Below, piece by piece: positions 1 to 64,000 of a stretch of DNA of 64,000 bases. Origin of the DNA: Serpula lacrymans var. lacrymans S7.9 (taxonomy: Eukaryota; Basidiomycota; Agaricomycetes; Boletales; Serpulaceae); contig NW_006763300.1 of NCBI RefSeq assembly GCF_000218685.1, positions 393,360-457,359 of the forward strand, read 5' to 3'. Made by a program: the position numbers and the translations under genes. How positions within the stretch are numbered: the stretch's first letter is position 1; each line of letters starts with the position of its first letter. Below the pieces are notes generated by a model that did no database searches, was not told the origin of the DNA, and saw only the letters and a list, made by a program, of their open reading frames with translations.

Positions 1-55
1 GAGAAAGGAATGAAAATATATAGGTAGCCACAAAGGTGCAGAATCACCAAACTAC
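1..55 (-). repeat. copia-1 family LTR fragment (family A)
   Basis: The first 55 bases match the 5' end (minus reading) of the LTR found complete at 2713-3035 and 63135-63454. The copy runs off the window edge. It abuts the 3' end of the chimeric gypsy ORF, so it probably marks an LTR inserted beside or into that relic. Confidence 0.7.
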
Positions 56-1740
56 CAAGTAGATGGCCCGATGGCCATATTCTTGAGAGGCATAGGAAGG
101 CTGGGGACGAGGGCGACGGTGTCGTTCTGAAGAGGATTGTGAATGAGTAAGATTAGAGTGATCAGAGCAGGGTGAGGGCCTTTTGCTCCCACGCGGAGAA
201 GCCGAGGTGGCTCCCTCATTATTCCTCGACGGCCTTCCAACCTGAGGCGACTCATTGCTCGACGTGGGTGTCTCCCTCTTGTTTGACTCCTGAGAGCGAT
301 TTGTGTGAGTGGGTGTGCTCCCCAAAGGGATAAGGAGTACCCGCTCTGGGCGCTGCCTGTGTAATCGGCGACTGCGATGAGGTGGAGGGAGTTGGAGGAG
401 GGGTGTTGTTGGATGCATAGGAATCAATATGACTTGCAATTCTTCTACTGCATTGGCTTCTGGGACTTTTGAGTCGGTTGTGAAGGAACAAGTTGGGGAT
501 GATGGAGCGGGCGTGGGTAGAACAAGATCTGGCGGAGATGGGGGATATGCTAGTTGAGGCGACTGCGGTGAGGTTGGGGGGTGACGACCTGGAAAAGGAT
601 GCCCCGTCATTGCGGGAAGGCTCAGCAAATCTGGGGGAGGGGAGGTGAGGTACCCCCATTGAGCAAGAAGGTTCTTCGTGTTGGTGCATACGGTTTGGCC
701 ACCCAGGCGTAGGAATGCTTCAACCACTTCTTTCTCTCCATTCTCGCAATTCTTCCTCAAGCGTCGTTCTAGGGATTCTATCTGCAAGTGTTCCATGAGC
801 AAAGTCGCTCCAGCACTCAATACGGAATTGTTGTCCCATGTAAGCTCGTCTACCAACGAACCCAGTGAGATGGTGACTGCGTGTAGTTTGTCAGCAACAA
901 GGAGCGCGTTTTGCCAACAATAAAACGTGTCTAGTGGGTATGTGGCGGTAGGGCATATAATGTTAGACTGTGGTCCTCTATTGGATATGAGTTTGTCGTG
1001 TAGTCCAAATCTTTTGAACACGCATTGGTGAAATAGTTTAGCTGTTCCTAATGCATCAATAGTTTTCCTGCATGGTGATAGTATTACCCCCTTTGTAAGG
1101 CCGTGGTCCACCACAACCATGAGGCTGTCATGTCCGTTGCTTTCTGGCAGATCTGTGATAAAATCAACGGAAAGCTTTTTGAATGGTTCGGTCGTTTTCG
1201 GGCCTAAAATCAGTTGGATGGGTATTTTGATCGGATTGGTAATTGCCTTGCTTTGTTGGCATGTGGCATATCCTGTGACGTAGTCTTTGATCATTTGTGT
1301 CATACCTGGCCAGTAGTAATATCTGGTTACTAATTGGGTTGTCTTCAGTTGTCCAGGATGTCCGGCTGTTACCAAATCGTGCTGTTGTTGAATACATGCT
1401 CTTCTCTTGGTTCCGATGGGAATATAATGGCGGTTCTTGTAGAACACATCGTCATCTTTGATAGTCCAATCTTTGGGATCTAAGTGCATCAGTAATTTGT
1501 TCCCTTCGCTTAAACTGTTTTGTATGTTGGTCATAAATGGATCTGTGTTTGCTACTGCAGCAAAGACAGTTTTTGGGAGTAGTGGCATGTCTTCTTCTTC
1601 TTCTTCTGTGTACAGGTCCGGTCTTCTGGATAGATTATCTGGGATAATTATTTGTGTTCCTGGTACGTGTTTCAGGGTATAATTGTACTGTGAGAGTAGA
1701 AGTTGCCAGCATCTTTGTCATGGTGTCAATTTTCTGGATT
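44..1740 (-). pseudogene. Ty3/gypsy pol remnant: RNase H end plus truncated integrase fused to a Pro-rich tail
   Basis: Read on the minus strand, the segment opens with the end of an RNase H region (HVPG motif about 1675, then a DNLSRRPDL-type linker about 1640). An open frame of about 500 codons follows (1588-44). It holds the integrase zinc-finger region, where the expected first Cys of the CxxC pair is Tyr (VTGYATCQQ). The core shows DFITDLP and a second motif in which the catalytic Asp of the usual SDRGPQF is Asn (SNRGPQ). The integrase stops near 965, before the catalytic Glu. The frame then continues without a stop into an unrelated segment of about 300 residues, rich in Pro and Ser, whose family I do not recognise. 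The element is dead by several criteria, yet the fusion frame is open. Ty3/gypsy assignment is secure; the nature of the tail is not. Confidence 0.8.
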
Positions 1741-1742
1741 GG

Positions 1743-2411
1743 TCAGAGTGTGATTGAATGGTGCGGATGGCGTATTGGGTATCCACACTTTTTGACGTAT
1801 CTGCCCGATCCTGTATATTCCGTTAATTTGGTTTCTTTCCATGCCAGGGCTGCTCCTTCTTTCATGTGGGAAAGTGCTTCAAAGACCTTCTTTTTGTCTG
1901 AGTCATAGATGGCGTCGTTTACATCAAAATATGCTTTAGCTGATAACATCCATCTGTTTGCTCGGTTGGGCATTCCATCAAATTCGTCTATTTGTCCAAA
2001 TTTAGTGGGTTTGGATGCCGTAGTGTTAGACATGGCGTGTGTCGGCGGGAGTGGGGATGGATTGGGTGTAATGGGAAGGATCTGTGGTGTAGGCGGTGGT
2101 ATTGGGTTGCCGCTTGCTGTGAACTCTTCAAAGTTGTTTTTGTTGTAAAGCTTTTCTATGGTTACTAGGGGATCGTGTTGTGTGGTGGGCAGTAGCTGTG
2201 GGTGGCTTTCTGCGTAGTACTGTAACCAACATGTTCTGGTTTCGTAGAAAATGTCTGCTTGTTCTCTGGTGTGGAGTTGGGTTACGTCTGGTTGGGGAAA
2301 GGGAGGTGGTGCTGCTATCCTTTCTTGTCGGGATGTCATCGGTGGTGTTGCTGTCTGTGTTGGTCCTGCTCTGGTTTGTGCCCTGGTGATGGGTCTTCTT
2401 CCTTGCGACAT
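1743..2411 (-). pseudogene. Ty3/gypsy Gag remnant
   Basis: This 222-codon frame carries a Pro/Thr-rich N-terminus and then a retrotransposon Gag-like helical region with an aromatic-rich FDG...W...YFDVND pattern at about residues 145-165 and ALSHMKEGAALAWK at about residues 183-196. It ends abruptly at about 1745, where RNase H sequence of the same element begins. Protease, reverse transcriptase and most of RNase H are therefore deleted. A one-base loss just after the junction also shifts the frame. Confidence 0.75.
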
Positions 2412-2712
2412 TTTGTCGTCTTTTTTGTCCCTTCGCTGTAAAGCGTGGGATGTGGATGGAATACAATTGTTTTGTTACGCTTGGAATGTGCAAGCCTGGT
2501 AACACAGGGTTTCTGATGTATAAATGGTTTCTGATAAGCTCGTTGTAGACGAGTTGGAGACATATTCTGATGATGAGGGTTTCAACTGATGAATACCAAG
2601 TTACACTGTTGAAGCGTACAATCATATTGGAGATAGTAACTACGATACAGGTCTGTATATATAGTGACTACTTTATGGTAGGTGTTTGTATTGAACAAAC
2701 GCGGACGGGTGA

Positions 2713-3035
2713 TATTAAGAACAAAGCTTGAAGGAAGTGTCTAGCCACTTGCTGAGAGCAATCAGGGACTGGAAACTAGAGTCCAATGTGAGTAACTTTA
2801 TTATTAGAGAGTATGACAGGTATACAGTACCTAGAGTCCAATGTGAGTAACTAGAGAATAGGAAGCATTGGACTCTGCAGTACTGTCCGATGTTTTGTAA
2901 ACAAAGGTAAACAAAGGAGCCACAAAGGCGGAATAATAGAGAACACAATCAATACTGAATGGTAGAGCAATAGATAAAGAAAGAAATGAAAATATAGAGG
3001 TAGCACAACTAGGTGCAGAATCACCAAAACTAACA
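2713..3035 (-). repeat. Solo LTR, family A (copia-1), with 5 bp duplication GGTGA
   Basis: This is a complete 323 bp LTR. In the minus reading it begins TGTTAGTTTTGG and ends TTCTTAATA. Direct repeats GGTGA flank it at 2708-2712 and 3036-3040. Inside, a 22-23 bp unit (CTAGAGTCCAATGTGAGTAACT) is present twice, about 55 bp apart. No internal retrotransposon sequence adjoins it, so it is a solo LTR. The family is tied to copia element 1 because that element has the same LTRs. Confidence 0.92.
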
Positions 3036-3059
3036 GGTGATACCAAAATAGGCAATGTG

Positions 3060-3478
3060 TGTTACGATAACACAATTTTTGGACCTTTCCTTCTTTTTTT
3101 TCATTCTCCACTTTAACCTTGTATACTTTAGCTTTCACACATGGTGCCACACGGCACTTCCCCTTTTGTTCAAACTCCTCTTTCTCGCGCCGCATTGCCT
3201 TCTTCTTATTTTAGATACAACTCTCTCACACAGTGGAGCTGGTCATGCGGGCTAGGCCCCATGACATCATCAGCCACTGACTTTATCAACTGTACAGTAC
3301 ATAAGTACAAACACTCTGTATTAGTATATATACCCGAATAGATCCAGGAGACTCCTCAGCGAGTCCTCCTGTTGTTAACCAACAAACTCTCTGCAGCCTA
3401 AGGGGTAACCACTCCCCATTCACTACCTTTATAGTGTGTTCCTGTGTGCGCCAGAGTAACTAACTCTTGGTTTTTACA
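3060..3478 (+). repeat. Solo LTR, family C, with 5 bp duplication ATGTG
   Basis: This 419 bp element begins TGTTACGATAACAC and ends TTTTTACA, the TG...CA form of an LTR. It is flanked by ATGTG at 3055-3059 and 3479-3483. A TATA-like stretch (AGTATATATAC, about 3324) gives the orientation. A second copy lies at 13170-13585. No coding element of this family is present in the window, so its owner is unknown. Confidence 0.9.
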
Positions 3479-3588
3479 ATGTGTGTGGGAAGGTATATGT
3501 AGGTAGCAGAATGTAGCTACTTGTGAAGAGAAATAAAGTCTATGGTTAAGTACAGTTTGTAACAGAAGGCACCCAAGTGACCTAAGCT

Positions 3589-3825
3589 CTAAACTCTTTT
3601 CCCTGAGCCTTCATTTCAGCGGTCTGCTGATCATAGAAGAAGGCCTGGATCTCGTCGTACGAACGACCGGACAGAGTGTTGAGCTGATTGTCCGGCTTCC
3701 CAGCTTCTAATTGGCGTGCCTAGTGCCCTTGGTTATTTTTATGTTGAGCGGCCCGCACTCCGTTTATACAATCTTGGGCCATGTGCCCCTCCTGCCCACA
3801 GCTGAAGCAGGTGAATCTGCGCCAT
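3589..3825 (-). pseudogene. Gag C-terminal fragment with CCHC zinc knuckle
   Basis: The minus strand encodes a CX2CX4HX4C knuckle (CFSCGQEGHMAQDC, about 3780-3820). About 55 codons of charged C-terminal Gag sequence follow, interrupted by one stop codon (TAG, about 3720). The upstream part is replaced by the TIR element starting at 3826. It is a retrotransposon Gag scrap, probably gypsy-like, and not a host CCHC protein. Confidence 0.65.
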
Positions 3826-4619
3826 CAGGAACAATGGGGGTAGCTATATAGAGCTTTATAGCACTATAAGTACTCATAAAGCTGTTATAGTGGTCAAACC
3901 TGCTATAGAACCTCTGCCATCTATAGAGCCTCATATAGCTCTATAAATGCTCTTATAGATGTTGGAAATTGTTGTGTGGCTGATTGAAAAAAATTAACAC
4001 AGACAGGATTTGAACTCTCAACCTGCTAGTCAGCTCTTGGGTGACTAAGCAACCTACAGCCACACATCACATTTATCCACTACACCATGAGAGCTTATAA
4101 AATGTATTATACAGGTGTTATATATTGTGACCTTTTATGGACTTAAGATTATTTTTTTACTCATTGTCACTACTTATACTTGGATAAATCATTATTCTTA
4201 TTTTGTGGGTATCAGGGATACAAACTACTATTTCACTAATACAGGCTACATAATCAATTAATACTGGATGATTTATTAGCCCTTTTAAGCACCTTGAACT
4301 ATATTATAACTATGGCCTTTACAGCTATAGGAGCTATGTAGGTTGCTATAGGCTATAAGAGCACTTATAGTATCTTGTCTATAATAATATACTTGACTCC
4401 AAACACTTTTGGCCTCTTTCTATTATTAAACAAGTTTATTAGATTAATCCAGAGTTTGAGGGAATTATAGATACTTCTCCCCTTCGTTAAAATTTTGCCT
4501 ACTACTGTGTTATAAGAACTATAAGAGCTATGATTGCACTGATAGTACTATAGTTTCTATGAATGCATTTATATATATAGGTGGCTATATAGTGCTATAT
4601 AGCAAAAGGGTTTTTCCTG
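3826..4619. mobile_element. Non-autonomous TIR element with subterminal repeats and a tRNA-like insert (copy 1)
   Basis: The left end reads CATCAGGAAC and the right end TTTTTCCTGATG, so the ends are inverted repeats that pair over about 10-13 bp with a mismatch at the left end. Both subterminal zones are packed with short motifs such as CTATAGAGC and CTATAAGAGC in both orientations, as in transposase-binding subterminal repeats. No protein-coding frame is seen. A near-identical copy occupies 42503-43628 and a right-end fragment lies near 28900-29045. I could not find a clean target duplication for this copy. Confidence 0.75.
4001..4094 (-). ncRNA. tRNA-like segment with A and B boxes inside TIR element copy 1
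   Basis: On the minus strand, TGGTGTAGTGG matches an A box, and about 60 nt later AGTTCAAATCC is close to the B box GGTTCGANTCC. Overall length is about 94 nt, as for class II tRNAs with a long variable arm. The acceptor ends do not pair convincingly, so a functional tRNA is unlikely. It could be a pol III promoter or a captured tRNA or SINE. Confidence 0.5.
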
Positions 4620-4650
4620 ATGTCCTCTGAAGTTTGTCAAACAAAAAGGC

Positions 4651-5801
4651 ATGGCCGAATGTAAGTACATAACTACTTATACCTAAATAATATACCAATT
4701 CTATGTGCTTTAGTGCTCTCAGATGTCATGCGGGTTGTGGTCATACAGGGTGTCCCTCCCATGGGTAACTTTGAACACCTTGCAGGCTTGCGGGTCAAGA
4801 TTAAAAATGGTGTTGTTTTAACCAACTATCATGGTCTGGATCGCATTCCACCTAGCCCATCTTCATCATCAACTCTAACCAAATCTGTTTTTACAGTTTT
4901 ATCTAGGACACCCACTCCTCCTTTGACAAAGCTCCGGAAACTTGCTGCTCTGCAAACCAAGGCCAAAATAAGCCGGCCAGAAAGTGAAGAGAGTGATAGG
5001 GTTGTCATTATACAGCCTGCAAAGGATAAACTACCACCTACTAAACCTCCAGCAATTAAGAAAAAGGCAGAGAAAAAAACAATGGTTATGCCCAGAGACA
5101 CATCAGTAAAGCGCCCCTGTGATGCCACTATCAGTGATTCTGAGTCAGACATGGAAGAAACGGTGCATGTTTTCTCAAAGGCTAAAGGGAAAAAGAAAGC
5201 GAGAGTCACACCACCTGTCCCCCCATCAACTCTTCCCCCCACAAAGTTCAATCCATGTGATCTCCCTGCACCAGAAATCTCACTGCATATGAGGCCAGTA
5301 ATGAGCCGACCCCCATTGCAAATGGTTTGTCCTGATCACCCGGTGTACAACAGCTTGAGGACCCACAATACAGTACCTCTTGCCACATCAATGAGCCTTC
5401 CCAGTGTGCCAAACCAAGCACCTATTTCTGTGGCTGTCCGGCCTAAGCCCAAAATGCACAAAATCCCTGTTGGGAACCAACCAGATGAATATGACCCTTC
5501 ACGCAGCAGTACACATGCCCGAGATACATTGCCTACCCAAGTGGCATCGGGAGATGCATGTGCTCATACCATCCCTGAGGTGGTCAAACAAATTGCCCAT
5601 GCACTCATCCCTTCTTTGAAAGGGCAGCCTGATGCGTTTCTTCCACCTGGTATTGTGAAAATTGCGTGGTCCACACATATGGAAGCACAAAACTCTATGT
5701 ACGAACAAGCCATGAATTCGACAAACTCAGAGGGTCAATATCAAAAGCCATATCTTCCTAGCAAAGCATACCCATCTAATTCTTTTTACCAAGGGTTTTA
5801 G
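4651..5801 (+). CDS. Unknown protein, Pro/Lys-rich, two exons
   Basis: I do not recognise the family. Exon 1 is only 10 bp (ATGGCCGAAT, 4651-4660). A GT-AG intron of 53 bp (4661-4713) follows, and exon 2 (4714-5801) stays open to TAG, giving about 365 residues. The start is chosen because this ATG splices in frame; exon 2 has an internal ATG at 4728 as an alternative. The N-terminal 45 residues look globular (VVVIQGVPPMGNF). The middle is low in complexity, with basic clusters (KKKAEKK and KAKGKKKAR) and an acidic SDSESDMEE stretch, which suggests a nuclear protein. The C-terminal third is moderately hydrophobic with HTIPEVVKQIAHALIPSL. It begins 31 bp after a TIR element, so it may itself belong to a larger transposon. 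No catalytic motif is visible. Confidence 0.55.
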
Positions 5802-6015
5802 GAGGTGGGCAGTGGGTAATAGCTGTGATGTTATAAAGGCTTTCTTGCCACTACTCAATGTGTTGATTAACGAGCAAAGTTATAATGATGTCTTGTTTTA
5901 TGTACAATGTTGGAACTTAAGGAGCACAACCCTTGTGCGACACTCTTATAGACCTCAGATAACCTTTTACAGACTCTCTAGGAAGTGTCAGAGCATCCAA
6001 CAGTCATTGAACTTT
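5802..6015. other. No gene recognised
   Basis: This is unremarkable AT-rich sequence downstream of the preceding gene. Short frames here show no protein character. Confidence 0.5.
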
Positions 6016-6800
6016 TGCATGGTGATTGCTGGAGGTCGTATGGAGGGTAGCCAAAGGATATTTGGAGGGCACAGGTTGTGTAGAGGGTGCTCAAAGGTTG
6101 TGTGGAGGGTGGTCAACAAATATCTGTTTGTATGAAGGTTGTTCAAAGGTTGTTCATGTCATATGGAGGGTGTTTAAAGGATGTACAGAGGGTGGTCAAA
6201 GAATATCCTGAGGGTAAATGGTTGTATGGAGGGTGTTCCAAGGTCCATGGAGGGTAGACAAAGGATGTTGGGAGAGTGGATGGTCTTATTGAGGTCTTAT
6301 GGAGGGCGTGCAAGGGCTCTATGGAAGTGGTCATATGGAGGGTGTATAAGGGTGGACAAAGGATTCTCAGAGGGAAAATGAGTGTATAGAGGTTGTATGG
6401 AGGGCATTCAAGAGCCATATAGAGGGAGGTCAAAGGATGTTGAGAGGGCACATGGTCATATGGAGGTTGTAAGGAGGGTGTTCAAAGGTCACCAAGAGGC
6501 GGATAGTCATCCAGAAGGTTGTATGGAGATGTTTGGAGGATGTCCAGAGGGTGGATAGCAGTCCTGATAGTGTTATAGAGGGTGAATGTAGGGCGGATGG
6601 TCAACCAGAGGCCATATAGAGGGTGTACATGGACACTGAGAGGATTTTTGGAGGTGTTATGGAGGTCAGGTCAGTCGTCCAGAGGCTTTTAGTCCTAGGA
6701 CCCTTGAAGGTTAGCCGGTACGGCCACTGGGGTACATGTGGCACAGAGATTACCATCTGGAAAGTGAAAGATAAGTGTATGAACCATCCAGAGGATTGCA
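6016..6800 (+). repeat. G-rich degenerate minisatellite
   Basis: This tract is built from decayed units of roughly 30-45 bp around the core TATGGAGGGTG(T)TCAAAGG, with at least fifteen recognisable cores between 6030 and 6640 and weaker ones after. The plus strand is strongly G-rich. Several open frames cross it on both strands but only reflect the repeat periodicity. Confidence 0.8.
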
Positions 6801-7799
6801 AGAGGGTTCACCAATAGTTTTTTGAGAGTCATCTCAACTGTTTGGTTATCTCTTTACCCATCACCAATAGCTCTGTTAAGCCCTGTAGGAGGGAGCAGAG
6901 ATGTACAACATGCATAGATCAATCTTTGCGGATTACTTGAAGTCAATGTCTAAATATGGTAATGCAATATATATACAGAAGTCTAGAACCTTGCACAAGA
7001 GGGAGCTTTTAGGGTACCATTTGTATTAACAAAGAACCCCCCCTCAATGCCCTTATATCAGCATTCAGGGCTCTGCCTAACCTGGGCCTGACTCACATAG
7101 GGATGCCAAAGTTTGGTTTGGTTTGGTTGGGAGGCATTTTTTTCCAAACCCCAGACCGAATCAAGTAGATTCAGGGGTGAACAAAACAGAACAGAACCTC
7201 TGAATCATTTCATATTATGGTTCAGCACATTGAATTTGTGTTTAGACTGGGCTGGACTCTTATAATTTGGGGCAAGTATGTATACTTTCTTAAACATATT
7301 TGTAGTAAATGTACTTCTACATTTAATCCACATTAATTCAAAAGGTTTCTTCCACTGCAGGGTGTTGGCTTATTCAAGCCCAGCTCATATGCTGAAAATA
7401 TTTTTAGCTTTTTCTAGCCAATCAGAACCCAGAAGAAATGGTGTGATCTATCATAGTCACTAATAATGTAAGAAAGGTAGTTAGTAAGGGATGTATGATT
7501 GGCTAGATTAGTAACCCCATGGGAAGACACTGAGTCACAGTCTGTATCACTGATTAATTTCTCACTGAAGTATTCCTGAGCACAGCTCTTGATTGGAGTT
7601 ATGCCATTGGGATATTTTCTTGGGAATGGGGAGGAGTCTCCTATGTTGTAAGTATGATAGAACACAATGTGTAAAAGGAAAATAAGAAAAGAAAGATAGA
7701 AGTAAAAGAGTACCAGGCATAACTTTTAGCCTGATAATGAAAGGGGTGATAAGGAAGAGGTTAGATAATCATGACAAAGCGGGAATGCAATGGAGAAAT
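6801..7799. other. No gene recognised
   Basis: This stretch holds a run of TTTGG repeats near 7110-7130 and otherwise AT-rich sequence. A similar TTTGGG-type low-complexity patch occurs near 44650-44770. I see no supportable coding region. Confidence 0.4.
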
Positions 7800-8430
7800 T
7801 CATTCCTTACGCAAAGTAAGTACTTTCTCAATATCTGATAAACCAATTCTGTATCCCATTTTGAGAATCTGTAAAGCTTCAAATATCTCTGGAAGAAGCC
7901 TGCTTCTCAATGCAGTATTTGTCCTACCACCACTGTTGGAAAATGCTCTCAGCTCCCACAAAAGATCCTTGAGTTGCCAGGTATCATATGCCATCAATGA
8001 CAGTACTGGGTATTAAACTGAGTGGTACTATATGTTAATTATTGACATGTAAAGAGACACTGGATATTATACTTATACCCCACCATTTTTATCACATCAG
8101 CAGTATCATTCTTCAAGAGATTCTGAAAATAATTATCAAGCTCTTGAGAAGGATGGCAAGATACACTCTCATGGTTAACTCTAGAAGTTGGTGTTGAAGA
8201 GAGCCATGCAGTTCCACCATCTTGGATAACCACTGGAGTAAGTTGATCATAATGATAATAAAATTATATTTGAGTTAGCATAAATATCAAAATACACAAA
8301 GCATTAAATATGCTCAAAAATCATATGACAGCTGTGCACTTTTTCTTCAAGTGCTTTAACACCATCAGAATGATACTCTTGATCCCAATAAACTTAAGTA
8401 TACTCCAACTTCACACCAGGATCATGTGCT
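7800..8430 (-). pseudogene. hAT-family transposase C-terminal relic
   Basis: The 7800-7997 frame matches the end of the hAT dimerisation region: RAFSNSGGR, then RSRLLPEIFEALQILK, the usual position of ERAFS...R..L.PE..EALQ.LK. Upstream (8233-8040), ELDNYFQ is followed by a DVIK(W)W-like segment. Further upstream, at 8420-8340, DPGVKLEY and WDQEY resemble the DPR.KL.YF...W block, but a stop codon interrupts it. Frames are broken several times. The DDE core is not recognisable; it may lie in unresolved sequence up to about 9070. I could not identify terminal repeats. Confidence 0.65.
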
Positions 8431-10629
8431 AAAAATGCTGAATAGCAAAATCATAGTTAACACAGCATAATAAAACACAAAAAATATTATAGCCAAGCAG
8501 ATGAAATAGATAATATTGATTTTTTCAACTTTTCAGCCACATGATACTGGGGAGCCATTGGAGTCAAAGCCAGCCATGCTTTTTTGGGAGCACAGTTCAA
8601 TGCACAAAAGGGAATAATATATATGTTGTCCAATGGTCAGCACTTCTTCAGCTATCCTCATGCCCTGAATAAAACAAAACTATAGTGTAGGACAACCCTG
8701 GACCACATCCCTCCTGGAAAATGACCACAACAATCCCTTAAAATGAGCAAAAGTCAGTCCCAGAAATCTACCAACCAAAAAAAAGTAACAAACAAAGGAG
8801 AGGGCATCACTCAGAGCAGTAATGGCAATGCCATTTAAACTAAAATCAAAACCACAGCCCTTATCAGCTATATCAAGAAACATTGTGCACAAGGAAGGGA
8901 TGATCTCAACTTTAGGAGAGCATTTTGGCCAGGGTTGGCAGCTGAGATTGTGCCTCTCCTTGTGAAAGGACCAGCAAAAAGTGCTACTTGCTGTGGTTTG
9001 AAATGGGAAAGGGTTTGTGGATGTATATTATACTCTGATGCACACTGTTTTCTAACAAAAATCATGTGTTAATGTAGCTCTGTACAACATACAATGAATT
9101 TAGGGCAATTGCAAACTTATTTTATATACTGTGGGACAATAAACTCAAACTAGGGCTGAATATACTTGATGAAAGTGAAACAGTTTGGGCCAAAATAGTT
9201 GAGGTACATACCTTGATTTTTACCTGCATAGGAAGGAGTCTGAATCAACACCAATATGTGTAAAAGTTTGAGAGCAAAAGCATATAAGAGGAAGGGGTGG
9301 ATACATTATAATACTATGCAGAAGCTGCTAAAGGGTCAGCATGCCAAGGGCTCAAATGCTTTTTGCACCCCTAGGGTATCCTGAGCCCGAAGAGTATCAA
9401 AAATATCCACATCTATAACCCAGGTATTTACTCCATCTGTTTCCACTACCACAAGTTCTACCATGTCTATTGTGCCTGCACCACTTCAGTGCTTGCTGTC
9501 CTAGCTCTGTCTGATATAGCCACAAAAAATCCCCCTGTTTGCATTAATAACTGGTTTGGTGGCCTTCCCTTGTCAACTTTTGCAGTTGTGTGTCCTTCCA
9601 TAAGTTTAACCACTTTAGCTAGCAGCAAATGCTCAGCTTGGGATGCTGAGATTGTCAATAATAAAGGCATAATTGTTATCTCCCACAGCAAAAGCAATGG
9701 TGGAAGCAATTGAAGCCAAGGTTCCAACAAATCCCTCTATATAAAATTACTGCCAATGTGGCCTGAACAACAGACTTGACAAGTTCCTCCCCATTATGCA
9801 GAATTTTAATACTAAACTAGACATTGGCTTTGGTACAGAAGCTCCCCCTGCTCCCCCTGTTTTTTCTTGTAAAGTCTCCCAGCCAAAAACACCTATTCCA
9901 AACCCATAGCATGTTTGCTGAAGCTATGACATCTCTGCTATGTTGAAGAACAATCAATACCTGGAAGTCAATGATTTAGTTAAGCTGTTTCAAATTTTTG
10001 AGCACAATATTGTAGTTGTAGATACATACCTCAGCCTCTTGCAGAATAATCAGTTTTGCTGTGTTTATGAGCTTGCTTAGTTAGAAGAACAATTAGCAGT
10101 CTGACTTATAATGTACTTTTAACTATGCTCTCCACTATGCTCTCCTTACCGCAATAAATATATCAGTTGATTCAATCTACTCATGTGTGACTTTAAACTT
10201 AAACCTGAGAATGTCAAGCTGCTGGACAAGTTGAGTTTGAGGAGACAGGATGGTTGAGTGGGTGTTAAGCAAAAATCTGATTTTTCACTTCTGCATCTCA
10301 GATGGTGTCAGGTCTATTCCAGAACCATTTCAGTCATCTTTTGCAGCGATATTTGGAGTATTCTACATCAGTTGTGAATATTGATTATATTCTGTAGAAT
10401 ATACTGTAGTGGAAATTGTGAATCATGGGAAAAAAGGGGATCTACTCTAACTGCATTGCAAATTTGATTCATAGTGTAATCAGTGCTTGTTGGTTGGAAT
10501 GGCAGGTGCCGGTGGAACCTGTGAGAGAGATTCTTTGTTCCCTACCATCACTGTTATGAGCATACTGGTAATCTCAGCCATGAAGCTTTCTCCTCACTAC
10601 TCTGCCTACCTTATTCCTGTACTAGATTA
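8431..10629. other. No intact gene recognised
   Basis: Sequence next to the hAT relic, up to about 9070, may hold its upstream part, but I cannot align it. The rest is AT-rich with only short frames, none showing convincing family motifs. Confidence 0.4.
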
Positions 10630-10634
10630 TCATG

Positions 10635-10848
10635 TAATAAAACTAAGTGAAACTCAGCCGCTGCCCGAGAGGCTATAGAAATGACTGAGGTATTTCTATA
10701 CTAAACCCCCTACTACTTATAGTCGGAGGTGCTACTCGCTACAGTATAATGACTCCTAGGAGTACAATTGTGCTCCTAGGAGAACAATGGTGACTCCATG
10801 GAGAACAATGGCTGCTTTGGCAGAGACCGAGTTTATCCGGTTTTGTCA
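10635..10848 (-). repeat. Solo LTR, family B (copia-2), with 5 bp duplication TCATG
   Basis: This 214 bp LTR begins TGACAAAACCGG and ends CTTAGTTTTATTA in the minus reading. TCATG flanks it at 10630-10634 and 10849-10853. The same LTR stands at the 5' end of copia element 2 (36176-36390). It contains the palindromic unit CTCCTAGGAG and related CTCCATGGAG. Confidence 0.9.
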
Positions 10849-10895
10849 TCATGCAAAGCTGAATATCCAGAAACACAATAAACACTATCAAAGAC

Positions 10896-11038
10896 TGTTA
10901 GTTCTGGTGATTCTGCACCTTTGTGCTAATTTTTATTCTTTTTTCTATATATTTGTCTACCATTTAGTATTGATTGTGTTTTCTATTATTTTGCCTCTGT
11001 AGCTACTTTGTTTACCTTTGCTTATAAAACTCCGGAGA
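10896..11038 (+). repeat. Truncated LTR, family A
   Basis: The first about 140 bp of the family A LTR are present, starting TGTTAGTTCTGG. The rest is missing, so this is a broken copy. A family D repeat starts immediately after it. Confidence 0.75.
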
Positions 11039-11484
11039 ACCGGAAAACTTGGAAAAATACTCCAATAAAGGTGGGAGGAACTAGTTGATATTCAAGCTAC
11101 AGAAACAGAGCACAGGAGCTATGGCTTATATACTATCAGAAGGATTGGAGTTTGTAAAGAGTAACTTGTAATGTAGGTACAGAGTTCCATGCAGACAATT
11201 ATTTAGCCAAGGGAAATCATATGTGAGGAGAGTGTACCATAAGGTCTAACACACAGAGTTCATAAGGGGTATGAGAGTATGTGGAGAAAATTGTATGGTG
11301 GACTAGAAGCCCAGTGCAGGAGAATCAGAGTGGATATCCAGAGTGCCATGTGGGGGTGAGGTACAGGGCCATGCCAAGCAACAGAGCATGAGGAGCATAA
11401 TTTTGACAGTATCAGAGATTTAAAAGTGTGGACTTGGGGATCACTGACTTTTTGGAGGTCCAGGAATCATAGTCTGGGGCATGG
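11039..11484 (-). repeat. Dispersed repeat, family D (LTR-like)
   Basis: This segment is an inverted copy of sequence at about 17640-18000 and also matches 44075-44470 (-) and 63595-64000 (+). Shared landmarks in the sense direction are a TATATAC-type box, then GCTCCTGTACTCCGTTT. The promoter-like layout suggests an LTR, but I could not define its ends. Confidence 0.6.
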
Positions 11485-12250
11485 ATATGACAGGAGGTAC
11501 CATAGGATTATTCTTTTGTGAATTTCCATTATGATAAAAGGGAGTGTGATAGTGCCAATTTCTTTTGCAGGTCAATATTCTTCAGATATACTCTGTTTGA
11601 GCTTGTTGTTCTGGCTGTTTTTACAAGGGCCCACCTGCTCTGCATACAATATCATATCCCATTAAATATTCACTACCCGGGCATTCATCAGTAATGTCTT
11701 TCTTGCAATACACATAACTTACTCCTTGTAAGGTATGCAATCACTAACACCCTGGCTGCTCTCATATACTAGCTAACAAATATCCCCGGGAGTTTTGCAT
11801 TCCAATCCCACTGGGATCCTTGTTGTGGCAGAGAAGGTTGGGCACCTTAACATGTAAATTGATGCTTGCCAGAAGTGAAATTGCACACACTGTGCTGCAA
11901 GTTTTATAAACAGCAATTTCCAGCTGGAAAAAATATTGGAGGGAATGAATGGCTCAGAGGTCTGAGAACTCATGGTGTTGCTGTAGACAACAAAAATATA
12001 CGTGGGGTTGTCTAAAACATGATTACTAATCAGTACATTATATAATACAGCATTCAGAAACACATTATTTAAGCATGTCTATAAATCAATAATGTAAGTG
12101 CTAAGGTCTTAGAGACCCTCCCAAGGATAAAACACCACCAGATTTGGAAGTTATGAAATATGAAATATTTGTATATCAAATGTCAAATAAAAAATGATGC
12201 CTAAAAAGGTGACAGATAGGTCTTTGATGAGCAGACTATTTCAGCTGGGT
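11485..12250 (-). repeat. Dispersed repeat R4 with a decayed ORF (copy 1)
   Basis: About 770 bp here are the inverted counterpart of 18095-18865. In the sense direction the repeat encodes a fragment with SWKLLF..LAAQCV..H (minus frame from about 11970), and further on a YPGSEYSMGCD-like segment seen best in copy 18095. Frames are broken in every copy. Related pieces lie at about 13100-13935 and 22240-22515. The family is not recognised. Confidence 0.65.
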
Positions 12251-12420
12251 TGTCCAAGACGGGTGTCCTCTCACCCAGCCAGGTTGTCTAAGATGGGCAC
12301 CCTCTCACCCAGCTGGGTTGTCGATGATGGGCACAATAATATCACATCTAACATGGCCCAGCTGGCACACTCTGCCGGACTCCGCTGGCCCCGTCTATAT
12401 AGTAATATTATCAGGTAATA
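12244..12420. repeat. Short dispersed repeat with tandem CACCCAG(C)(C)GGGTTGTC units
   Basis: Three tandem-like units of about 35 bp contain CTCACCCAGC and GGTTGTC. The block CATCTAACATGGCCCAGCTGG, with GCACACTCTGCCGG after it, recurs at about 22590-22640. Partial matches occur at about 17475-17570. It resembles a transposon terminus, but no partner end is established. Confidence 0.5.
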
Positions 12421-13100
12421 ATGCCCTGTTTAAGATGGATAATTATAATATATGGGCTGAAGTATTCTGTTGATATACTCACAAATTATGTCATGCTTGC
12501 CATCCCAGCTCTTGGGAGCAATGTACTCAATTGTTTTGTATGAATATCTTCCAAGATAGACTGCACAACATGGAAACATAGCTGGTTCTGTATTGTCTCC
12601 AAACATCCACTGTTTTTTTCAATTTTTTTTTTCAATGCATATTGGGATGAACATATTACTGGGTCAGATGGGATCCACATCTCTGACAGGAGCATACTTT
12701 ATCTTGTTCTTCTTTCTCTCCTATTTATGTACTGCCTCCTATTCATCAGCAATATGTTGCTGCTGTATGGCCTGTGTAGCTGCTTTTACTTCTAGAAACA
12801 GTCTCTCTCTTTCTCAGCTTCTGAGTTTTCAACTTTAACTTGTTGTGCCCATTGCAGTCTAATCATTGTTGCTTGCAATAGTTTAAAGATTGGTTAAAAT
12901 CCTAGCCACTTGCACATTGTCTATGATTTCATTTTCAAACCCAAGTCTTACTTCTTGAATTTCTTCTCTTGTAGAATCTGGGATTAATACATATTTGGGT
13001 CGTTGATGATGGTAGGCATTAAGATGATACTTTGTTGAAGACTATGCAAAAATTTACAGGTGTCTTAGAATAGCTTCTACTATACTAAAAGATAGAACAG
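12421..13100. other. No gene recognised
   Basis: AT-rich sequence with a long oligo-T stretch near 12610-12640. Small open frames on both strands show no family signature. Confidence 0.4.
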
Positions 13101-13935
13101 TGACTTTTCACTTTCAAATGTAGACTATTTTCTATGAATGTCTCATACCTTGACTACTCTTAGAAATGCTGTTACAATACACAATTTTTGGACCTTTAAC
13201 TTTTATTCTCCTCTTTAACCCTCTTTCTCATTACTCATACACTTGTGCCATTCAGCACTTTCCTTTTGTTTTAAAAACTTTCACTTTCTCACGCTACACT
13301 TCTTCTTCTTATTTTTTGGTACTGTCTTATACAAGTGGAGCTGGCCACATGGGCTGCACCCTATGATACCATCAGCCACTGCTTTTACCAACTATATAAT
13401 ACATGTGTACAAATAGCCTCTAGTTGTATAAATACTTCAATAGATCAAGGAGACTCCTCAGCGAGTCCTCCTATTGCTTATCCACAATTAACTTGGTTTT
13501 ATCTCAAGGGGTTTACCCACTTTTCCTTCCCTCACTCTTGCCTGTCTGAGTTGTGTGCCAGAGTATCAAAACTTTGATTGTTACAACTGCCACTTGTAGC
13601 ACAATGTGTGCATTTTCACTTCTGGCAATCATTAGTTTGCATGCACACTGAGGGGGCCCAATCTCCCCCAGCAGCAGCCAGGATCCTAGTGGGATTGAAA
13701 TACAAAACTCCCAGGAACCTTTGTCAGAAAATGTAAGAGAGAAACCAAGGTGTTAGCAATTGAATACTTCACCAGGAGCATGTTGTGTGTATTACACCAA
13801 GGATTGTTGCTGATGAATGCCTGGGTAGTGAATATTGAATGGGATTTGAGACTGTATGTAGAGTGGATGAGCCCTTGTAAAATTAGCCAGAACAAGCCAG
13901 AACAGAGTATATCTGAGGAATTCTGAGGAATTTTT
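13101..13935 (+). repeat. Repeat R4 (copy 2), split by a family C LTR
   Basis: From 13586 to 13935 the sequence follows R4: CAGCACAATGTGTGC, then the CATGCACACTGAGG block, then GAATGCCTGGGTAGTGAATATT. The matching upstream part continues on the other side of the LTR at 13170-13585, but is only weakly recognisable. Confidence 0.5.
13170..13585 (+). repeat. Solo LTR, family C (copy 2)
   Basis: The element begins TGTTACAATACACAATTTTTGG and ends GATTGTTACA, parallel to the copy at 3060-3478. Flanking pentamers AATGC (13165-13169) and ACTGC (13586-13590) agree at four of five positions, a decayed target duplication. It sits within repeat R4. Confidence 0.8.
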
Positions 13936-14277
13936 CCAGCTCACATAACATAATTATCAGGTCCCACAATTTGCACCTGTCATGCCTGTTGTGACAGGTA
14001 TCAGGAGAGGTGACTATGTGACATCCGAATACTCAGTGTAGTGGAATGTGTGCTTTTCGATAACCCCCATCCGAATAAATGTCGACGACAGTATCATTAT
14101 GAATTTAGCTGTAGCACTTTGAACATTATCTATGATTTATAATGTGCTTGAGCAAGGGAACACAAAAGACCCGGTGAGTAATTGAGCAGTATGCTCACTG
14201 TCCCAATTTCTATTAGCAGCGATACTATTCCAACGTTGACAATGGTGTAAGAACGCTTGAACTACCGCCATGATTGA

Positions 14278-16484
14278 CTAACAAATAGTACATTCATCCT
14301 TGGCCTGTTGTCGAGTTGGACGAGCCATGGAACGCTTATTACCCATTCGCTTCATCTCTGTCAGTCTATTCATTGCACGCTTATTTCCTTGAGCTGCAAA
14401 TATTGCGTTGTCAATTGCATTTGAAAGTCAAAAGCGCATGTCTTACCTGCGGCCCGCATATACCAGCGTTTGGCAAACTCAACGTCCTGTTTGATACCAA
14501 TACCAACTTCGGCATAGTAGCCTACTGCATACTCCGCCTTATTCAAACCTTTGTTTGCTGCCCTGCGGGCCCATAGATATGCTTCAGAATCACTTTGCTT
14601 TAAAACACCTTCACTTCCAGTTAGGTACCACCCACTGAGCGCTAGCTCAGCTTCAGAATTTCCCTTCTCAGCTGCTTTTGTGTACCAAGCGATTGAGCGT
14701 CGAGGATCTACAGGGCATGTAAGGGCGCCATATTCGAAACATTGCCCGAGTTTGTATTGCGACTGCGAATATCCTAGGTGCGCAGCTTGTGTGAATAAGG
14801 CTTTGGCGTACGCTGGATCATATACCACCAGCTGGGAATTAGGGGCTTCATGCAATAGACCCAATTCGTGTAATGCATGGGGATTCTCCTCATCCGCTTG
14901 CTCTGCCGCGCGTTTAAGCCAATTGATTGCGTCTCGTGGATTCTTCTGCTCTCCAAGCGAACCCAGCAGAAGGATCATCCCTAGTTTATACATAGCAGCA
15001 GTGTCGCCTAACGAAGCAGCTTTTCGGTAAAATGCAGCTGCTCGAGGTGGCTCGCGCCTGGTGCCAGCCCCTATCTCGTTGCATACAGCAACACGATAAG
15101 AAGCGGCGGCGTGATTCTGCTTTGCAGCTTGTAAATAAAGGTGGTATGCACGCTCATGGTCGACTTGAAGACCGAGCATACCAGTTCCGTAGCAATTAGC
15201 AAGAAAGAATTGTGCTTCGTCGTAAGCTTCTGCCTGAGTCGCCAAACGTCGAATCACTTTGAGTGACTCTTGAATGAGAAAATCACGATATTTTTTGACT
15301 GTACGCTGATCTTTGGCATCGGAGCCTATTTTCTTGGCTGCCTCGATAAGATATTTAGCGTATAAGAAGTGAGCTTCGGGATCAGGGTCTGCTTTAATCC
15401 TCTGGCGGTACTGATCGATATACTCTTTAGTGAATGGAGGGGCAGACAAATCGACTGCTTTAGTTTTTCTCGTACGAAGATTGACTGAGGCAGTGGTACC
15501 AGATCGCTGTAATGATGGCCGTAGCTCGAACTCAGGATCATCAAGCCCTTGCATGGCCAGCTGAGCAGAGGACGGCTCGTTGGTATACTGCGATAGAGTG
15601 GCACCCCCATGATACGGGTTATTCCCTTGTTGTCCGAAATATTGAGAGGATTGACTCGATGGAAGAGACAATTGGCTAGCAGTGGGGGGGTTATGGCTGG
15701 CTTGAAATGAAGTTGGGTTATATGGTAAAGAGGAAGCACCAAGAGGCGGGCCCACACCCAAAACATCTGACGCGGCCGCATACAAATAGTTGTAGTCACC
15801 CATTGGCGGAGGTGCTGGTTGAACCATTGTCTGAGCTTGCCATCCTGTGCGAAAATGCTGGTGAGAATAGTTCAAACCCGTTGAAGGCAGAGCGGCGCCA
15901 TCGGTATGAACATCAGCTGCATGAGGGGGCCCAAGATATAAACTGTAATCAGGGGATAAATTATTCATATACCCAGTTTCGGAGGGCATGCGCTGGGTGG
16001 GGGAGGTGGTATGCATCGCAGAAGTTCCTACACGTGGGTCGGGATCAGACCTGAACGACATCGCACTCGCACCTCGTGGGACAGGGTCGCTTAGACGTAT
16101 ATTATTCATGGCGCCAACCAGAGAAGCATCCATAGTTGGTATGGCAGGTATGGGTATATCTCCTTCATATTCGACCAGTCTTTGAGATGGTAGAGATGGC
16201 ACTGAACGATTTGGATGGTACGTCAGGAAATCTGCTGAAGGAACAAAAAGAAATGCTTCAATCAAAACGAAAGCACGAATGCACTTGAACTAGCTTCTTA
16301 CAATCTAGGAGGTAGAAAGCATCAGTGTCACGTCTTAACAACAGGCAGGCATTCAGTGGGGCTTACGGTCTGAATAGAAACCATGTCTGCGAGCAGACAC
16401 CGAGTCCTCGAAAGAGTCTTGATCAGTGCCAAGATATGAGGTTGAAGAAGGTTGGTCAAAGTAATCGGGAGGTGAATCAGACAT
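14278..16484 (-). CDS. SKT5: Skt5/Chs4-like chitin synthase activator, Sel1-repeat protein
   Basis: Skt5/Chs4 proteins bind and activate the class IV chitin synthase at the plasma membrane and bud neck or septum. Three exons fit: 16484-16367, 16234-14447 and 14393-14278, with GT-AG introns of 132 and 53 bp, giving 673 residues. The first about 280 residues are Ser/Pro/Gln-rich and disordered. A conserved stretch begins near residue 300 (FTKEYIDQYRQRIKADPDPEAHF). From about residue 370 to 635 come Sel1-type repeats, recognisable by units such as AAKQNHAAASYRVAVCNEIG and AAEKGNSEAELALSGWYLTG. The last exon restores AQGNKRAMNRLTEMKRMG, a typical family ending, and finishes with CTIC, a CaaX-type prenylation box. 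That box is lost if the second intron is read through. Family assignment is strong; which paralogue it is cannot be decided. Confidence 0.92.
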
Positions 16485-17470
16485 GATGCAGAGGTAATTC
16501 TAGAGAACATGAAAGACATTACTCTGTTGGCTCGAGAAGAGAGTAGAATGAAGCACCTTTGATACAAGTTTTCACAAGCTAAAGGATCCTGGACTCGGAT
16601 AGCTTGAAGTATGTCGCTCCAGCGAAACCACGACTGACACGCATAGCGCGGGAATTATCAGAGTCCATCCAAATATCACGTGAGTGCATACAATTTAAAA
16701 ATCTCCGCGCCTGGCCGAAGTTTAACCAGAACATTAGACCTTAGGCTCCTGCTCGGCCCGCGCTTATCACATTTTCCGATATGAATTTGCGAGCTTTGTG
16801 AGCAGTGGGATCACTTGTCGCTGTTGTGGTAGGGGGACAGATTCCTCTGTAGAAATTATATTACATAAGCGAACTTTGGAGCTTCGCCCGAAGCTTTACT
16901 CTGTGATTACAACCGGCCTTTTGTGGCTATCATTGTCTTTCACATGATATTTACATATGTTTGTTATATAAGAAGCATGTATTTACATTGTTATGGCATT
17001 CATTTGCCAAAAGAATCCTTCTCCTGCGCCTGTTCCCGCGCCCTGAGGGACTGAATATCCAACATCCTCACCAAAAGATGAGGTGGGGACTTTGTTGTAG
17101 GGACTCAGAAGGCACCAAAAAAAAGTTAGTATCAAAAAAGCAGGTTTACATTTTGCAATTAAAGTTTTTTTCTTTCCAGGAGCTTTTATACCCTTTTTGG
17201 ATAAAACCACATGACTGACTGTTGTTGAGATATCGTGGGCCTCTTTTTTGGTGCTCCACTTTATTCTGTGTCTGAGTCCTTCCCCACCATTCACTATTTC
17301 TTTTCCATTTGCACATTGAATGTGACTGCAGGGAAGGTGATGACTTGTCCCCTGTCCACTGAGAAGCAACTAACCTTACTAAAGTTTAATAAGTGATTTT
17401 GCTAGTATTAATGTACCAGTGACAATGAAACAATGTATCTTCAATAATACACTATACACAGCCCATATAG
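16485..17470. other. Upstream region of the SKT5-like gene; no further gene
   Basis: The first few hundred bases are the likely promoter of the minus-strand gene. The rest is AT-rich, with A-rich stretches near 17118-17180 and no supportable coding region. Confidence 0.4.
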
Positions 17471-18094
17471 TTATGATTGCCCGTCTTAGACGACCCGGTT
17501 GGGTCACAGAGTGCTCATTGATGACGACCCAGCTGTGTCATATCTATATCGGAAGACAGAACTTTGGCATCTCCAAAGGAGTTATTCTCCAAGCCCAAAA
17601 CTCCTAAACCATTGGTATACTCGGGATTCCTTGTGGTCTGCTGGTCGGCATAACTCTATGCTCCATTTTCACATGGTACTCCGGTTGTCCGCTCTGATAC
17701 TCCTGCACCGGACTTCTAGTCCACCATATATTTCTCCTTGCACATTTTAATTGTCCACATGGAACTCTGTACCTACATTATGAGTTACTCCTTACAAGCT
17801 CCTGCTCCCCCAGTATATACATAAGCTGTAACTCCTGTACTCCGTTTCTGCAGTTTGAATATAAACTAGATTCTCTCGCTTTCTTACCGGTCCTTTTCTA
17901 AAGACCTTTCCAATCCTTCTCCAAAGGATCTTTACTCTGCTCCCCTTCATCCTCTACTTCTCCTCCGTCCATTTCCAACAAGTTAGGGACCAAGGTCCGT
18001 GGAAGGGTCTAGTGCACAAGCTAAGCCAATTCCCCACCTCATCCTCCATACCCCATTACTCCATCCCCGTACTCCGCAGCTCTGTTACTCTGAA
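17471..18094 (+). repeat. Dispersed repeat, family D (copy 2)
   Basis: It carries the same landmarks as 63595-64000: CACATGGTACTCCGG, a TATATAC box about 17813, CTGTACTCCGTTTCTGCAGTTT, and the tail AAGTTAGGGACCAAGG. The first about 100 bp carry the CCCGGTTGGGTCA unit related to 12244-12420. Confidence 0.6.
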
Positions 18095-18865
18095 GAGGCC
18101 ACGGTTCTGACAAGCTGGATCAGAGTCTGCTCATCAAAGACCTGTCTGTCACCTTTTTAAGCATTATTTTTTTCTATTTGACATTGGGTATGCAAATATA
18201 ATATCTTATAACTTCCAAATCTGGTGATGTCTTGTTGCCAGGAGGCTCTCTATGACCGTAGCACTTAAATTATAGATTCATGGACATGCTTGAACAATGT
18301 GTGTCTGAAATGCTGTATTATATAATGATAATTTATATAATGTACTGACCAGTAATCATTTATTAGAGAACCCACATATATTTGTTGTCTACAGTAACAT
18401 CATGAGTCCTCAGACCCCTGAGCCATCCATTCCCTCTGAAATTCCTTTGAGCTGGAAATTGCTGTTTACAGAACTTGCAGCACAGTGTGTGCTATTTCAC
18501 TTGCAGCAATCATTGATTCACATGCATACTGAGGGGCCCAACCTCCTCCAGCCAGAGCCGGGGTCCTGGGAACATTTGTTAGCAAATGTGAGAGAGCAGC
18601 TGGGGTGTTAGCAATTGCATACCTCACAAGGAGTAAGTCATTTGTATTGCATGAAAGACGTTACTGATGAATACCCGGGTAGTGAATATTCAATGGGGTG
18701 TGACATTGTATGCAGAGCAGGTGGGCCCTCGTAATAACAGCCAGAACAACAAGCTCAAACAGAGTATATCTGAGGAATATTGACCTGCAAAAGATATTGG
18801 CATCATCACAATCCCTTCCATCATAATGGACATTCACGGAAGAATAGTTGTATGGTACCTCCCTG
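18095..18865 (+). repeat. Dispersed repeat R4 (copy 3, best preserved)
   Basis: Inverted relative to the copy at 11485-12250. The frame starting ATGAGTCCTCAGACC (18402) runs 69 codons with SWKLLFTELAAQCVLFHLQQ, then stops. A downstream frame resumes with DEYPGSEYSMGCDIVCRAGG. This looks like one decayed gene of unknown family within a transposon. Confidence 0.6.
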
Positions 18866-20031
18866 TCATCCTCACTGAGGGGAGACAGGTGAAAATGTAT
18901 TTACATGGTCAAGCAAAATACTTATATTGAGCTAATATATTTAGCAAAGCATGTGTGATAGTCTACAGCATCTTAGCGGAATATGGAAAGCAAACACCCC
19001 AAGAAGCTTTCAAAGAGCTAGTATCAGTCTTCCAAATATTATAAAAATCCCGGGGAGTATCAGCTATTCCCTTGTGGTTGATAGACTTATCCCCAGCATG
19101 GTTGCAACTCAGTCATGAAGTTTGTGCTATTGAGTTATAATCTTATACATCACAATTAATAAAAGTTTCACCACAGAAAACTGGAGAGGCTCCACAAGCT
19201 TCCCGGCCCTTACACAAATCTACACCCCCGGGAACTGGTGAACTGTGGTTGCAATCCTTTGTGGAGACCGGGGCCCTTATGAGTGCAATATTGTGTGTAG
19301 CTCACCCTGCACTTTATGAGCCGGCCTGAGAGGTGCTGGTACAAGTTGAGGACCATATGGATGAATGACAGTACTAAAGGCATGGAGCTTGGTCTTCAAT
19401 ACACTTTCTATTATCAGCAACTGGGAGACACCAGTACACCGGGATTGTCTCTCCAAAGCAGAGTAGTATGACATGTTGGCAAGCATAGGAGACTACAATG
19501 AAGCCATTCTGGAGCTCACCAGGGCAGGTTTTCACTTCAAGTTTGATAGTGGGACTATTGCTGCATTTAGTGGAAAGTTGCTAAATCATGGGGTTTTGTC
19601 CTGCAGTGGTGAGAGAATATGTTTTGCATATTACATGAGGGAGTATATACATACAATATGTGGGGTGGAGACCCCGGGATGATCAGTACCTTCACATGAT
19701 TATGTTATGCAGTTATAGATGTGGAATAGCAGCTAAACTGTCTTGATCTGGGTACATCACAGCTGCAAGTTTGTAGCTATTTGTAGTAGTTTGCTCAATG
19801 AAAAGGGTGAAACCCGGGCATCCTGCAGTTGGATACCGGGAGTGAGTAAAAGCCCAGGAATCTTGTATTACTACAAAGGAGTAATAGATTGCTATAAAGT
19901 CCAGGAACATTGCATTACTTCAAAACCCGGGAACACTAGATTACTTCAAAGCCTGGAAATACTGGACTACCATTACATAGTATAATAGACCCCGGGTTTC
20001 TATTAAATTGTGGTCCACTATTTTAGTTCCC
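18866..20031. other. No gene recognised; short tandem repeat near 19845-19985
   Basis: Between about 19845 and 19985, four or five decayed units of about 30 bp occur, of the form CCCGGGAACACTAGATTACT. CCCGGG motifs are scattered throughout. Short frames on both strands have no recognisable domains. Confidence 0.45.
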
Positions 20032-22165
20032 TCAAACTACTATGCCTAGCCTCTGAAATGAGTCCTCTGCCTGTTTTAAGAACTGGTTCCACATTCTGAT
20101 TTGCCTTTCTGCATAAGCTACATGACCGGGTTTAGCCTCTATTCTATTGGCATCTCGAAAACCCTTCCAACACTTGGCTTGATGTTGAAAGTACTGAACT
20201 GTCCGCTTCATCTTGAGGCACACCAGAATGTCTTCTTCTATCCACCTATTGTACATGGCCTTTGCTCTTAGCCAGTGAATCTGTTAGTTTTGGTGATTCT
20301 GCACCTTTGTGCTACCTACATATTTTCATTTTTTTCTCTATCTTTTTCTCTTTTTATCATTTAGTATTGATTGTGTTCTCTATTATTTTGCCTTTGTGGC
20401 TCCTTTGTTTACCTTTGTTTACAAAACATCGGACAGTACTGCAAAGCCCAATACTTCCTATTCTCTAGTTACTCACATTGGACTCTACTCTCTAATAATA
20501 CAGTTACTCACATTGGACTCTAGTTCCAGTCTCTGATAGCTGTCAGCAAGTGGTTAGACACTTTCCTTAAGCTTTGTTCTTAACAGAACCTGGTAAACTG
20601 TATTTTATTACTAAATGTTAGCTGTTTGATACTGTGAAACTGTGACGGGCTGGGGCACATACATTCAGACATACAGGTCTGTTGGGAGGTGTCACCTTTC
20701 AGATCCATGCTCAAAAACCATGGAAATGCAGTGTTGCAGAGTCTGGTTGCATTGGGATTCACGAGCTGGGTACTTGTCTTGAAGTGGTCTGGTTTGAGCT
20801 CTTGATATTTTTCTAATATTTCTGCCTGGCACCCCAAAGATATGATTGCATGCCAGGTTCTCTTATATATGGCTGAGTGGACTTTGATGTTGGCTTCCAT
20901 GTGGGTAACTTTTGACCCAGTAGGATATGTATCTGATGTAAGGTGTAGTTGGCCTGACCTTCCCGTAGTGTAAGCTCCTGGCTTACTAGATGGTACAGGC
21001 CTTCAATTTTGCAAGTGCCTTTTCCTAAGTTAGAGAGTAACACCAATTTTCTCCTCTCAATAGGCTTATCATCGCCATCAAAGGAACCTGGGAGGTCAAA
21101 CAGATTTATATCTTCTGCATTATTGTCTTCGTCGGAGTTTGGCCACTTGGGGACCTCCTCAAGAAACTCAGCAACATCAAGATTGCCTAGATACCTTTCA
21201 ACCTTGAGTTTCAAAGCATCTACTTGGGAGAGCAGGTGTTAACGCCTTTCCTCTAACTCCAGTTTTTCTATGGTTGTGCCTTTTTTGTTAATTTGTTTTG
21301 CATACATTTGCAGCTGTATCTTGCTAGGTAGAGTTAGTCAGTATCCAAAAAAGCATATATTCCCGGGATCCCGGGGGCCCGGGGACTTACTAGTCTCTTC
21401 CAACTTCAGATCCACTAATAACCAAGCAGTGGCTCCTCAAACCACTCCATTTCTTGTTTCTTGTTGCAATAAATGCAGCTGGATTTCTGCTTTGCTGGGT
21501 AATTTTGCCAAAGAGACTTTATATATATCCATGGTATCTTCTTTATGCAGCTGGTTTTGCTGTGCTTTTTTTCCCTGGGCAATTCAGGCCTCTGTGTCCT
21601 TGGAGTCTGCAGTGGAATTGATGTTTTTGAACGCAATCTTGCTTGACGACAAGTCTTGTTGAACCTTTTTGAACTTCTTGCAAAGTGCCAGGACTAGGCA
21701 TGCACTTAGTCATGAATATGGGTGAGTTATTGAAGCCTGGGACCTACCTATTTGTATAAACTTCTTTCAATTAAAATCACTCATGTGATTGTCTAATATT
21801 TTTTGCCTATGTGACTTGCTCATAGCATGGGTGCTTCAAGAGAGTTCATTAAGGGGAGTCCAAAACATTACTAATATCTCACCATCAACCTGCCTGGCCT
21901 TGGGGATGAAGTTAGGGGCGTATCTTGGGAAGCAGATATCTTGATGTCCATGCACATGAAATAATATAATGCCCTTGTACATGGATACACCACTGGGGAC
22001 CTGAAGATAAGGACTTTTGAGAACCCTTTTCAAGAAGTGTTTACTGTACTGGCATATTATATTGTAGCAGACTATGACTGAGTTGATCCCAGCCGATGAA
22101 GACAAGGCCTGACACAGAGAATAGTCCATGTTCATTTGGCTATGAAGAGTGAGCAATTGCCACAA
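20032..22165 (-). pseudogene. KDZ-type (CxC2-like) transposase relic, split by an LTR
   Basis: KDZ (Kyakuja-Dileera-Zisupton) proteins are RNase H-fold transposases common in basidiomycetes. Reading minus, 22165-21836 carries the conserved core: MDYSLCQAL, then YNIICQY, then HVHGHQDICFPRY and GQVDGEI. A coiled segment follows at about 21660-21400 (DTMDIYKVSLAKLPSKAEIQ), then 21214-20813 (KLKVERYLGNLDVAEFLEE). The C-terminal RWIEEDI...EMKRTVQYF region lies at 20256-20032. Frames change between blocks, some through introns and some through damage. A family A LTR (20282-20585) interrupts the last part. The catalytic Asp/His-rich core is recognisable, but no continuous gene can be built. Confidence 0.75.
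20282..20585 (+). repeat. Solo LTR, family A, with decayed duplication GAATC/GAACC
   Basis: The copy begins TGTTAGTTTTGG and ends TTCTTAACA. The flanking pentamers GAATC (20277-20281) and GAACC (20586-20590) differ at one base. The element interrupts the KDZ relic, so it inserted later than that transposase. Confidence 0.88.
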
Positions 22166-22239
22166 TCACAGATTTGTGGGCAACTCACCATTCACCTTTC
22201 TGAAAATCCACTATGGCGCCCGAGCAAAATACTCCATGC

Positions 22240-22515
22240 TGGGCACAGTATTCATCAGTAATGTCTTTCATGCAATACAAATGTCTTACTCCTTGTGAGG
22301 TATGCAATTGCTAACACCCCAGCTGCTCTCTCACATTTGCTAACAAATGTTCCCACGAGTTTTGCATTCCAATCCCACTGGGATCCCAGCTCTGGCTGGA
22401 GGATGTTGGGCCCCTCAGTATGCATGTGAATCAATGTTGTTTTTTTGAGGGCCCACCCACTCTGCATACAATGTTGCACCCCATTGAATATACACTACCC
22501 GGGTCTTCAATGAGC
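22240..22515 (-). repeat. Dispersed repeat R4 fragment (copy 4)
   Basis: It shares the segment from CAGTAATGTCTTTCATGCAATAC through TGCACCCCATTGAATATACACTACC with the copy at 18095-18865, in inverse orientation. Confidence 0.6.
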
Positions 22516-22700
22516 AAACTCTCACTCAGCCGGGTTGTCTAGGATGTGTAGTGTCTCACCCAGCGGGATCATTGATGATGGGCACAATATATCACATCTA
22601 ACATGGCCCAGCTGGCACACTCTGCCGGACTCCGCTGGCCCCATCTATATGGTAATATTATCAGGTAATAATTCCCCATCTAAGATGGAAGGTTATTACT
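22516..22700. repeat. Second copy of the 12244-12420 repeat
   Basis: The block CATCTAACATGGCCCAGCTGG and the end ATTATCAGGTAATAATT are shared with 12340-12420. Again it directly adjoins R4, as it does at 12244, so the two may be parts of one element. Confidence 0.55.
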
Positions 22701-22943
22701 ATACTATGTAATGTCCTTGCCTATGTTAATGGGTCCTGGGGTAGAGTTCTCAGACTTGTTCTTATCATGCATTATCACACTAAAATCATAATGTAGGTAG
22801 GTCAGATTTATAAGAATCAAGCAAGTAAATATACACTGAGTGATGAGTGAGGAGAAACTAAGTATATGCAAATAAAATCTAGTTGAAAAAAAGAAAGAAA
22901 AAAAGAAATTTATATTACAAGTCCATTGAACTATAATTTTGTC
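22701..22943. other. No gene recognised
   Basis: AT-rich sequence downstream of the coiled-coil end of the interrupted gene at 22944-25599. Confidence 0.4.
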
Positions 22944-23077
22944 TAATTATACTCCCTCTTCTTTGCTTTCAACCTTGCTACCTCATCCTCCAGCTGGCTA
23001 ATCCTCTTATAGAGATCCCCAATGATCCCCTACCTTTGTTCCATCCTTGCTACCCTTTCTTCCAAGGAAGGAGGCGG

Positions 23078-24844
23078 TGTCGATGATGAGAACTGTTGTT
23101 AGAAAACCACACACAAAAACAAACTAAAAAACAATCCTCCCAGATTCCACAGAACTTGTTTATGGGCTTTGCCTCCTAGAACAGTGGGTGCTTTGGTTGT
23201 TCGTGGGATGGTATGTATGATGATCCTTCAAAGTAAAACCCAGAGATGTATGGGTGTGGGTTTTGAGGAGGAGGGATAGTTGAACTATAGAAGATAGGAG
23301 CTTTGTGACGAGTATAGACGAGCACTACCTTGCTAATTGTAGCACAAGGTAGGTTTGAGAATGACAAGATAATAAGGTGACAAGGTTCCCAGTGATAGCA
23401 GGCTCCTGACGCACAAACTGTAGTGCTCAGAAGGACTCTAATCGAAAGGGATAACAATCATTTTCAAAAGTGATGAGTGATAATGACAGCAGTTAATAGT
23501 GGTAGCAGTGGGAAGTGTTGTGACCACACTGGATCACAAGTAGCAGAGTAGTGAACTTGAGATTAGAGAAGAAGTCTGGATTGGAGTTGTTGTTGAATAC
23601 GAGGGTTTATATAGTCAAAAAAGGTAGGCTATGCACAGTATAGCTGTGCAAAAAGAATGAGAAAGAACATGAAGGAAAGAATATATGCTGACAAATCCTG
23701 TGTAGGTAGTACAGGATAAGATCATCAAAATAAGGGAAAAAAAGGGATAGAACAATAAATGCTGTGTAAGTAATGTCACAGGTTTGTACAGCCATAAAAT
23801 AAAGTCCAATAACAGAAAAAGAGCAAGAAAATCATAAAGTCATGGGAAGATGCAGTAAAAAAAAGGTAAAGCAAAACACTATCAGTATCAACACAGTTCC
23901 TTTATTGTCAGTCAGGCATTTTAAAAAATATGTGTCCATAAAAATGATTCAAAAATCAAAATTAATTGTACTGTAAATGAATGTTTTGCTGTAAAAAAAG
24001 AAACTGGAGCCACCGGTCCACCACCTAGTCCAAATCCAATGGTTCCATGGTCTTACCAATGGACTGGTTGTATTGGACCACCTGGTCAAATGAGGGAGAG
24101 AGGGGAGTAGTTCCAATTTGGAACAAGTGAGTCCCAGGCAGCGTGTGGTAGCTGTAGCTGTAGCGAAGACAATGGACAAAAGATAAATGTACCCAAGTGG
24201 ATGGGACAGTAATGTACATAGGTAACGCAAGGGGATAAACCTTCTCCAGCTCAAAAACTACCCACCCACGCTCCAAGCAGGCGAGATGAGCGACCAATGA
24301 TATGACGATATACAATGAAAGATTGAAGTTATAAAGGTGGACTGGCTGCCGGGCTTTGCTGATATCAGCAGTAGCACGTGGTGGTTGACGGATCGGCAAT
24401 GGAAGCGGATAGAGAGTGGTGACATCAGGTATGGTGGGGGAGCAAGGATGACGAGCAGGAGGAGGGTGGAGGAGGTGAACTAGGATGGGGATCCAGAAGC
24501 GACCATCAGGTGAGAATAAAAAAGAGAGCAAGGGTCCCATGGTGGGGCTGAGTGAAAAAAAATAGTAAGGGAGAACGACGAAAGCAAGGGCGCAATGTGT
24601 AGCCAGTGGCGACGCAAAAATTTGCCAAAATGCAGAAATGCAGAAAGTACTGAATGGAAAGCAAAGGTGAGCGCAACTGGATTGCCTAATAGAGGAGGTG
24701 CTGATCAGCCACAAGTTCAAAAAAGGCAATATGAATTACTATTCCACGTAGAACTGTGCCTGTGTGGTGCAAAGGCGAGTCTTTTGAATATTCACTTCAT
24801 TTTTGACACTTGTCCATGCTACCAATCAACTTCCCTGCATGATA
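23078..24844 (-). mobile_element. 1.77 kb LTR-like element carrying an ORF, with 4 bp duplication GCGG (copy 1)
   Basis: In the minus (sense) reading the element ends in ATCATCGACA and starts TATCATGCAGGG; the sister copy at 57697-59486 has the cleaner TGTTATGCACC...ATCATCAACA. GCGG flanks it at 23074-23077 and 24845-24848. A TATATAA box on the minus strand at about 23605-23613 lies downstream of the ORF and upstream of about 500 bp, matching U3-TATA-R-U5 order. Its size and TG...CA form suggest a long solo LTR; a stand-alone short retroelement is an alternative. Confidence 0.75.
24025..24729 (-). CDS. ORF within the 1.77 kb element, unknown product
   Basis: The frame is 234 codons long and contains a likelier start at the Met in MGPLLSFLFSPDGRFW. 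The C-terminal 80 residues are shared with the sister copy at about 58280-58531: GWVVFELEKV, then HLSFVHCLRYSY, then HTLPGTHLFQIGTTPL, ending in DLD. Comparing the two nucleotide sequences over that stretch, I count about seven silent and about eleven amino-acid-changing differences, which hints at weak constraint but proves nothing. In the sister copy a frameshift near 58080 breaks the front half. No known domain is recognised. Confidence 0.4.
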   Translation of the reverse strand: MPFLNLWLISTSSIRQSSCAHLCFPFSTFCISAFWQIFASPLATHCALAFVVLPYYFFSLSPTMGPLLSFLFSPDGRFWIPILVHLLHPPPARHPCSPTIPDVTTLYPLPLPIRQPPRATADISKARQPVHLYNFNLSLYIVISLVAHLACLERGWVVFELEKVYPLALPMYITVPSTWVHLSFVHCLRYSYSYHTLPGTHLFQIGTTPLSPSFDQVVQYNQSIGKTMEPLDLD

Positions 24845-25599
24845 GCGGACTCCACTGTTGTGCCGGGGACTACTATTGTACGTGGCTGGGAACTGGGGAT
24901 GTAAAGCTGAAGTTGATGAGATCCAAGCTATCATTTTGAGGAGTGACAGCAATAGGGACCTCACCTCCCGGGGGTGTATGGAGCCTCAGTGGCTGAGGTG
25001 AATCCCCTTGTTGGGCCTCAAAAGGCCAGTAAGGAGGCATGGTGGTGAAAGGACAAGGTGGAACCACTGTGAAAATAAACAGTTAATAAATCATTGAATA
25101 AGGATGAAAAAATAGGAAACATACTTTGCAGCAACCACCTATTGTCCAGAGCCTCCCTCCTCTCAGGAGTACGTCTCCTGGGATCAAACTGGATGGATTC
25201 CTCCATCATCTTATCTTCCCAGCTGATTATAGATGGATACACTGCCCCTCCCTTGTTCTCTGCTCTGCCAAACTGTGTGATGGCACTCAGAAAGAGCTGG
25301 GGGATGTAGAAGTTGTACCTGGCATTGTTTCCATCCCTTATTGTGTTTGTCCCACTCACTAGTTCCTCCCTCAGCATCTCCACAAACTGGTCACTGTATT
25401 GGACAAAAACTAGGGGCCAACACATCATGGCCTTCTTGACGCACTCATTGGCTTGGTAGATTTTTTCTTGGGTGGAGAAAAATATTTGGTGTGGTGTTTT
25501 TGGTTTGGGAGGGGATAAAAGTGTGTTGTAGGGTAGTATTGTCTGAGTGACTGAGATGCTAGAAGGGTTCAGACGTGCTATACATGGATTTGGTGCCAC

Positions 25600-26100
25600 A
25601 AATTGTGCCCTTGGGAATTTTGAGAAAAATGCACGTGATAAAAGTTGAACTTGTATTTTTCACATTCAAATACCAGAAATATTGCAAATACCAACTCCCC
25701 ACTGGGGAGTTGCAAATCCAGTGCCCAGAAACCATCCTCAGGTATGTCCTGTCATCTCAAATACTACTCCACCACCATCTTGAAATACTTTTCTTCAGAT
25801 TTACCCATGTTACCCACCATATATGACCCAATAACCATAAAATGTAAGTTTATACATTTACTTGTACTTAAAAGGTCTGATATACATTTCATCAGCAATT
25901 TTAAGTGAGTCAACTGGCTTGTCAGACAATTTGCCATCCCCAAGGGGGTCCGACTTATCTGAATGCTCCCCAGATTCCTCCAAATGCTCCCCAGGTCCTT
26001 CCTCTGTGCCCTCCTCTCTGTGCCAACCCCAGGGCCTTCCTCTGTGCCCTCCCTGGGGCCCTTCTGAGATCTCTCCCTGACACCCACTCTTATAAACAAT
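25600..26100. repeat. Upstream flank shared with 41715-42145
   Basis: The sequence upstream of the interrupted gene matches the sequence upstream of its second copy, including ACTACTCCACCACCATCTTG and GGTCTGATATA plus CATTTCATCAGCAATTT. So more than the coding sequence was duplicated. Several Pro/Ser-rich frames here only reflect a C-rich patch at 25960-26090. Confidence 0.55.
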
Positions 26101-26544
26101 ATTTAAGATGGAAGGTTATTACTATGCTATATGAGCCTACCCCTTCCTCTCACTGGTCATCAACATCAATGTACAGACAAAAGCTCACCATGACAGCAAG
26201 GACCAGGAGTTTTGCTTCATTCTCCCCATTAGAATATTGAGGGGGGCAGCTCTTGTGATAGTTGAGACAGGCCTTGTCATTGAGCTGAATCATGGGGACT
26301 TTGCAATTTTCATCTGATATCACTTATCTCAATCTTCATTATAAAAGTAAATGGGCATCCATAGTACTTCACACTGATCATGAATTTGTTTCATGGGCTG
26401 CAGATAGAAATGGCTGACAAGAAAATGAAGCCATGAGGACCTTTGTATAAATACACTGTCTATAGTACTACTATACTACTCCTGTATGCGTTGTTCAGCA
26501 ATTCTCAGAGGTATTGTCAGGAGTTATTTATATTCTGATCAGAA

Positions 26545-28316
26545 TGCCTGCTCTAAACTCTGTGGGTAAATTTTCACTTTTATGTTATGCTTGATTCTCT
26601 GTTTACTTTCTCACAGGCTTGCTAACTTCAATGGCAGGCAAAAAAAATACAAAGGGTAAATCTAAAGCTAATACCTCAAAAGGGGGGGGGGCGATGTAGT
26701 TACTTTGAGTGCTGAGGAGTACCAGCACATCATGGCTATGAATGCCAGGATCTTAATGACTTTGGCCCAGTCACACCACCAAACCCTCCTAGAAAAAGAC
26801 AATCCATTGATAATGATTCTGATGAGGAAGATTTTCAAGGGGTCCTAACTTAAAAGCCACACACAGGTGGGGATGAAAGCAGTGATAATTATGATGAGGA
26901 TAAGAGTGCTGGACCTGATGATAAGATATAATCATTCCTAGAGGAAAATACTTATGTGCTGCTAATATGTTAATAGACTCATTCTGGATGATCAAGTACA
27001 TTTCTGGATACTTTTAACATCCATTAAGCTAACAGCCTATATACCAGCCCAAGTCCAGGCCTGTTGTTATACAGGAGAGGACTAAACCATCAGTGTATTC
27101 TTACTCTTACTCTTACTTTTCTAGTTTGTCGAGAAAATGAAAATTTTCTATGCCTTTGTCCAGAATGTCTTCTGTCTCTGCCTCTGTTTCTATGCCTTCA
27201 GCTCTCTATTTACTGCTAAAGATGGGGGAAAGATGTAGGATCACCCTTGATATGTTTCCCAATCATCTTCTGGATCTTGCTACCGCTGGGCATACTGTCA
27301 TAAGATTGTATGCTATGACACAAGAAGGATTCCCTCCACCTACCTGCTGCTCCAAATCTTTTTGTAAAAGGCTTTTTTGATGCTTCAAAAGGCCAAGAGG
27401 ATTTACAAGCCAAGCTTCTAGAGATTAACAGCAATGAAGAAATTAAAAACACATTAATTGACTATGTATGTGTCACCACCTCTGATAATATCATACTAAT
27501 AAATGACTCTTTTTACTAGGTTTGTTGCCCAGTTCTGGGGAGAAATTGTAGCCAAAGCTCATCTCATGATCAATGGTGCTTACCATATTCCTGGTGATAT
27601 GATGCCAGCTCAGATCAAGACAGTTGTAACATGGCTTTTAGAGATTGGTGCATTTGCTGATGGTGATCTTGATATCAAGGTGAGCTATTGTTCTACTATA
27701 TTGACATTGATCTTAACCATATTTAAGGCCAGGGCCAGGACATTTAACAAACAGAAACCTTTTTCTCATCAGATTGTCAAGGACTTAATTCATAATCAGT
27801 GGTATAAGTGTAAGGGTGAGGGTGTGTACTACCCTGAACATTTCAAAGGCATCCCTTTAGCCCTACTTGTAATTACCACAGCAGCTGTAAGTTCTAGCCT
27901 TCTTTATCCAGCTGTTTATCTTATTATGCTTTTGGATTGAATGTTCACTCAGAGCATCTGTGAATGGCACCAAGGCCACACTCGAGTTCTCAGAGAATGT
28001 TTTCAAAACCAGGTAAGTTGTTACATATTTATGTTAACTTTTTTTGAATATTGCTTAGGTGGGAATACTACTTCAAAAAGTTATCAGTTCTTCAGAGGAA
28101 AAGTCCTATCTGGATGAAGAAAATTAGAGATGGCTTGTACCAGGACATTTTGTAAGCATCAATACTTGAGCTTTTAAGCTACTGATTTATCAAAATAGAA
28201 ATCTGGCAAATCTTCATTATCTAGGGATTGTTGATGATCATATGAAAGATGAAGATTTTGGTATTGATTTTGAAGCCCTAGAAGGCGCTGTTACTGTTGT
28301 TGAGCATGCTGCTTGA
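26545..28316 (+). pseudogene. Decayed DUF6532-like multi-exon gene
   Basis: DUF6532 proteins are fungal proteins of unknown function, often in large basidiomycete families. A short exon (ATGCCTGCTCTAAACTCTG, 26545) splices to a Lys-rich segment near 26610-26690, which then breaks at a run of G. The 3' half is clearer. FVAQFWGEIVAKAHLMINGAY begins about 27522; an intron follows at 27679-27728; then HQIVKDLIHNQWYKCKGEG and YYPEHFKGIPLALL to 27885. After another intron comes CEWHQGHTRVLRECFQNQ, and after one more KWEYYFKKLSVLQ. The last frame (DEDFGIDFEALEGAV to TGA at 28316) does not join in phase, and the middle (26690-27400) has several stops. Confidence 0.55.
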
Positions 28317-28362
28317 TGGCATTCCTTGTTTTCTATCTACATATCCTACATTTCCTTGTTAC

Positions 28363-28659
28363 TAATAAAACTAAGTAAAACTCAGCCGCTGCCCGAGAGG
28401 CTATAGAAACGACTTTATTATTTACCTAAGTGAAACTACAATGGATGTTAGTTTAAGGTGATCTCTAATAAATGTAATGTAACATACCTCAGCCGCTGCC
28501 CAAGAGGCTATAGAAACAACTGAGGTATTTCTATACTAAACCCCCTACTACTTATAGTCGGAGGTGCTACTTGCTACAGTATAATGACTCCAAGTACAAT
28601 TGTGCTCCTAGGAGAACAATGGCTGCTTTGGCAGAGACCGGGTTTATTCGGTTTTGTCA
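28363..28659 (-). repeat. LTR, family B, with internal duplication and decayed target repeat
   Basis: It matches the family B LTR at both ends. The plus reading begins TAATAAAACTAAG and ends GGTTTTGTCA. Flanks are GTTAC (28358-28362) and GTTGC (28660-28664). About 80 bp are extra because the CTCAGCCGCTGCCC(G/A)AGAGG block occurs twice. Confidence 0.82.
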
Positions 28660-28679
28660 GTTGCTAGAAGTAAAAAATA

Positions 28680-29045
28680 TTATTGTGCTGTTTTTATTGT
28701 ATTATTTGGTTGTTGAGTGCAATACATGCTATAGCAGCTCCAAGTGTAACAAGTGCATTGAGTGTAATATATACCCTAAATGCTACCAATGTATTAGATG
28801 AGTGCTATGAGTGCTATGGGTGCTGTAAATGCTGTAAGTGCTATGTTTATAGCAAATGCTGTCATAGTGTTGATGCTACTATATGAGTCTCTTGGAACTA
28901 TAGTCAACTGAAAGAGTACTTACTATAAGAGCACATTATTCCTGAATAGATGCTGGGGTTTTGATTACAGCTATGATCACTATGACATCTATTTTTGCAA
29001 TTATAGTACTATAAGAGCATATATAGCCAAAGTGTTTTTCCTGAT
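28680..29045. mobile_element. Right-end fragment of the CATCAGGAAA TIR family
   Basis: The last about 150 bp share the TATAAGAGC motifs and the terminus TTTTTCCTGATG with the copies ending at 4619 and 43628. Before that, from about 28720, is a tract of degenerate AGTGCTATGAGTGC-like units of about 10 bp. The left end is not identifiable. Confidence 0.5.
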
Positions 29046-29603
29046 GTTCATTGTACGTGATGTGTCCAATCATGTGTGTAGGCTGTAAGGCTCGTATGGC
29101 CAAAAAGCCTGAGCAATGGTTGACAGAGTGCCAACCAATGTAGTTTAGTTGTTTACAACAAAGAGTGGAATGGCTTCATATATGATCCTGTTACATGAAC
29201 CTATGATTACAGTGTGTCACACTCTAGACCCCATAAACCTAAGGTTGAAATGGTACACTATTCTTACAGTATATAATACATAATTGTACACAGTTTATAA
29301 AAGTTTCAGTTGCATAGTTTTCATCAATACATCTTTGAAATCCATACCATGTCCAATCAATGTTAGGGACAACATCTACGGGCTACGGGGCCATGCTATT
29401 ATCTTATCGTTATCTTATCGTTTGTGTTCATTGTGTCGCTCAGAAAATATATCCTAAACACTCGAAACTGTGGATGGGGAGGCTAACGTACAATGCATAT
29501 GGGAGACTAGGTAAAGTCAGAGAACGCTAGGGTATTTAAAGACATTGGTAACTGTATAGTGGCTTTGACAGCTCGCTGTTGGTGTAAAATATTATAAATC
29601 TAC
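29046..29603. other. No gene recognised
   Basis: Intergenic sequence ahead of the 3' end of the minus-strand gene at 29604. A doubled TATCTTATCG occurs at about 29401-29420. Confidence 0.45.
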
Positions 29604-30346
29604 TCATTGGATACTATCTTTTTGTGACGACTTTGGAGTTAAAGTGTGTTGTGCACTAACATCATCGCGACCTGCATCCCTAGGTCTTCCGCCTTTCCGA
29701 GAAGAAGACGTACTCGATGTGACATTATCACCAGCGACCTTGGCTACCGGCACCGGTAGCCTTCTCTCCTTTGAATATGAAACTGACTTGCCAGAGTCCC
29801 ACTCCCGGCTCTGAACTTTATCCATTTTCTTTCGAGCATTCTGTTCGCGAGTGCGATCGACATGCTCCTGCACTTCGCGGTTGTGAACTTGTCGTATACG
29901 TTCAGCTTCTTGCGTTTTTTTGAATGCTTCTTCGTCGGCCTGAACATCCTGTAACTGTGGTGAATTCCACAATTATCTTCCATGTACCCTGAAACTCACC
30001 ATCCTTCTCTGTTTGATTTTCTCATTCTGGTCCTTAATACGGGCCATACGATTTGCCAGCTCCTGTTCGCTTGGTTTTTCCTGAATAGTATTAACATTAA
30101 TCTGATATGTCAATTGAAATGCCGTACCCGTTGTACCCCACCCGTTTTGACGCGTTCAGGATTAAGATACGGTTTTTTCTTGGATTTCACATCACTGTTT
30201 ACAGGTAGAGATGATTCCAAATGCTCTTGTTCTATCTCGGTACTGGTGGAGTCAAATGGCACAGTATTTGAAGAATCTTCCAGAGGGGCGGAAGTCTCAA
30301 AGTCGAGTCCCAAAGAGTTAGAAGTTGTTTCTGCGTTCTCCATCAT
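29604..30346 (-). CDS. Charged coiled-coil protein of unknown function
   Basis: Three exons fit (30346-30128, 30080-30000, 29948-29604) with GT-AG introns of 47 and 51 bp, giving 214 residues. The first about 55 residues are acidic and Ser/Thr-rich. Then comes a basic KSKKKPYLNPERVKTGG segment. A highly charged helical stretch follows, from about residue 74 to 155: ELANRMARIKDQNEKIKQRR, then [16 protein letters not shown] and REQNARKKMDKVQSREW. The tail is Ser/Lys/Arg-rich. The splice sites keep the frame exactly, which argues for a living gene. It faintly recalls CCDC9-type proteins, but I would not assign it. It is head to head with PGK1. Confidence 0.8.
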
Positions 30347-30565
30347 AAGCCTAGCCGCAAGCTACCTCTACTTGCAAGATTTAACAGGTATGGACGATAA
30401 GTAAGGACGATACTCCAAACTAAGAGCAAGTGCGAACCAGCCGCGGCCATTACATACACGCAACGCTGCGAAGATTATGTTATGCATTATGTAATCAGGA
30501 TACGATTCAGATAAGAAAACCTCTGCAAGTCAACCAAGTTTCAACCATTGGGCTGAATACTCACA
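30347..30565. promoter_or_regulatory. Shared divergent promoter region
   Basis: Only 219 bp separate the start codons of the minus-strand coiled-coil gene and PGK1. Both promoters must lie in or overlap this stretch. No single binding motif is assigned with confidence. Confidence 0.6.
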
Positions 30566-32184
30566 ATGTCGTTATCAAGTAAACTTTCTGTCACAGAACT
30601 TGATTTGAAGGGCAAGCGTGTCCTTATCCGCGTGGACTTTAATGTTCCTATGATGGAGGGTAAAATCACTAATCCTGCGGTATGTCACATTGCACCAGTA
30701 GGGACTATCCTGCTCATCGTTCATATCTAGCGCATCGTGGCTGCCATCCCTACTATCAAGTATGCTCTTCAGAATGGTTGGTTTGAACATGCATATCTAT
30801 ACATTCGATTTTGCCTGACATGGAAAACAGGGGCTTCTACTGTAGTGCTTATGTCGCATCTTGGTCGCCCGGATGGCAAGGTCGTGGATAAATATTCTTT
30901 AAAGCCCGTAGCCCTAGAGCTTGAAAGGCAAATCGGCCATCCTGTTACTTTCATTTCGGATTGCGTCGGGCAAGAGGTGAAAACCGCTGTCAATTCTGCT
31001 TCTCCCGGCACCATCATTCTGCTGGAGAACTTGCGGTTTCACATAGAGGAAGAAGGGTCCATAAAAAACAAGGACGGGACAAAAACTAAGGCAGACTTCG
31101 CCAAAATTACGGAATTTCGTGAAGAGTTGACAAAACTTGGGGACGTCTATGTTAACGACGCCTTTGGTACAGTTCACCGCGCGCATTCTAGTATGGTTGG
31201 TGTCAAACTGCCCCAAAGAGCAGCTGGGTTCCTAGTCAAGAAGGAGCTGGACTACTTCGCGAAAGCACTCGAAAATCCTGACAGACCGTTTCTAACCATC
31301 CTTGGCGGGGCGAAGGTGTCTGACAAGATACAGCTCATCGAAAACATGTTACCGAAGGTACACAGATGTCATATTCGGTGGTTGCCTTGTTAATTCTATA
31401 ACGAATAGGTTGATTCACTAATTATCTGCGGTGGTATGGCCTTCACATTCAAGAAAATCCTTGACAATATGTCGGTGAGTATGTGATAGATTGGCGCGAA
31501 TGCCATCTGATCGGATTTTGTTTATAGATAGGAGATTCTCTATTTGATCAAGCAGGATCAGAGAAAGTCACCGCATTAGTAGAGAAAGCTAGAGAATATA
31601 ACGTGAAACTTGTTTTTCCCGTTGACTATATCACGGCGGACAAATTTGACAAGAATGCAAAGGTTTATTCGTCATTATTGCTGAAATTGGCCTGTTGCTT
31701 ATTATCCAATAGACCGGTGTTACTTCTGCCTCGGATGGCATACCTGATGGGTGGATGGGCCTAGATGCGGGTCCCGAGAGTCGTGAATTATTCCGTCAGA
31801 TGGTTTTGGAAGCAAAGACGATTCTATGGAACGGGTGTGTTTTCCAGTCAACGTACATAATGGACATAATGACCGTGATTCCTGTAGCCCTCCCGGCGTA
31901 TTCGAGTTTCCTGCATTTGCAGCAGGCTCCAAGTCACTCCTTGACGCCAACGTTGAAGCGGCACGAAATGGTGCCACAGTCATTATTGGGGGTGGGGATA
32001 CTGCGACCGTAGCAGCACAATATGGTGCTGAAGGACAATTAAGCCATGTCAGTACTGGTGGGGGTGCCAGCCTCGAATTACTCGAAGGAAAGGTCAGAGA
32101 AATTCACTAATTCATGTCGTATATTCTACTAATATGCTATCATCTCAGACTCTTCCCGGTGTTGCAGAACTGAGCGAGAAGTGA
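30566..32184 (+). CDS. PGK1: Phosphoglycerate kinase
   Basis: This glycolytic enzyme transfers phosphate from 1,3-bisphosphoglycerate to ADP in the cytosol. Eight exons fit: 30566-30679, 30731-30776, 30831-31357, 31409-31474, 31528-31662, 31713-31834, 31888-32092 and 32149-32184. All introns are GT-AG and about 50-56 bp. The product has 416 residues, the normal length. Visible motifs are RVDFNVP (about 22-28), the SHLGRPDGK loop (about 62-70), [20 protein letters not shown], the GGAKVSDK hinge-side motif and the nucleotide-binding GGGDTAT (about 372). The final exon encodes [11 protein letters not shown]. No defect is seen. The start is the first in-frame ATG and gives the canonical N-terminus. 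Confidence 0.97.
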
Positions 32185-33080
32185 TTCCATATGAATATAC
32201 TGTAGTGGACTTCATAAACAATGTACTGTAGATTCGGCACTAGGTTCATCCCAGTGGCAACTCCGCCGTTCCAAGGAAAATCACCGAATTTGGTAGGCCT
32301 GAGTGACCGAATCGATCCGATCGATTTCCGATTTTCGAAGACTGATTGATCACGTGCCTCCACCGATTCATTTTATGTTCCAGAGTTTTTCTCACTACAG
32401 TCACCCCAGTCTTGATGTTATATGGTTGCTAATCAAATCCTTCAACAAATGGAAAAACAAATTCTGATTTTAGGTTCCGATATGTATGTCACACTGATTC
32501 TACAACACAATTAGAATATGTTGTATGATTTGTTTATGATACACAGCAACAAAATATATCTTGAATTTGAAGAGAAAAATGATTCACAATAAGTTCAACC
32601 CAATTGTACAACATACATAATGATGAAAATATTCAAGATATTTATTGAGACTTTGCACCCAGACCATATTTTAGTACAAATTATGACTTTGTATAGAGAT
32701 TTTTGTAGACGGAAAAACCAGAAATTAAAGGGAACACATATGCAGGATCAGGAAACTTGCCAAACTCTAATATTAAGGCAAATTAAGTACTTGGATAAGC
32801 TAATCCAACAAAGGTGAGCACATAGGCTGCATTTGTTGCTGTATCTTATGGAGTGATCCGCTGACTGGCCTGATCAGTAGCCTGTTGAAAGGGACAATAA
32901 GAGGCAAAAGGACACTTTAGTCACCCTCCAAATAGGGGCATTTAGGTTGAACATTGTGTGTAAAACTATCAACCTAAATGCCTGTTTTTTTGGGCAGATC
33001 CCAGGACTTGGGATGATTCCCAGGGATGAAATAGACTTGAATTAGTAACTCTATAAGCAGTCGAGATTTTAAAACAAAAT
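32185..33080. other. No gene recognised
   Basis: Sequence 3' of PGK1. It contains AT-rich sequence and, near 32980-33030, motifs of the GGGATCC/GGGATGATTCCC type related to the 34900-35240 minisatellite. Confidence 0.45.
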
Positions 33081-33850
33081 GACGGCATACCTTTTGCAGA
33101 ACTTTATTTAAATATAATAAAATATAAATAAAAAAGTTAGTTTTTAGTTAGTCTCAAGTATAAAATATAATTTTTGCTTTAAATTATAATGCTTAAATAA
33201 AAAGATTAATGAATTATAACAAAAACGACTTTGTTAAGAAAATTAGCTTTAGTTAGGTCATTTGGATAAATTTTTTTAATTTTTGAAACTATCACTAACT
33301 ATAATTAATGATTTAACTTTTTATTTAATATTTATATTATCAAAATTTAATTATTTAAATTTAAATTTTGTTTTGGGAATTAAAATTAATATAACAAAAA
33401 TATAAGACACAAATAAATTAATGAAACTGAGTTGACGGGAAAGCAATTATAGTTAAAATTAAAGCTGGAGTAATAGTCCATATTAATTCTATTCATGTTC
33501 CGTGATTAAGATATTCTTAAACAATATGAGAATTTTTAGAGTTATAGTAGTACATAACTGAACCATAATACAACAATTATAAAAATTGTTTATAAAAAGT
33601 AAGAATTTAATTTTGGTTCCGGCTGAACATTTTTCAGTAGTTTTAAGACATACTAGGTTATCTTCTATAATATTTATTTATGCCAGAGCATTATCATTTA
33701 ATGTTTTATATATTCAGTCAATGCGACTTAAAGATCCTGAATATATAGATGGATCTGAGTTGTTTAAATTTTTTGTTAATTTCCTATTTATGATTTTTGG
33801 AAAGATAGAAAAGGACTTACTTAATTTTACTCAAACTTTATCTACATCTG
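33080..33850. other. Extremely AT-rich block, possible organelle-derived insert
   Basis: Base composition drops sharply to long A/T runs, unlike both flanks. One frame (33586 onward) is open for about 85 codons through this AT-rich DNA, with hydrophobic stretches (LSSIIFIYARALSFNVLYIQ) and KDPEYIDGSELFKFF. I cannot match it to a named mitochondrial gene. A nuclear copy of mitochondrial or mitochondrial-plasmid DNA is the simplest explanation for the contrast, but this is inference. Confidence 0.35.
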
Positions 33851-34880
33851 TGCAAATCCCACAGAAATGTCACATGTCACAAGGTGTCAGGGGGGCCAAT
33901 AACAGAAAAAGTGGGTTTTCCCAGATTAGCAATACCAATAGATCACTAATTGGAAACTGATGCTTGAGCACTAAACAATGACAAGTAGTAGTATGGCTTG
34001 TAATGAGGAAATAGGTACTTGGAGAAATCTGAATATTGTTTGAACAATGAACAACTGGAAGATAATGAATACTGTACCATTCCGACCTTAGATGTATGTG
34101 AATTTGAGTGTGATATGCTAAGTTCACATATTGTTGAGATGTGTGAAAAGCATGATTGTAAGACTTTTTGGCTCAGCTGTGAATGAGAATCTCAAATCAA
34201 TATGTCAAGCATTTGGTTTGGTTTGTTATGGCAGTTGTGCTGTGTCAAACCTAAAGGTTGAAATAGTACAATAATTCATATGTATGTCTGAATGAAAATC
34301 CATTATACAGAACTACCTAATCACAAGTCAGCCAAGTGAGAAAAAACTAGCATCAGAGCAAAAGCTACATATTTGCATTTCACCGGTTGAGGCTGGCTCA
34401 ATACCATGGGTATGTAAGTGGCCCAATGAATGTTCAGTTTTTAGAGGTGTGCTAAGGTCCCATGTATCAAAAAGTAGGAATAGTAAATGACAAATGGTTT
34501 GTTGTTGAAAATTTGAATAGATAATCTGAGAACATGGTATATTGTTCTCACCTGAAATGTGGAATGAGTTTGGTGTGAGTGGATAAGATTGAAGCCTTAA
34601 AGCAGTGAGATAGTGAGAAGATCTAGATGGTTGTTGCGGTTTGGTTGATGACCAAAGATTTGATTGACAACCATAAATTACATTTTCTTGATAGAGATAT
34701 ATATTAGATGCCTGTAATATCTGCAATTTAGTTAATGCTGTACTTGGGTGCTAATCAGCAGCATAAAAACTTATGGTACTTATTGTGTGATGTATGGCAA
34801 TCTATATACTACATCTGTGCATGTTTCAGGAGGATCTTATCAGTGTGTGAGAATGTGGAACTATCTCCAAGCCTACATAA
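33851..34880. other. No gene recognised
   Basis: Mixed-composition sequence with no repeat match noticed elsewhere in the window. The 132-codon frame at 34328-34726 (-) has no family features. Confidence 0.4.
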
Positions 34881-35240
34881 GGATATTCCAGAGCTAGAGG
34901 CAGATTCCAAGAGTATTTGGGATAATCCCAAAGCTAGGGATTGTCCTTGGCTGAGGGGCAGATCCCATGTTGGTCGGGGAAAATCCCAGACTGAGGGGCA
35001 GTTCCCACAGGTGTATGGGATTGTCCTATGTTGGCTGGGGATGATCCCAGACTAAAAGGCAAATCCCATGAGTGTATGGGATTATCCCCAATATACCCTA
35101 GGATGATCCCAAACTAAGAGGCAAATACCATAAGTGTATGGGATTATCCCCAACACATCCTGGGATCATCCCAAACTGAAGGGCAGATCCCAAAGCTAAG
35201 GCAGATTCCCAAAGTGTGTGGAATCATCTAATTCTGGTCC
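34881..35240 (+). repeat. Minisatellite with GGGATNATCCC palindromes
   Basis: About five imperfect units of 60-66 bp contain AGGGGCAGATCCCA-type and TATGGGATTATCCCC-type segments. Each unit holds one or two near-palindromes of the form GGGATNATCCC. An isolated related piece sits at about 40310-40340. Confidence 0.75.
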
Positions 35241-36175
35241 CGAAGATCTAGGGCAGATTTAATCAATATGTGAAATCCTGGTCTTCAACCACTATTTCAA
35301 ATATAAACTATCACCCAGTCCTGAAATAATCAGTCTCAAATTCAGTCACAATACCAAATTGAAAAGGCCTATACTTTTCTTCTTTGTTGCTTTCTTTACA
35401 TTGCAGTTGTTGTTTTTTTTTTGCATTTTTCAGTCCTATTGCAGTTAATCTTCACTTGGTGGGGGGGCCAATTCTCAACAACAACAAACTGTACTCTTTG
35501 CTACCTTTGCTGAACCCACACATAATGAAGATCATTTACCATAAAAAACATTTTGCAGCTGCAGCTCCCTTACTCTTTGAAGATGCTATCAAATATTGCT
35601 TCTAAACTTTTAAAGTATTTGCATTTCTCTAATATCTTTTGTTTTTGGTTTGTGCATCTGAAATTTTGGTCTATTATAAACATTGTACTTCAATACTAGT
35701 AAAGCTTCACAATAAGCAACACCAAACAGGCATACCAAACTCATTTTTGTGGATGATTGGATTTCATTGTAGTGATTAAACCTACCAATGTGATACATTG
35801 TTTTCTGCTATCAGAGCTTAGAGAAGGTGTATATGCAAGCTCTTGGGAATGGTGAACCTATTCTAATCAATAATTACACCTACCCCCATAAAACCCAAAT
35901 TCAAACCTATATAATAAAAGCACCATCCAGCATAGCATTGCTAGTAGAACTTAGCAGTGATCTCCATGAAATCTAAATCTAATGATGATACTAGGTTCAA
36001 AGATAAGAACAATTGTATCACTACTTGCTGAGTCATCTCTACAATTCCTTTCTTAAACTAGTAAACTGACCCTCCCATCCAATCAACTTAATTATATATT
36101 TTTCCTGATGCATACTGCAAACAAATCTTTCTTAGAAACTCATTCATCTTCTACATTGATCAAGATGGTACTCTC
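35241..36175. other. No gene recognised
   Basis: AT-rich sequence with a T-run near 35413-35422 and a G-run at 35461-35467. No supportable gene. Confidence 0.4.
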
Positions 36176-36390
36176 TGACAAAACCGGATAAATTCGGTCT
36201 CTGCCAAAGCAGCCATTGTTCTCCATGGAGCATAGCCACCACTCCATGGAGTCACCATTGTTCTCCTAGGAGTCATTATACTGTAGCTAGTAGCACCTCT
36301 GACTATAAGTAGTAGGGGGTTTAGTATAGATATACCTCAGTTGTTTCTATAGCCTCTCGGGCAGCAGCTGAGTTTCACTTAGTTTTATAA
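36176..36390 (+). repeat. 5' LTR of copia element 2 (family B)
   Basis: It begins TGACAAAACCGG and ends near CTTAGTTTTATAA, parallel to the solo LTRs at 10635-10848 and 28363-28659. The Gag start codon lies about 50 bp downstream. No matching 3' LTR is found because the element is truncated at about 40260. Confidence 0.8.
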
Positions 36391-36442
36391 GCCCTGGTGT
36401 GCAAAAGCTACGCAGGAAATAATTAATGGCAACCTTGGAACC

Positions 36443-37135
36443 ATGACCACAGCACACGATACATCTGCATGTCCAGTTCTCACTGGACCCAACAATTTTC
36501 AGATATGGAAACTCCAGATCATCTCAAAGCTACGTCGGGAAAAAGTTCTCCAGGTTGTTACTGGAGAGGAGCTCAAGCCCTCACCAGGAAAACCTACCTC
36601 CTCGGAGGATCCTGAGATCACCTGGATACTTAAGGATGAGAAGGCACATGGAATCATTCAAGACCACATCTCTGATGCCCTCCTAATGGGGACTGGAGAC
36701 CTCACCAGCTCCAAGGAGTTATTTGATAAACCTGTCTCACTCCATCAGACGTCCAATATTGCCTCGGCCTTCTATTCATTCCAGCAACTCACCAAATTGT
36801 CCTGGGATGGGACATCAATCCAGGACCACATTGCGAAAATACAGACAATTGATTCACACCTCTCTGGAATGAAACTAGGAGTTGATACCAAACTCATGGC
36901 CTTTGCTCTTCTCCAATCTCTCCCATGCACTCCTGAATGGCAAATATTTCAGTCATCGGTAATCAACACAATTGAAGAAAATAAACTTACCTTTAATGCA
37001 GTTGAGATCCGGATCACTGCAGAAGTTGCACAACAGTCAGGGAAGGCTCCTGGAGGTTCCAAATCAGCACTCAGATCCGAGGAAAAGTGGTGTGACTTCC
37101 ACAAAGCTAAATCACACAACACCTCAGAGTGTTAA
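36443..37135 (+). pseudogene. Ty1/copia element 2, Gag
   Basis: This 230-codon frame opens with FQIWKLQIISKLRREK at the position typical of copia Gag (the UBN2-type region). It continues through AFYSFQQLTKLSWDG and ends at WCDFHKAKSHNTSEC, a half-formed zinc knuckle (C...C/H...H....C) cut by a TAA. Pol starts in another frame shortly after. The host fungus would have used it to package the element RNA. Confidence 0.85.
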
Positions 37136-40100
37136 ACACTTCAGTCAGCTGGAAAAGGTCAAAGGAAGAAGGGAAAGGAAAAACACAAGGATAAAGGAAA
37201 AGAGAAGGAAAAGGCAAATACGGTGGAGCAATCATCTGGATCTGACTCCGAGGAGGAACAGAGTCATATTGTATTGGAACATGTACATATTTCCAAGCCC
37301 CTTGCTAAACACATTCAAGCTTACCTTGTGTTGGAACCCGATAAGACCAAAACAACAATCATCATTGACTCCGGAGCAACATCCCACATGGTCCCTCACC
37401 GCTCCTGGTTTGAGCCAGGAACATACCATGTTCTGCATCCTCCGAGGACAATCAGTTTTGGGGATGAATCCTCTGTAAATGCCATTGGCATTGGAACAGT
37501 AATCCTACAAGCAACTGTTGGCAAAAAGGACTACAATATTGCACTGTCAAATGTCTTACTTGTGCCAAACTTCACGTTAGCACTCGTCTCTGTCCACAAA
37601 TTGTCCAAAATGGGGTTATCAACACTTTTTCCCAGCAGGGTCAAATACTTGTGAAGTTCGGAAAAAGGAGGAACTTATCCTCACTGCGTTACACAAGCGA
37701 GGACTTTATCACATCCAAGCAAAACCTGAAATCAACCCGGAGTCAGCTTTTGCAGCAGTAGATGTAAATTTATTGCACAGGAGAATGGGACATATTGGAA
37801 TGGACCGCTTGCAACGAATGGTTATAAAAGGACAGCTCTAGGACATAGACACCCTTACCGGAACCCCGGAGTTTTGTGAACCTTGTGCTTTAGGAAAGAT
37901 GAAGAAATTACCTTTCAAGTCCACTGGAGGAAACTGAGCCAAGCGCCCCATACAAATTGTGCACACAGATGTTGGAGGACCAATCAAACCAACCTCCAGG
38001 GAGGGTTTCCGGTACTGGATTATTATTGTAGATGATTTCTCCAAATTTTCATGGATATATTCTCTAAAACATAAAAGTGAAGCACTGGAACAATACAAGC
38101 AATGGAAAGAAGATGTCCAAACATTCTTCCGGTCTCATTTGGGAGAAGAAAACTTCACTCCACTATACACAGAATTCCTCCGGAGCGATGGGGGAGGAGA
38201 ATATACTGGCAATGTATTCAAAAATCAACTCCAAGAAACTACAGCTGCAGATACTCCGGAACAAAATAGCATTGCAGAACGCATGAATCAGACATTGGCT
38301 ACATTAGCAACCACTATGCTCCATGATTCCAAGCTCCCAAAGTCATTTTGGGTAGAAGCCATGCAAACAGCTGCATATATTACAACACTCAGCCCAGCAT
38401 CAGGACTCCATGGAAAGACCCCATATGAAATACTGTTTAAAAGGAGAGTTGATCCAACTTTGTTTCGCCCTTTCGGATGCCAAGCATATGCCTTGATTCC
38501 AAAAGACAAAAGGCAAGGGAAGTTTTACTCCAAGGGGCGCAAAGCCATAATGATCGGCTACACACATGGAAAGCAAGCCTACAAACTCCAACCAAGACCT
38601 GAACACTGGCCATCTTCAGAATGGAAACCCAAAGTAGAGTCACAGTCAGTGGGAGGACAGCCCCTCAACATACAGCCAGCTGATGTGGAAAAAGTCCGAA
38701 TACAGCTAGACAGCCTGTCCATTGGATCAGCTTCTGGAAGGCATACAATACCTCCAAGGAGTCATCCAACACCTCCGAGGAATGATTTAACACCTTCAGG
38801 AGTGAGTGGGGCAACAAATACACAAATGCGTCTACTCCCTGGAGTACCTGCACAAGTTCCTAAAAGAGCAGTCATGCCTGCTGAAGTCCTAGGAGTACGC
38901 AGAAGCAGTCGCCAGACCCGTCCTGCGGACAAAAACCGAGATTATCAAAGGACTCTAGATGAGGAACAGTCTCGAAAAGAGCAGCATGACAACTCCATGG
39001 AGAAACCTAACACTCCTAAGGTTCATGAAGAAACATCTGATACAGAGGAGACATTCTTTGCTGGAATAGCAAGTACCGGTCCATCTAACACAGACCTTCC
39101 AAGGACACTAAAGGAAGCCTTATCACGTCCGGATGGAGAATTATGGAAGTCTGGCTTGGAGGAGGAACTCCTAAGTCTCAATACTAATGCAGTATATGAC
39201 ACTGTTCCACTTCCGAAGGGAGTGAAACCCATTACATCAAAACCTGTGTTCCGGATCAAGTTTGATCAAAACGGAAACATTGAGAGATATAAACTCCGGA
39301 CTGTTGCACGAGGTTTTACTCAAAGGGAGGGGATTGATTACCAGGAGGTTTTTGCTCCGGTTGCAAACTTAGAGTCGATCCAAATTATTCTAGCCCTGGC
39401 AGCAAAGTACAACCTAAAACTTGATCAAATGGACATATCCACAGCTTATCTCAATGGAGAACTTGAAGAAAAACTGTACATGCTTCCTCCAGGGGGTGTT
39501 CCTATCTAACCTGAATACTGCTGGAGGCTGAAGAAATCCATCTACGGATTAAAACAAGCTGGTCGTACATGGAACAAAACCTTTAATTGCAAGCTCCAGG
39601 AGCTCAGTTTCACAAGACTAAATGCAGAAACATGTCTCTATGTATTCCGGGACAACAAACAAATATGCTTTGTTATTGTCTATGTAGATTACCTCCTTCT
39701 AGGAGCTTCATCCCAAAAATTCATGGATATCACAAAAGCCAGACTTGAATCCATATTTAAAACGTGGGACCTTGGAGAAGCAAAATACATCCTTGGAATA
39801 GAAATCCAACGTGATTGTTCAAACAAAACAATATCCCTATCAACGCCAATACATTGACACAGTCCTGGAGCGTACTGGAATGAAGAACTGCAAACCAGTA
39901 TGCACACCAATGGCCCATGGATCAAAACTCCTCGCAAACGCTCCAGGGGAAGATATTGTGCAACACAAGATGCATATTAAAGGGCGTCAAGTGTCATACC
40001 TCTCAATTATAGGCTCCCTCATGTATGTCATGCTCAGAACCCGCCCAGACATTGCCTACGTTGTTGGAATGCTAAGCAGACATAGCTCAGCTCCAAGGAG

Positions 40101-40261
40101 CCATTACTGGGAAGCTGCAAAATGTGTCCTCCAATATCTGAAAGCAACCAGGGACATGGAACTATGATATGATGGCACAGATGTCTCCATGGACATGGAT
40201 TTCTATGGATATTTGGATGCAGATTGGTCTGGACCCTGGCACCACTTTGGAGTCCTAGGGT
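37136..40261 (+). pseudogene. Ty1/copia element 2, Pol (protease, integrase, RT, partial RNase H)
   Basis: Domains appear in copia order. The protease motif DSGATSHMV is at about 37370. A GAG-pre-integrase (LLHRRMGHIGMDRLQRM) is at about 37775. The integrase runs from HTDVGGP (about 37960) through LRSDGGGEYTG to NSIAERMNQTLA (about 38270). RT starts near 39120 and includes FAPVANLESIQIILALA. Defects are a frameshift near 37650, a stop at 37853-37855 (CTC TAG), a stop at 37936, a stop at 39507-39509 and a frameshift near 39820. The RT active site reads YVDYLLLGA (about 39680) where copia has YVDD. RNase H has only its first DADW motif before homology ends near 40260. Confidence 0.88.
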
Positions 40262-40564
40262 TCTCAAATACCCCTTGGATGAATTTAATTTAAGAGAGTC
40301 GGTCCTGTATGGATTACCTGCATGTGGGATAATCCCAGAATAAAAGCCTCTTAGGCACATCATTGAACTATAACTGATTAACCTAAGAGGCTATGAAAAG
40401 AGGTTGACTAAAGTAATGATGACCGGTAGTCCAAGTAATCATCTGGCTGGCCATTACTCTGGGAGCTGGGCCCGGGCTTGTCTTTTGGTAGTTGGTATAC
40501 TGCATCCACCAACTTCAGGTATTTCTTCTCAGTATATAAACCAGCAAGGAACCTCCTCTGAGAC
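40262..40564. other. No gene recognised
   Basis: Unrelated sequence follows the truncated copia element. It includes a GGGATAATCCCAG motif at about 40325 like those at 34881-35240. Confidence 0.45.
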
Positions 40565-40971
40565 TTATGTGTAATGAAAGCATGCCGGGGACTGTTTTTT
40601 CCTGCTTGAATGGATTAGGAGAGCTGGGAGGAGAAATTGGGTTGGGACAGAAAAGTGGGGATGGAAAGTCAAAGGAAGTATTGAGCTGAGGAAGCATGAT
40701 GTCTGGGGGGTGTCAATAGCCTCCCGGGGATGGGTTGGAAGGGGGCTGGGGGATGGCAATAGTAGCCTTGCCAAAGCATCCAAAATCTCCCTGGCAGGAG
40801 AGGGGATGACCTCCCTTATCCTGGTGATCCACTCATGGCCAGGGGGGATTGCATTGGCATCTATCTCCCCAGGTTCTCTATGGGAGGCCTCCTTGGCTCC
40901 TGAGACATGGATTGTGTCTGTGGAGGAGGAAAAGGGGGTGCAGATGGAGCAACAGGTGGGGGAGTGGGGTG

Positions 40972-41714
40972 TTACTGGCAGCAATATAGCCTTGAGGGCC
41001 CGGGAACAGGGGGTGGGGATGGGGAACACTGAGATGGAACTGCCCTTTTGGCTCTCTCTAATAACACCACTATTATACAAGCACAGCCCCATTTTATTTT
41101 GTCAGTGGTGGGTGCTGGGGGGCTCTCAGACTGTGCTGCTACTGTTGCAATGGGCAGGGTGGTAAAAAGACGAGATGAAACCACTATAAAAAGAAACAGT
41201 CAGTAAGTAATTAAAAAAATGTAAAAATAAAAAACATACCTTGCAACCACCAGCTATTCACAAGAGCCTCCTTCCTCTCAGGAGTCTGTTTCCCGGGATC
41301 AAACCAGATGAATCCCTCCACTGTTTCATCTTTCTAGCCAATCATAGACAAATCCACTGCCCCTCCCTTATTCTTTCCTCTGCCAAACTATATGATGGCA
41401 CTCAGAAGAAGCCGGGGGATGTTAAAGTTATGTCCAGTGTTGTTTTTCTTCTTTATTCTGTCTGTCCCACTCGCTACTTCTTCCTTCAGTATCTCCACAT
41501 ACTGGTCCCTGTATTGGAAAAGAACCAAGGGCCAGTACATAATGACCTTCCTAATACGCTTATTTGCTTTGTAGATTTTTTCTTGGGTGGAAAAAGACAT
41601 TGGGAGTGGGGTTTTTGATTGGGGATGTGATGGAAGGTGTGGTGTAGGGTAGTATTGTCTAAGTGACTGTGATGTTAAAGGGCTCAGACGCGCTATACAT
41701 GGATCTGGTGCCAT
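40972..41714 (-). pseudogene. Second copy of the unknown gene at 22944-25599
   Basis: Reading minus from 41714, the N-terminus (MAPDPCIARLSPL, then STQEKIYKANKRIRKVIMYW) is clearly homologous to the copy at 25599. Stop codons interrupt it after SAII (about 41390) and again about 41335. The equivalent intron is present (about 41185-41240), and the downstream exon frame runs to 40972 (MVSSRLFTTLPIATVAAQSE). A Pro/Ser-rich frame at 41092-40565 overlaps its 3' end; I see no coiled coil here like the one in the first copy. Confidence 0.6.
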
Positions 41715-42145
41715 AAATTGTGCCTATGGGAACTTTGAGAACAATGCATATGATTGCACGTGATGAAAGTTGGACTTGTATATCTCACAATCAAACCCCC
41801 GAAATGTTGCAAATGCCAACCCCCCAGTGCAAATCTAGTGCCCAGGAACCATCCCCAGGTATGTCCTATCATCTTAAAAATTACTCCACCACCATCTTGA
41901 AATACTTTCTCTTGAGGTTTACCCATGTTACCCACTATGTTACCCACTATATATGGCCCAACTACCATAAATTTTATGTCCATACATTTACTTGTAATTA
42001 AAAGGTCTGATATATTTCATCAGCAATTTCAAGTGAGTCAACTAGCTTATCAAATAATTTGCCACCCCAAAGGGGGCTCCGACTCATCCAAATGCTCCCT
42101 GGGGCCCTCCTCAGATCTCTCCCCAGCACCCACTCTTACAAACAG
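41715..42145. repeat. Upstream flank shared with 25600-26100
   Basis: This is the partner of the upstream duplication at 25600-26100. A tandem GTTACCCACTAT occurs twice at about 41926-41950 here. Homology fades after the CAGCACCCACTCTTA segment (about 42123-42137). Confidence 0.55.
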
Positions 42146-42502
42146 TATCAAAAATATTGGGGTGCCATGCAAAAGACCTAATTGTAATAACACCAGGAAA
42201 ATATTTTTTGTTATTGGGATTTCATGTAGGAGACTCAATTGCAACAACCCCAGGAGCACAAAATTAGGGATGCCCAGGCTCTCAGTCTTTAACATAGGGG
42301 TCCCCTGTGTATAAAGGACATCTTAAAAAGCTGGAAATTCAATGCCACCAATGCCTGAACGTTCAAACAAGGATAATGGTGGAAAAAGAGTCTTGTTCTC
42401 AGTGTTGGTGCTCTACCTGTGACAAAGAAAGTAAAAGAGAGCACAGGGATAAATGACTTTGACCTGGGTATACCAAAATTCAAGTAGATAATTGTATTGC
42501 TA
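42146..42502. other. No gene recognised
   Basis: Two imperfect 50-60 bp units occur at 42150-42260 (GCAAAAGACCTAATTGTAA and GTAGGAGACTCAATTGCAA). Nothing else is supported. Confidence 0.4.
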
Positions 42503-42515
42503 CATCAGGAAAATG

Positions 42516-42835
42516 TGTTAGTTTTGGTGATTCTGCACCTTTGTGCTACCTCTATATTTTCATTTTTTTCTCTATCTATTCCTCTACCATTCAGTATTGA
42601 TTGTGTTCTCTATTATTTCGCCTTTGTGGTTCCTTTGTTTACCTTTGTTTACAAAACTTTGGACAGTACTGCAGAGTCCAATGCTTCCTATTCTCTAGTT
42701 ACTCACATTGGACTCTAGGTACTGTATACCTGTCATACTCTCTAATAATATAGTTACTCACATTGGACTCTAGTTCCAGTTCCTGATAGCTGTCAGCAAG
42801 TGGTTAGACATTTCCTTTAAGCTTTGTTCTTAATA
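42516..42835 (+). repeat. Solo LTR, family A, with 5 bp duplication AAATG
   Basis: Complete 320 bp copy, TGTTAGTTTTGG to TTCTTAATA, flanked by AAATG at 42511-42515 and 42836-42840. It is inserted just inside the left end of the TIR element. Confidence 0.93.
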
Positions 42836-43004
42836 AAATGGGGGTAGCTATATAGAGCTCTATAGCACTATAAGTACTTATAAAGCTGTTATAGTGGTCA
42901 AACCTGCTATAGAACCTCTGCCATCTATAGAGCCTCATATAGCTCTATAAATGCTCTTATAGATGTTGGAAATTGTTGTGTGGCTGATAAAAAAAAATTA
43001 ACAC

Positions 43005-43100
43005 AGGCAAGAATTGAACTCTTAACCTGCTAGTCAGTTTTTGGGTGACTAAGCAACCTATAGCCACATATCACACATTTATCCACTACACCACAAGAGC
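43005..43100 (-). ncRNA. tRNA-like segment in TIR element copy 2
   Basis: This is the counterpart of 4001-4094. The A-box region is intact (TGGTGTAGTGG) and the B-box region is AGTTCAATTCT, one base further from consensus than in copy 1. The position within the element is the same. Confidence 0.48.
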
Positions 43101-43797
43101 TTATAAAATGTGTTATACAGGTGTTATATATTAACCATTCATGGACTTAGGTTATTTTTTTACTCATTATCATCACTTGTATTTGGATAAATCATTATTC
43201 TTATTTTTATAAATATCAAAGATACAAACTACTATTTCACCAATACAGACTACATAATTGATTAATGCTGTATGATTTATTAACCCTTTTAAGCAGCTTC
43301 AACTATATTATAACTATGACATTTATAGCTGTAGAAGCTATGTAGGCTGTCATAGGCTATAAGAGCACTTATAGTACCTTGCCTATATTAATATACTTGA
43401 CTCCAAACACTTCTGGCCTTTTTCTATTGTGAACAAGTTTAATAGATTAATCCAGAGTTTGAAGGAAATATAGATGCTTCTCCCCTTGGTTAAAATTTTG
43501 CCTACTACTGTGCTATAAGAGCTATAAGAGCTATAATCACGCTGATAGTACTATAGTTTCTATGAATGCATTTATATATATAGGTGGTGGCTATATAGCA
43601 CTATATAGCAAAAGGGTTTTTCCTGATGTATATATAAATATATACCTAAGTATGCCTCATAGATGCCTCAAATCTATCAGGACCTTAGAAGGCAGAATTG
43701 TTAAGATTTAATAATAGCTCAGATATTTATCAAGAGTGAAAATAAGACCACACGCATCTCAGCAACCTATTGCACTCTTTGCCATGCATCATCCTGT

Positions 43798-44062
43798 TGT
43801 TAAGAACAAACCTTAAGGGAAGTGTTTAACCACTTGCTGAGAGCTATTAGGGACTAGAACTAGAGTCCAATGTGAGTAACTAGAAAATAGGGAGCATTGG
43901 ACTCTGCAGTACTGTTCAAAGTTTTGTAAACAAAGGTAAACAAAGGAGCCACAAAGGCAAAATAATAAAGAACACAATCAATACTGAATAATAGAGGATT
44001 AGATAGAGAAAGGAATGAAAATATGTAGGTAGCACAAAGGTGCAGAATCACCAAAACCAACA
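43798..44062 (-). repeat. Solo LTR, family A short form, with 5 bp duplication CCTGT
   Basis: The copy is 265 bp. In the minus reading it starts TGTTGGTTTTGG and ends TTCTTAACA, so the ends form the expected TGTT...AACA. CCTGT flanks it at 43793-43797 and 44063-44067. It has only one copy of the internal CTAGAGTCCAATGTGAGTAACT unit; the roughly 55 bp between the two units of other copies is absent. Confidence 0.92.
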
Positions 44063-44074
44063 CCTGTAACCCAG

Positions 44075-44470
44075 CCGAGTTGTGTAAAATGGAAGATTAT
44101 TACTATACTATGTGTAGGAGCCGAGTACAGGAGTTACAGCTTATATACTAAACAGAGGGAGTGAATTTTGTAAGGAGTAACTTATAATGTAGGTACAGAC
44201 TTCCATGCAGACAATTACCCAACAAGGAGAAATTGTATGTGAGAGAAGTGTACTATAAGGTCTAAGCTACAGAGTCTATGAGAAATATAAGAGTGTGCAG
44301 AGACAATATATGGCTGACTGGAAGTCCAGGGTAGGAGAATTAGATTAGATATTTGGTGTACCGTATAGGAGCAAGATACAGGACCATGCTGGGCAGCAGA
44401 GCACAGGGAACATAATTCCAGGAAGACCAAAAATTTGGGAGTTTGGACTTGGGAGTTCCTAACTGTTCAA
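44075..44470 (-). repeat. Dispersed repeat, family D (copy 3)
   Basis: Inverse match to 17640-18000 and 63595-64000, with AGTACAGGAGTTACAGCTTATATAC and CAGACTTCCATGCAGACAATTA as anchors. Confidence 0.6.
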
Positions 44471-45136
44471 AGGTTTGGGTTTCCTAACATGTGGCAGAAA
44501 TATGACACCAAATCCCAGCTATATCTATTTAGAATATGGAGGCTCTGGTTGATATTGTGACTGCCTGCTACGTTGCATCTCATCAAGCTTAGTAGGGCTA
44601 CCACACATCCGATCTACTGCTAATACAGACAAAACTATAATAAACCTTAGGTTTGGGTCCAGTTCAGTTTCATTCTCAATTTCCAAACCTCAGGTTGGTC
44701 TGTGGTTTGGGCATTTTTGCTATTGCCCAAACTCAGTTTGGACAGGTTCAAACCAACAAACCTTAACACTGTCACCACCACCACCACCAGGCCATAAAAA
44801 GTGACCCAGAAATGTGTTAATGCATTACTTGGGTGCTTTCTTGAGCATCTACCACCACACTACCACTGCCATCATGCCATCACCACTATTGCCACCACCT
44901 CTCCACCAACACCACCTCTCCTCCTCCTCCTCCTCCTCCTCCTCCACAGCCACAGCCACACCATTCAGGGTGGACCCAGAAAATGTGTTAACAAGTTGTC
45001 TAGGCCCTCCCTCAAGTGTCCACCTCTGGCATTAGCCCTTATTACTGATATATATATGGCAAGTGCATGGGGCATTAACTAGTTCACAATTTGAACTGAG
45101 TTTGAACCTGGACCAAACCAACTGAACTGGGCCTGG
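44471..45136. repeat. Low-complexity tract with trinucleotide microsatellite
   Basis: CCACCA and TCC repeats run from about 44770 to 44965, including a pure (CTC)n run at about 44919-44942. TTTGGG-type repeats and their inverse flank it (44650-44760 and 45085-45130). The open frames across the tract are compositional artefacts. Confidence 0.7.
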
Positions 45137-45501
45137 TGTTGATGATGAAGACTGCTTGTTAAAAAACCACACACAAAACATATTAACAAATAATCCTCCC
45201 ACAATCCACAGAACTTATTTGTGGGCTAGGCTTTTTAGAACAATGGGTGCCTCCGTTGTTTGTGGGGTGGCAAGCTTTATGATCCTTCAAAACAAAACCC
45301 TAGTGGTGTGGGTTTGGAGGAGGAGGGATAGTTGAAATATAAGGGCTTGGTACTGAACTAGATGTTAGAATATACTCTGACATATCAATACTCCATAGGA
45401 CAATACCTCTGATTTGTAAGCCAGCCCAGCATGGAGCAGCTATTCTGTGTAAGACGTCCGTGGTTGCATGTTATGTTTAAGATCCTATTTTGTATAATCT
45501 T

Positions 45502-45574
45502 GGCCATATAACTCAACTGGTAAAGTAGCTGGCATGTATCCAGAAGGTTCCAGGTTCAATCCCTGGTCTGGTCA
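45502..45574 (+). tRNA. tRNA-Thr(TGT)-like sequence, probably a pseudogene
   Basis: The 73 nt fold as a tRNA. The acceptor GGCCATA pairs with TCTGGTC, with one G-T and one mismatch. The D arm is ACT/AGT, and the anticodon arm CTGG/CCAG has a 7 nt loop CATGTAT with TGT at 34-36. The T arm CCAGG-TTCAATC-CCTGG is perfect, and the discriminator is A. Position 33 is A instead of the near-invariant T. The sequence sits inside an insertion in a dead retroelement. These points favour a dispersed tRNA copy over a working gene. Confidence 0.5.
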
Positions 45575-46257
45575 ATATCCAATTTTATCACTAGATTGGG
45601 GACTGAGATAAATATAGATGAGCATTTCCTTGCTAATTATAGCAAAAAGCAGGTTTGAGAATGAGATGACAAGATTCCCAGTGATAGCAGGCTCCTGATG
45701 CACAAACTGTAGTGCTCAGAAGGACTCTAATTGAAAGAGATGACAATTAATGGTAATAGCAGCAAAAGGTATTGTGACTACACTGGATCACAAGTAGCAG
45801 TAGGATAGTGGGCTTGAGCTTGGAATTCTGTGAGAGATCTTATATACTTGATAGGATAAGACAAAATTTGAAACAAGACTGGATCCACCTGTAGTTCCCA
45901 TGGAAGTCCTGTAACTAGACATTGTATTACCCTGCTGATGTAAGTCTAGTTAGAGGCACATATCCGTTTCCCAGCCTCTTTCTATATTTCCTTAATAATT
46001 CCACAGACTTAGGCTCGCTGCGACATCACCTCCACCGGCAATACCAGAGTCCCTGCCAGAGACATGACCACAATTGCTACGTCATCCAATGTGTGTCATT
46101 GCCTAACGGCTTGTCGGCCAATGATAGTCACAACACAAACAGTAACGTGCGTGACGGGACGCGCCCTGGCACGACAGGTGTCATGCAACAGCACTCAAAA
46201 GCGCTCTCATCATCTCTACCATGAACATGGCACTATCATTCTAGGCACGTACTACTA

Positions 46258-47559
46258 TTAAACATCATCTGACATGTTAACAATGTTTTCTAGGGCCTGC
46301 AATGCCTCCTCCTTGTCCTCCTTATCTTCCTCCTTGACCTTGAGCTCTCTTTGCTCTTCAAGATCCTGTTCCTCCGCTCCCTCACTCTCACACACATCAT
46401 ATTGGCCATTTTTGCTAGGATTAGGTCCTGCACCCACTCCAACGTTGTCAATACAGGCCTTGGCCTTGCTACCGCTCTCCCCTAACCAGGTCTGAGTGCT
46501 TTGACCACGCAAGATGGTCCCTGTAAACCCATGTAGGCGAGAGATGTCAAGGAGGCGGGAAATGTGAATTTTATTGAAGCGGCCACACTCACACCTATGC
46601 AAAGCAATCTGATGAGCAAGTTTAGGATCATGGACACTCACCTGGTCTTCGCAATCACGCAAGTACTGATTCTCATCCTGCAGGTACGTGGCTACACGCC
46701 TAATTTCAACATCCAGTCTCTCAATTTCCTCTCTAGCCCGACAAATCTTGAAATGTTGATCCATGGCCAAACGACCAGCAGGTGTGGCCCATGGTCGAGT
46801 AGATATATCCTGGTGGGCATCACACAGGAGGTCAAAGTCTGCGAGAAAGGCGTACTCAACAACTTTTTTCCATTCCAGAGTACGCCGAGGGGGACATAGG
46901 GCTTACGCAGCCATATTATAGCGTTCCAGTGCTGTTTGTATGGCGGCCGACCTAGCCTGCAGGGCCTTCCCTATACGTTTCCATAGTGAATACCCTAGTA
47001 GATAGATCAATAAGGTATCATCATGTATTCCCTGAATAGAGCAAGCTCACCTATTTGCGATCTATTCATTTTGGTGAGCTCGAACATACAAGCTACCACT
47101 AAGCCTTCTAGCTGATCTAATGCCCGCTAGTAGTTGCGCATTGCTACGAGCTTTTCGGTCTTTTGCCATTCAGGACTATCTGGCGTCCATCTTACATTAA
47201 TTTCTAGTCTCACTTCGAGCCTCTGGACCTTTTGTAGCTCTTTGTCGTGATTTTCCATGGCATGCCGGCGAGCTGTCTCCAATTTCCTTGTTATGCCCAG
47301 TAATACAGAACCGGTAGTAACTGCACTATGTGCTGAGGCTTCTAGAATGGCAACAAATTTTTGTCTGGGAAGTGGCCATAGTCTCAGTTAGATTGAATAT
47401 AGATGAGATCACGCACTCGCTCTTCTGGAACTCGCGAAGCTGGTGTAGATATTCCATTTGAAGTGTTTCATCTTGAGGTTCCTTTTGTAGCGAATTGAGG
47501 TAGGCTTTTTCTTCTTGTAGCCACGACTGGCACAGGAAGAATCCAAAATCTGGCTTCAA
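46258..47559 (-). pseudogene. KDZ transposase, C-terminal part only
   Basis: Reading minus, the first block (47559-47330) has CQSWLQEEKAYLNSLQKEP and EYLHQLREFQ. Next, about 47230-47050, a helical segment ends MNRSQIG. Then HIGKALQARSAAIQTALERYN and PPRRTLEWKKVVEYAFLADFDLL lie at about 46975-46830. The final open frame, 46770-46258, has HFKICRAREEIERLDVEIRR and a Glu/Lys-rich tail. These are the C-terminal cap motifs of KDZ proteins. The catalytic core that should precede them is missing. At least one in-frame stop lies near 46910. The transposase is a fragment retained within its own element. Confidence 0.78.
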
Positions 47560-48271
47560 TCAACACGCCTCAGGCGTCAGTGCTGTTAGCTCACTGCCTG
47601 GTGGTACATAGACTCAGATTTCCATCAGCGTTCTCTCCTCCTCTTTCGCACTCCCTATTGTTGTCTGATCAGTGGACAGATGCCAGGTGCCCTCTGCTTA
47701 GGTATGTTACTGTCTCACATTTTCTGAGCCGGCTATTGCTCATTATCTACACATAAGCACTTGCATGGCTTGTCTTCCTAGATGCTGGTCAGTGGGGAAT
47801 TTCAGTGACGGGTTGTTGTTTAGGTAGTATTAGTAAGTCTTTCTTTCTAAAGCTTCAAATAATTTTTTGATTTTTGATTCTCAAGTTCTCGGGTACTAGG
47901 TACTCTTGGAGCACTAACAGCTCACTATATGGCAGAGAGGAGTGCTGACATATAAGTGGTGAGTAAAAGTTTTCAATTTAGCGACACTGATTGAATGCAA
48001 TGTCAGCTTATTCTTATGCACAGATATGAGTTTGAACTGCCATATTAAATACCGTACAAAAAACTAATAGAAAATGCAGGTCTTCAGGTGAGTTATTAAA
48101 GCTACGCTCATGAGATGACCTTCTACTCGCTGCACACATTGACAGATGTTACTACCAAAACCCAATAATGTATGTTCATCCATCAGATTACACTGCTATG
48201 CGTAGACATGTGCATGCAAGTCTAGCTAATCGCATTCTCATTTTTGCTTCAACTTAAATTTATGATTTTTT
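47560..48271. other. Internal spacer of the KDZ-like element
   Basis: No coding sequence is seen between the two divergent genes. This is probably where the deletion of the transposase core ended, together with the promoter of the plus-strand gene. Confidence 0.45.
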
Positions 48272-50379
48272 TTGATGAGTTCCAGTTTGTTAATTCAACC
48301 AAACCACAGGCAATGGTCACTTTTTCAACAGGTAAGTTTTTTATCTCTTGATCTTGTCCTATTACTCATTTTAATAATGGCTAGCTATATATTTCCTGCC
48401 TGGCAGGATATGCTGTCATCCAGCAACTCTACTACACATGATGCCCTGGCGCAGGCAACACCAAACTTGTTGTTTATGCCGTCATCTCCCTCAATCTACC
48501 CCCGTCATTTACCCCTCAGAAATAGTACCGCTGACATCCAGACTTCGACGCCTGCACCCGCTCCCCAGACCAATGTCAGAGGAGCTGCTCCCAGGCCAAT
48601 CCCCCTAAACCTAATCGATCCGGTGCTCCTTGGGGAGCCATCGCCTCCAAGTGCCTCTACTAATGGTCTTCATGCCTTGGCGAACAACTCTCCCCCTTCT
48701 GCAAGCAACTCTCCTCGCTCTGCAAGCCACCCTTGTCCTTCTGTGAATGGCCCTTGTACCTCTGCGAACAACTCTCCTCCCTTTTTGGACCACCCCTGTC
48801 CCTCTGCAAATGAGCCTCCCCCCTTTTCAAACAGTGCTCCTCCCTCTTCAAACAACCCTTGTCCCTCTGCAAATGAGCCTCTGTCTTCTGCAAATGACGC
48901 CCATTGCCCTGCAAATGAGCCTCATCCTTCAGCACCATAAGTCCTCCCCTCCCTTATTGTACAATGTGGGCCATCATCCATACGCCTCGAGAGAACTACC
49001 TGGGCTGGCCGAAACCCCAAACGACCTATCCAGGTACCTCGGCCAGCTGCTCGTGAACTCACGAAGGCAGAACAAGCCTCACGTGCCATTGCCGCAAAGG
49101 AGAAAAAGGTCATGAAACAGCAGATCAAGGACGATATCGATGAATACTTACAGGATCAACTTTATTTGGTAGCTCTAGCAGCCAAGCACAATGTGACATT
49201 AGATTATATGAAGAAACAAGTTAGTTCTGAGATGAACTACAAGACGACCTGTGCACCCAATATCTACAACGTGATTGTTTACGCAAAATCACTGGAAATT
49301 AACATAGCTATGTACATGTACGATGGAAACTTCTTGACCACTAACATATACGTGTCAAGGCCTACCACTGGGCGAGAGAAAAAATTTGAAAGAGCTACAA
49401 AACATAGCAAGCAAGACCACCAATTCATCCGATCTAAACCAAGAAGAGCGTGAGGAACTCTGCAACCACTTCCTTGAACAATGTAAAGTGAAGATCACAG
49501 GAAGTCATGCCAACAACACCGCTGTGGCAAGGGATATGATGTTAACTGCAGAAAGAATAGGAAGGGAGGTAAGTATCAAGCCATTGTCTGCCACATGTTA
49601 TGTCATTACTGATTGATGCTAGTTTGATAATCTCGCTCTTCGGACAGGTGCATATGGGTGCTTCTTCTTGACGTGTGGCCACATCTACAATACTGGGACA
49701 ACTACATGGTATGGAAGCGATAATTTGATGGACTTCTGGGAGGATATCATTGGCAGAGACCCAGATGAACTTGCAATGTTATTTGAGCAGTGGGCCTGTT
49801 CGCAAAATCAGAGTATGTTGTTTCTTTTCTTATATTTCTATCTTATCTCATTATTTTTATCAGATGTTCATGAATAAGACAACCTTGCTAATTGCCGTCA
49901 ACAATGTACCAGGCTCTGCGGGAGTGGGTTGCGTAAGTATTATAATCCTTATATTACTCATATAGTTGGTATGTACTGATGCATTCTATGTAACAGGAAA
50001 TCTTTTAAAACGAAAAACAAAGATGGTATACAAACAATACGACCAATCTATTGTCGCCACACATGGCGTCAAAATCATAGGTTGGCCGGAAGATGTTCCA
50101 TTTGTCAACCCATCTGCAATTGGTACCATGGCTGAAATACACAAACTGCAAGATGCATGGAAGACTGGAACATGTCATTGGGTAAAGCTTTCATCGGCCC
50201 AGCTGCAAGAACACAAAAAACAACTAGATGCACGTCTCCGATCAGGTGAAGTCACGAGAAAGAAGAGAAAGAAGCATTCTGATGCAGGCTTACCCCGCAA
50301 GCGATGTCAGGTTGCACGCTGTGATGAGAATGAAGGAATTGAACAAGGTGGTAGCAGAGTCCCAAATACACAAGGATGA
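48272..50379 (+). pseudogene. Accessory gene of the KDZ-like element, broken
   Basis: The front half (48272-48940) is low in complexity, with repeated SANEPP/CPSANE-type units. A TAA at 48938-48940 interrupts it, and the same frame continues through RNPKRPIQVPRPAARELTKA to a helical DDIDEYLQDQLYLVALAAKH. A frame change near 49375 leads to LNQEEREELCNHFLEQ. Intron-separated blocks follow: GCFFLTCGHIYNTG...LFEQWACSQNQ (about 49660-49810) and NKTTLLIAVNNVPG (about 49870). The last block is VKIIGWPEDVPFVNPSAIG...CHWVKLSS with a basic tail to 50379. I know this arrangement from basidiomycete transposon-associated proteins without an assigned function. DNA binding is a guess from the basic tail. 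Confidence 0.65.
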
Positions 50380-51350
50380 AAGGGCAATCAAAGGGCACCA
50401 AAGAGTGCAGAGGTCATTAAGGTGTTGTCAGAAAAATCAGATGAAGATTGATGGTCATTAAATGGTATACTGTACCATATGTAGTTATGCCCATGTCTCC
50501 CCCTTCGTTTATGTTGTATGCTAGCTATGATTCATGTACCCCATCATTCTAATGCGTGTTTGTTGTTCAAGTTGTTGAGCACATTCCCTATAGCCTATCA
50601 ACGTAGGGACAGGTGTGGCATTGAGAGCGCCAGGGCGCACCCATCTCACCGCCAGGATGTGTCACATTGTGCTCAACGCCAGGCGCGTCCCGTCACACGT
50701 GTTACTGTTTGTGTCGGGACTATCATTGGCCGACAAGCCGTTAGGCAATGACACACATTGGATGATGTAGCAATTGTGGTCATGCCTCTGGCAGGGACTC
50801 TGGTATTGCCGGTGGAGGTGATGTCGCAGCGAGCCTAAGTCTGTGGAATTATTAAGGAAATATAGAAAGAGGCTGGGAAACGGATATGTGCCTCTAACTA
50901 GACTTACATCAGCAGGGTAATACAATGTCTAGTTACAGGACTTCCGTGGGAACTACAGGTGACTGGATCATGATTCTGTTAATATACAAGGTAATGTACA
51001 GATGCTTATATAATAATAAAAAAGGAAAACCTATGCACAGTATATCTGTGCAAAAAAGGAGAAAGAATGCAAAAGAATGTAATGACAACTTATGTGAGAG
51101 TAGTACAGGATAGAATGGTTAAAAAGATAAGGAACAGAAACTTCTAGAGTGTTACAAATTGTACAGCCAAAAGATAGTCCAATAGCAAAAACAGCAAGTC
51201 ATAGCAATATGCAATAAAAAAGGGCAAGGCAAAAAACAACATCACTATCAACACAGCTCTATCAACACAGCTCCTTGTTATCAGTCAGGCATTCTAAAAA
51301 AATATGATTCCATAAGAATGATTCTTAATCAAAAATAATCACACTGCAAA

Positions 51351-51681
51351 TGTATTTCCCATGATGTCCCATTTGAAACCCCAGAAACAACAATTGATTT
51401 ACCAAACCAAGGTTCTCCTATGCTAATTCAGAATATTCACATAAAACATGAAACATTCAATAGTGTCAGACTTCGGGACACATCTATACAATCATGAGCC
51501 AATGTTTGCAGTGTGTATAGATGGAGTTATGACTTTTTTGTCTGTTTGTTTGAACTTTTGCCATTTGGAAGGGGCCATGAATCTGTTAGTTAACATGTTT
51601 CACAAGATGTGTACCGCGTTCACCTGCAGAATGACTAACAGAAGCTAGGATGAGGACTCCTGGGACCCGAACCAACATTAA
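51351..51681. other. No gene recognised
   Basis: Short stretch between the 1.8 kb element copy and the 3' end of the RAD57-like gene. Confidence 0.45.
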
Positions 51682-52890
51682 CTATCCCGCAATTGCATTC
51701 AACGTACTAACACACGATATTCCCGTCGAAGTGACGATATAATCAAGAGAGGCCGGTAACGAGACAGAGCTGAAGACAACGCCAAGTTTCCGAATTAACA
51801 TGAAGTCGTCCTTAGTGCTCCGATCTGCTGGTTTAACACTGTCATCGATATAGCATCGCCGTCGAGTTCGCTCCATGAAAAGGCGTGCATTGATTTGATT
51901 AGCCCACATCAGTCCCAAACTGGCCTCCTTCCCGTCTGCTCCAGATTCGACCTCTGACCTGGCAAACCACCGAAACTGGTCGTGATATAATATTTCTCGC
52001 GTTATGCTCGAATCAAATGGTTCGTTGTCAAAAACATCGACAACACTATTCAAAACTAGTACGGCGATATCATGTTTGCTTGCGAGTCTTTGTAGAAGAC
52101 TGGAAAACTCGGTGATATACCGCGAACGATCCACCAACAAGGCTGTCGTGGTCGCCGGAGTAGAACGGAAGATATCGGGCAACGCATCAAGGACGACTAA
52201 CTTGACAGGTTTCAATGAGAGATTGCGGGAAGTGTCAGATATGAATTGCGGTAGGATTGTTGAAAGAACGTGAAACAATAGCTCAGGAGAAGATGTGGAT
52301 ATGGTATGCACATTTTTTAAATCGCACAGCGAAAGCGAAAGTAAAGGGTGGGCATGCAGTAGCTGGTCCAAACGTTCAGTTGATAACGTTGAACTGCTGG
52401 TCAAGTAGCAGGAGGAACCTAAAACGCCACCCAGTGCAGTAGGAAGCTGTACAAGTAGAGATAGCTGAAGAGCAAGTTGGGACTTGCCAGAGGCACTGGG
52501 TAGCTTGATTGGCAGTTGAATAGGCGCCTTCCTTTGAAACTCACCTTTCTCCGACCACTTCCCAAATCATCCCGGTCCTAATCCCGCCTCCAACAGCACA
52601 GTCTAATTCGGAATCGCCTGTTGTAATTATGCTTTCATGCCCTGGCACAAATTGTCCTAGATAGTGAAGAGGTCGGGACAATTGATCGCAAACGTCACTA
52701 AAAGCTTTCTGAGCCTCGAAGAGCGAAATACGACATTTGCGTGATATATCATGCGGAGTCATAAGGAGAAAGTCTGTGACATCTGTTATACCGCCTGTAT
52801 ACATTGCTTGACAAATATAAACGGCTCATATTGACAGTTCCACAAACCTTTAGCGAGGATATGCCTCGAATGTACTGCAAGATTGGTCAT
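51682..52890 (-). CDS. RAD57: RAD57/XRCC3-like RecA-family recombination protein
   Basis: Rad51 paralogues load and stabilise Rad51 filaments in homologous recombination in the nucleus. Three exons fit (52890-52848, 52794-52545, 52495-51682) with GT-AG introns of 53 and 49 bp, giving 368 residues. The start ATG gives MTNLAVHSRHILAKG; an ATG inside intron 1 would give a shorter, misspliced N-terminus. Residues 15-60 form a small helical domain (TDFLLMTPHDISRKCRISLF). The ATPase core has GGGIRTGMIWEVVGE, the Walker A GESASGKS (96-103, formed across intron 2), QLALQLSLLVQLPTALGG as in XRCC3/Rad57, and the Walker B LVVLDAL (197-203). Membership among Rad51 paralogues is firm; the exact paralogue is likely but not certain. 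ATG8 lies head to head. Confidence 0.87.
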
Positions 52891-53140
52891 GAGCGTGCCA
52901 ATCAAGGAGTGATTGGTACATTCAGGGGCGTGACAAGTGACATGACTTCGATTTGGTGAATTTTGGTGCAAGGAGGCTGACTTATCACGTGAGTTCTATA
53001 GCTACGGGTTTGTCGATGTTTGCCTCCGTAGCGGTGACATGTCACAGGATTGGCGCAATGACTGACGACTCCTCGCAGTCCAAGTACTCTCAGTCAACCC
53101 TCGAGCCACTTTCATAACCCAATACTTTCTTATATTCAGA
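52891..53140. promoter_or_regulatory. Shared divergent promoter of the RAD57-like gene and ATG8
   Basis: The start codons are 250 bp apart in opposite directions. Both promoters must lie mainly here. No specific operator is claimed. Confidence 0.6.
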
Positions 53141-53723
<583 letters not shown>

Positions 53724-54355
53724 GGTTGTAATATGTATGGTTTCTGTCCTATATCTGACATCGCTGGCTGATTCGATGATTATAAGTTGATGTGTCCAGT
53801 CCGTTAGGTTGAGTGTCTCCCCGTTCTCTACCGTTTACATGTATGGCTTTGTGTATTTTAGCCCGTTATGTCTCAACAAACTCTTTAATTATACTTGATC
53901 GTGCCACAATGAGCTGGCAACCTTCAATCTGGCGGACAGTGTCAGTGTTTTACATGTTACTAGTTTGAATTGTGTTACTATCGTTGGACAATAGGTACAA
54001 TTGGTCTGGGGAGAAGTTGAATAACTCACCAGCCGTTGAGCTTGAGACTGTCGGAACTTGACCAGTAGATATAATTTTTTACTTTCTAGCTGCCTATGTA
54101 GAAAAATAAGCAAGAACTTGAAGCATTGGAGCAGCGGAACAAAACTGAAAAGACGACACATGTATTGGAATGGTTCTGCAATTTCTGGTCACACTGGGTC
54201 ACAGCGGCACTCACAGACCTTAACAGTCAAATTCCGCCAGGTCATACCAAGTCCCGAGACTGGTAGTCTCGTACCCAACCGTTTCTAGGATTGTTGCATG
54301 TGGCGCCCTGCAAATGAGCACAGCCACAAGGGCTGGCACGGCGGCAGCGCAATAG
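53724..54355. other. ATG8 3' region; possible gene scrap
   Basis: A plus-strand reading near 54105-54240 gives LEALEQRNKTEKTTHVLEWF followed by CNFWSHWV, which looks protein-like but is only about 45 codons and has no recognised family. The rest shows nothing. Confidence 0.35.
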
Positions 54356-55255
54356 CATCAGGAAATTCGTGTAAGTATGATAAGGCCTTATAATGCCTTA
54401 TAATATGTATAATCTGTATAATAGGCATCAGGCTGATAGTCACATTTATAAGGCTTTATAAGGCTAGATTGAGTATGAGGTTTTTCACCAGCAGTATCAG
54501 TCTGGTAAAGTAGATATGGAATTATAAGGCTACCAGTAATATTTAGTGCCGAAAAATGACATTTGGTTGTGACCTGATAATTTGTCACAGCCTATTATAT
54601 TATTCGCTATATTTTATGAGTAACTCTGTGTATTTTCGTATTTATCAATGTTTGTAGATTTTATTACTCCAAAATTCAACTTAAGTAATAATGGCATGAT
54701 TATGTAAGTAATTTATGAGCTAATTTTGCTATTTTACGTTTTGCACAAGCAAGGTTTGAACTTGAGATTACATGGTCGGAATCTTAACTGCTGCAGGTAA
54801 TCTAACCTCTGAGCCATTAGACTACACACCCTCTTACTGGTTTTATTTGATGTCATTAGCATTGATTATACAAAAAAACTAGCAAATTTTACCAAGTCCT
54901 CAACTCTGTTGTGCAGCCACCTACACTGTGATTAGTCATGTTTAAGAGCTCCAAAAAAAACACTAAAATTGTGTTGATTATAAGGCCTTATAATCCATGA
55001 TAAAAATAGAGCAGAATGATAAAAAATGATAAATTAATATATGTGATTATTTTGATGATACCCAAACTATAATAATTATGACAAGTGTATATTACCTGAC
55101 AATGACTATTGACTTCCTGTCAGGCTGACAACTCCTAATCTGACTTGGATTTTCCATTATATCACCGTGTATGATCTGATACAGGTGGACAAGTCTGGGA
55201 ACACATTACAAACTCCGTTTAGTCATATCATTTCCTCACCAATTTCCTGATGAGG
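54356..55255. mobile_element. Non-autonomous TIR element with tRNA-like insert (related family)
   Basis: The left end CATCAGGAAATTCGTG and right end CCAATTTCCTGATG are inverted over about 12 bp. Subterminal motifs here are AAGGCCTTATAATGCC and TTATAAGGC instead of CTATAGAGC, but the layout is that of the elements at 3826 and 42503. No protein-coding frame is seen. A convincing target duplication was not found. Confidence 0.6.
54743..54840 (-). ncRNA. tRNA-like segment in the 54.4 kb TIR element
   Basis: On the minus strand TAGTCTAATGG is a perfect A-box match, and AGTTCAAACCT lies about 55-60 nt later as a B-box-like sequence. The total is about 98 nt. The acceptor ends do not pair, so a functional tRNA is not supported. 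Confidence 0.48.
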
Positions 55256-55450
55256 TCCTAGAACGTCTGGTGCATTTCGTAGAGCAGGGGGTAGATGAAG
55301 TCATGTGACCCTAGTAGAATTTTGCACCAAGTTAGATCATTGGGCCCTAACTACTCCATTTGGCTGTCTTCTATAGGGTCATGACCCCTGTACTTTCTTG
55401 CATACAAGCTTATGAAAAAGCCCAAGAAGGTTCCACACAACTGTTCAATC

Positions 55451-55694
55451 GAGTAACTTGATTATTAGAGAGTATGACAGGTATACAGTACCTAGAGTGC
55501 AATGTGAGTAACTAGAGAATAGGAAGCATTGGACTCTGCAGTACTGTCCGATGTTTTGTAAACAAAGGTAAACAAAGGAGCCACAAAGGCGAAATAATAG
55601 AGAACACAATCAATACTGAATGGTAGAGGAATAGATAGAGAAAGAAATGAAAATATAGAGGTAGCACAAAGGTGCAGAATCACCAAAACTAACA
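55451..55694 (-). repeat. 3' LTR of copia element 1 (family A), truncated
   Basis: The LTR begins at 55694 in the minus reading (TGTTAGTTTTGG), directly after a polypurine tract (AGGGGGGAG, about 55695-55704). The last about 80-90 bp of the LTR are missing, so no target duplication can be read on this side. Confidence 0.88.
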
Positions 55695-55723
55695 CTCCCC
55701 CCTGATGCTGCACCTCCCAAGCA

Positions 55724-57680
55724 TCAGCTCCCCCCTGATCTAACAAGTCCCATCATCTGTCTGAACATTTCAACTTTAGGCTTAGCCAGAGCCTTGGTCA
55801 ACAAATCAGCAGGCATTTCAGCAGTGGGCAAAAAGGTGGGAGCAATTTGGCCAAAGTTAACAATATCTCTCAGCCAATGCCAGCGTAAATCAAGGTGCTT
55901 CATTCGACCATGGTGTTCAGGATTCTTGGACACAGAGATGGCAGATTGGTTGTCAATGTGAAGGGTGGAAGGAGAGTTGATAGGATAGCCCATTTCCTTC
56001 AACAGATTTCGCATCCAGCAGATCTCTTTGCCAGCCTCAACAGCAGCAATATATTCTGCTTCAGTGGTGGACAGAGCAACAATGTTCTGAAGCTTGGAGC
56101 TCCAGGAGACAGCACCAGATCCCATCTTGACAATGTAAGCACCAGTAGAACAACCAGAGTCCTTGTCACCACCATGATCAGCATCAAAGAAAGTGGTGAA
56201 GAGTTCAGTGGAATTGGGATCAGGACCAAGGACAAGGGAGTGGTCAAGGGTGCCTTGCAAGTAGCGGAACAAGTGCTTGACAGCGCTCCAGTGAGTGAGA
56301 CCAGGATTAGAATTGTATCTGGCAAGGACTCCAACAGTGTAGGCAATGTCAGGACGAGTGGTGGTGGCCAAATACATCAGAGCACCATCAGCAGCAAGGT
56401 AGGGAGTGTCCTTCATCAAAGCAGTATCACTGGATGTCTTGGGAGACATGTCCTTGGTGAGGCGCAAACCAGGATCCATGGGAGTGGACACAGGTTGCAG
56501 TCCTTCATGCCAAAGCGCTCCAGAATGTCCAGAGTGTACTGACGTTGGGACAGAGATATAGTGCGATTGCTGAGGTCTCTGGTGATGGAAATGCCAAGTA
56601 GGTAAGAAGTAGGGCCAAGATCACGAAGCTTGAAGTGCTGGGAGAGATCCTTGACAGCTTGGTCAAGTGCAGAAGTAGAAGTGGATGCCAGTGTCATGTC
56701 ATCAACAAAGACAGGCAGGATAATGCGCACATCAGCTCTGTTAAAGACATAGATGGCAGAGTCTGAATAAGTACGCTTGAATCCGAGTTTTTCAAGTACA
56801 GTGTGCATCTTCTGGTTCCACATTCTGCCTCCCTGCTTGGTCCCATAGATGGCCTTGTCCAACTGGCAAACAAGATTGCGAGGACCCTGATGGAATCCCT
56901 CTGGCTGGTGCATGTGGCTTGACATCCATGACTCCATTAAGGAATGCATGGGAAATGTCAATGGAGCGCAAATGGAGGTTGTGGATGGCAGCAATTGCAA
57001 GGACAACTCTGATGGAGGATATGCGGACAGTGGGTGCAAATATTTCAAGAAAGCCAAAGCCAGGACGCTGGTTATAGCCTTTGGCCACATATCTGGCCTT
57101 GTAGCGCTCAACAGTGCCATCTGAGTTACACTTGATCTTGAAGACCCCACTTGCCACCAATAGCCTTGACTCCAGGAGGTAGTTCCACTAGTGACCAAGT
57201 ACCATTGCGCTCATGAGCTTGAAGCTCTTCCATGGCTGCCTCTCTCCACTTGTCAGCATCTGGGCGCCTCATAGCGTCTGCAAACGACCTAGGTTCAGCA
57301 GAATCACCAAAGTGCGCCATTTGAATACCATCTGACTCAGAATCACTGTCACTGTCAATGGCAGGAGTGGGTTTTCTGTGTTGAAGCCACCACTCTCTAG
57401 GTGGTTTCCTAGCTCTAACAGGACGTCTGAGAGCAAGAGGCATATCAGGAGATGGTGAACAATGAAGTGGTTGGTCTGGGAGTACAGGAGGCTGATTTAC
57501 AGGAGGTTCTGGATCAAGGTCCAAATGAGGCCCATTGTCAGGCAATGGCTGAAGCGCAGCTGGTGGGCCTATATCTCCCCCTGGACCTGGTGCAGGGACA
57601 TCCTCAATCAGGCCCAATGGCATGGATAGCAAAGGTGGAGTAGGAGGTGGAGGTGGGACATTGTCAGTAGACCTTTTCAA
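55724..57680 (-). pseudogene. Copia element 1: reverse transcriptase and RNase H
   Basis: Reading minus from 57680, a Pro-rich linker precedes RT. RT follows in several frames: PDADKWREAAMEELQAHERN, then RYVAKGYNQRPGFGFLEIF and LRSIDISHAFLNGV. The QLDKAIYGTKQ block comes next, and the active site reads FVDDMTLAS (about 56690), so the catalytic Asp pair is intact. Connection motifs RQYTLDILERFGM and RPDIAYTVGVLARY precede RNase H, which shows DADHGGD, a TEAEYIA motif and HIDNQSAI. Frameshifts occur near 57150, 56930 and 56480. RNase H itself (56491-55724) is one clean frame ending in a stop. Confidence 0.9.
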
Positions 57681-57696
57681 GCCAGGGAAGTAGCGC

Positions 57697-59486
57697 TGTT
57701 ATGCACCAAAGTTGATTGGTAGCATGGACAGGTGTCAATAACGAAGTGAATATTCAAAAAGACTCGCTTTTGCGCCACACAGGCACAGTGCCACGTGGAA
57801 TAGTAATTAATATTGCCTTTTTCAAACTTGTGGCTGATCAGCACCACCTCTATTAGGCAATCCAGTCACGCTCACCTTTGCTTTTCCATTCGGTACTTTC
57901 CGCGTTTTGGCATTTTGGCAAATTTTTGCGTTGCCACTGGCTACACATTGCATTGTGCCCTCGCTTTTGTTGTTTCCCTTACTCCCCTTCCTTTGCCTAG
58001 CCCCACCATGGGCCCCTTCCTCTCCTTTTTATTCTCACCTGACGGTCGTTTCTGGATCCCCATTTTAGTTCACCTCCTCGTCTTATTTGCACCCCCACCA
58101 TTTCTGATGTCACCACTTCCTATCCGCTTCCGTCGCCGATCCGTTGACTACCACGTGCTTGGGAACTGCTGATATCAGCAAAGCCCCAGCGGCTGGTTCA
58201 AATAGGGCAACAGGTCCATCTTCATGACATTGATCTGCCATCATATACTATCAAAACATCGGTTGCTTGTCTTGCCTGGTTGGAGTGTGGGTGGGTAGTT
58301 TTTGAGCTGGAGAAGGTTCATCCCCTTGCGTTGCCCATGTTCATCGCTGTCCCATTCACTTGGGTACACTTATCTTTTGTCCATTGTCTTCGCTACAGCT
58401 ACACCTACCACACACTGCCTGGGACTCACTTGTTCCAAATTGGAACTACTCCTCTCCCTCCCTTGTTTGATCAGGTGGTCCAACACAACCAGTCCATTGG
58501 TAAGGCCATGGAACTGTCGGATTTGGACTAGGTGGTGGACTGGTGGCTCCAGTTTCTTTTTCTTCAGCAAAACATTCATTTACAGTGTGATTATTTTTCA
58601 ATTTTGAATCATTTTTATGGACACATATTTTTTAGAATGCCTGACTGACAATAAAGGAACTGTGTTGATACTGATAGTGTTTTGCCTTGCCCTTTTTTTT
58701 ACTGCATCTTCCCATGACATCATGATTTTCCTGCTCTCTGTTTGCTATTGGACTTTACTTTATGGCTGTACAAACCTGTGACATTACTCACAGCATTCAT
58801 TGTTCTATCCCTTTCTTTTCCTTTTTTGACAATCTTAGCCTGTACTACCTATGCAGGATTTGTCAGCATACATTCCTTCCTTCATGTTCTTTCTCATTCT
58901 TTTTGCACAGCTATACTGTGCATAGCCTACTTTTCTTTTACTATATAAACCCCCTGTATTTTACCTTGTAAAAACAACAAGAATCCAATCCAGACTTCTT
59001 CTTTACTCTCAAGTTCACTACTCTGCTACTTGTGATCCAGTGTGGTCACAACACTTCCCACTTCTACCACTGTTAACTGCTGTCATCGTCACTCGTCACT
59101 TTTTAAAAGTGATTGTCATCCCCTTTGATTAGAGTTCTTCTGAGCACTACAGTCTGTGCGTCAGGAGCCTGCTATCACTGGGAACTTTGTTATCTCGTCA
59201 TTCTCAAACCTACCTTGTGCTACGATTAGCAAGGTAGTGCTCATCTATACTTGTTACTAAGCCCCTATCTTCTATAAATTCAACTATCCCTCCTCCTCAA
59301 AACCCACACTCATACATCTCTGGGTTTTACTTTGAAGGATCCTTATACGTACCACCCCACGAACAACCAGACCACTCTACTGTTCTAGGAGGCAAAGCCC
59401 ATAAACAAGTTCCGTGGAATCTGGGAGGATTGTGTGTTAGTTTGTTTTTGTGAGTGGTTTTCTAATAGCAGTTCTCATCATCAACA
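57697..59486 (+). mobile_element. 1.79 kb LTR-like element carrying an ORF remnant, with 4 bp duplication GCGC (copy 2)
   Basis: It begins TGTTATGCACC and ends ATCATCAACA. GCGC is repeated at 57693-57696 and 59487-59490; read with one neighbouring base, the repeat could also be 5-6 bp because the site AGCGCT is palindromic. Removing the element and one GCGC restores the copia integrase-to-RT reading frame. A TATATAA box (about 58941) lies downstream of the ORF, as in copy 1. The ORF is intact only in its C-terminal part (about 58280-58531). Confidence 0.85.
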
Positions 59487-60569
59487 GCGCTCATCAAAAT
59501 TGGCTCTCTCAGAGATAACAGTGCACTTGGTGGTAGGATTGTAGAATTTCCATCCCTTGTAGCCCTCAGGATAACCAATGAATACACATTTCTCCATATG
59601 AGAGCCAAAGACACCTCTCTTGTCCTTTTGCACATGCACATAGGCAGTACAGCCCCAAACGCGAAGGTGAAACATGTCAGGCTTGCGTCCATACCATAAC
59701 TCAAAGGAAGTGGCATGGGCCACTGCATCAGTGGGACACCTGTTCCAGACATGCACCAAAGCGGACAGACATTCACCCCAGAAGCTATTAGGCAATGCAG
59801 ACTCTGATAACATGGCAGTGATACGCTCAGTTGGAAGTCTGTTTGCTCGCTCTGCCACACCGTTCTGCTGAGGACGATTCCTGGTGGTGTGCTGTCTCAC
59901 AATCCCATGGTCATCTGTGAATTGCTCAAATTCTTTGGACATGTACTCTCCCCCTTTATCATCGCACAGAGCCTTGATTTTGCGCTCCAATTGAGTCTCA
60001 GCATAAGCCTTGAATCTCTTGAAAGCATCAAAGACATCTGACTTGGCCTTGAGAGGCACAACAACAACATGGAATCGACTGTGATCATCAATGAAGGTGA
60101 CCCAGTAGCGATAACCAGAGAATGTGGGGGAAGAGACTTGGTGAACATCAGAGTGGATGAGGTCCAAAGGATGAGCAGAGCGAGTATCAGATGAAGGGAA
60201 TGGATTGGCATGCATCTTGCCAGACAAGCACAGTTCACAGACAGGATCAGGAGCAGCCTTCGAGTCCAGTGTAAGCCCAGTGACCAGATCTCTCTGTATC
60301 AGTCTCTTGACATCAGCATGATGGTGGTGAGCCAATCTGCGATGCCAGAGCGTCAAATCAAGTGGTATAGTCACAGTAAAATGTCCCAGTTCAACACAAG
60401 CAGCAGTAGATCCATCAAGGAATGCTGCATTGTTGTCATGAATAGTTGCAGTGAACAAGAGAGTGTTGTCACGCATAAAGGACATGGAATGAGACAAAAT
60501 AGTGACATTGAAACCACTTTGATGAGTTAAATACAAGACTGAGAGGAGATTATTTCGAAGATCTGGTAC
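59487..60569 (-). pseudogene. Copia element 1: integrase
   Basis: Reading minus from 60536, the zinc-finger region (LWHRRLAHHHHADVKRLIQ, then CELCLSGK) leads into the catalytic core: HSDVHQ, CDDKGGEYM and NGVAERANR carry the three acidic residues. The frame is open for 351 codons but stops at the inserted 1.79 kb element. Upstream it is cut by the solo LTR at 60570-60889. Confidence 0.9.
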
Positions 60570-60889
60570 TGTTAGTTTTGGTGATTCTGCACCTTTGTGC
60601 TACCTATATATTTTCATTCCTTTCTCTATCTATTCTTCTATCATTCACTATTGATTGTGTTCTCTATTATTTCGCCTTTGTGGCTGCTTTGTTTACCTTT
60701 GTTTACAAAACTTCGGACAGTATTGCAGAGTCCAATGCTTCCTATTCTCTAGTTACTCACATTGGACTCTAGGTACTGTATACCTGTCATACTCTCTAAT
60801 AATAAAGTTACTCACATTGGACTCTAGTTCCAGTCCCTGATTGCTCTCAGCAAGTGGCTAGACACTTCCTTCAAGCTTTGTTCTTAATA
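60570..60889 (+). repeat. Solo LTR, family A, with duplication GGTAC, inside copia element 1
   Basis: Exact 320 bp LTR from TGTTAGTTTTGG to TTCTTAATA on the opposite strand to its host element. GGTAC occurs at 60565-60569 and 60890-60894. The protease frame breaks at LHVP on one side and resumes with DLRNNLLSV on the other, so the insertion is precise. Confidence 0.95.
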
Positions 60890-62064
60890 GGTACATGGAG
60901 CACTCTAGAGAATTCCACAGCCCTAGCCACTTTGCCATTCATCACAGGATTAAACACCACAGTACCAACACCAGCTGAATAGACGACAGTGTGATCAGCC
61001 AGCTTGATTGGCACACGATATGGGGTATAGTGGTGCACCCAATGACGATGAGGTGTCATATGAGAAGTGGCACCTGTATCTGCATTCCAATCAATGTCAG
61101 CATCAAGTTGGAGAGGGCAATGAGGATCAGAGGGATGAATAGAACGAAGACTTGCATTTTCAGCTGATTCAGTGACCACAGTAGATGAATTGGCATTGTT
61201 GGGCGAAGATTTGGGCTGCTGAAAGGTATTCTGAGAGTTGCTGGAGCCTGCCTGAGCCTTATTGCCACACTTGTAGCGATTTTTAGCACCCTCCACTGCC
61301 TGTTGGTGTCTAGCAATGTATTTGTGGCATTTGTCTTGGGTATGGCCAAGTAAACCACAGAAATCACACTAAACGCAAGTAGAGGTGGTGGATTGGTTGC
61401 AATGATGGCAGTTAGGATGGGTGCAGGTGCTATTGGCAGTGGTAGATAAAGAATGCAAGGCAGAATTGACTTCAGCACGATGACAGCGATTGACCTCTTC
61501 AGCAAGGAAAGCATCCCTGAGCTGGGTCTTGTCCAAGGTGCCCAGAAGTAGTAGAGATGAAGTGAAGTGGGCATATTGATCAGGAAGCGCCCTAATCATG
61601 GCCATGCATGTCAATTCATCGTCCAATTCAGACAATGAGAAGTCAGTAGGACGAAGATTTTGAATCTGATGCATGCCTTCGTCAATTCTGGTCATGAGAG
61701 ACTGCAGGGACTTGTCCTCCTTCTTTCTGATAGAGAAGAAGTCGTCATAGGCATTAAATCTCGTCCCAGGCTTCTTAGAGACGTGCACAATTGCCAGTTT
61801 CTCCCAGATCTTGACAGGATCATCAATGATGCCATCAAGATGGATGCGCTGCTCTTTGGTGACATTGAGGTATAATGCACCAGCAGCCTTTTCAGCTCTC
61901 AACTCCCATTTCTCTATTGCTTCAGCGTCAGTCCCAGGACACTTTTCAGCGCCAAAGACGAGCCTCCACAGTCCCTTGGTCATCAACCAAGCTTGCATTT
62001 CACCACTCCACTGGGGTTAGTTAGTGCCAGACAAGGGATGGAACTTGGGATCAGAGTCAGACAT
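60890..62064 (-). pseudogene. Copia element 1: Gag and protease
   Basis: Gag starts at 62064 (MSDSDPKFHPLSGTN). A TAA follows at about 62018, then WSGEMQAWLMTKGLW resumes in frame. A second stop (TAG, about 61369) lies just before the zinc knuckle CDFCGLLGHTQDKC. The protease motif DTGATSHMT follows at about 61070. The frame is otherwise continuous down to the inserted LTR. The stops show the element is inactive, though little else is lost. Confidence 0.88.
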
Positions 62065-63134
62065 GATGGGTGTTGTATAAGATAATAGAGCAATGATAAA
62101 TGATGTAGGAGACGGCTATAGGCAATGGAATAGTGGCAAAGACAATGGGCAACAGTAGGAGGCGAGCAGATAAGATGGTGAGGCGGTAGAGAGAGGATGT
62201 GGAGAGGGTCAGAAAACGCAAGGATAGGTCCAAATAGGGTCCAAAAAGCGTCCAAAAGTGATCCAGGAGGGTGCTAAGGCTTCCTAGTGCTGCTACAGGG
62301 TTACACCTGTGTTCCCCTTTCAATTCCACACTGATATTAACAGAGAAATCGCCTCGAGACAGTGTTGGTTAATAGGGCTTGTATATGAGTCAACAAAGTG
62401 ACTTAAGCTCCCCAAACACCGCAGACTGAGAGAGGCTCTAGGCAACAGCAAACTGAGGCAATGCAGGCGAGCTTCACAGTCTATAGGCTTGTTCTATCTG
62501 ATAATGGACAGAGTAGAGAAGATTGGAGCTTTATGCACACACCAGATATGCCAAAAAGTGAAAAATAGGGCAAAAAGTCGAAATTGATGCAGAGACAGAT
62601 AAGATGGATGGATTGCCACCAAATCAGAGGTATAGGGAACATTTTTATAGAGTAATAGATGGCCCAAATATCACAAGAAGTGAAGCACAGGATGTGGAGA
62701 TATGGGTCCAATAGGGGTGAAAGTGCCAAAAATGCGAACTTCACAGAGGATGATGGAGTGGATGGATTGCCCCCAAATTGAGGGTGTAAAGTGCAATAGT
62801 ATAGGGTAGTAGATGGCTAAAATAGGGCCAAGATCCAAGCACAGGATGTGGAGATATGGAATAGGGGGCCAAAAGGTGATCAAATGATGATGAAGGCTGA
62901 AAGATCCAGCTCAAATCCAACCGCTCTGACAGGTCTCCTAGGGTTATTTAGGCCATAGAAGACGATGGTAGAAGTTACAGGACGATCAGATAAGGATTGG
63001 AGGAGATATGGTGCAGATAAGACCAAAAAAGCATCCAAAATGGGGGTAACTTGCAACAAGGAGTTGTTGTTGGGGATCAAGATGAGATCAGAGTAATCAG
63101 AGATGGTGGATGGGATAATAGGAGTTCCAGAAGA
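62065..63134. other. Untranslated leader of copia element 1
   Basis: The roughly 1.07 kb between the 5' LTR and Gag has imperfect repeats of a TCACAGAGGATGATGGAGTGGATGG-type segment (about 62590-62620 and 62745-62770). No protein-coding gene is supported. Confidence 0.6.
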
Positions 63135-63454
63135 TATTAAGAACAAAGCTTAAGGGAAGTGTCTAACCACTTGCTGAGAGCTATCAGGGACTGGAACTAG
63201 AGTCCAATGTGAGTAACTATATTATTAGAGAGTATGACAGGTATACAGTACCTAGAGTCCAATGTGAGTAACTAGAGAATAAAAAGCATTGAACTCTGCG
63301 GTACTGTCTGATGTTTTGTAAACAAAGGTAAACAAAGGAACCACAAAGGCGAAATAACAGAGAACATAATCAATACTGAATGGTAGAGGAATAAATAGAG
63401 AAAGAAATGAAAATATAGAGGTAGCACAAAGGTGCAGAATCACCAAAACTAACA
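63135..63454 (-). repeat. 5' LTR of copia element 1 (family A)
   Basis: Complete 320 bp LTR next to the internal leader. The neighbouring five bases outside it are CTACG (63455-63459). They cannot be checked against the other side because the 3' LTR is truncated. Confidence 0.9.
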
Positions 63455-63594
63455 CTACGGGAAGATATCATATCCATACTGGAGGACAAAACTCCAGAAT
63501 CTCTGAAGGAGACATTTCCTCAAGTAAGAACCTCCCAAATCTTCAGTATTCTTGGGATTACACTCCTCATAGCCTGTCAATTAGCATAAACCCA

Positions 63595-64000
63595 TACCCT
63601 ATCCCCACATGGTACTCCGGACTCCTGTTCCAATACTCCTGCACTGGACTTCTAGTCTGCCATATGCTTTCCTATGCACGTTCTTGTACTCCTCATGGAC
63701 TTTGTAGTTTAAACCTTGTAATACACTCCTTGCACATATATTCTCCTCTTGCTAGATAATTGTCCACATGGAAATCTGTACCTATATTACAAGTCACTCC
63801 TTACAAGCTCCTACTCCTCCAACAGTATATAAGTTGTAGCTCCTGTACTCTGTTTTTGCAGTTCAAATATCAACTAAATTCCCTCACCTTTTTATAAGTC
63901 CTTTTCTAAGTCTTTCCGTTCCTTCTCCAAAGGATCTTTACTCTGTTCTCTTTCATTCTCTACTCTGCTCCGTCCATTCCAATTAGTTAGGGACCAAAGT
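63595..64000 (+). repeat. Dispersed repeat, family D (copy 4), cut by the window end
   Basis: Matches 17640-18000 from CCCACATGGTACTCCGG through the TATATAAG box (about 63825) to TTAGTTAGGGACCAAAGT at the window edge. Confidence 0.6.

Follow-up and report, generated by a model that had tools for sequence, protein, structure and literature searches.

A probable non-autonomous KDZ transposon with 280-bp terminal inverted repeats and a companion gene in Serpula lacrymans

The 64,000-nucleotide stretch of the Serpula lacrymans var. lacrymans S7.9 genome analysed here, hereafter the window, contains a 5,076-bp element with 280-bp terminal inverted repeats (TIRs) that differ at 8 positions and an exact 8-bp duplication outside them. 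It is very probably non-autonomous, derived from a two-gene KDZ cut-and-paste DNA transposon by internal deletion. The left arm (45886–46165, plus strand) and the right arm (50682–50961, minus strand), 280 nucleotides each, are 97% complementary. Seven of the 8 mismatches are transitions, 6 of them at CpG; setting those 6 aside, the arms differ at 2 of 280 positions. Allowing up to 1 mismatch, the tip CACCTGTAGTTCCC is confined within the window to the two element ends (0.01 expected), and ACTGGATC directly flanks both ends, at 45878–45885 on the left and 50962–50969 on the right, agreeing at 8 of 8 bases. The arms, these flanks and a KDZ C-terminal similarity bear out the family, exact ends and 8-bp duplication proposed in the initial annotation, and its observation of a complete element is confirmed.

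Starting from the left, 214 open codons on the minus strand (46258–46902) hold the C-terminal portion of a KDZ transposase gene, recognized by protein similarity, with a stop at 46903–46905. The decayed rest of the same gene (46903–47559, minus strand) continues in several frames interrupted by stops, and the core found upstream in relatives is missing. The minus-strand gene is 62% identical over 143 residues to the region beside the KDZ core at C3:1017651, and 63% identical over 118 residues to that at C1:3384117, which agrees with the C-terminal cap read earlier from the sequence. On this similarity, we identify it as what is left of a KDZ C-terminal region, the catalytic core being absent. 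The loss of the core, also proposed earlier, is borne out by PF18758 (KDZ transposase core), none of whose 109 genome matches lies inside the element; a Pfam search of nine element reading frames gave no match above the cut-off. Because PF18758 is absent here and present in relatives with the same tip, the present copy is a derivative and not a full KDZ member. The spacer that follows (47560–48265), where the relative L036 has its transposase core, has no DNA relative that we could find in the genome.

Related elements with the same tip have KDZ cores nearby. Among 20 tips with 0–1 mismatch in the genome, 17 have a match to a KDZ core, a KDZ C-terminal region or the second gene of the element (the partner gene, described below) within 10 kb inward, as expected if these ends are linked to KDZ, although this linkage is not fully independent because the partner gene is itself KDZ-associated. 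Most tips contain two palindromes at fixed TIR positions, 25–34 and 60–69, a rule for KDZ tips that is apparently new. The palindromes are of type NCTAATTAGN and lie 35 bp apart, and one subfamily has a perfect CArG box, CCTAATTAGG. By tip comparison, the left TIR of the present element contains palindrome 1 (TGTAACTAGA, degenerate here) at 45910–45919 and palindrome 2 (TCTAGTTAGA) at 45945–45954, both on the plus strand; in the right TIR, palindrome 2 lies at 50893–50902 and palindrome 1 at 50928–50937, on the minus strand. One or both palindromes are missing in 5 of the 20 good tips, a frequency counted over all 20; the six representatives were hand-picked from the tips that keep them, so that their mean exaggerates the frequency of the palindromes. 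The expectation that every copy carries an 8-bp duplication held for the present element (8/8) and did not hold for all of its relatives: the other four of the five scorable tip pairs agree at 7/8, 6/8, 6/8 and 3/8, the last lacking the duplication. The 7/8 duplication, at C1:2769974/2787563, is tentative because the match to the tip there is limited to 23 bp. A sixth pair, C3:3028668/3038911, was left out of the count because the palindromic duplication there extends over the flanks (8-mers agreeing at 2/8). In the C9 element (L067), the right end is without a tip.

The partner gene (48266–50379, plus strand), found by sequence and protein search and corresponding to the S7.3 model SERLA73DRAFT_59238, is read in several frames, consistent with introns. 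It contains apparent nonsense codons at 48938–48940 and 49875–49877, in line with the broken plus-strand gene of the initial annotation. Repeats of families D1 and D2, spaced by 21 bp and its multiples, code for a Pro/Ser-rich region (48680–48923, plus strand), and we infer that this N-terminal Pro/Ser-rich frame belongs to the partner gene. The product is a member of a fungal family of ‘hypothetical proteins’, of which we found 35; alignment A3 holds 30 of the 35 (P0004, P0024, P0030, P0031 and P0032 were left out as short) and alignment A4 holds 29. In the genome, 19 of 29 partner-family loci lie within 12 kb of a KDZ sequence, where about 1.2 are expected, and 10 of 29 have none inside that distance. 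The two genes are divergent in 7 cases, convergent in 1 and on the same strand in 11. The second gene regularly accompanies this KDZ lineage, an association that is apparently new: in the available portions of the literature searched, we found no description of the partner gene with KDZ elements, a search that does not establish its absence from print. The closest partner relative, L037, accompanies a Plavaka transposase, and Plavaka sequences lie within 12 kb of 4 of the 29 loci (1.7 expected, P = 0.085). Presence of the partner showed no significant relation to lack of CxC1/CxC2 (Fisher P = 0.16).

Judging from its predicted domains, the partner most likely encodes a factor that binds DNA. 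Two models, each with pTM below 0.4 and with most of their alignment in common, predict a MADS-like dimerization domain followed by a GTF2I-like domain. This is the order seen in NRF1, and its occurrence in the partner would apparently be new. Sequence support, by profile comparison, extends to the putative GTF2I part of the partner only. The Pfam GTF2I model PF02946 has no match in the genome at E ≤ 10 and, among the listed families, is reached by 1 of 30 partner proteins (E = 0.057), with unrelated families scoring as well or better: DUF6940 reaches E = 2.6e-5 in 1 of 30 homologues, and DUF3106 matches 7 of 30. The partner profile reached neither the MADS nor the NRF1 chains of the PDB at E ≤ 10, and Foldseek with the partner models gave no match at E ≤ 0.001. 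Profile comparison did not support a resemblance to HMG-box or MADS proteins, the hhalign scores lying below the best shuffles (two sequences each). A kinship with TET/JBP was also considered, with no Tet_JBP among the 25 of 38 families listed for the 30 homologues.

How these parts might work together can be proposed as follows. A KDZ transposase supplied in trans would bind the ends and cut the element out, and would reinsert it with an 8-bp stagger. The partner would bind the two palindromes of each TIR and help to bring the ends together for transposition, a role that we put forward tentatively as the likeliest, its main alternative being cargo or defence. As cargo or an anti-silencing factor, the partner would stand outside the transposition machinery, as has been suggested for TET/JBP elsewhere among KDZ elements, and we consider this doubtful. 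TET/JBP genes are known in fungal KDZ elements (PMC12730594), and within an 8-kb radius the partner gene is present at 18 of 74 KDZ loci, TET/JBP at 5 of 74 and both at none; the varied orientations relative to KDZ, the copy found with Plavaka and a weak match to the endonuclease family Mrr_cat, shown by 5 of the 30 homologues at a best E of 0.034 among the listed families, which would suit an enzyme, are also compatible with cargo. However, the predicted domains are of DNA-binding types, the palindromes at the ends suit a dimeric DNA binder, and no Pfam family is found in more than 2 of the 30 homologues at E ≤ 0.05. The end-binding role could extend to a broader model, speculative and on balance unlikely, in which the mushroom KDZ lineage is a two-component system of a transposase and an NRF1-like homodimeric protein reading two NCTAATTAGN-type palindromes 35 bp apart, and in which the family of ‘hypothetical proteins’ consists of end-recognition factors that pass between KDZ and Plavaka.

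Mobilization in trans is a step that we infer, because no intact close relative was found: searches of the assembly with the TIR, the middle of the element and proteins gave neither such a relative nor a donor of the transposase. The initial annotation proposed recent mobilization by an intact relative; for a close relative in this genome we find this improbable. The exact 8/8 duplication, and arms that differ at 2 of 280 positions apart from CpG transitions, are what a recent event would leave. However, the genome search with the TIR returned no second complete copy and, as the only similar TIR, one orphan end at 91%, and the middle yielded no DNA match beyond one of 118 bp at 72% (the DNA search skipped common words). 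KDZ C-terminal regions of more than 100 residues elsewhere in the genome are at most 63% identical to the remnant. Both the remnant and the partner gene look broken. Of the 135 residues compared with the S7.3 protein, 93% align, at 100% identity; should that protein be encoded at the corresponding locus, the element was inserted before strains S7.3 and S7.9 separated.

The host sequence around the element is a multicopy repeat, the left flank having at least 74 matches, itself among them, and the empty site sought for this insertion was found as paralogous copies of that repeat. In local alignment, 14 of 14 copies examined continue uninterrupted through the insertion point, and 11 of the 14 span it in one BLAST match (9 of 12 fetched loci and both copies in the window). 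The nearest paralogue, L080, has a single ACTGGATT at the insertion point, matching the duplication at 7 of 8 bases; the other empty paralogues are mostly too diverged at the 8 target bases to add to it. An origin of the repeats and duplication by chance or artefact, such as the inverted duplication that does exist at C3:3028668–3038911, has a negligible probability and is refuted by the empty sites; the two flanks of the element also differ, and they continue the two halves of one host repeat.

Among known KDZ groups, the 280-bp TIRs at 97% correspond to a Zisupton feature, and the 8-bp duplication, supported by ACTGGATC at 8/8 and by empty paralogous sites, to a feature shared by Zisupton and Dileera; the 7-bp duplications and absence of TIRs typical of Kyakuja do not fit. 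Kyakuja-type KDZ transposases are linked to CxC2. The present copy has lost its core and N-terminus, and none of the genome's 20 CxC2 matches falls in the 10 kb on the inner side of any of the 20 best tips, although a diverged cluster could escape such a search. The remaining comparisons draw on the available portions of the papers cited. Kojima gives target-site duplications for Zisupton, Dileera and Kyakuja, 8 bp in the first two, with TIRs in Zisupton; Kyakuja shares the KDZ transposase and CA..TG ends with the present element, but Kyakuja-1_LB and Kyakuja-2_LB have 7-bp duplications and no TIRs (PMC12730594). The fungal families in that account carry TET/JBP, and in its available text we found no palindrome rule or NRF1-like partner (PMC12730594). 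In Cryptococcus neoformans, KDZ1, KDZ2 and KDZ3, whose insertion into a reporter gene has been observed, have TIRs of 241, 139 and 169 bp and duplications of 8 bp (KDZ1) or 4–8 bp (KDZ2 and KDZ3) (PMC12810828). The present element resembles them in its KDZ transposase, long TIRs and KDZ1-type 8-bp duplication, a likeness drawn without comparison of end sequences, but they are approximately 9.2–11 kb long with a CxC1 domain, whereas here the core is deleted, and no partner gene of the present family was found in the text available (PMC12810828). The earlier remark that descriptions of exact KDZ ends are rare is therefore out of date, given the TIRs and duplications in PMC12810828, the duplications in PMC12730594 and the summary of KDZ and Plavaka TIR motifs for Marasmius oreades in PMC8290104. 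Pleurotus ostreatus is another mushroom with many KDZ copies, truncated or intact, with a CxC2 region ahead of all the intact ones (PMC7641404).

For the partner, parallels lie outside KDZ. In Harbinger transposons, a second, Myb/SANT protein has a role in end binding. Like the system proposed here, Harbinger (Nuwa) is a DNA transposon with two genes, in which DNA binding falls to a second protein, there Myb/SANT (PMC12730594), but its transposase and DNA-binding domain belong to other families than those of the present element. NRF1 has a MADS-like dimerization domain followed by a DNA-binding domain and acts as a homodimer on a palindrome (PMC10810270); it is a transcription factor for GCGCATGCGC, and the partner agrees with it only in predicted fold order.

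In the mushroom Marasmius oreades, about half of the DNA elements belong to KDZ or Plavaka (PMC8290104), and in the available portions of the literature searched we found no account of how KDZ ends are recognized, although KDZ elements are known to move. The fixed end grammar, a tip followed by two palindromes, together with a conserved partner gene, makes binding and excision directly testable. If the proposal is true, a family of fungal ‘hypothetical proteins’ would be relabelled as transposon-borne, and mushroom gene counts would be affected.

The KDZ element at 45886–50961 is bounded by two terminal inverted repeat (TIR) arms of 280 nt each, at 45886–46165 and 50682–50961, which are 97% complementary and are adjoined on both outer sides by the 8-bp target-site duplication (TSD) ACTGGATC, as the initial annotation had proposed. 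Seven of the 8 differences between the arms are transitions, 6 of them at CpG in the arm comparison. The outermost TIR sequence (tip), at one mismatch or fewer, has no further occurrence in the window beyond the two element ends. A genome-wide search with the 280-bp TIR, proposed as a route to further copies, was run and yielded only one place besides the element's own arms, C19:656675–656940, which is 91% identical. Because this alignment extends for a further 17 bp on the inner side of the right arm (297 bp aligned), the C19 place looks, as judged by sequence, like what is left of a right end.

The surrounding host sequence is a multicopy repeat: the left flank gives at least 74 matches in the genome, counting itself. 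An empty site, raised as a possibility at the outset, exists in the form of insert-free paralogous copies: the joined flanks span the insertion point by local alignment in all 14 copies inspected (12 fetched loci and 2 within the window), and a single BLAST match spans it in 11 (9 of the 12 fetched loci and both window copies); in L069, L070 and L074 only the local alignment spans it. L080 on contig C6, the most similar copy, has one ACTGGATT where the element has ACTGGATC twice; in most others the exact 8 target bases are too diverged for added support. Within the window, the host repeat lies at 45137–51355 (interrupted), 23074–24847 and 57694–59490. Elsewhere in the genome several copies form inverted pairs approximately 11–14 kb apart, which raises the possibility that the host repeat forms the long repeated ends of some larger DNA element. 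Another repeat family, of up to about 320 bp, in both orientations and up to 97% alike, occurs in the window at 2713–3036, 20281–20583, 42515–42835, 43797–44063, 55451–55697, 60566–60889 and 63135–63458.

Within the last 196 residues of the minus-strand gene, two matches to regions adjoining KDZ cores reach 62% identity over 143 residues and 63% over 118, and the top-scoring match shows 53% identity over 184 residues. The alignable stretch stops at about 47529, and the remnant is decayed, with a stop at 46903–46905 and several frames. The claimed loss of the transposase core (Pfam PF18758) is borne out: none of the 109 genome-wide core matches lies inside the element, though the relative L036 (C3:1016892–1022463, fetched whole), with KDZ on the minus strand and a partner gene on the plus strand as in the element, has one upstream (PF18758, E 6e-37). 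The deleted element would most likely have been excised and inserted by a KDZ transposase acting in trans.

With up to 2 mismatches, the tip pattern CACCTGTRRYTCCCAYRNAAG occurs at 29 sites in the genome, compared with 4 for a backwards control. Within 10 kb inward, a match to the KDZ core, the KDZ C-terminal region or the partner gene is present at 17 of the 20 tips with 0–1 mismatches and at 2 of the 9 sites with 2 mismatches. Twelve sites make up six facing pairs, one of which is a palindromic duplication. The idea that all copies carry 8-bp duplications holds for the element itself (8 of 8 positions) and falls short for the other four pairs, whose flanking 8-mers agree at 7, 6, 6 and 3 of 8 positions. 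In the palindromic pair, L053 and L054 at C3:3028668–3038911, a KDZ end is duplicated together with its outer flank, and the two arms share 99.9% identity across 1,263 bp or more. KDZ boundaries had been thought seldom described; excerpts from the literature nevertheless put ends and TSDs on record for Cryptococcus (PMC12810828), in Kojima's survey (PMC12730594) and, as a summary of TIR motifs, for Marasmius oreades (PMC8290104). In TSD and TIRs the lineage of the element resembles Zisupton/Dileera and not Kyakuja. CxC2 precedes every intact KDZ element of Pleurotus ostreatus in the excerpted account (PMC7641404), whereas CxC2 matches and tip sites show no linkage in this genome.

The plus-strand gene (48266–50379), initially called a second, broken gene, is more than a broken leftover. 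Its relatives, here termed partner genes, occupy 29 genome loci, and 19 of these, the element's own among them, have KDZ sequence no more than 12 kb away, a zone of at most 4.2% of the genome (binomial P ~1e-19, a rough value, with near-identical loci on C9 and C22). Seven are divergent from KDZ, as in the element, 1 is convergent and 11 lie downstream on the same strand; two more loci, without KDZ sequence, have a tip at distances of 634 and 854 bp. The same-strand KDZ loci L062–L066 carry a more distant partner version, several with an RSDKG-type basic tail. Matching KDZ and partner sets at C9 ~2,041,500–2,056,300 and C22 ~20,300–32,600, with equal or nearly equal scores, represent a recent duplication or else a residual haplotype. 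When 135 residues of the plus-strand gene are compared with a gene product of Serpula lacrymans var. lacrymans S7.3 (Boletales), 93% of their length aligns, at 100% identity. In the literature searched, neither the partner gene nor the palindromes set out below came up.

TET/JBP, a known KDZ companion according to excerpts of Kojima's survey (PMC12730594), is present no more than 8 kb from 5 of the 74 KDZ loci, convergent every time, with a partner gene at none of the five. This separation is not clean, because on C9 a TET/JBP match (1404075), 3.6 kb past a partner gene (1400434) and ~9 kb from the KDZ sequence of the locus, just exceeds the 8-kb limit. At C9:1393263–1404455, with all three within ~11 kb, a single element may hold both companions, a situation noticed nowhere else. 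In the window, a TET/JBP fragment (19377–19643, plus strand) convergent with a KDZ core fragment (21770–22141, minus strand) is a second, TET-bearing KDZ remnant. The nearest relative of the element's partner gene (67%) adjoins a Plavaka transposase in L037, and this one case suggests exchange of the partner gene between transposon types. Both genes of L037 are enclosed by 42-bp inverted repeats (L037:1687–6698), its putative boundaries.

The 10-mers at TIR positions 25–34 and 60–69 follow the palindromic form NCTAATTAGN, their spacing constant across different subfamilies. Among six representatives, picked from tips retaining the palindromes, mean dyad symmetry at the two places is 8.7 and 9.3 of 10, the value for all positions being 2.6 (sd 1.5). 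Of the 20 tips with 0–1 mismatches, 13 have 8 or more symmetric bases out of 10 at the first place and 15 at the second. Both palindromes are absent from L055, L039 and L048, and the second from L047 and L042; the first is degenerate (TGTAACTAGA) in the element's TIR and in the C19 remnant. The outer base pair mostly co-varies (T..A, G..C, C..G), with GCTAATTAGG as an exception. In L051 and L052 the palindrome reads CCTAATTAGG, which we take to be a perfect CArG box by consensus. A CArG-type palindrome fits the MADS-like domain predicted for the partner protein, without being evidence of binding.

Alignment of the partner with five GTF2I sequences by hhalign gives a score of 34.3 (probability 56%, 42 columns, 12% identity), with controls that peak at 16.8 (60 column shuffles) and 11.2 (reversed), and a GTF2I domain (E 1.8) is the single PDB sequence that the partner profile reaches at E ≤ 10. 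Counting against this assignment, a genome scan with PF02946 (GTF2I) gives no match at E ≤ 10. The same comparison lends no sequence support to MADS (13.0 versus shuffles up to 20.0) or HMG (14.7 versus up to 19.5), each with two sequences only. NRF1, according to excerpts of its structural description (PMC10810270), has a dimerisation domain, with the SRF MADS domain as closest structural homologue, and after it a DNA-binding domain, and recognises a palindrome as a homodimer; the predicted MADS-like and GTF2I-like domains of the partner stand in the same order. As the leading reading, though at less than even likelihood, the partner protein would bind the TIR palindromes as a dimer and help the transposase to find or pair the ends.
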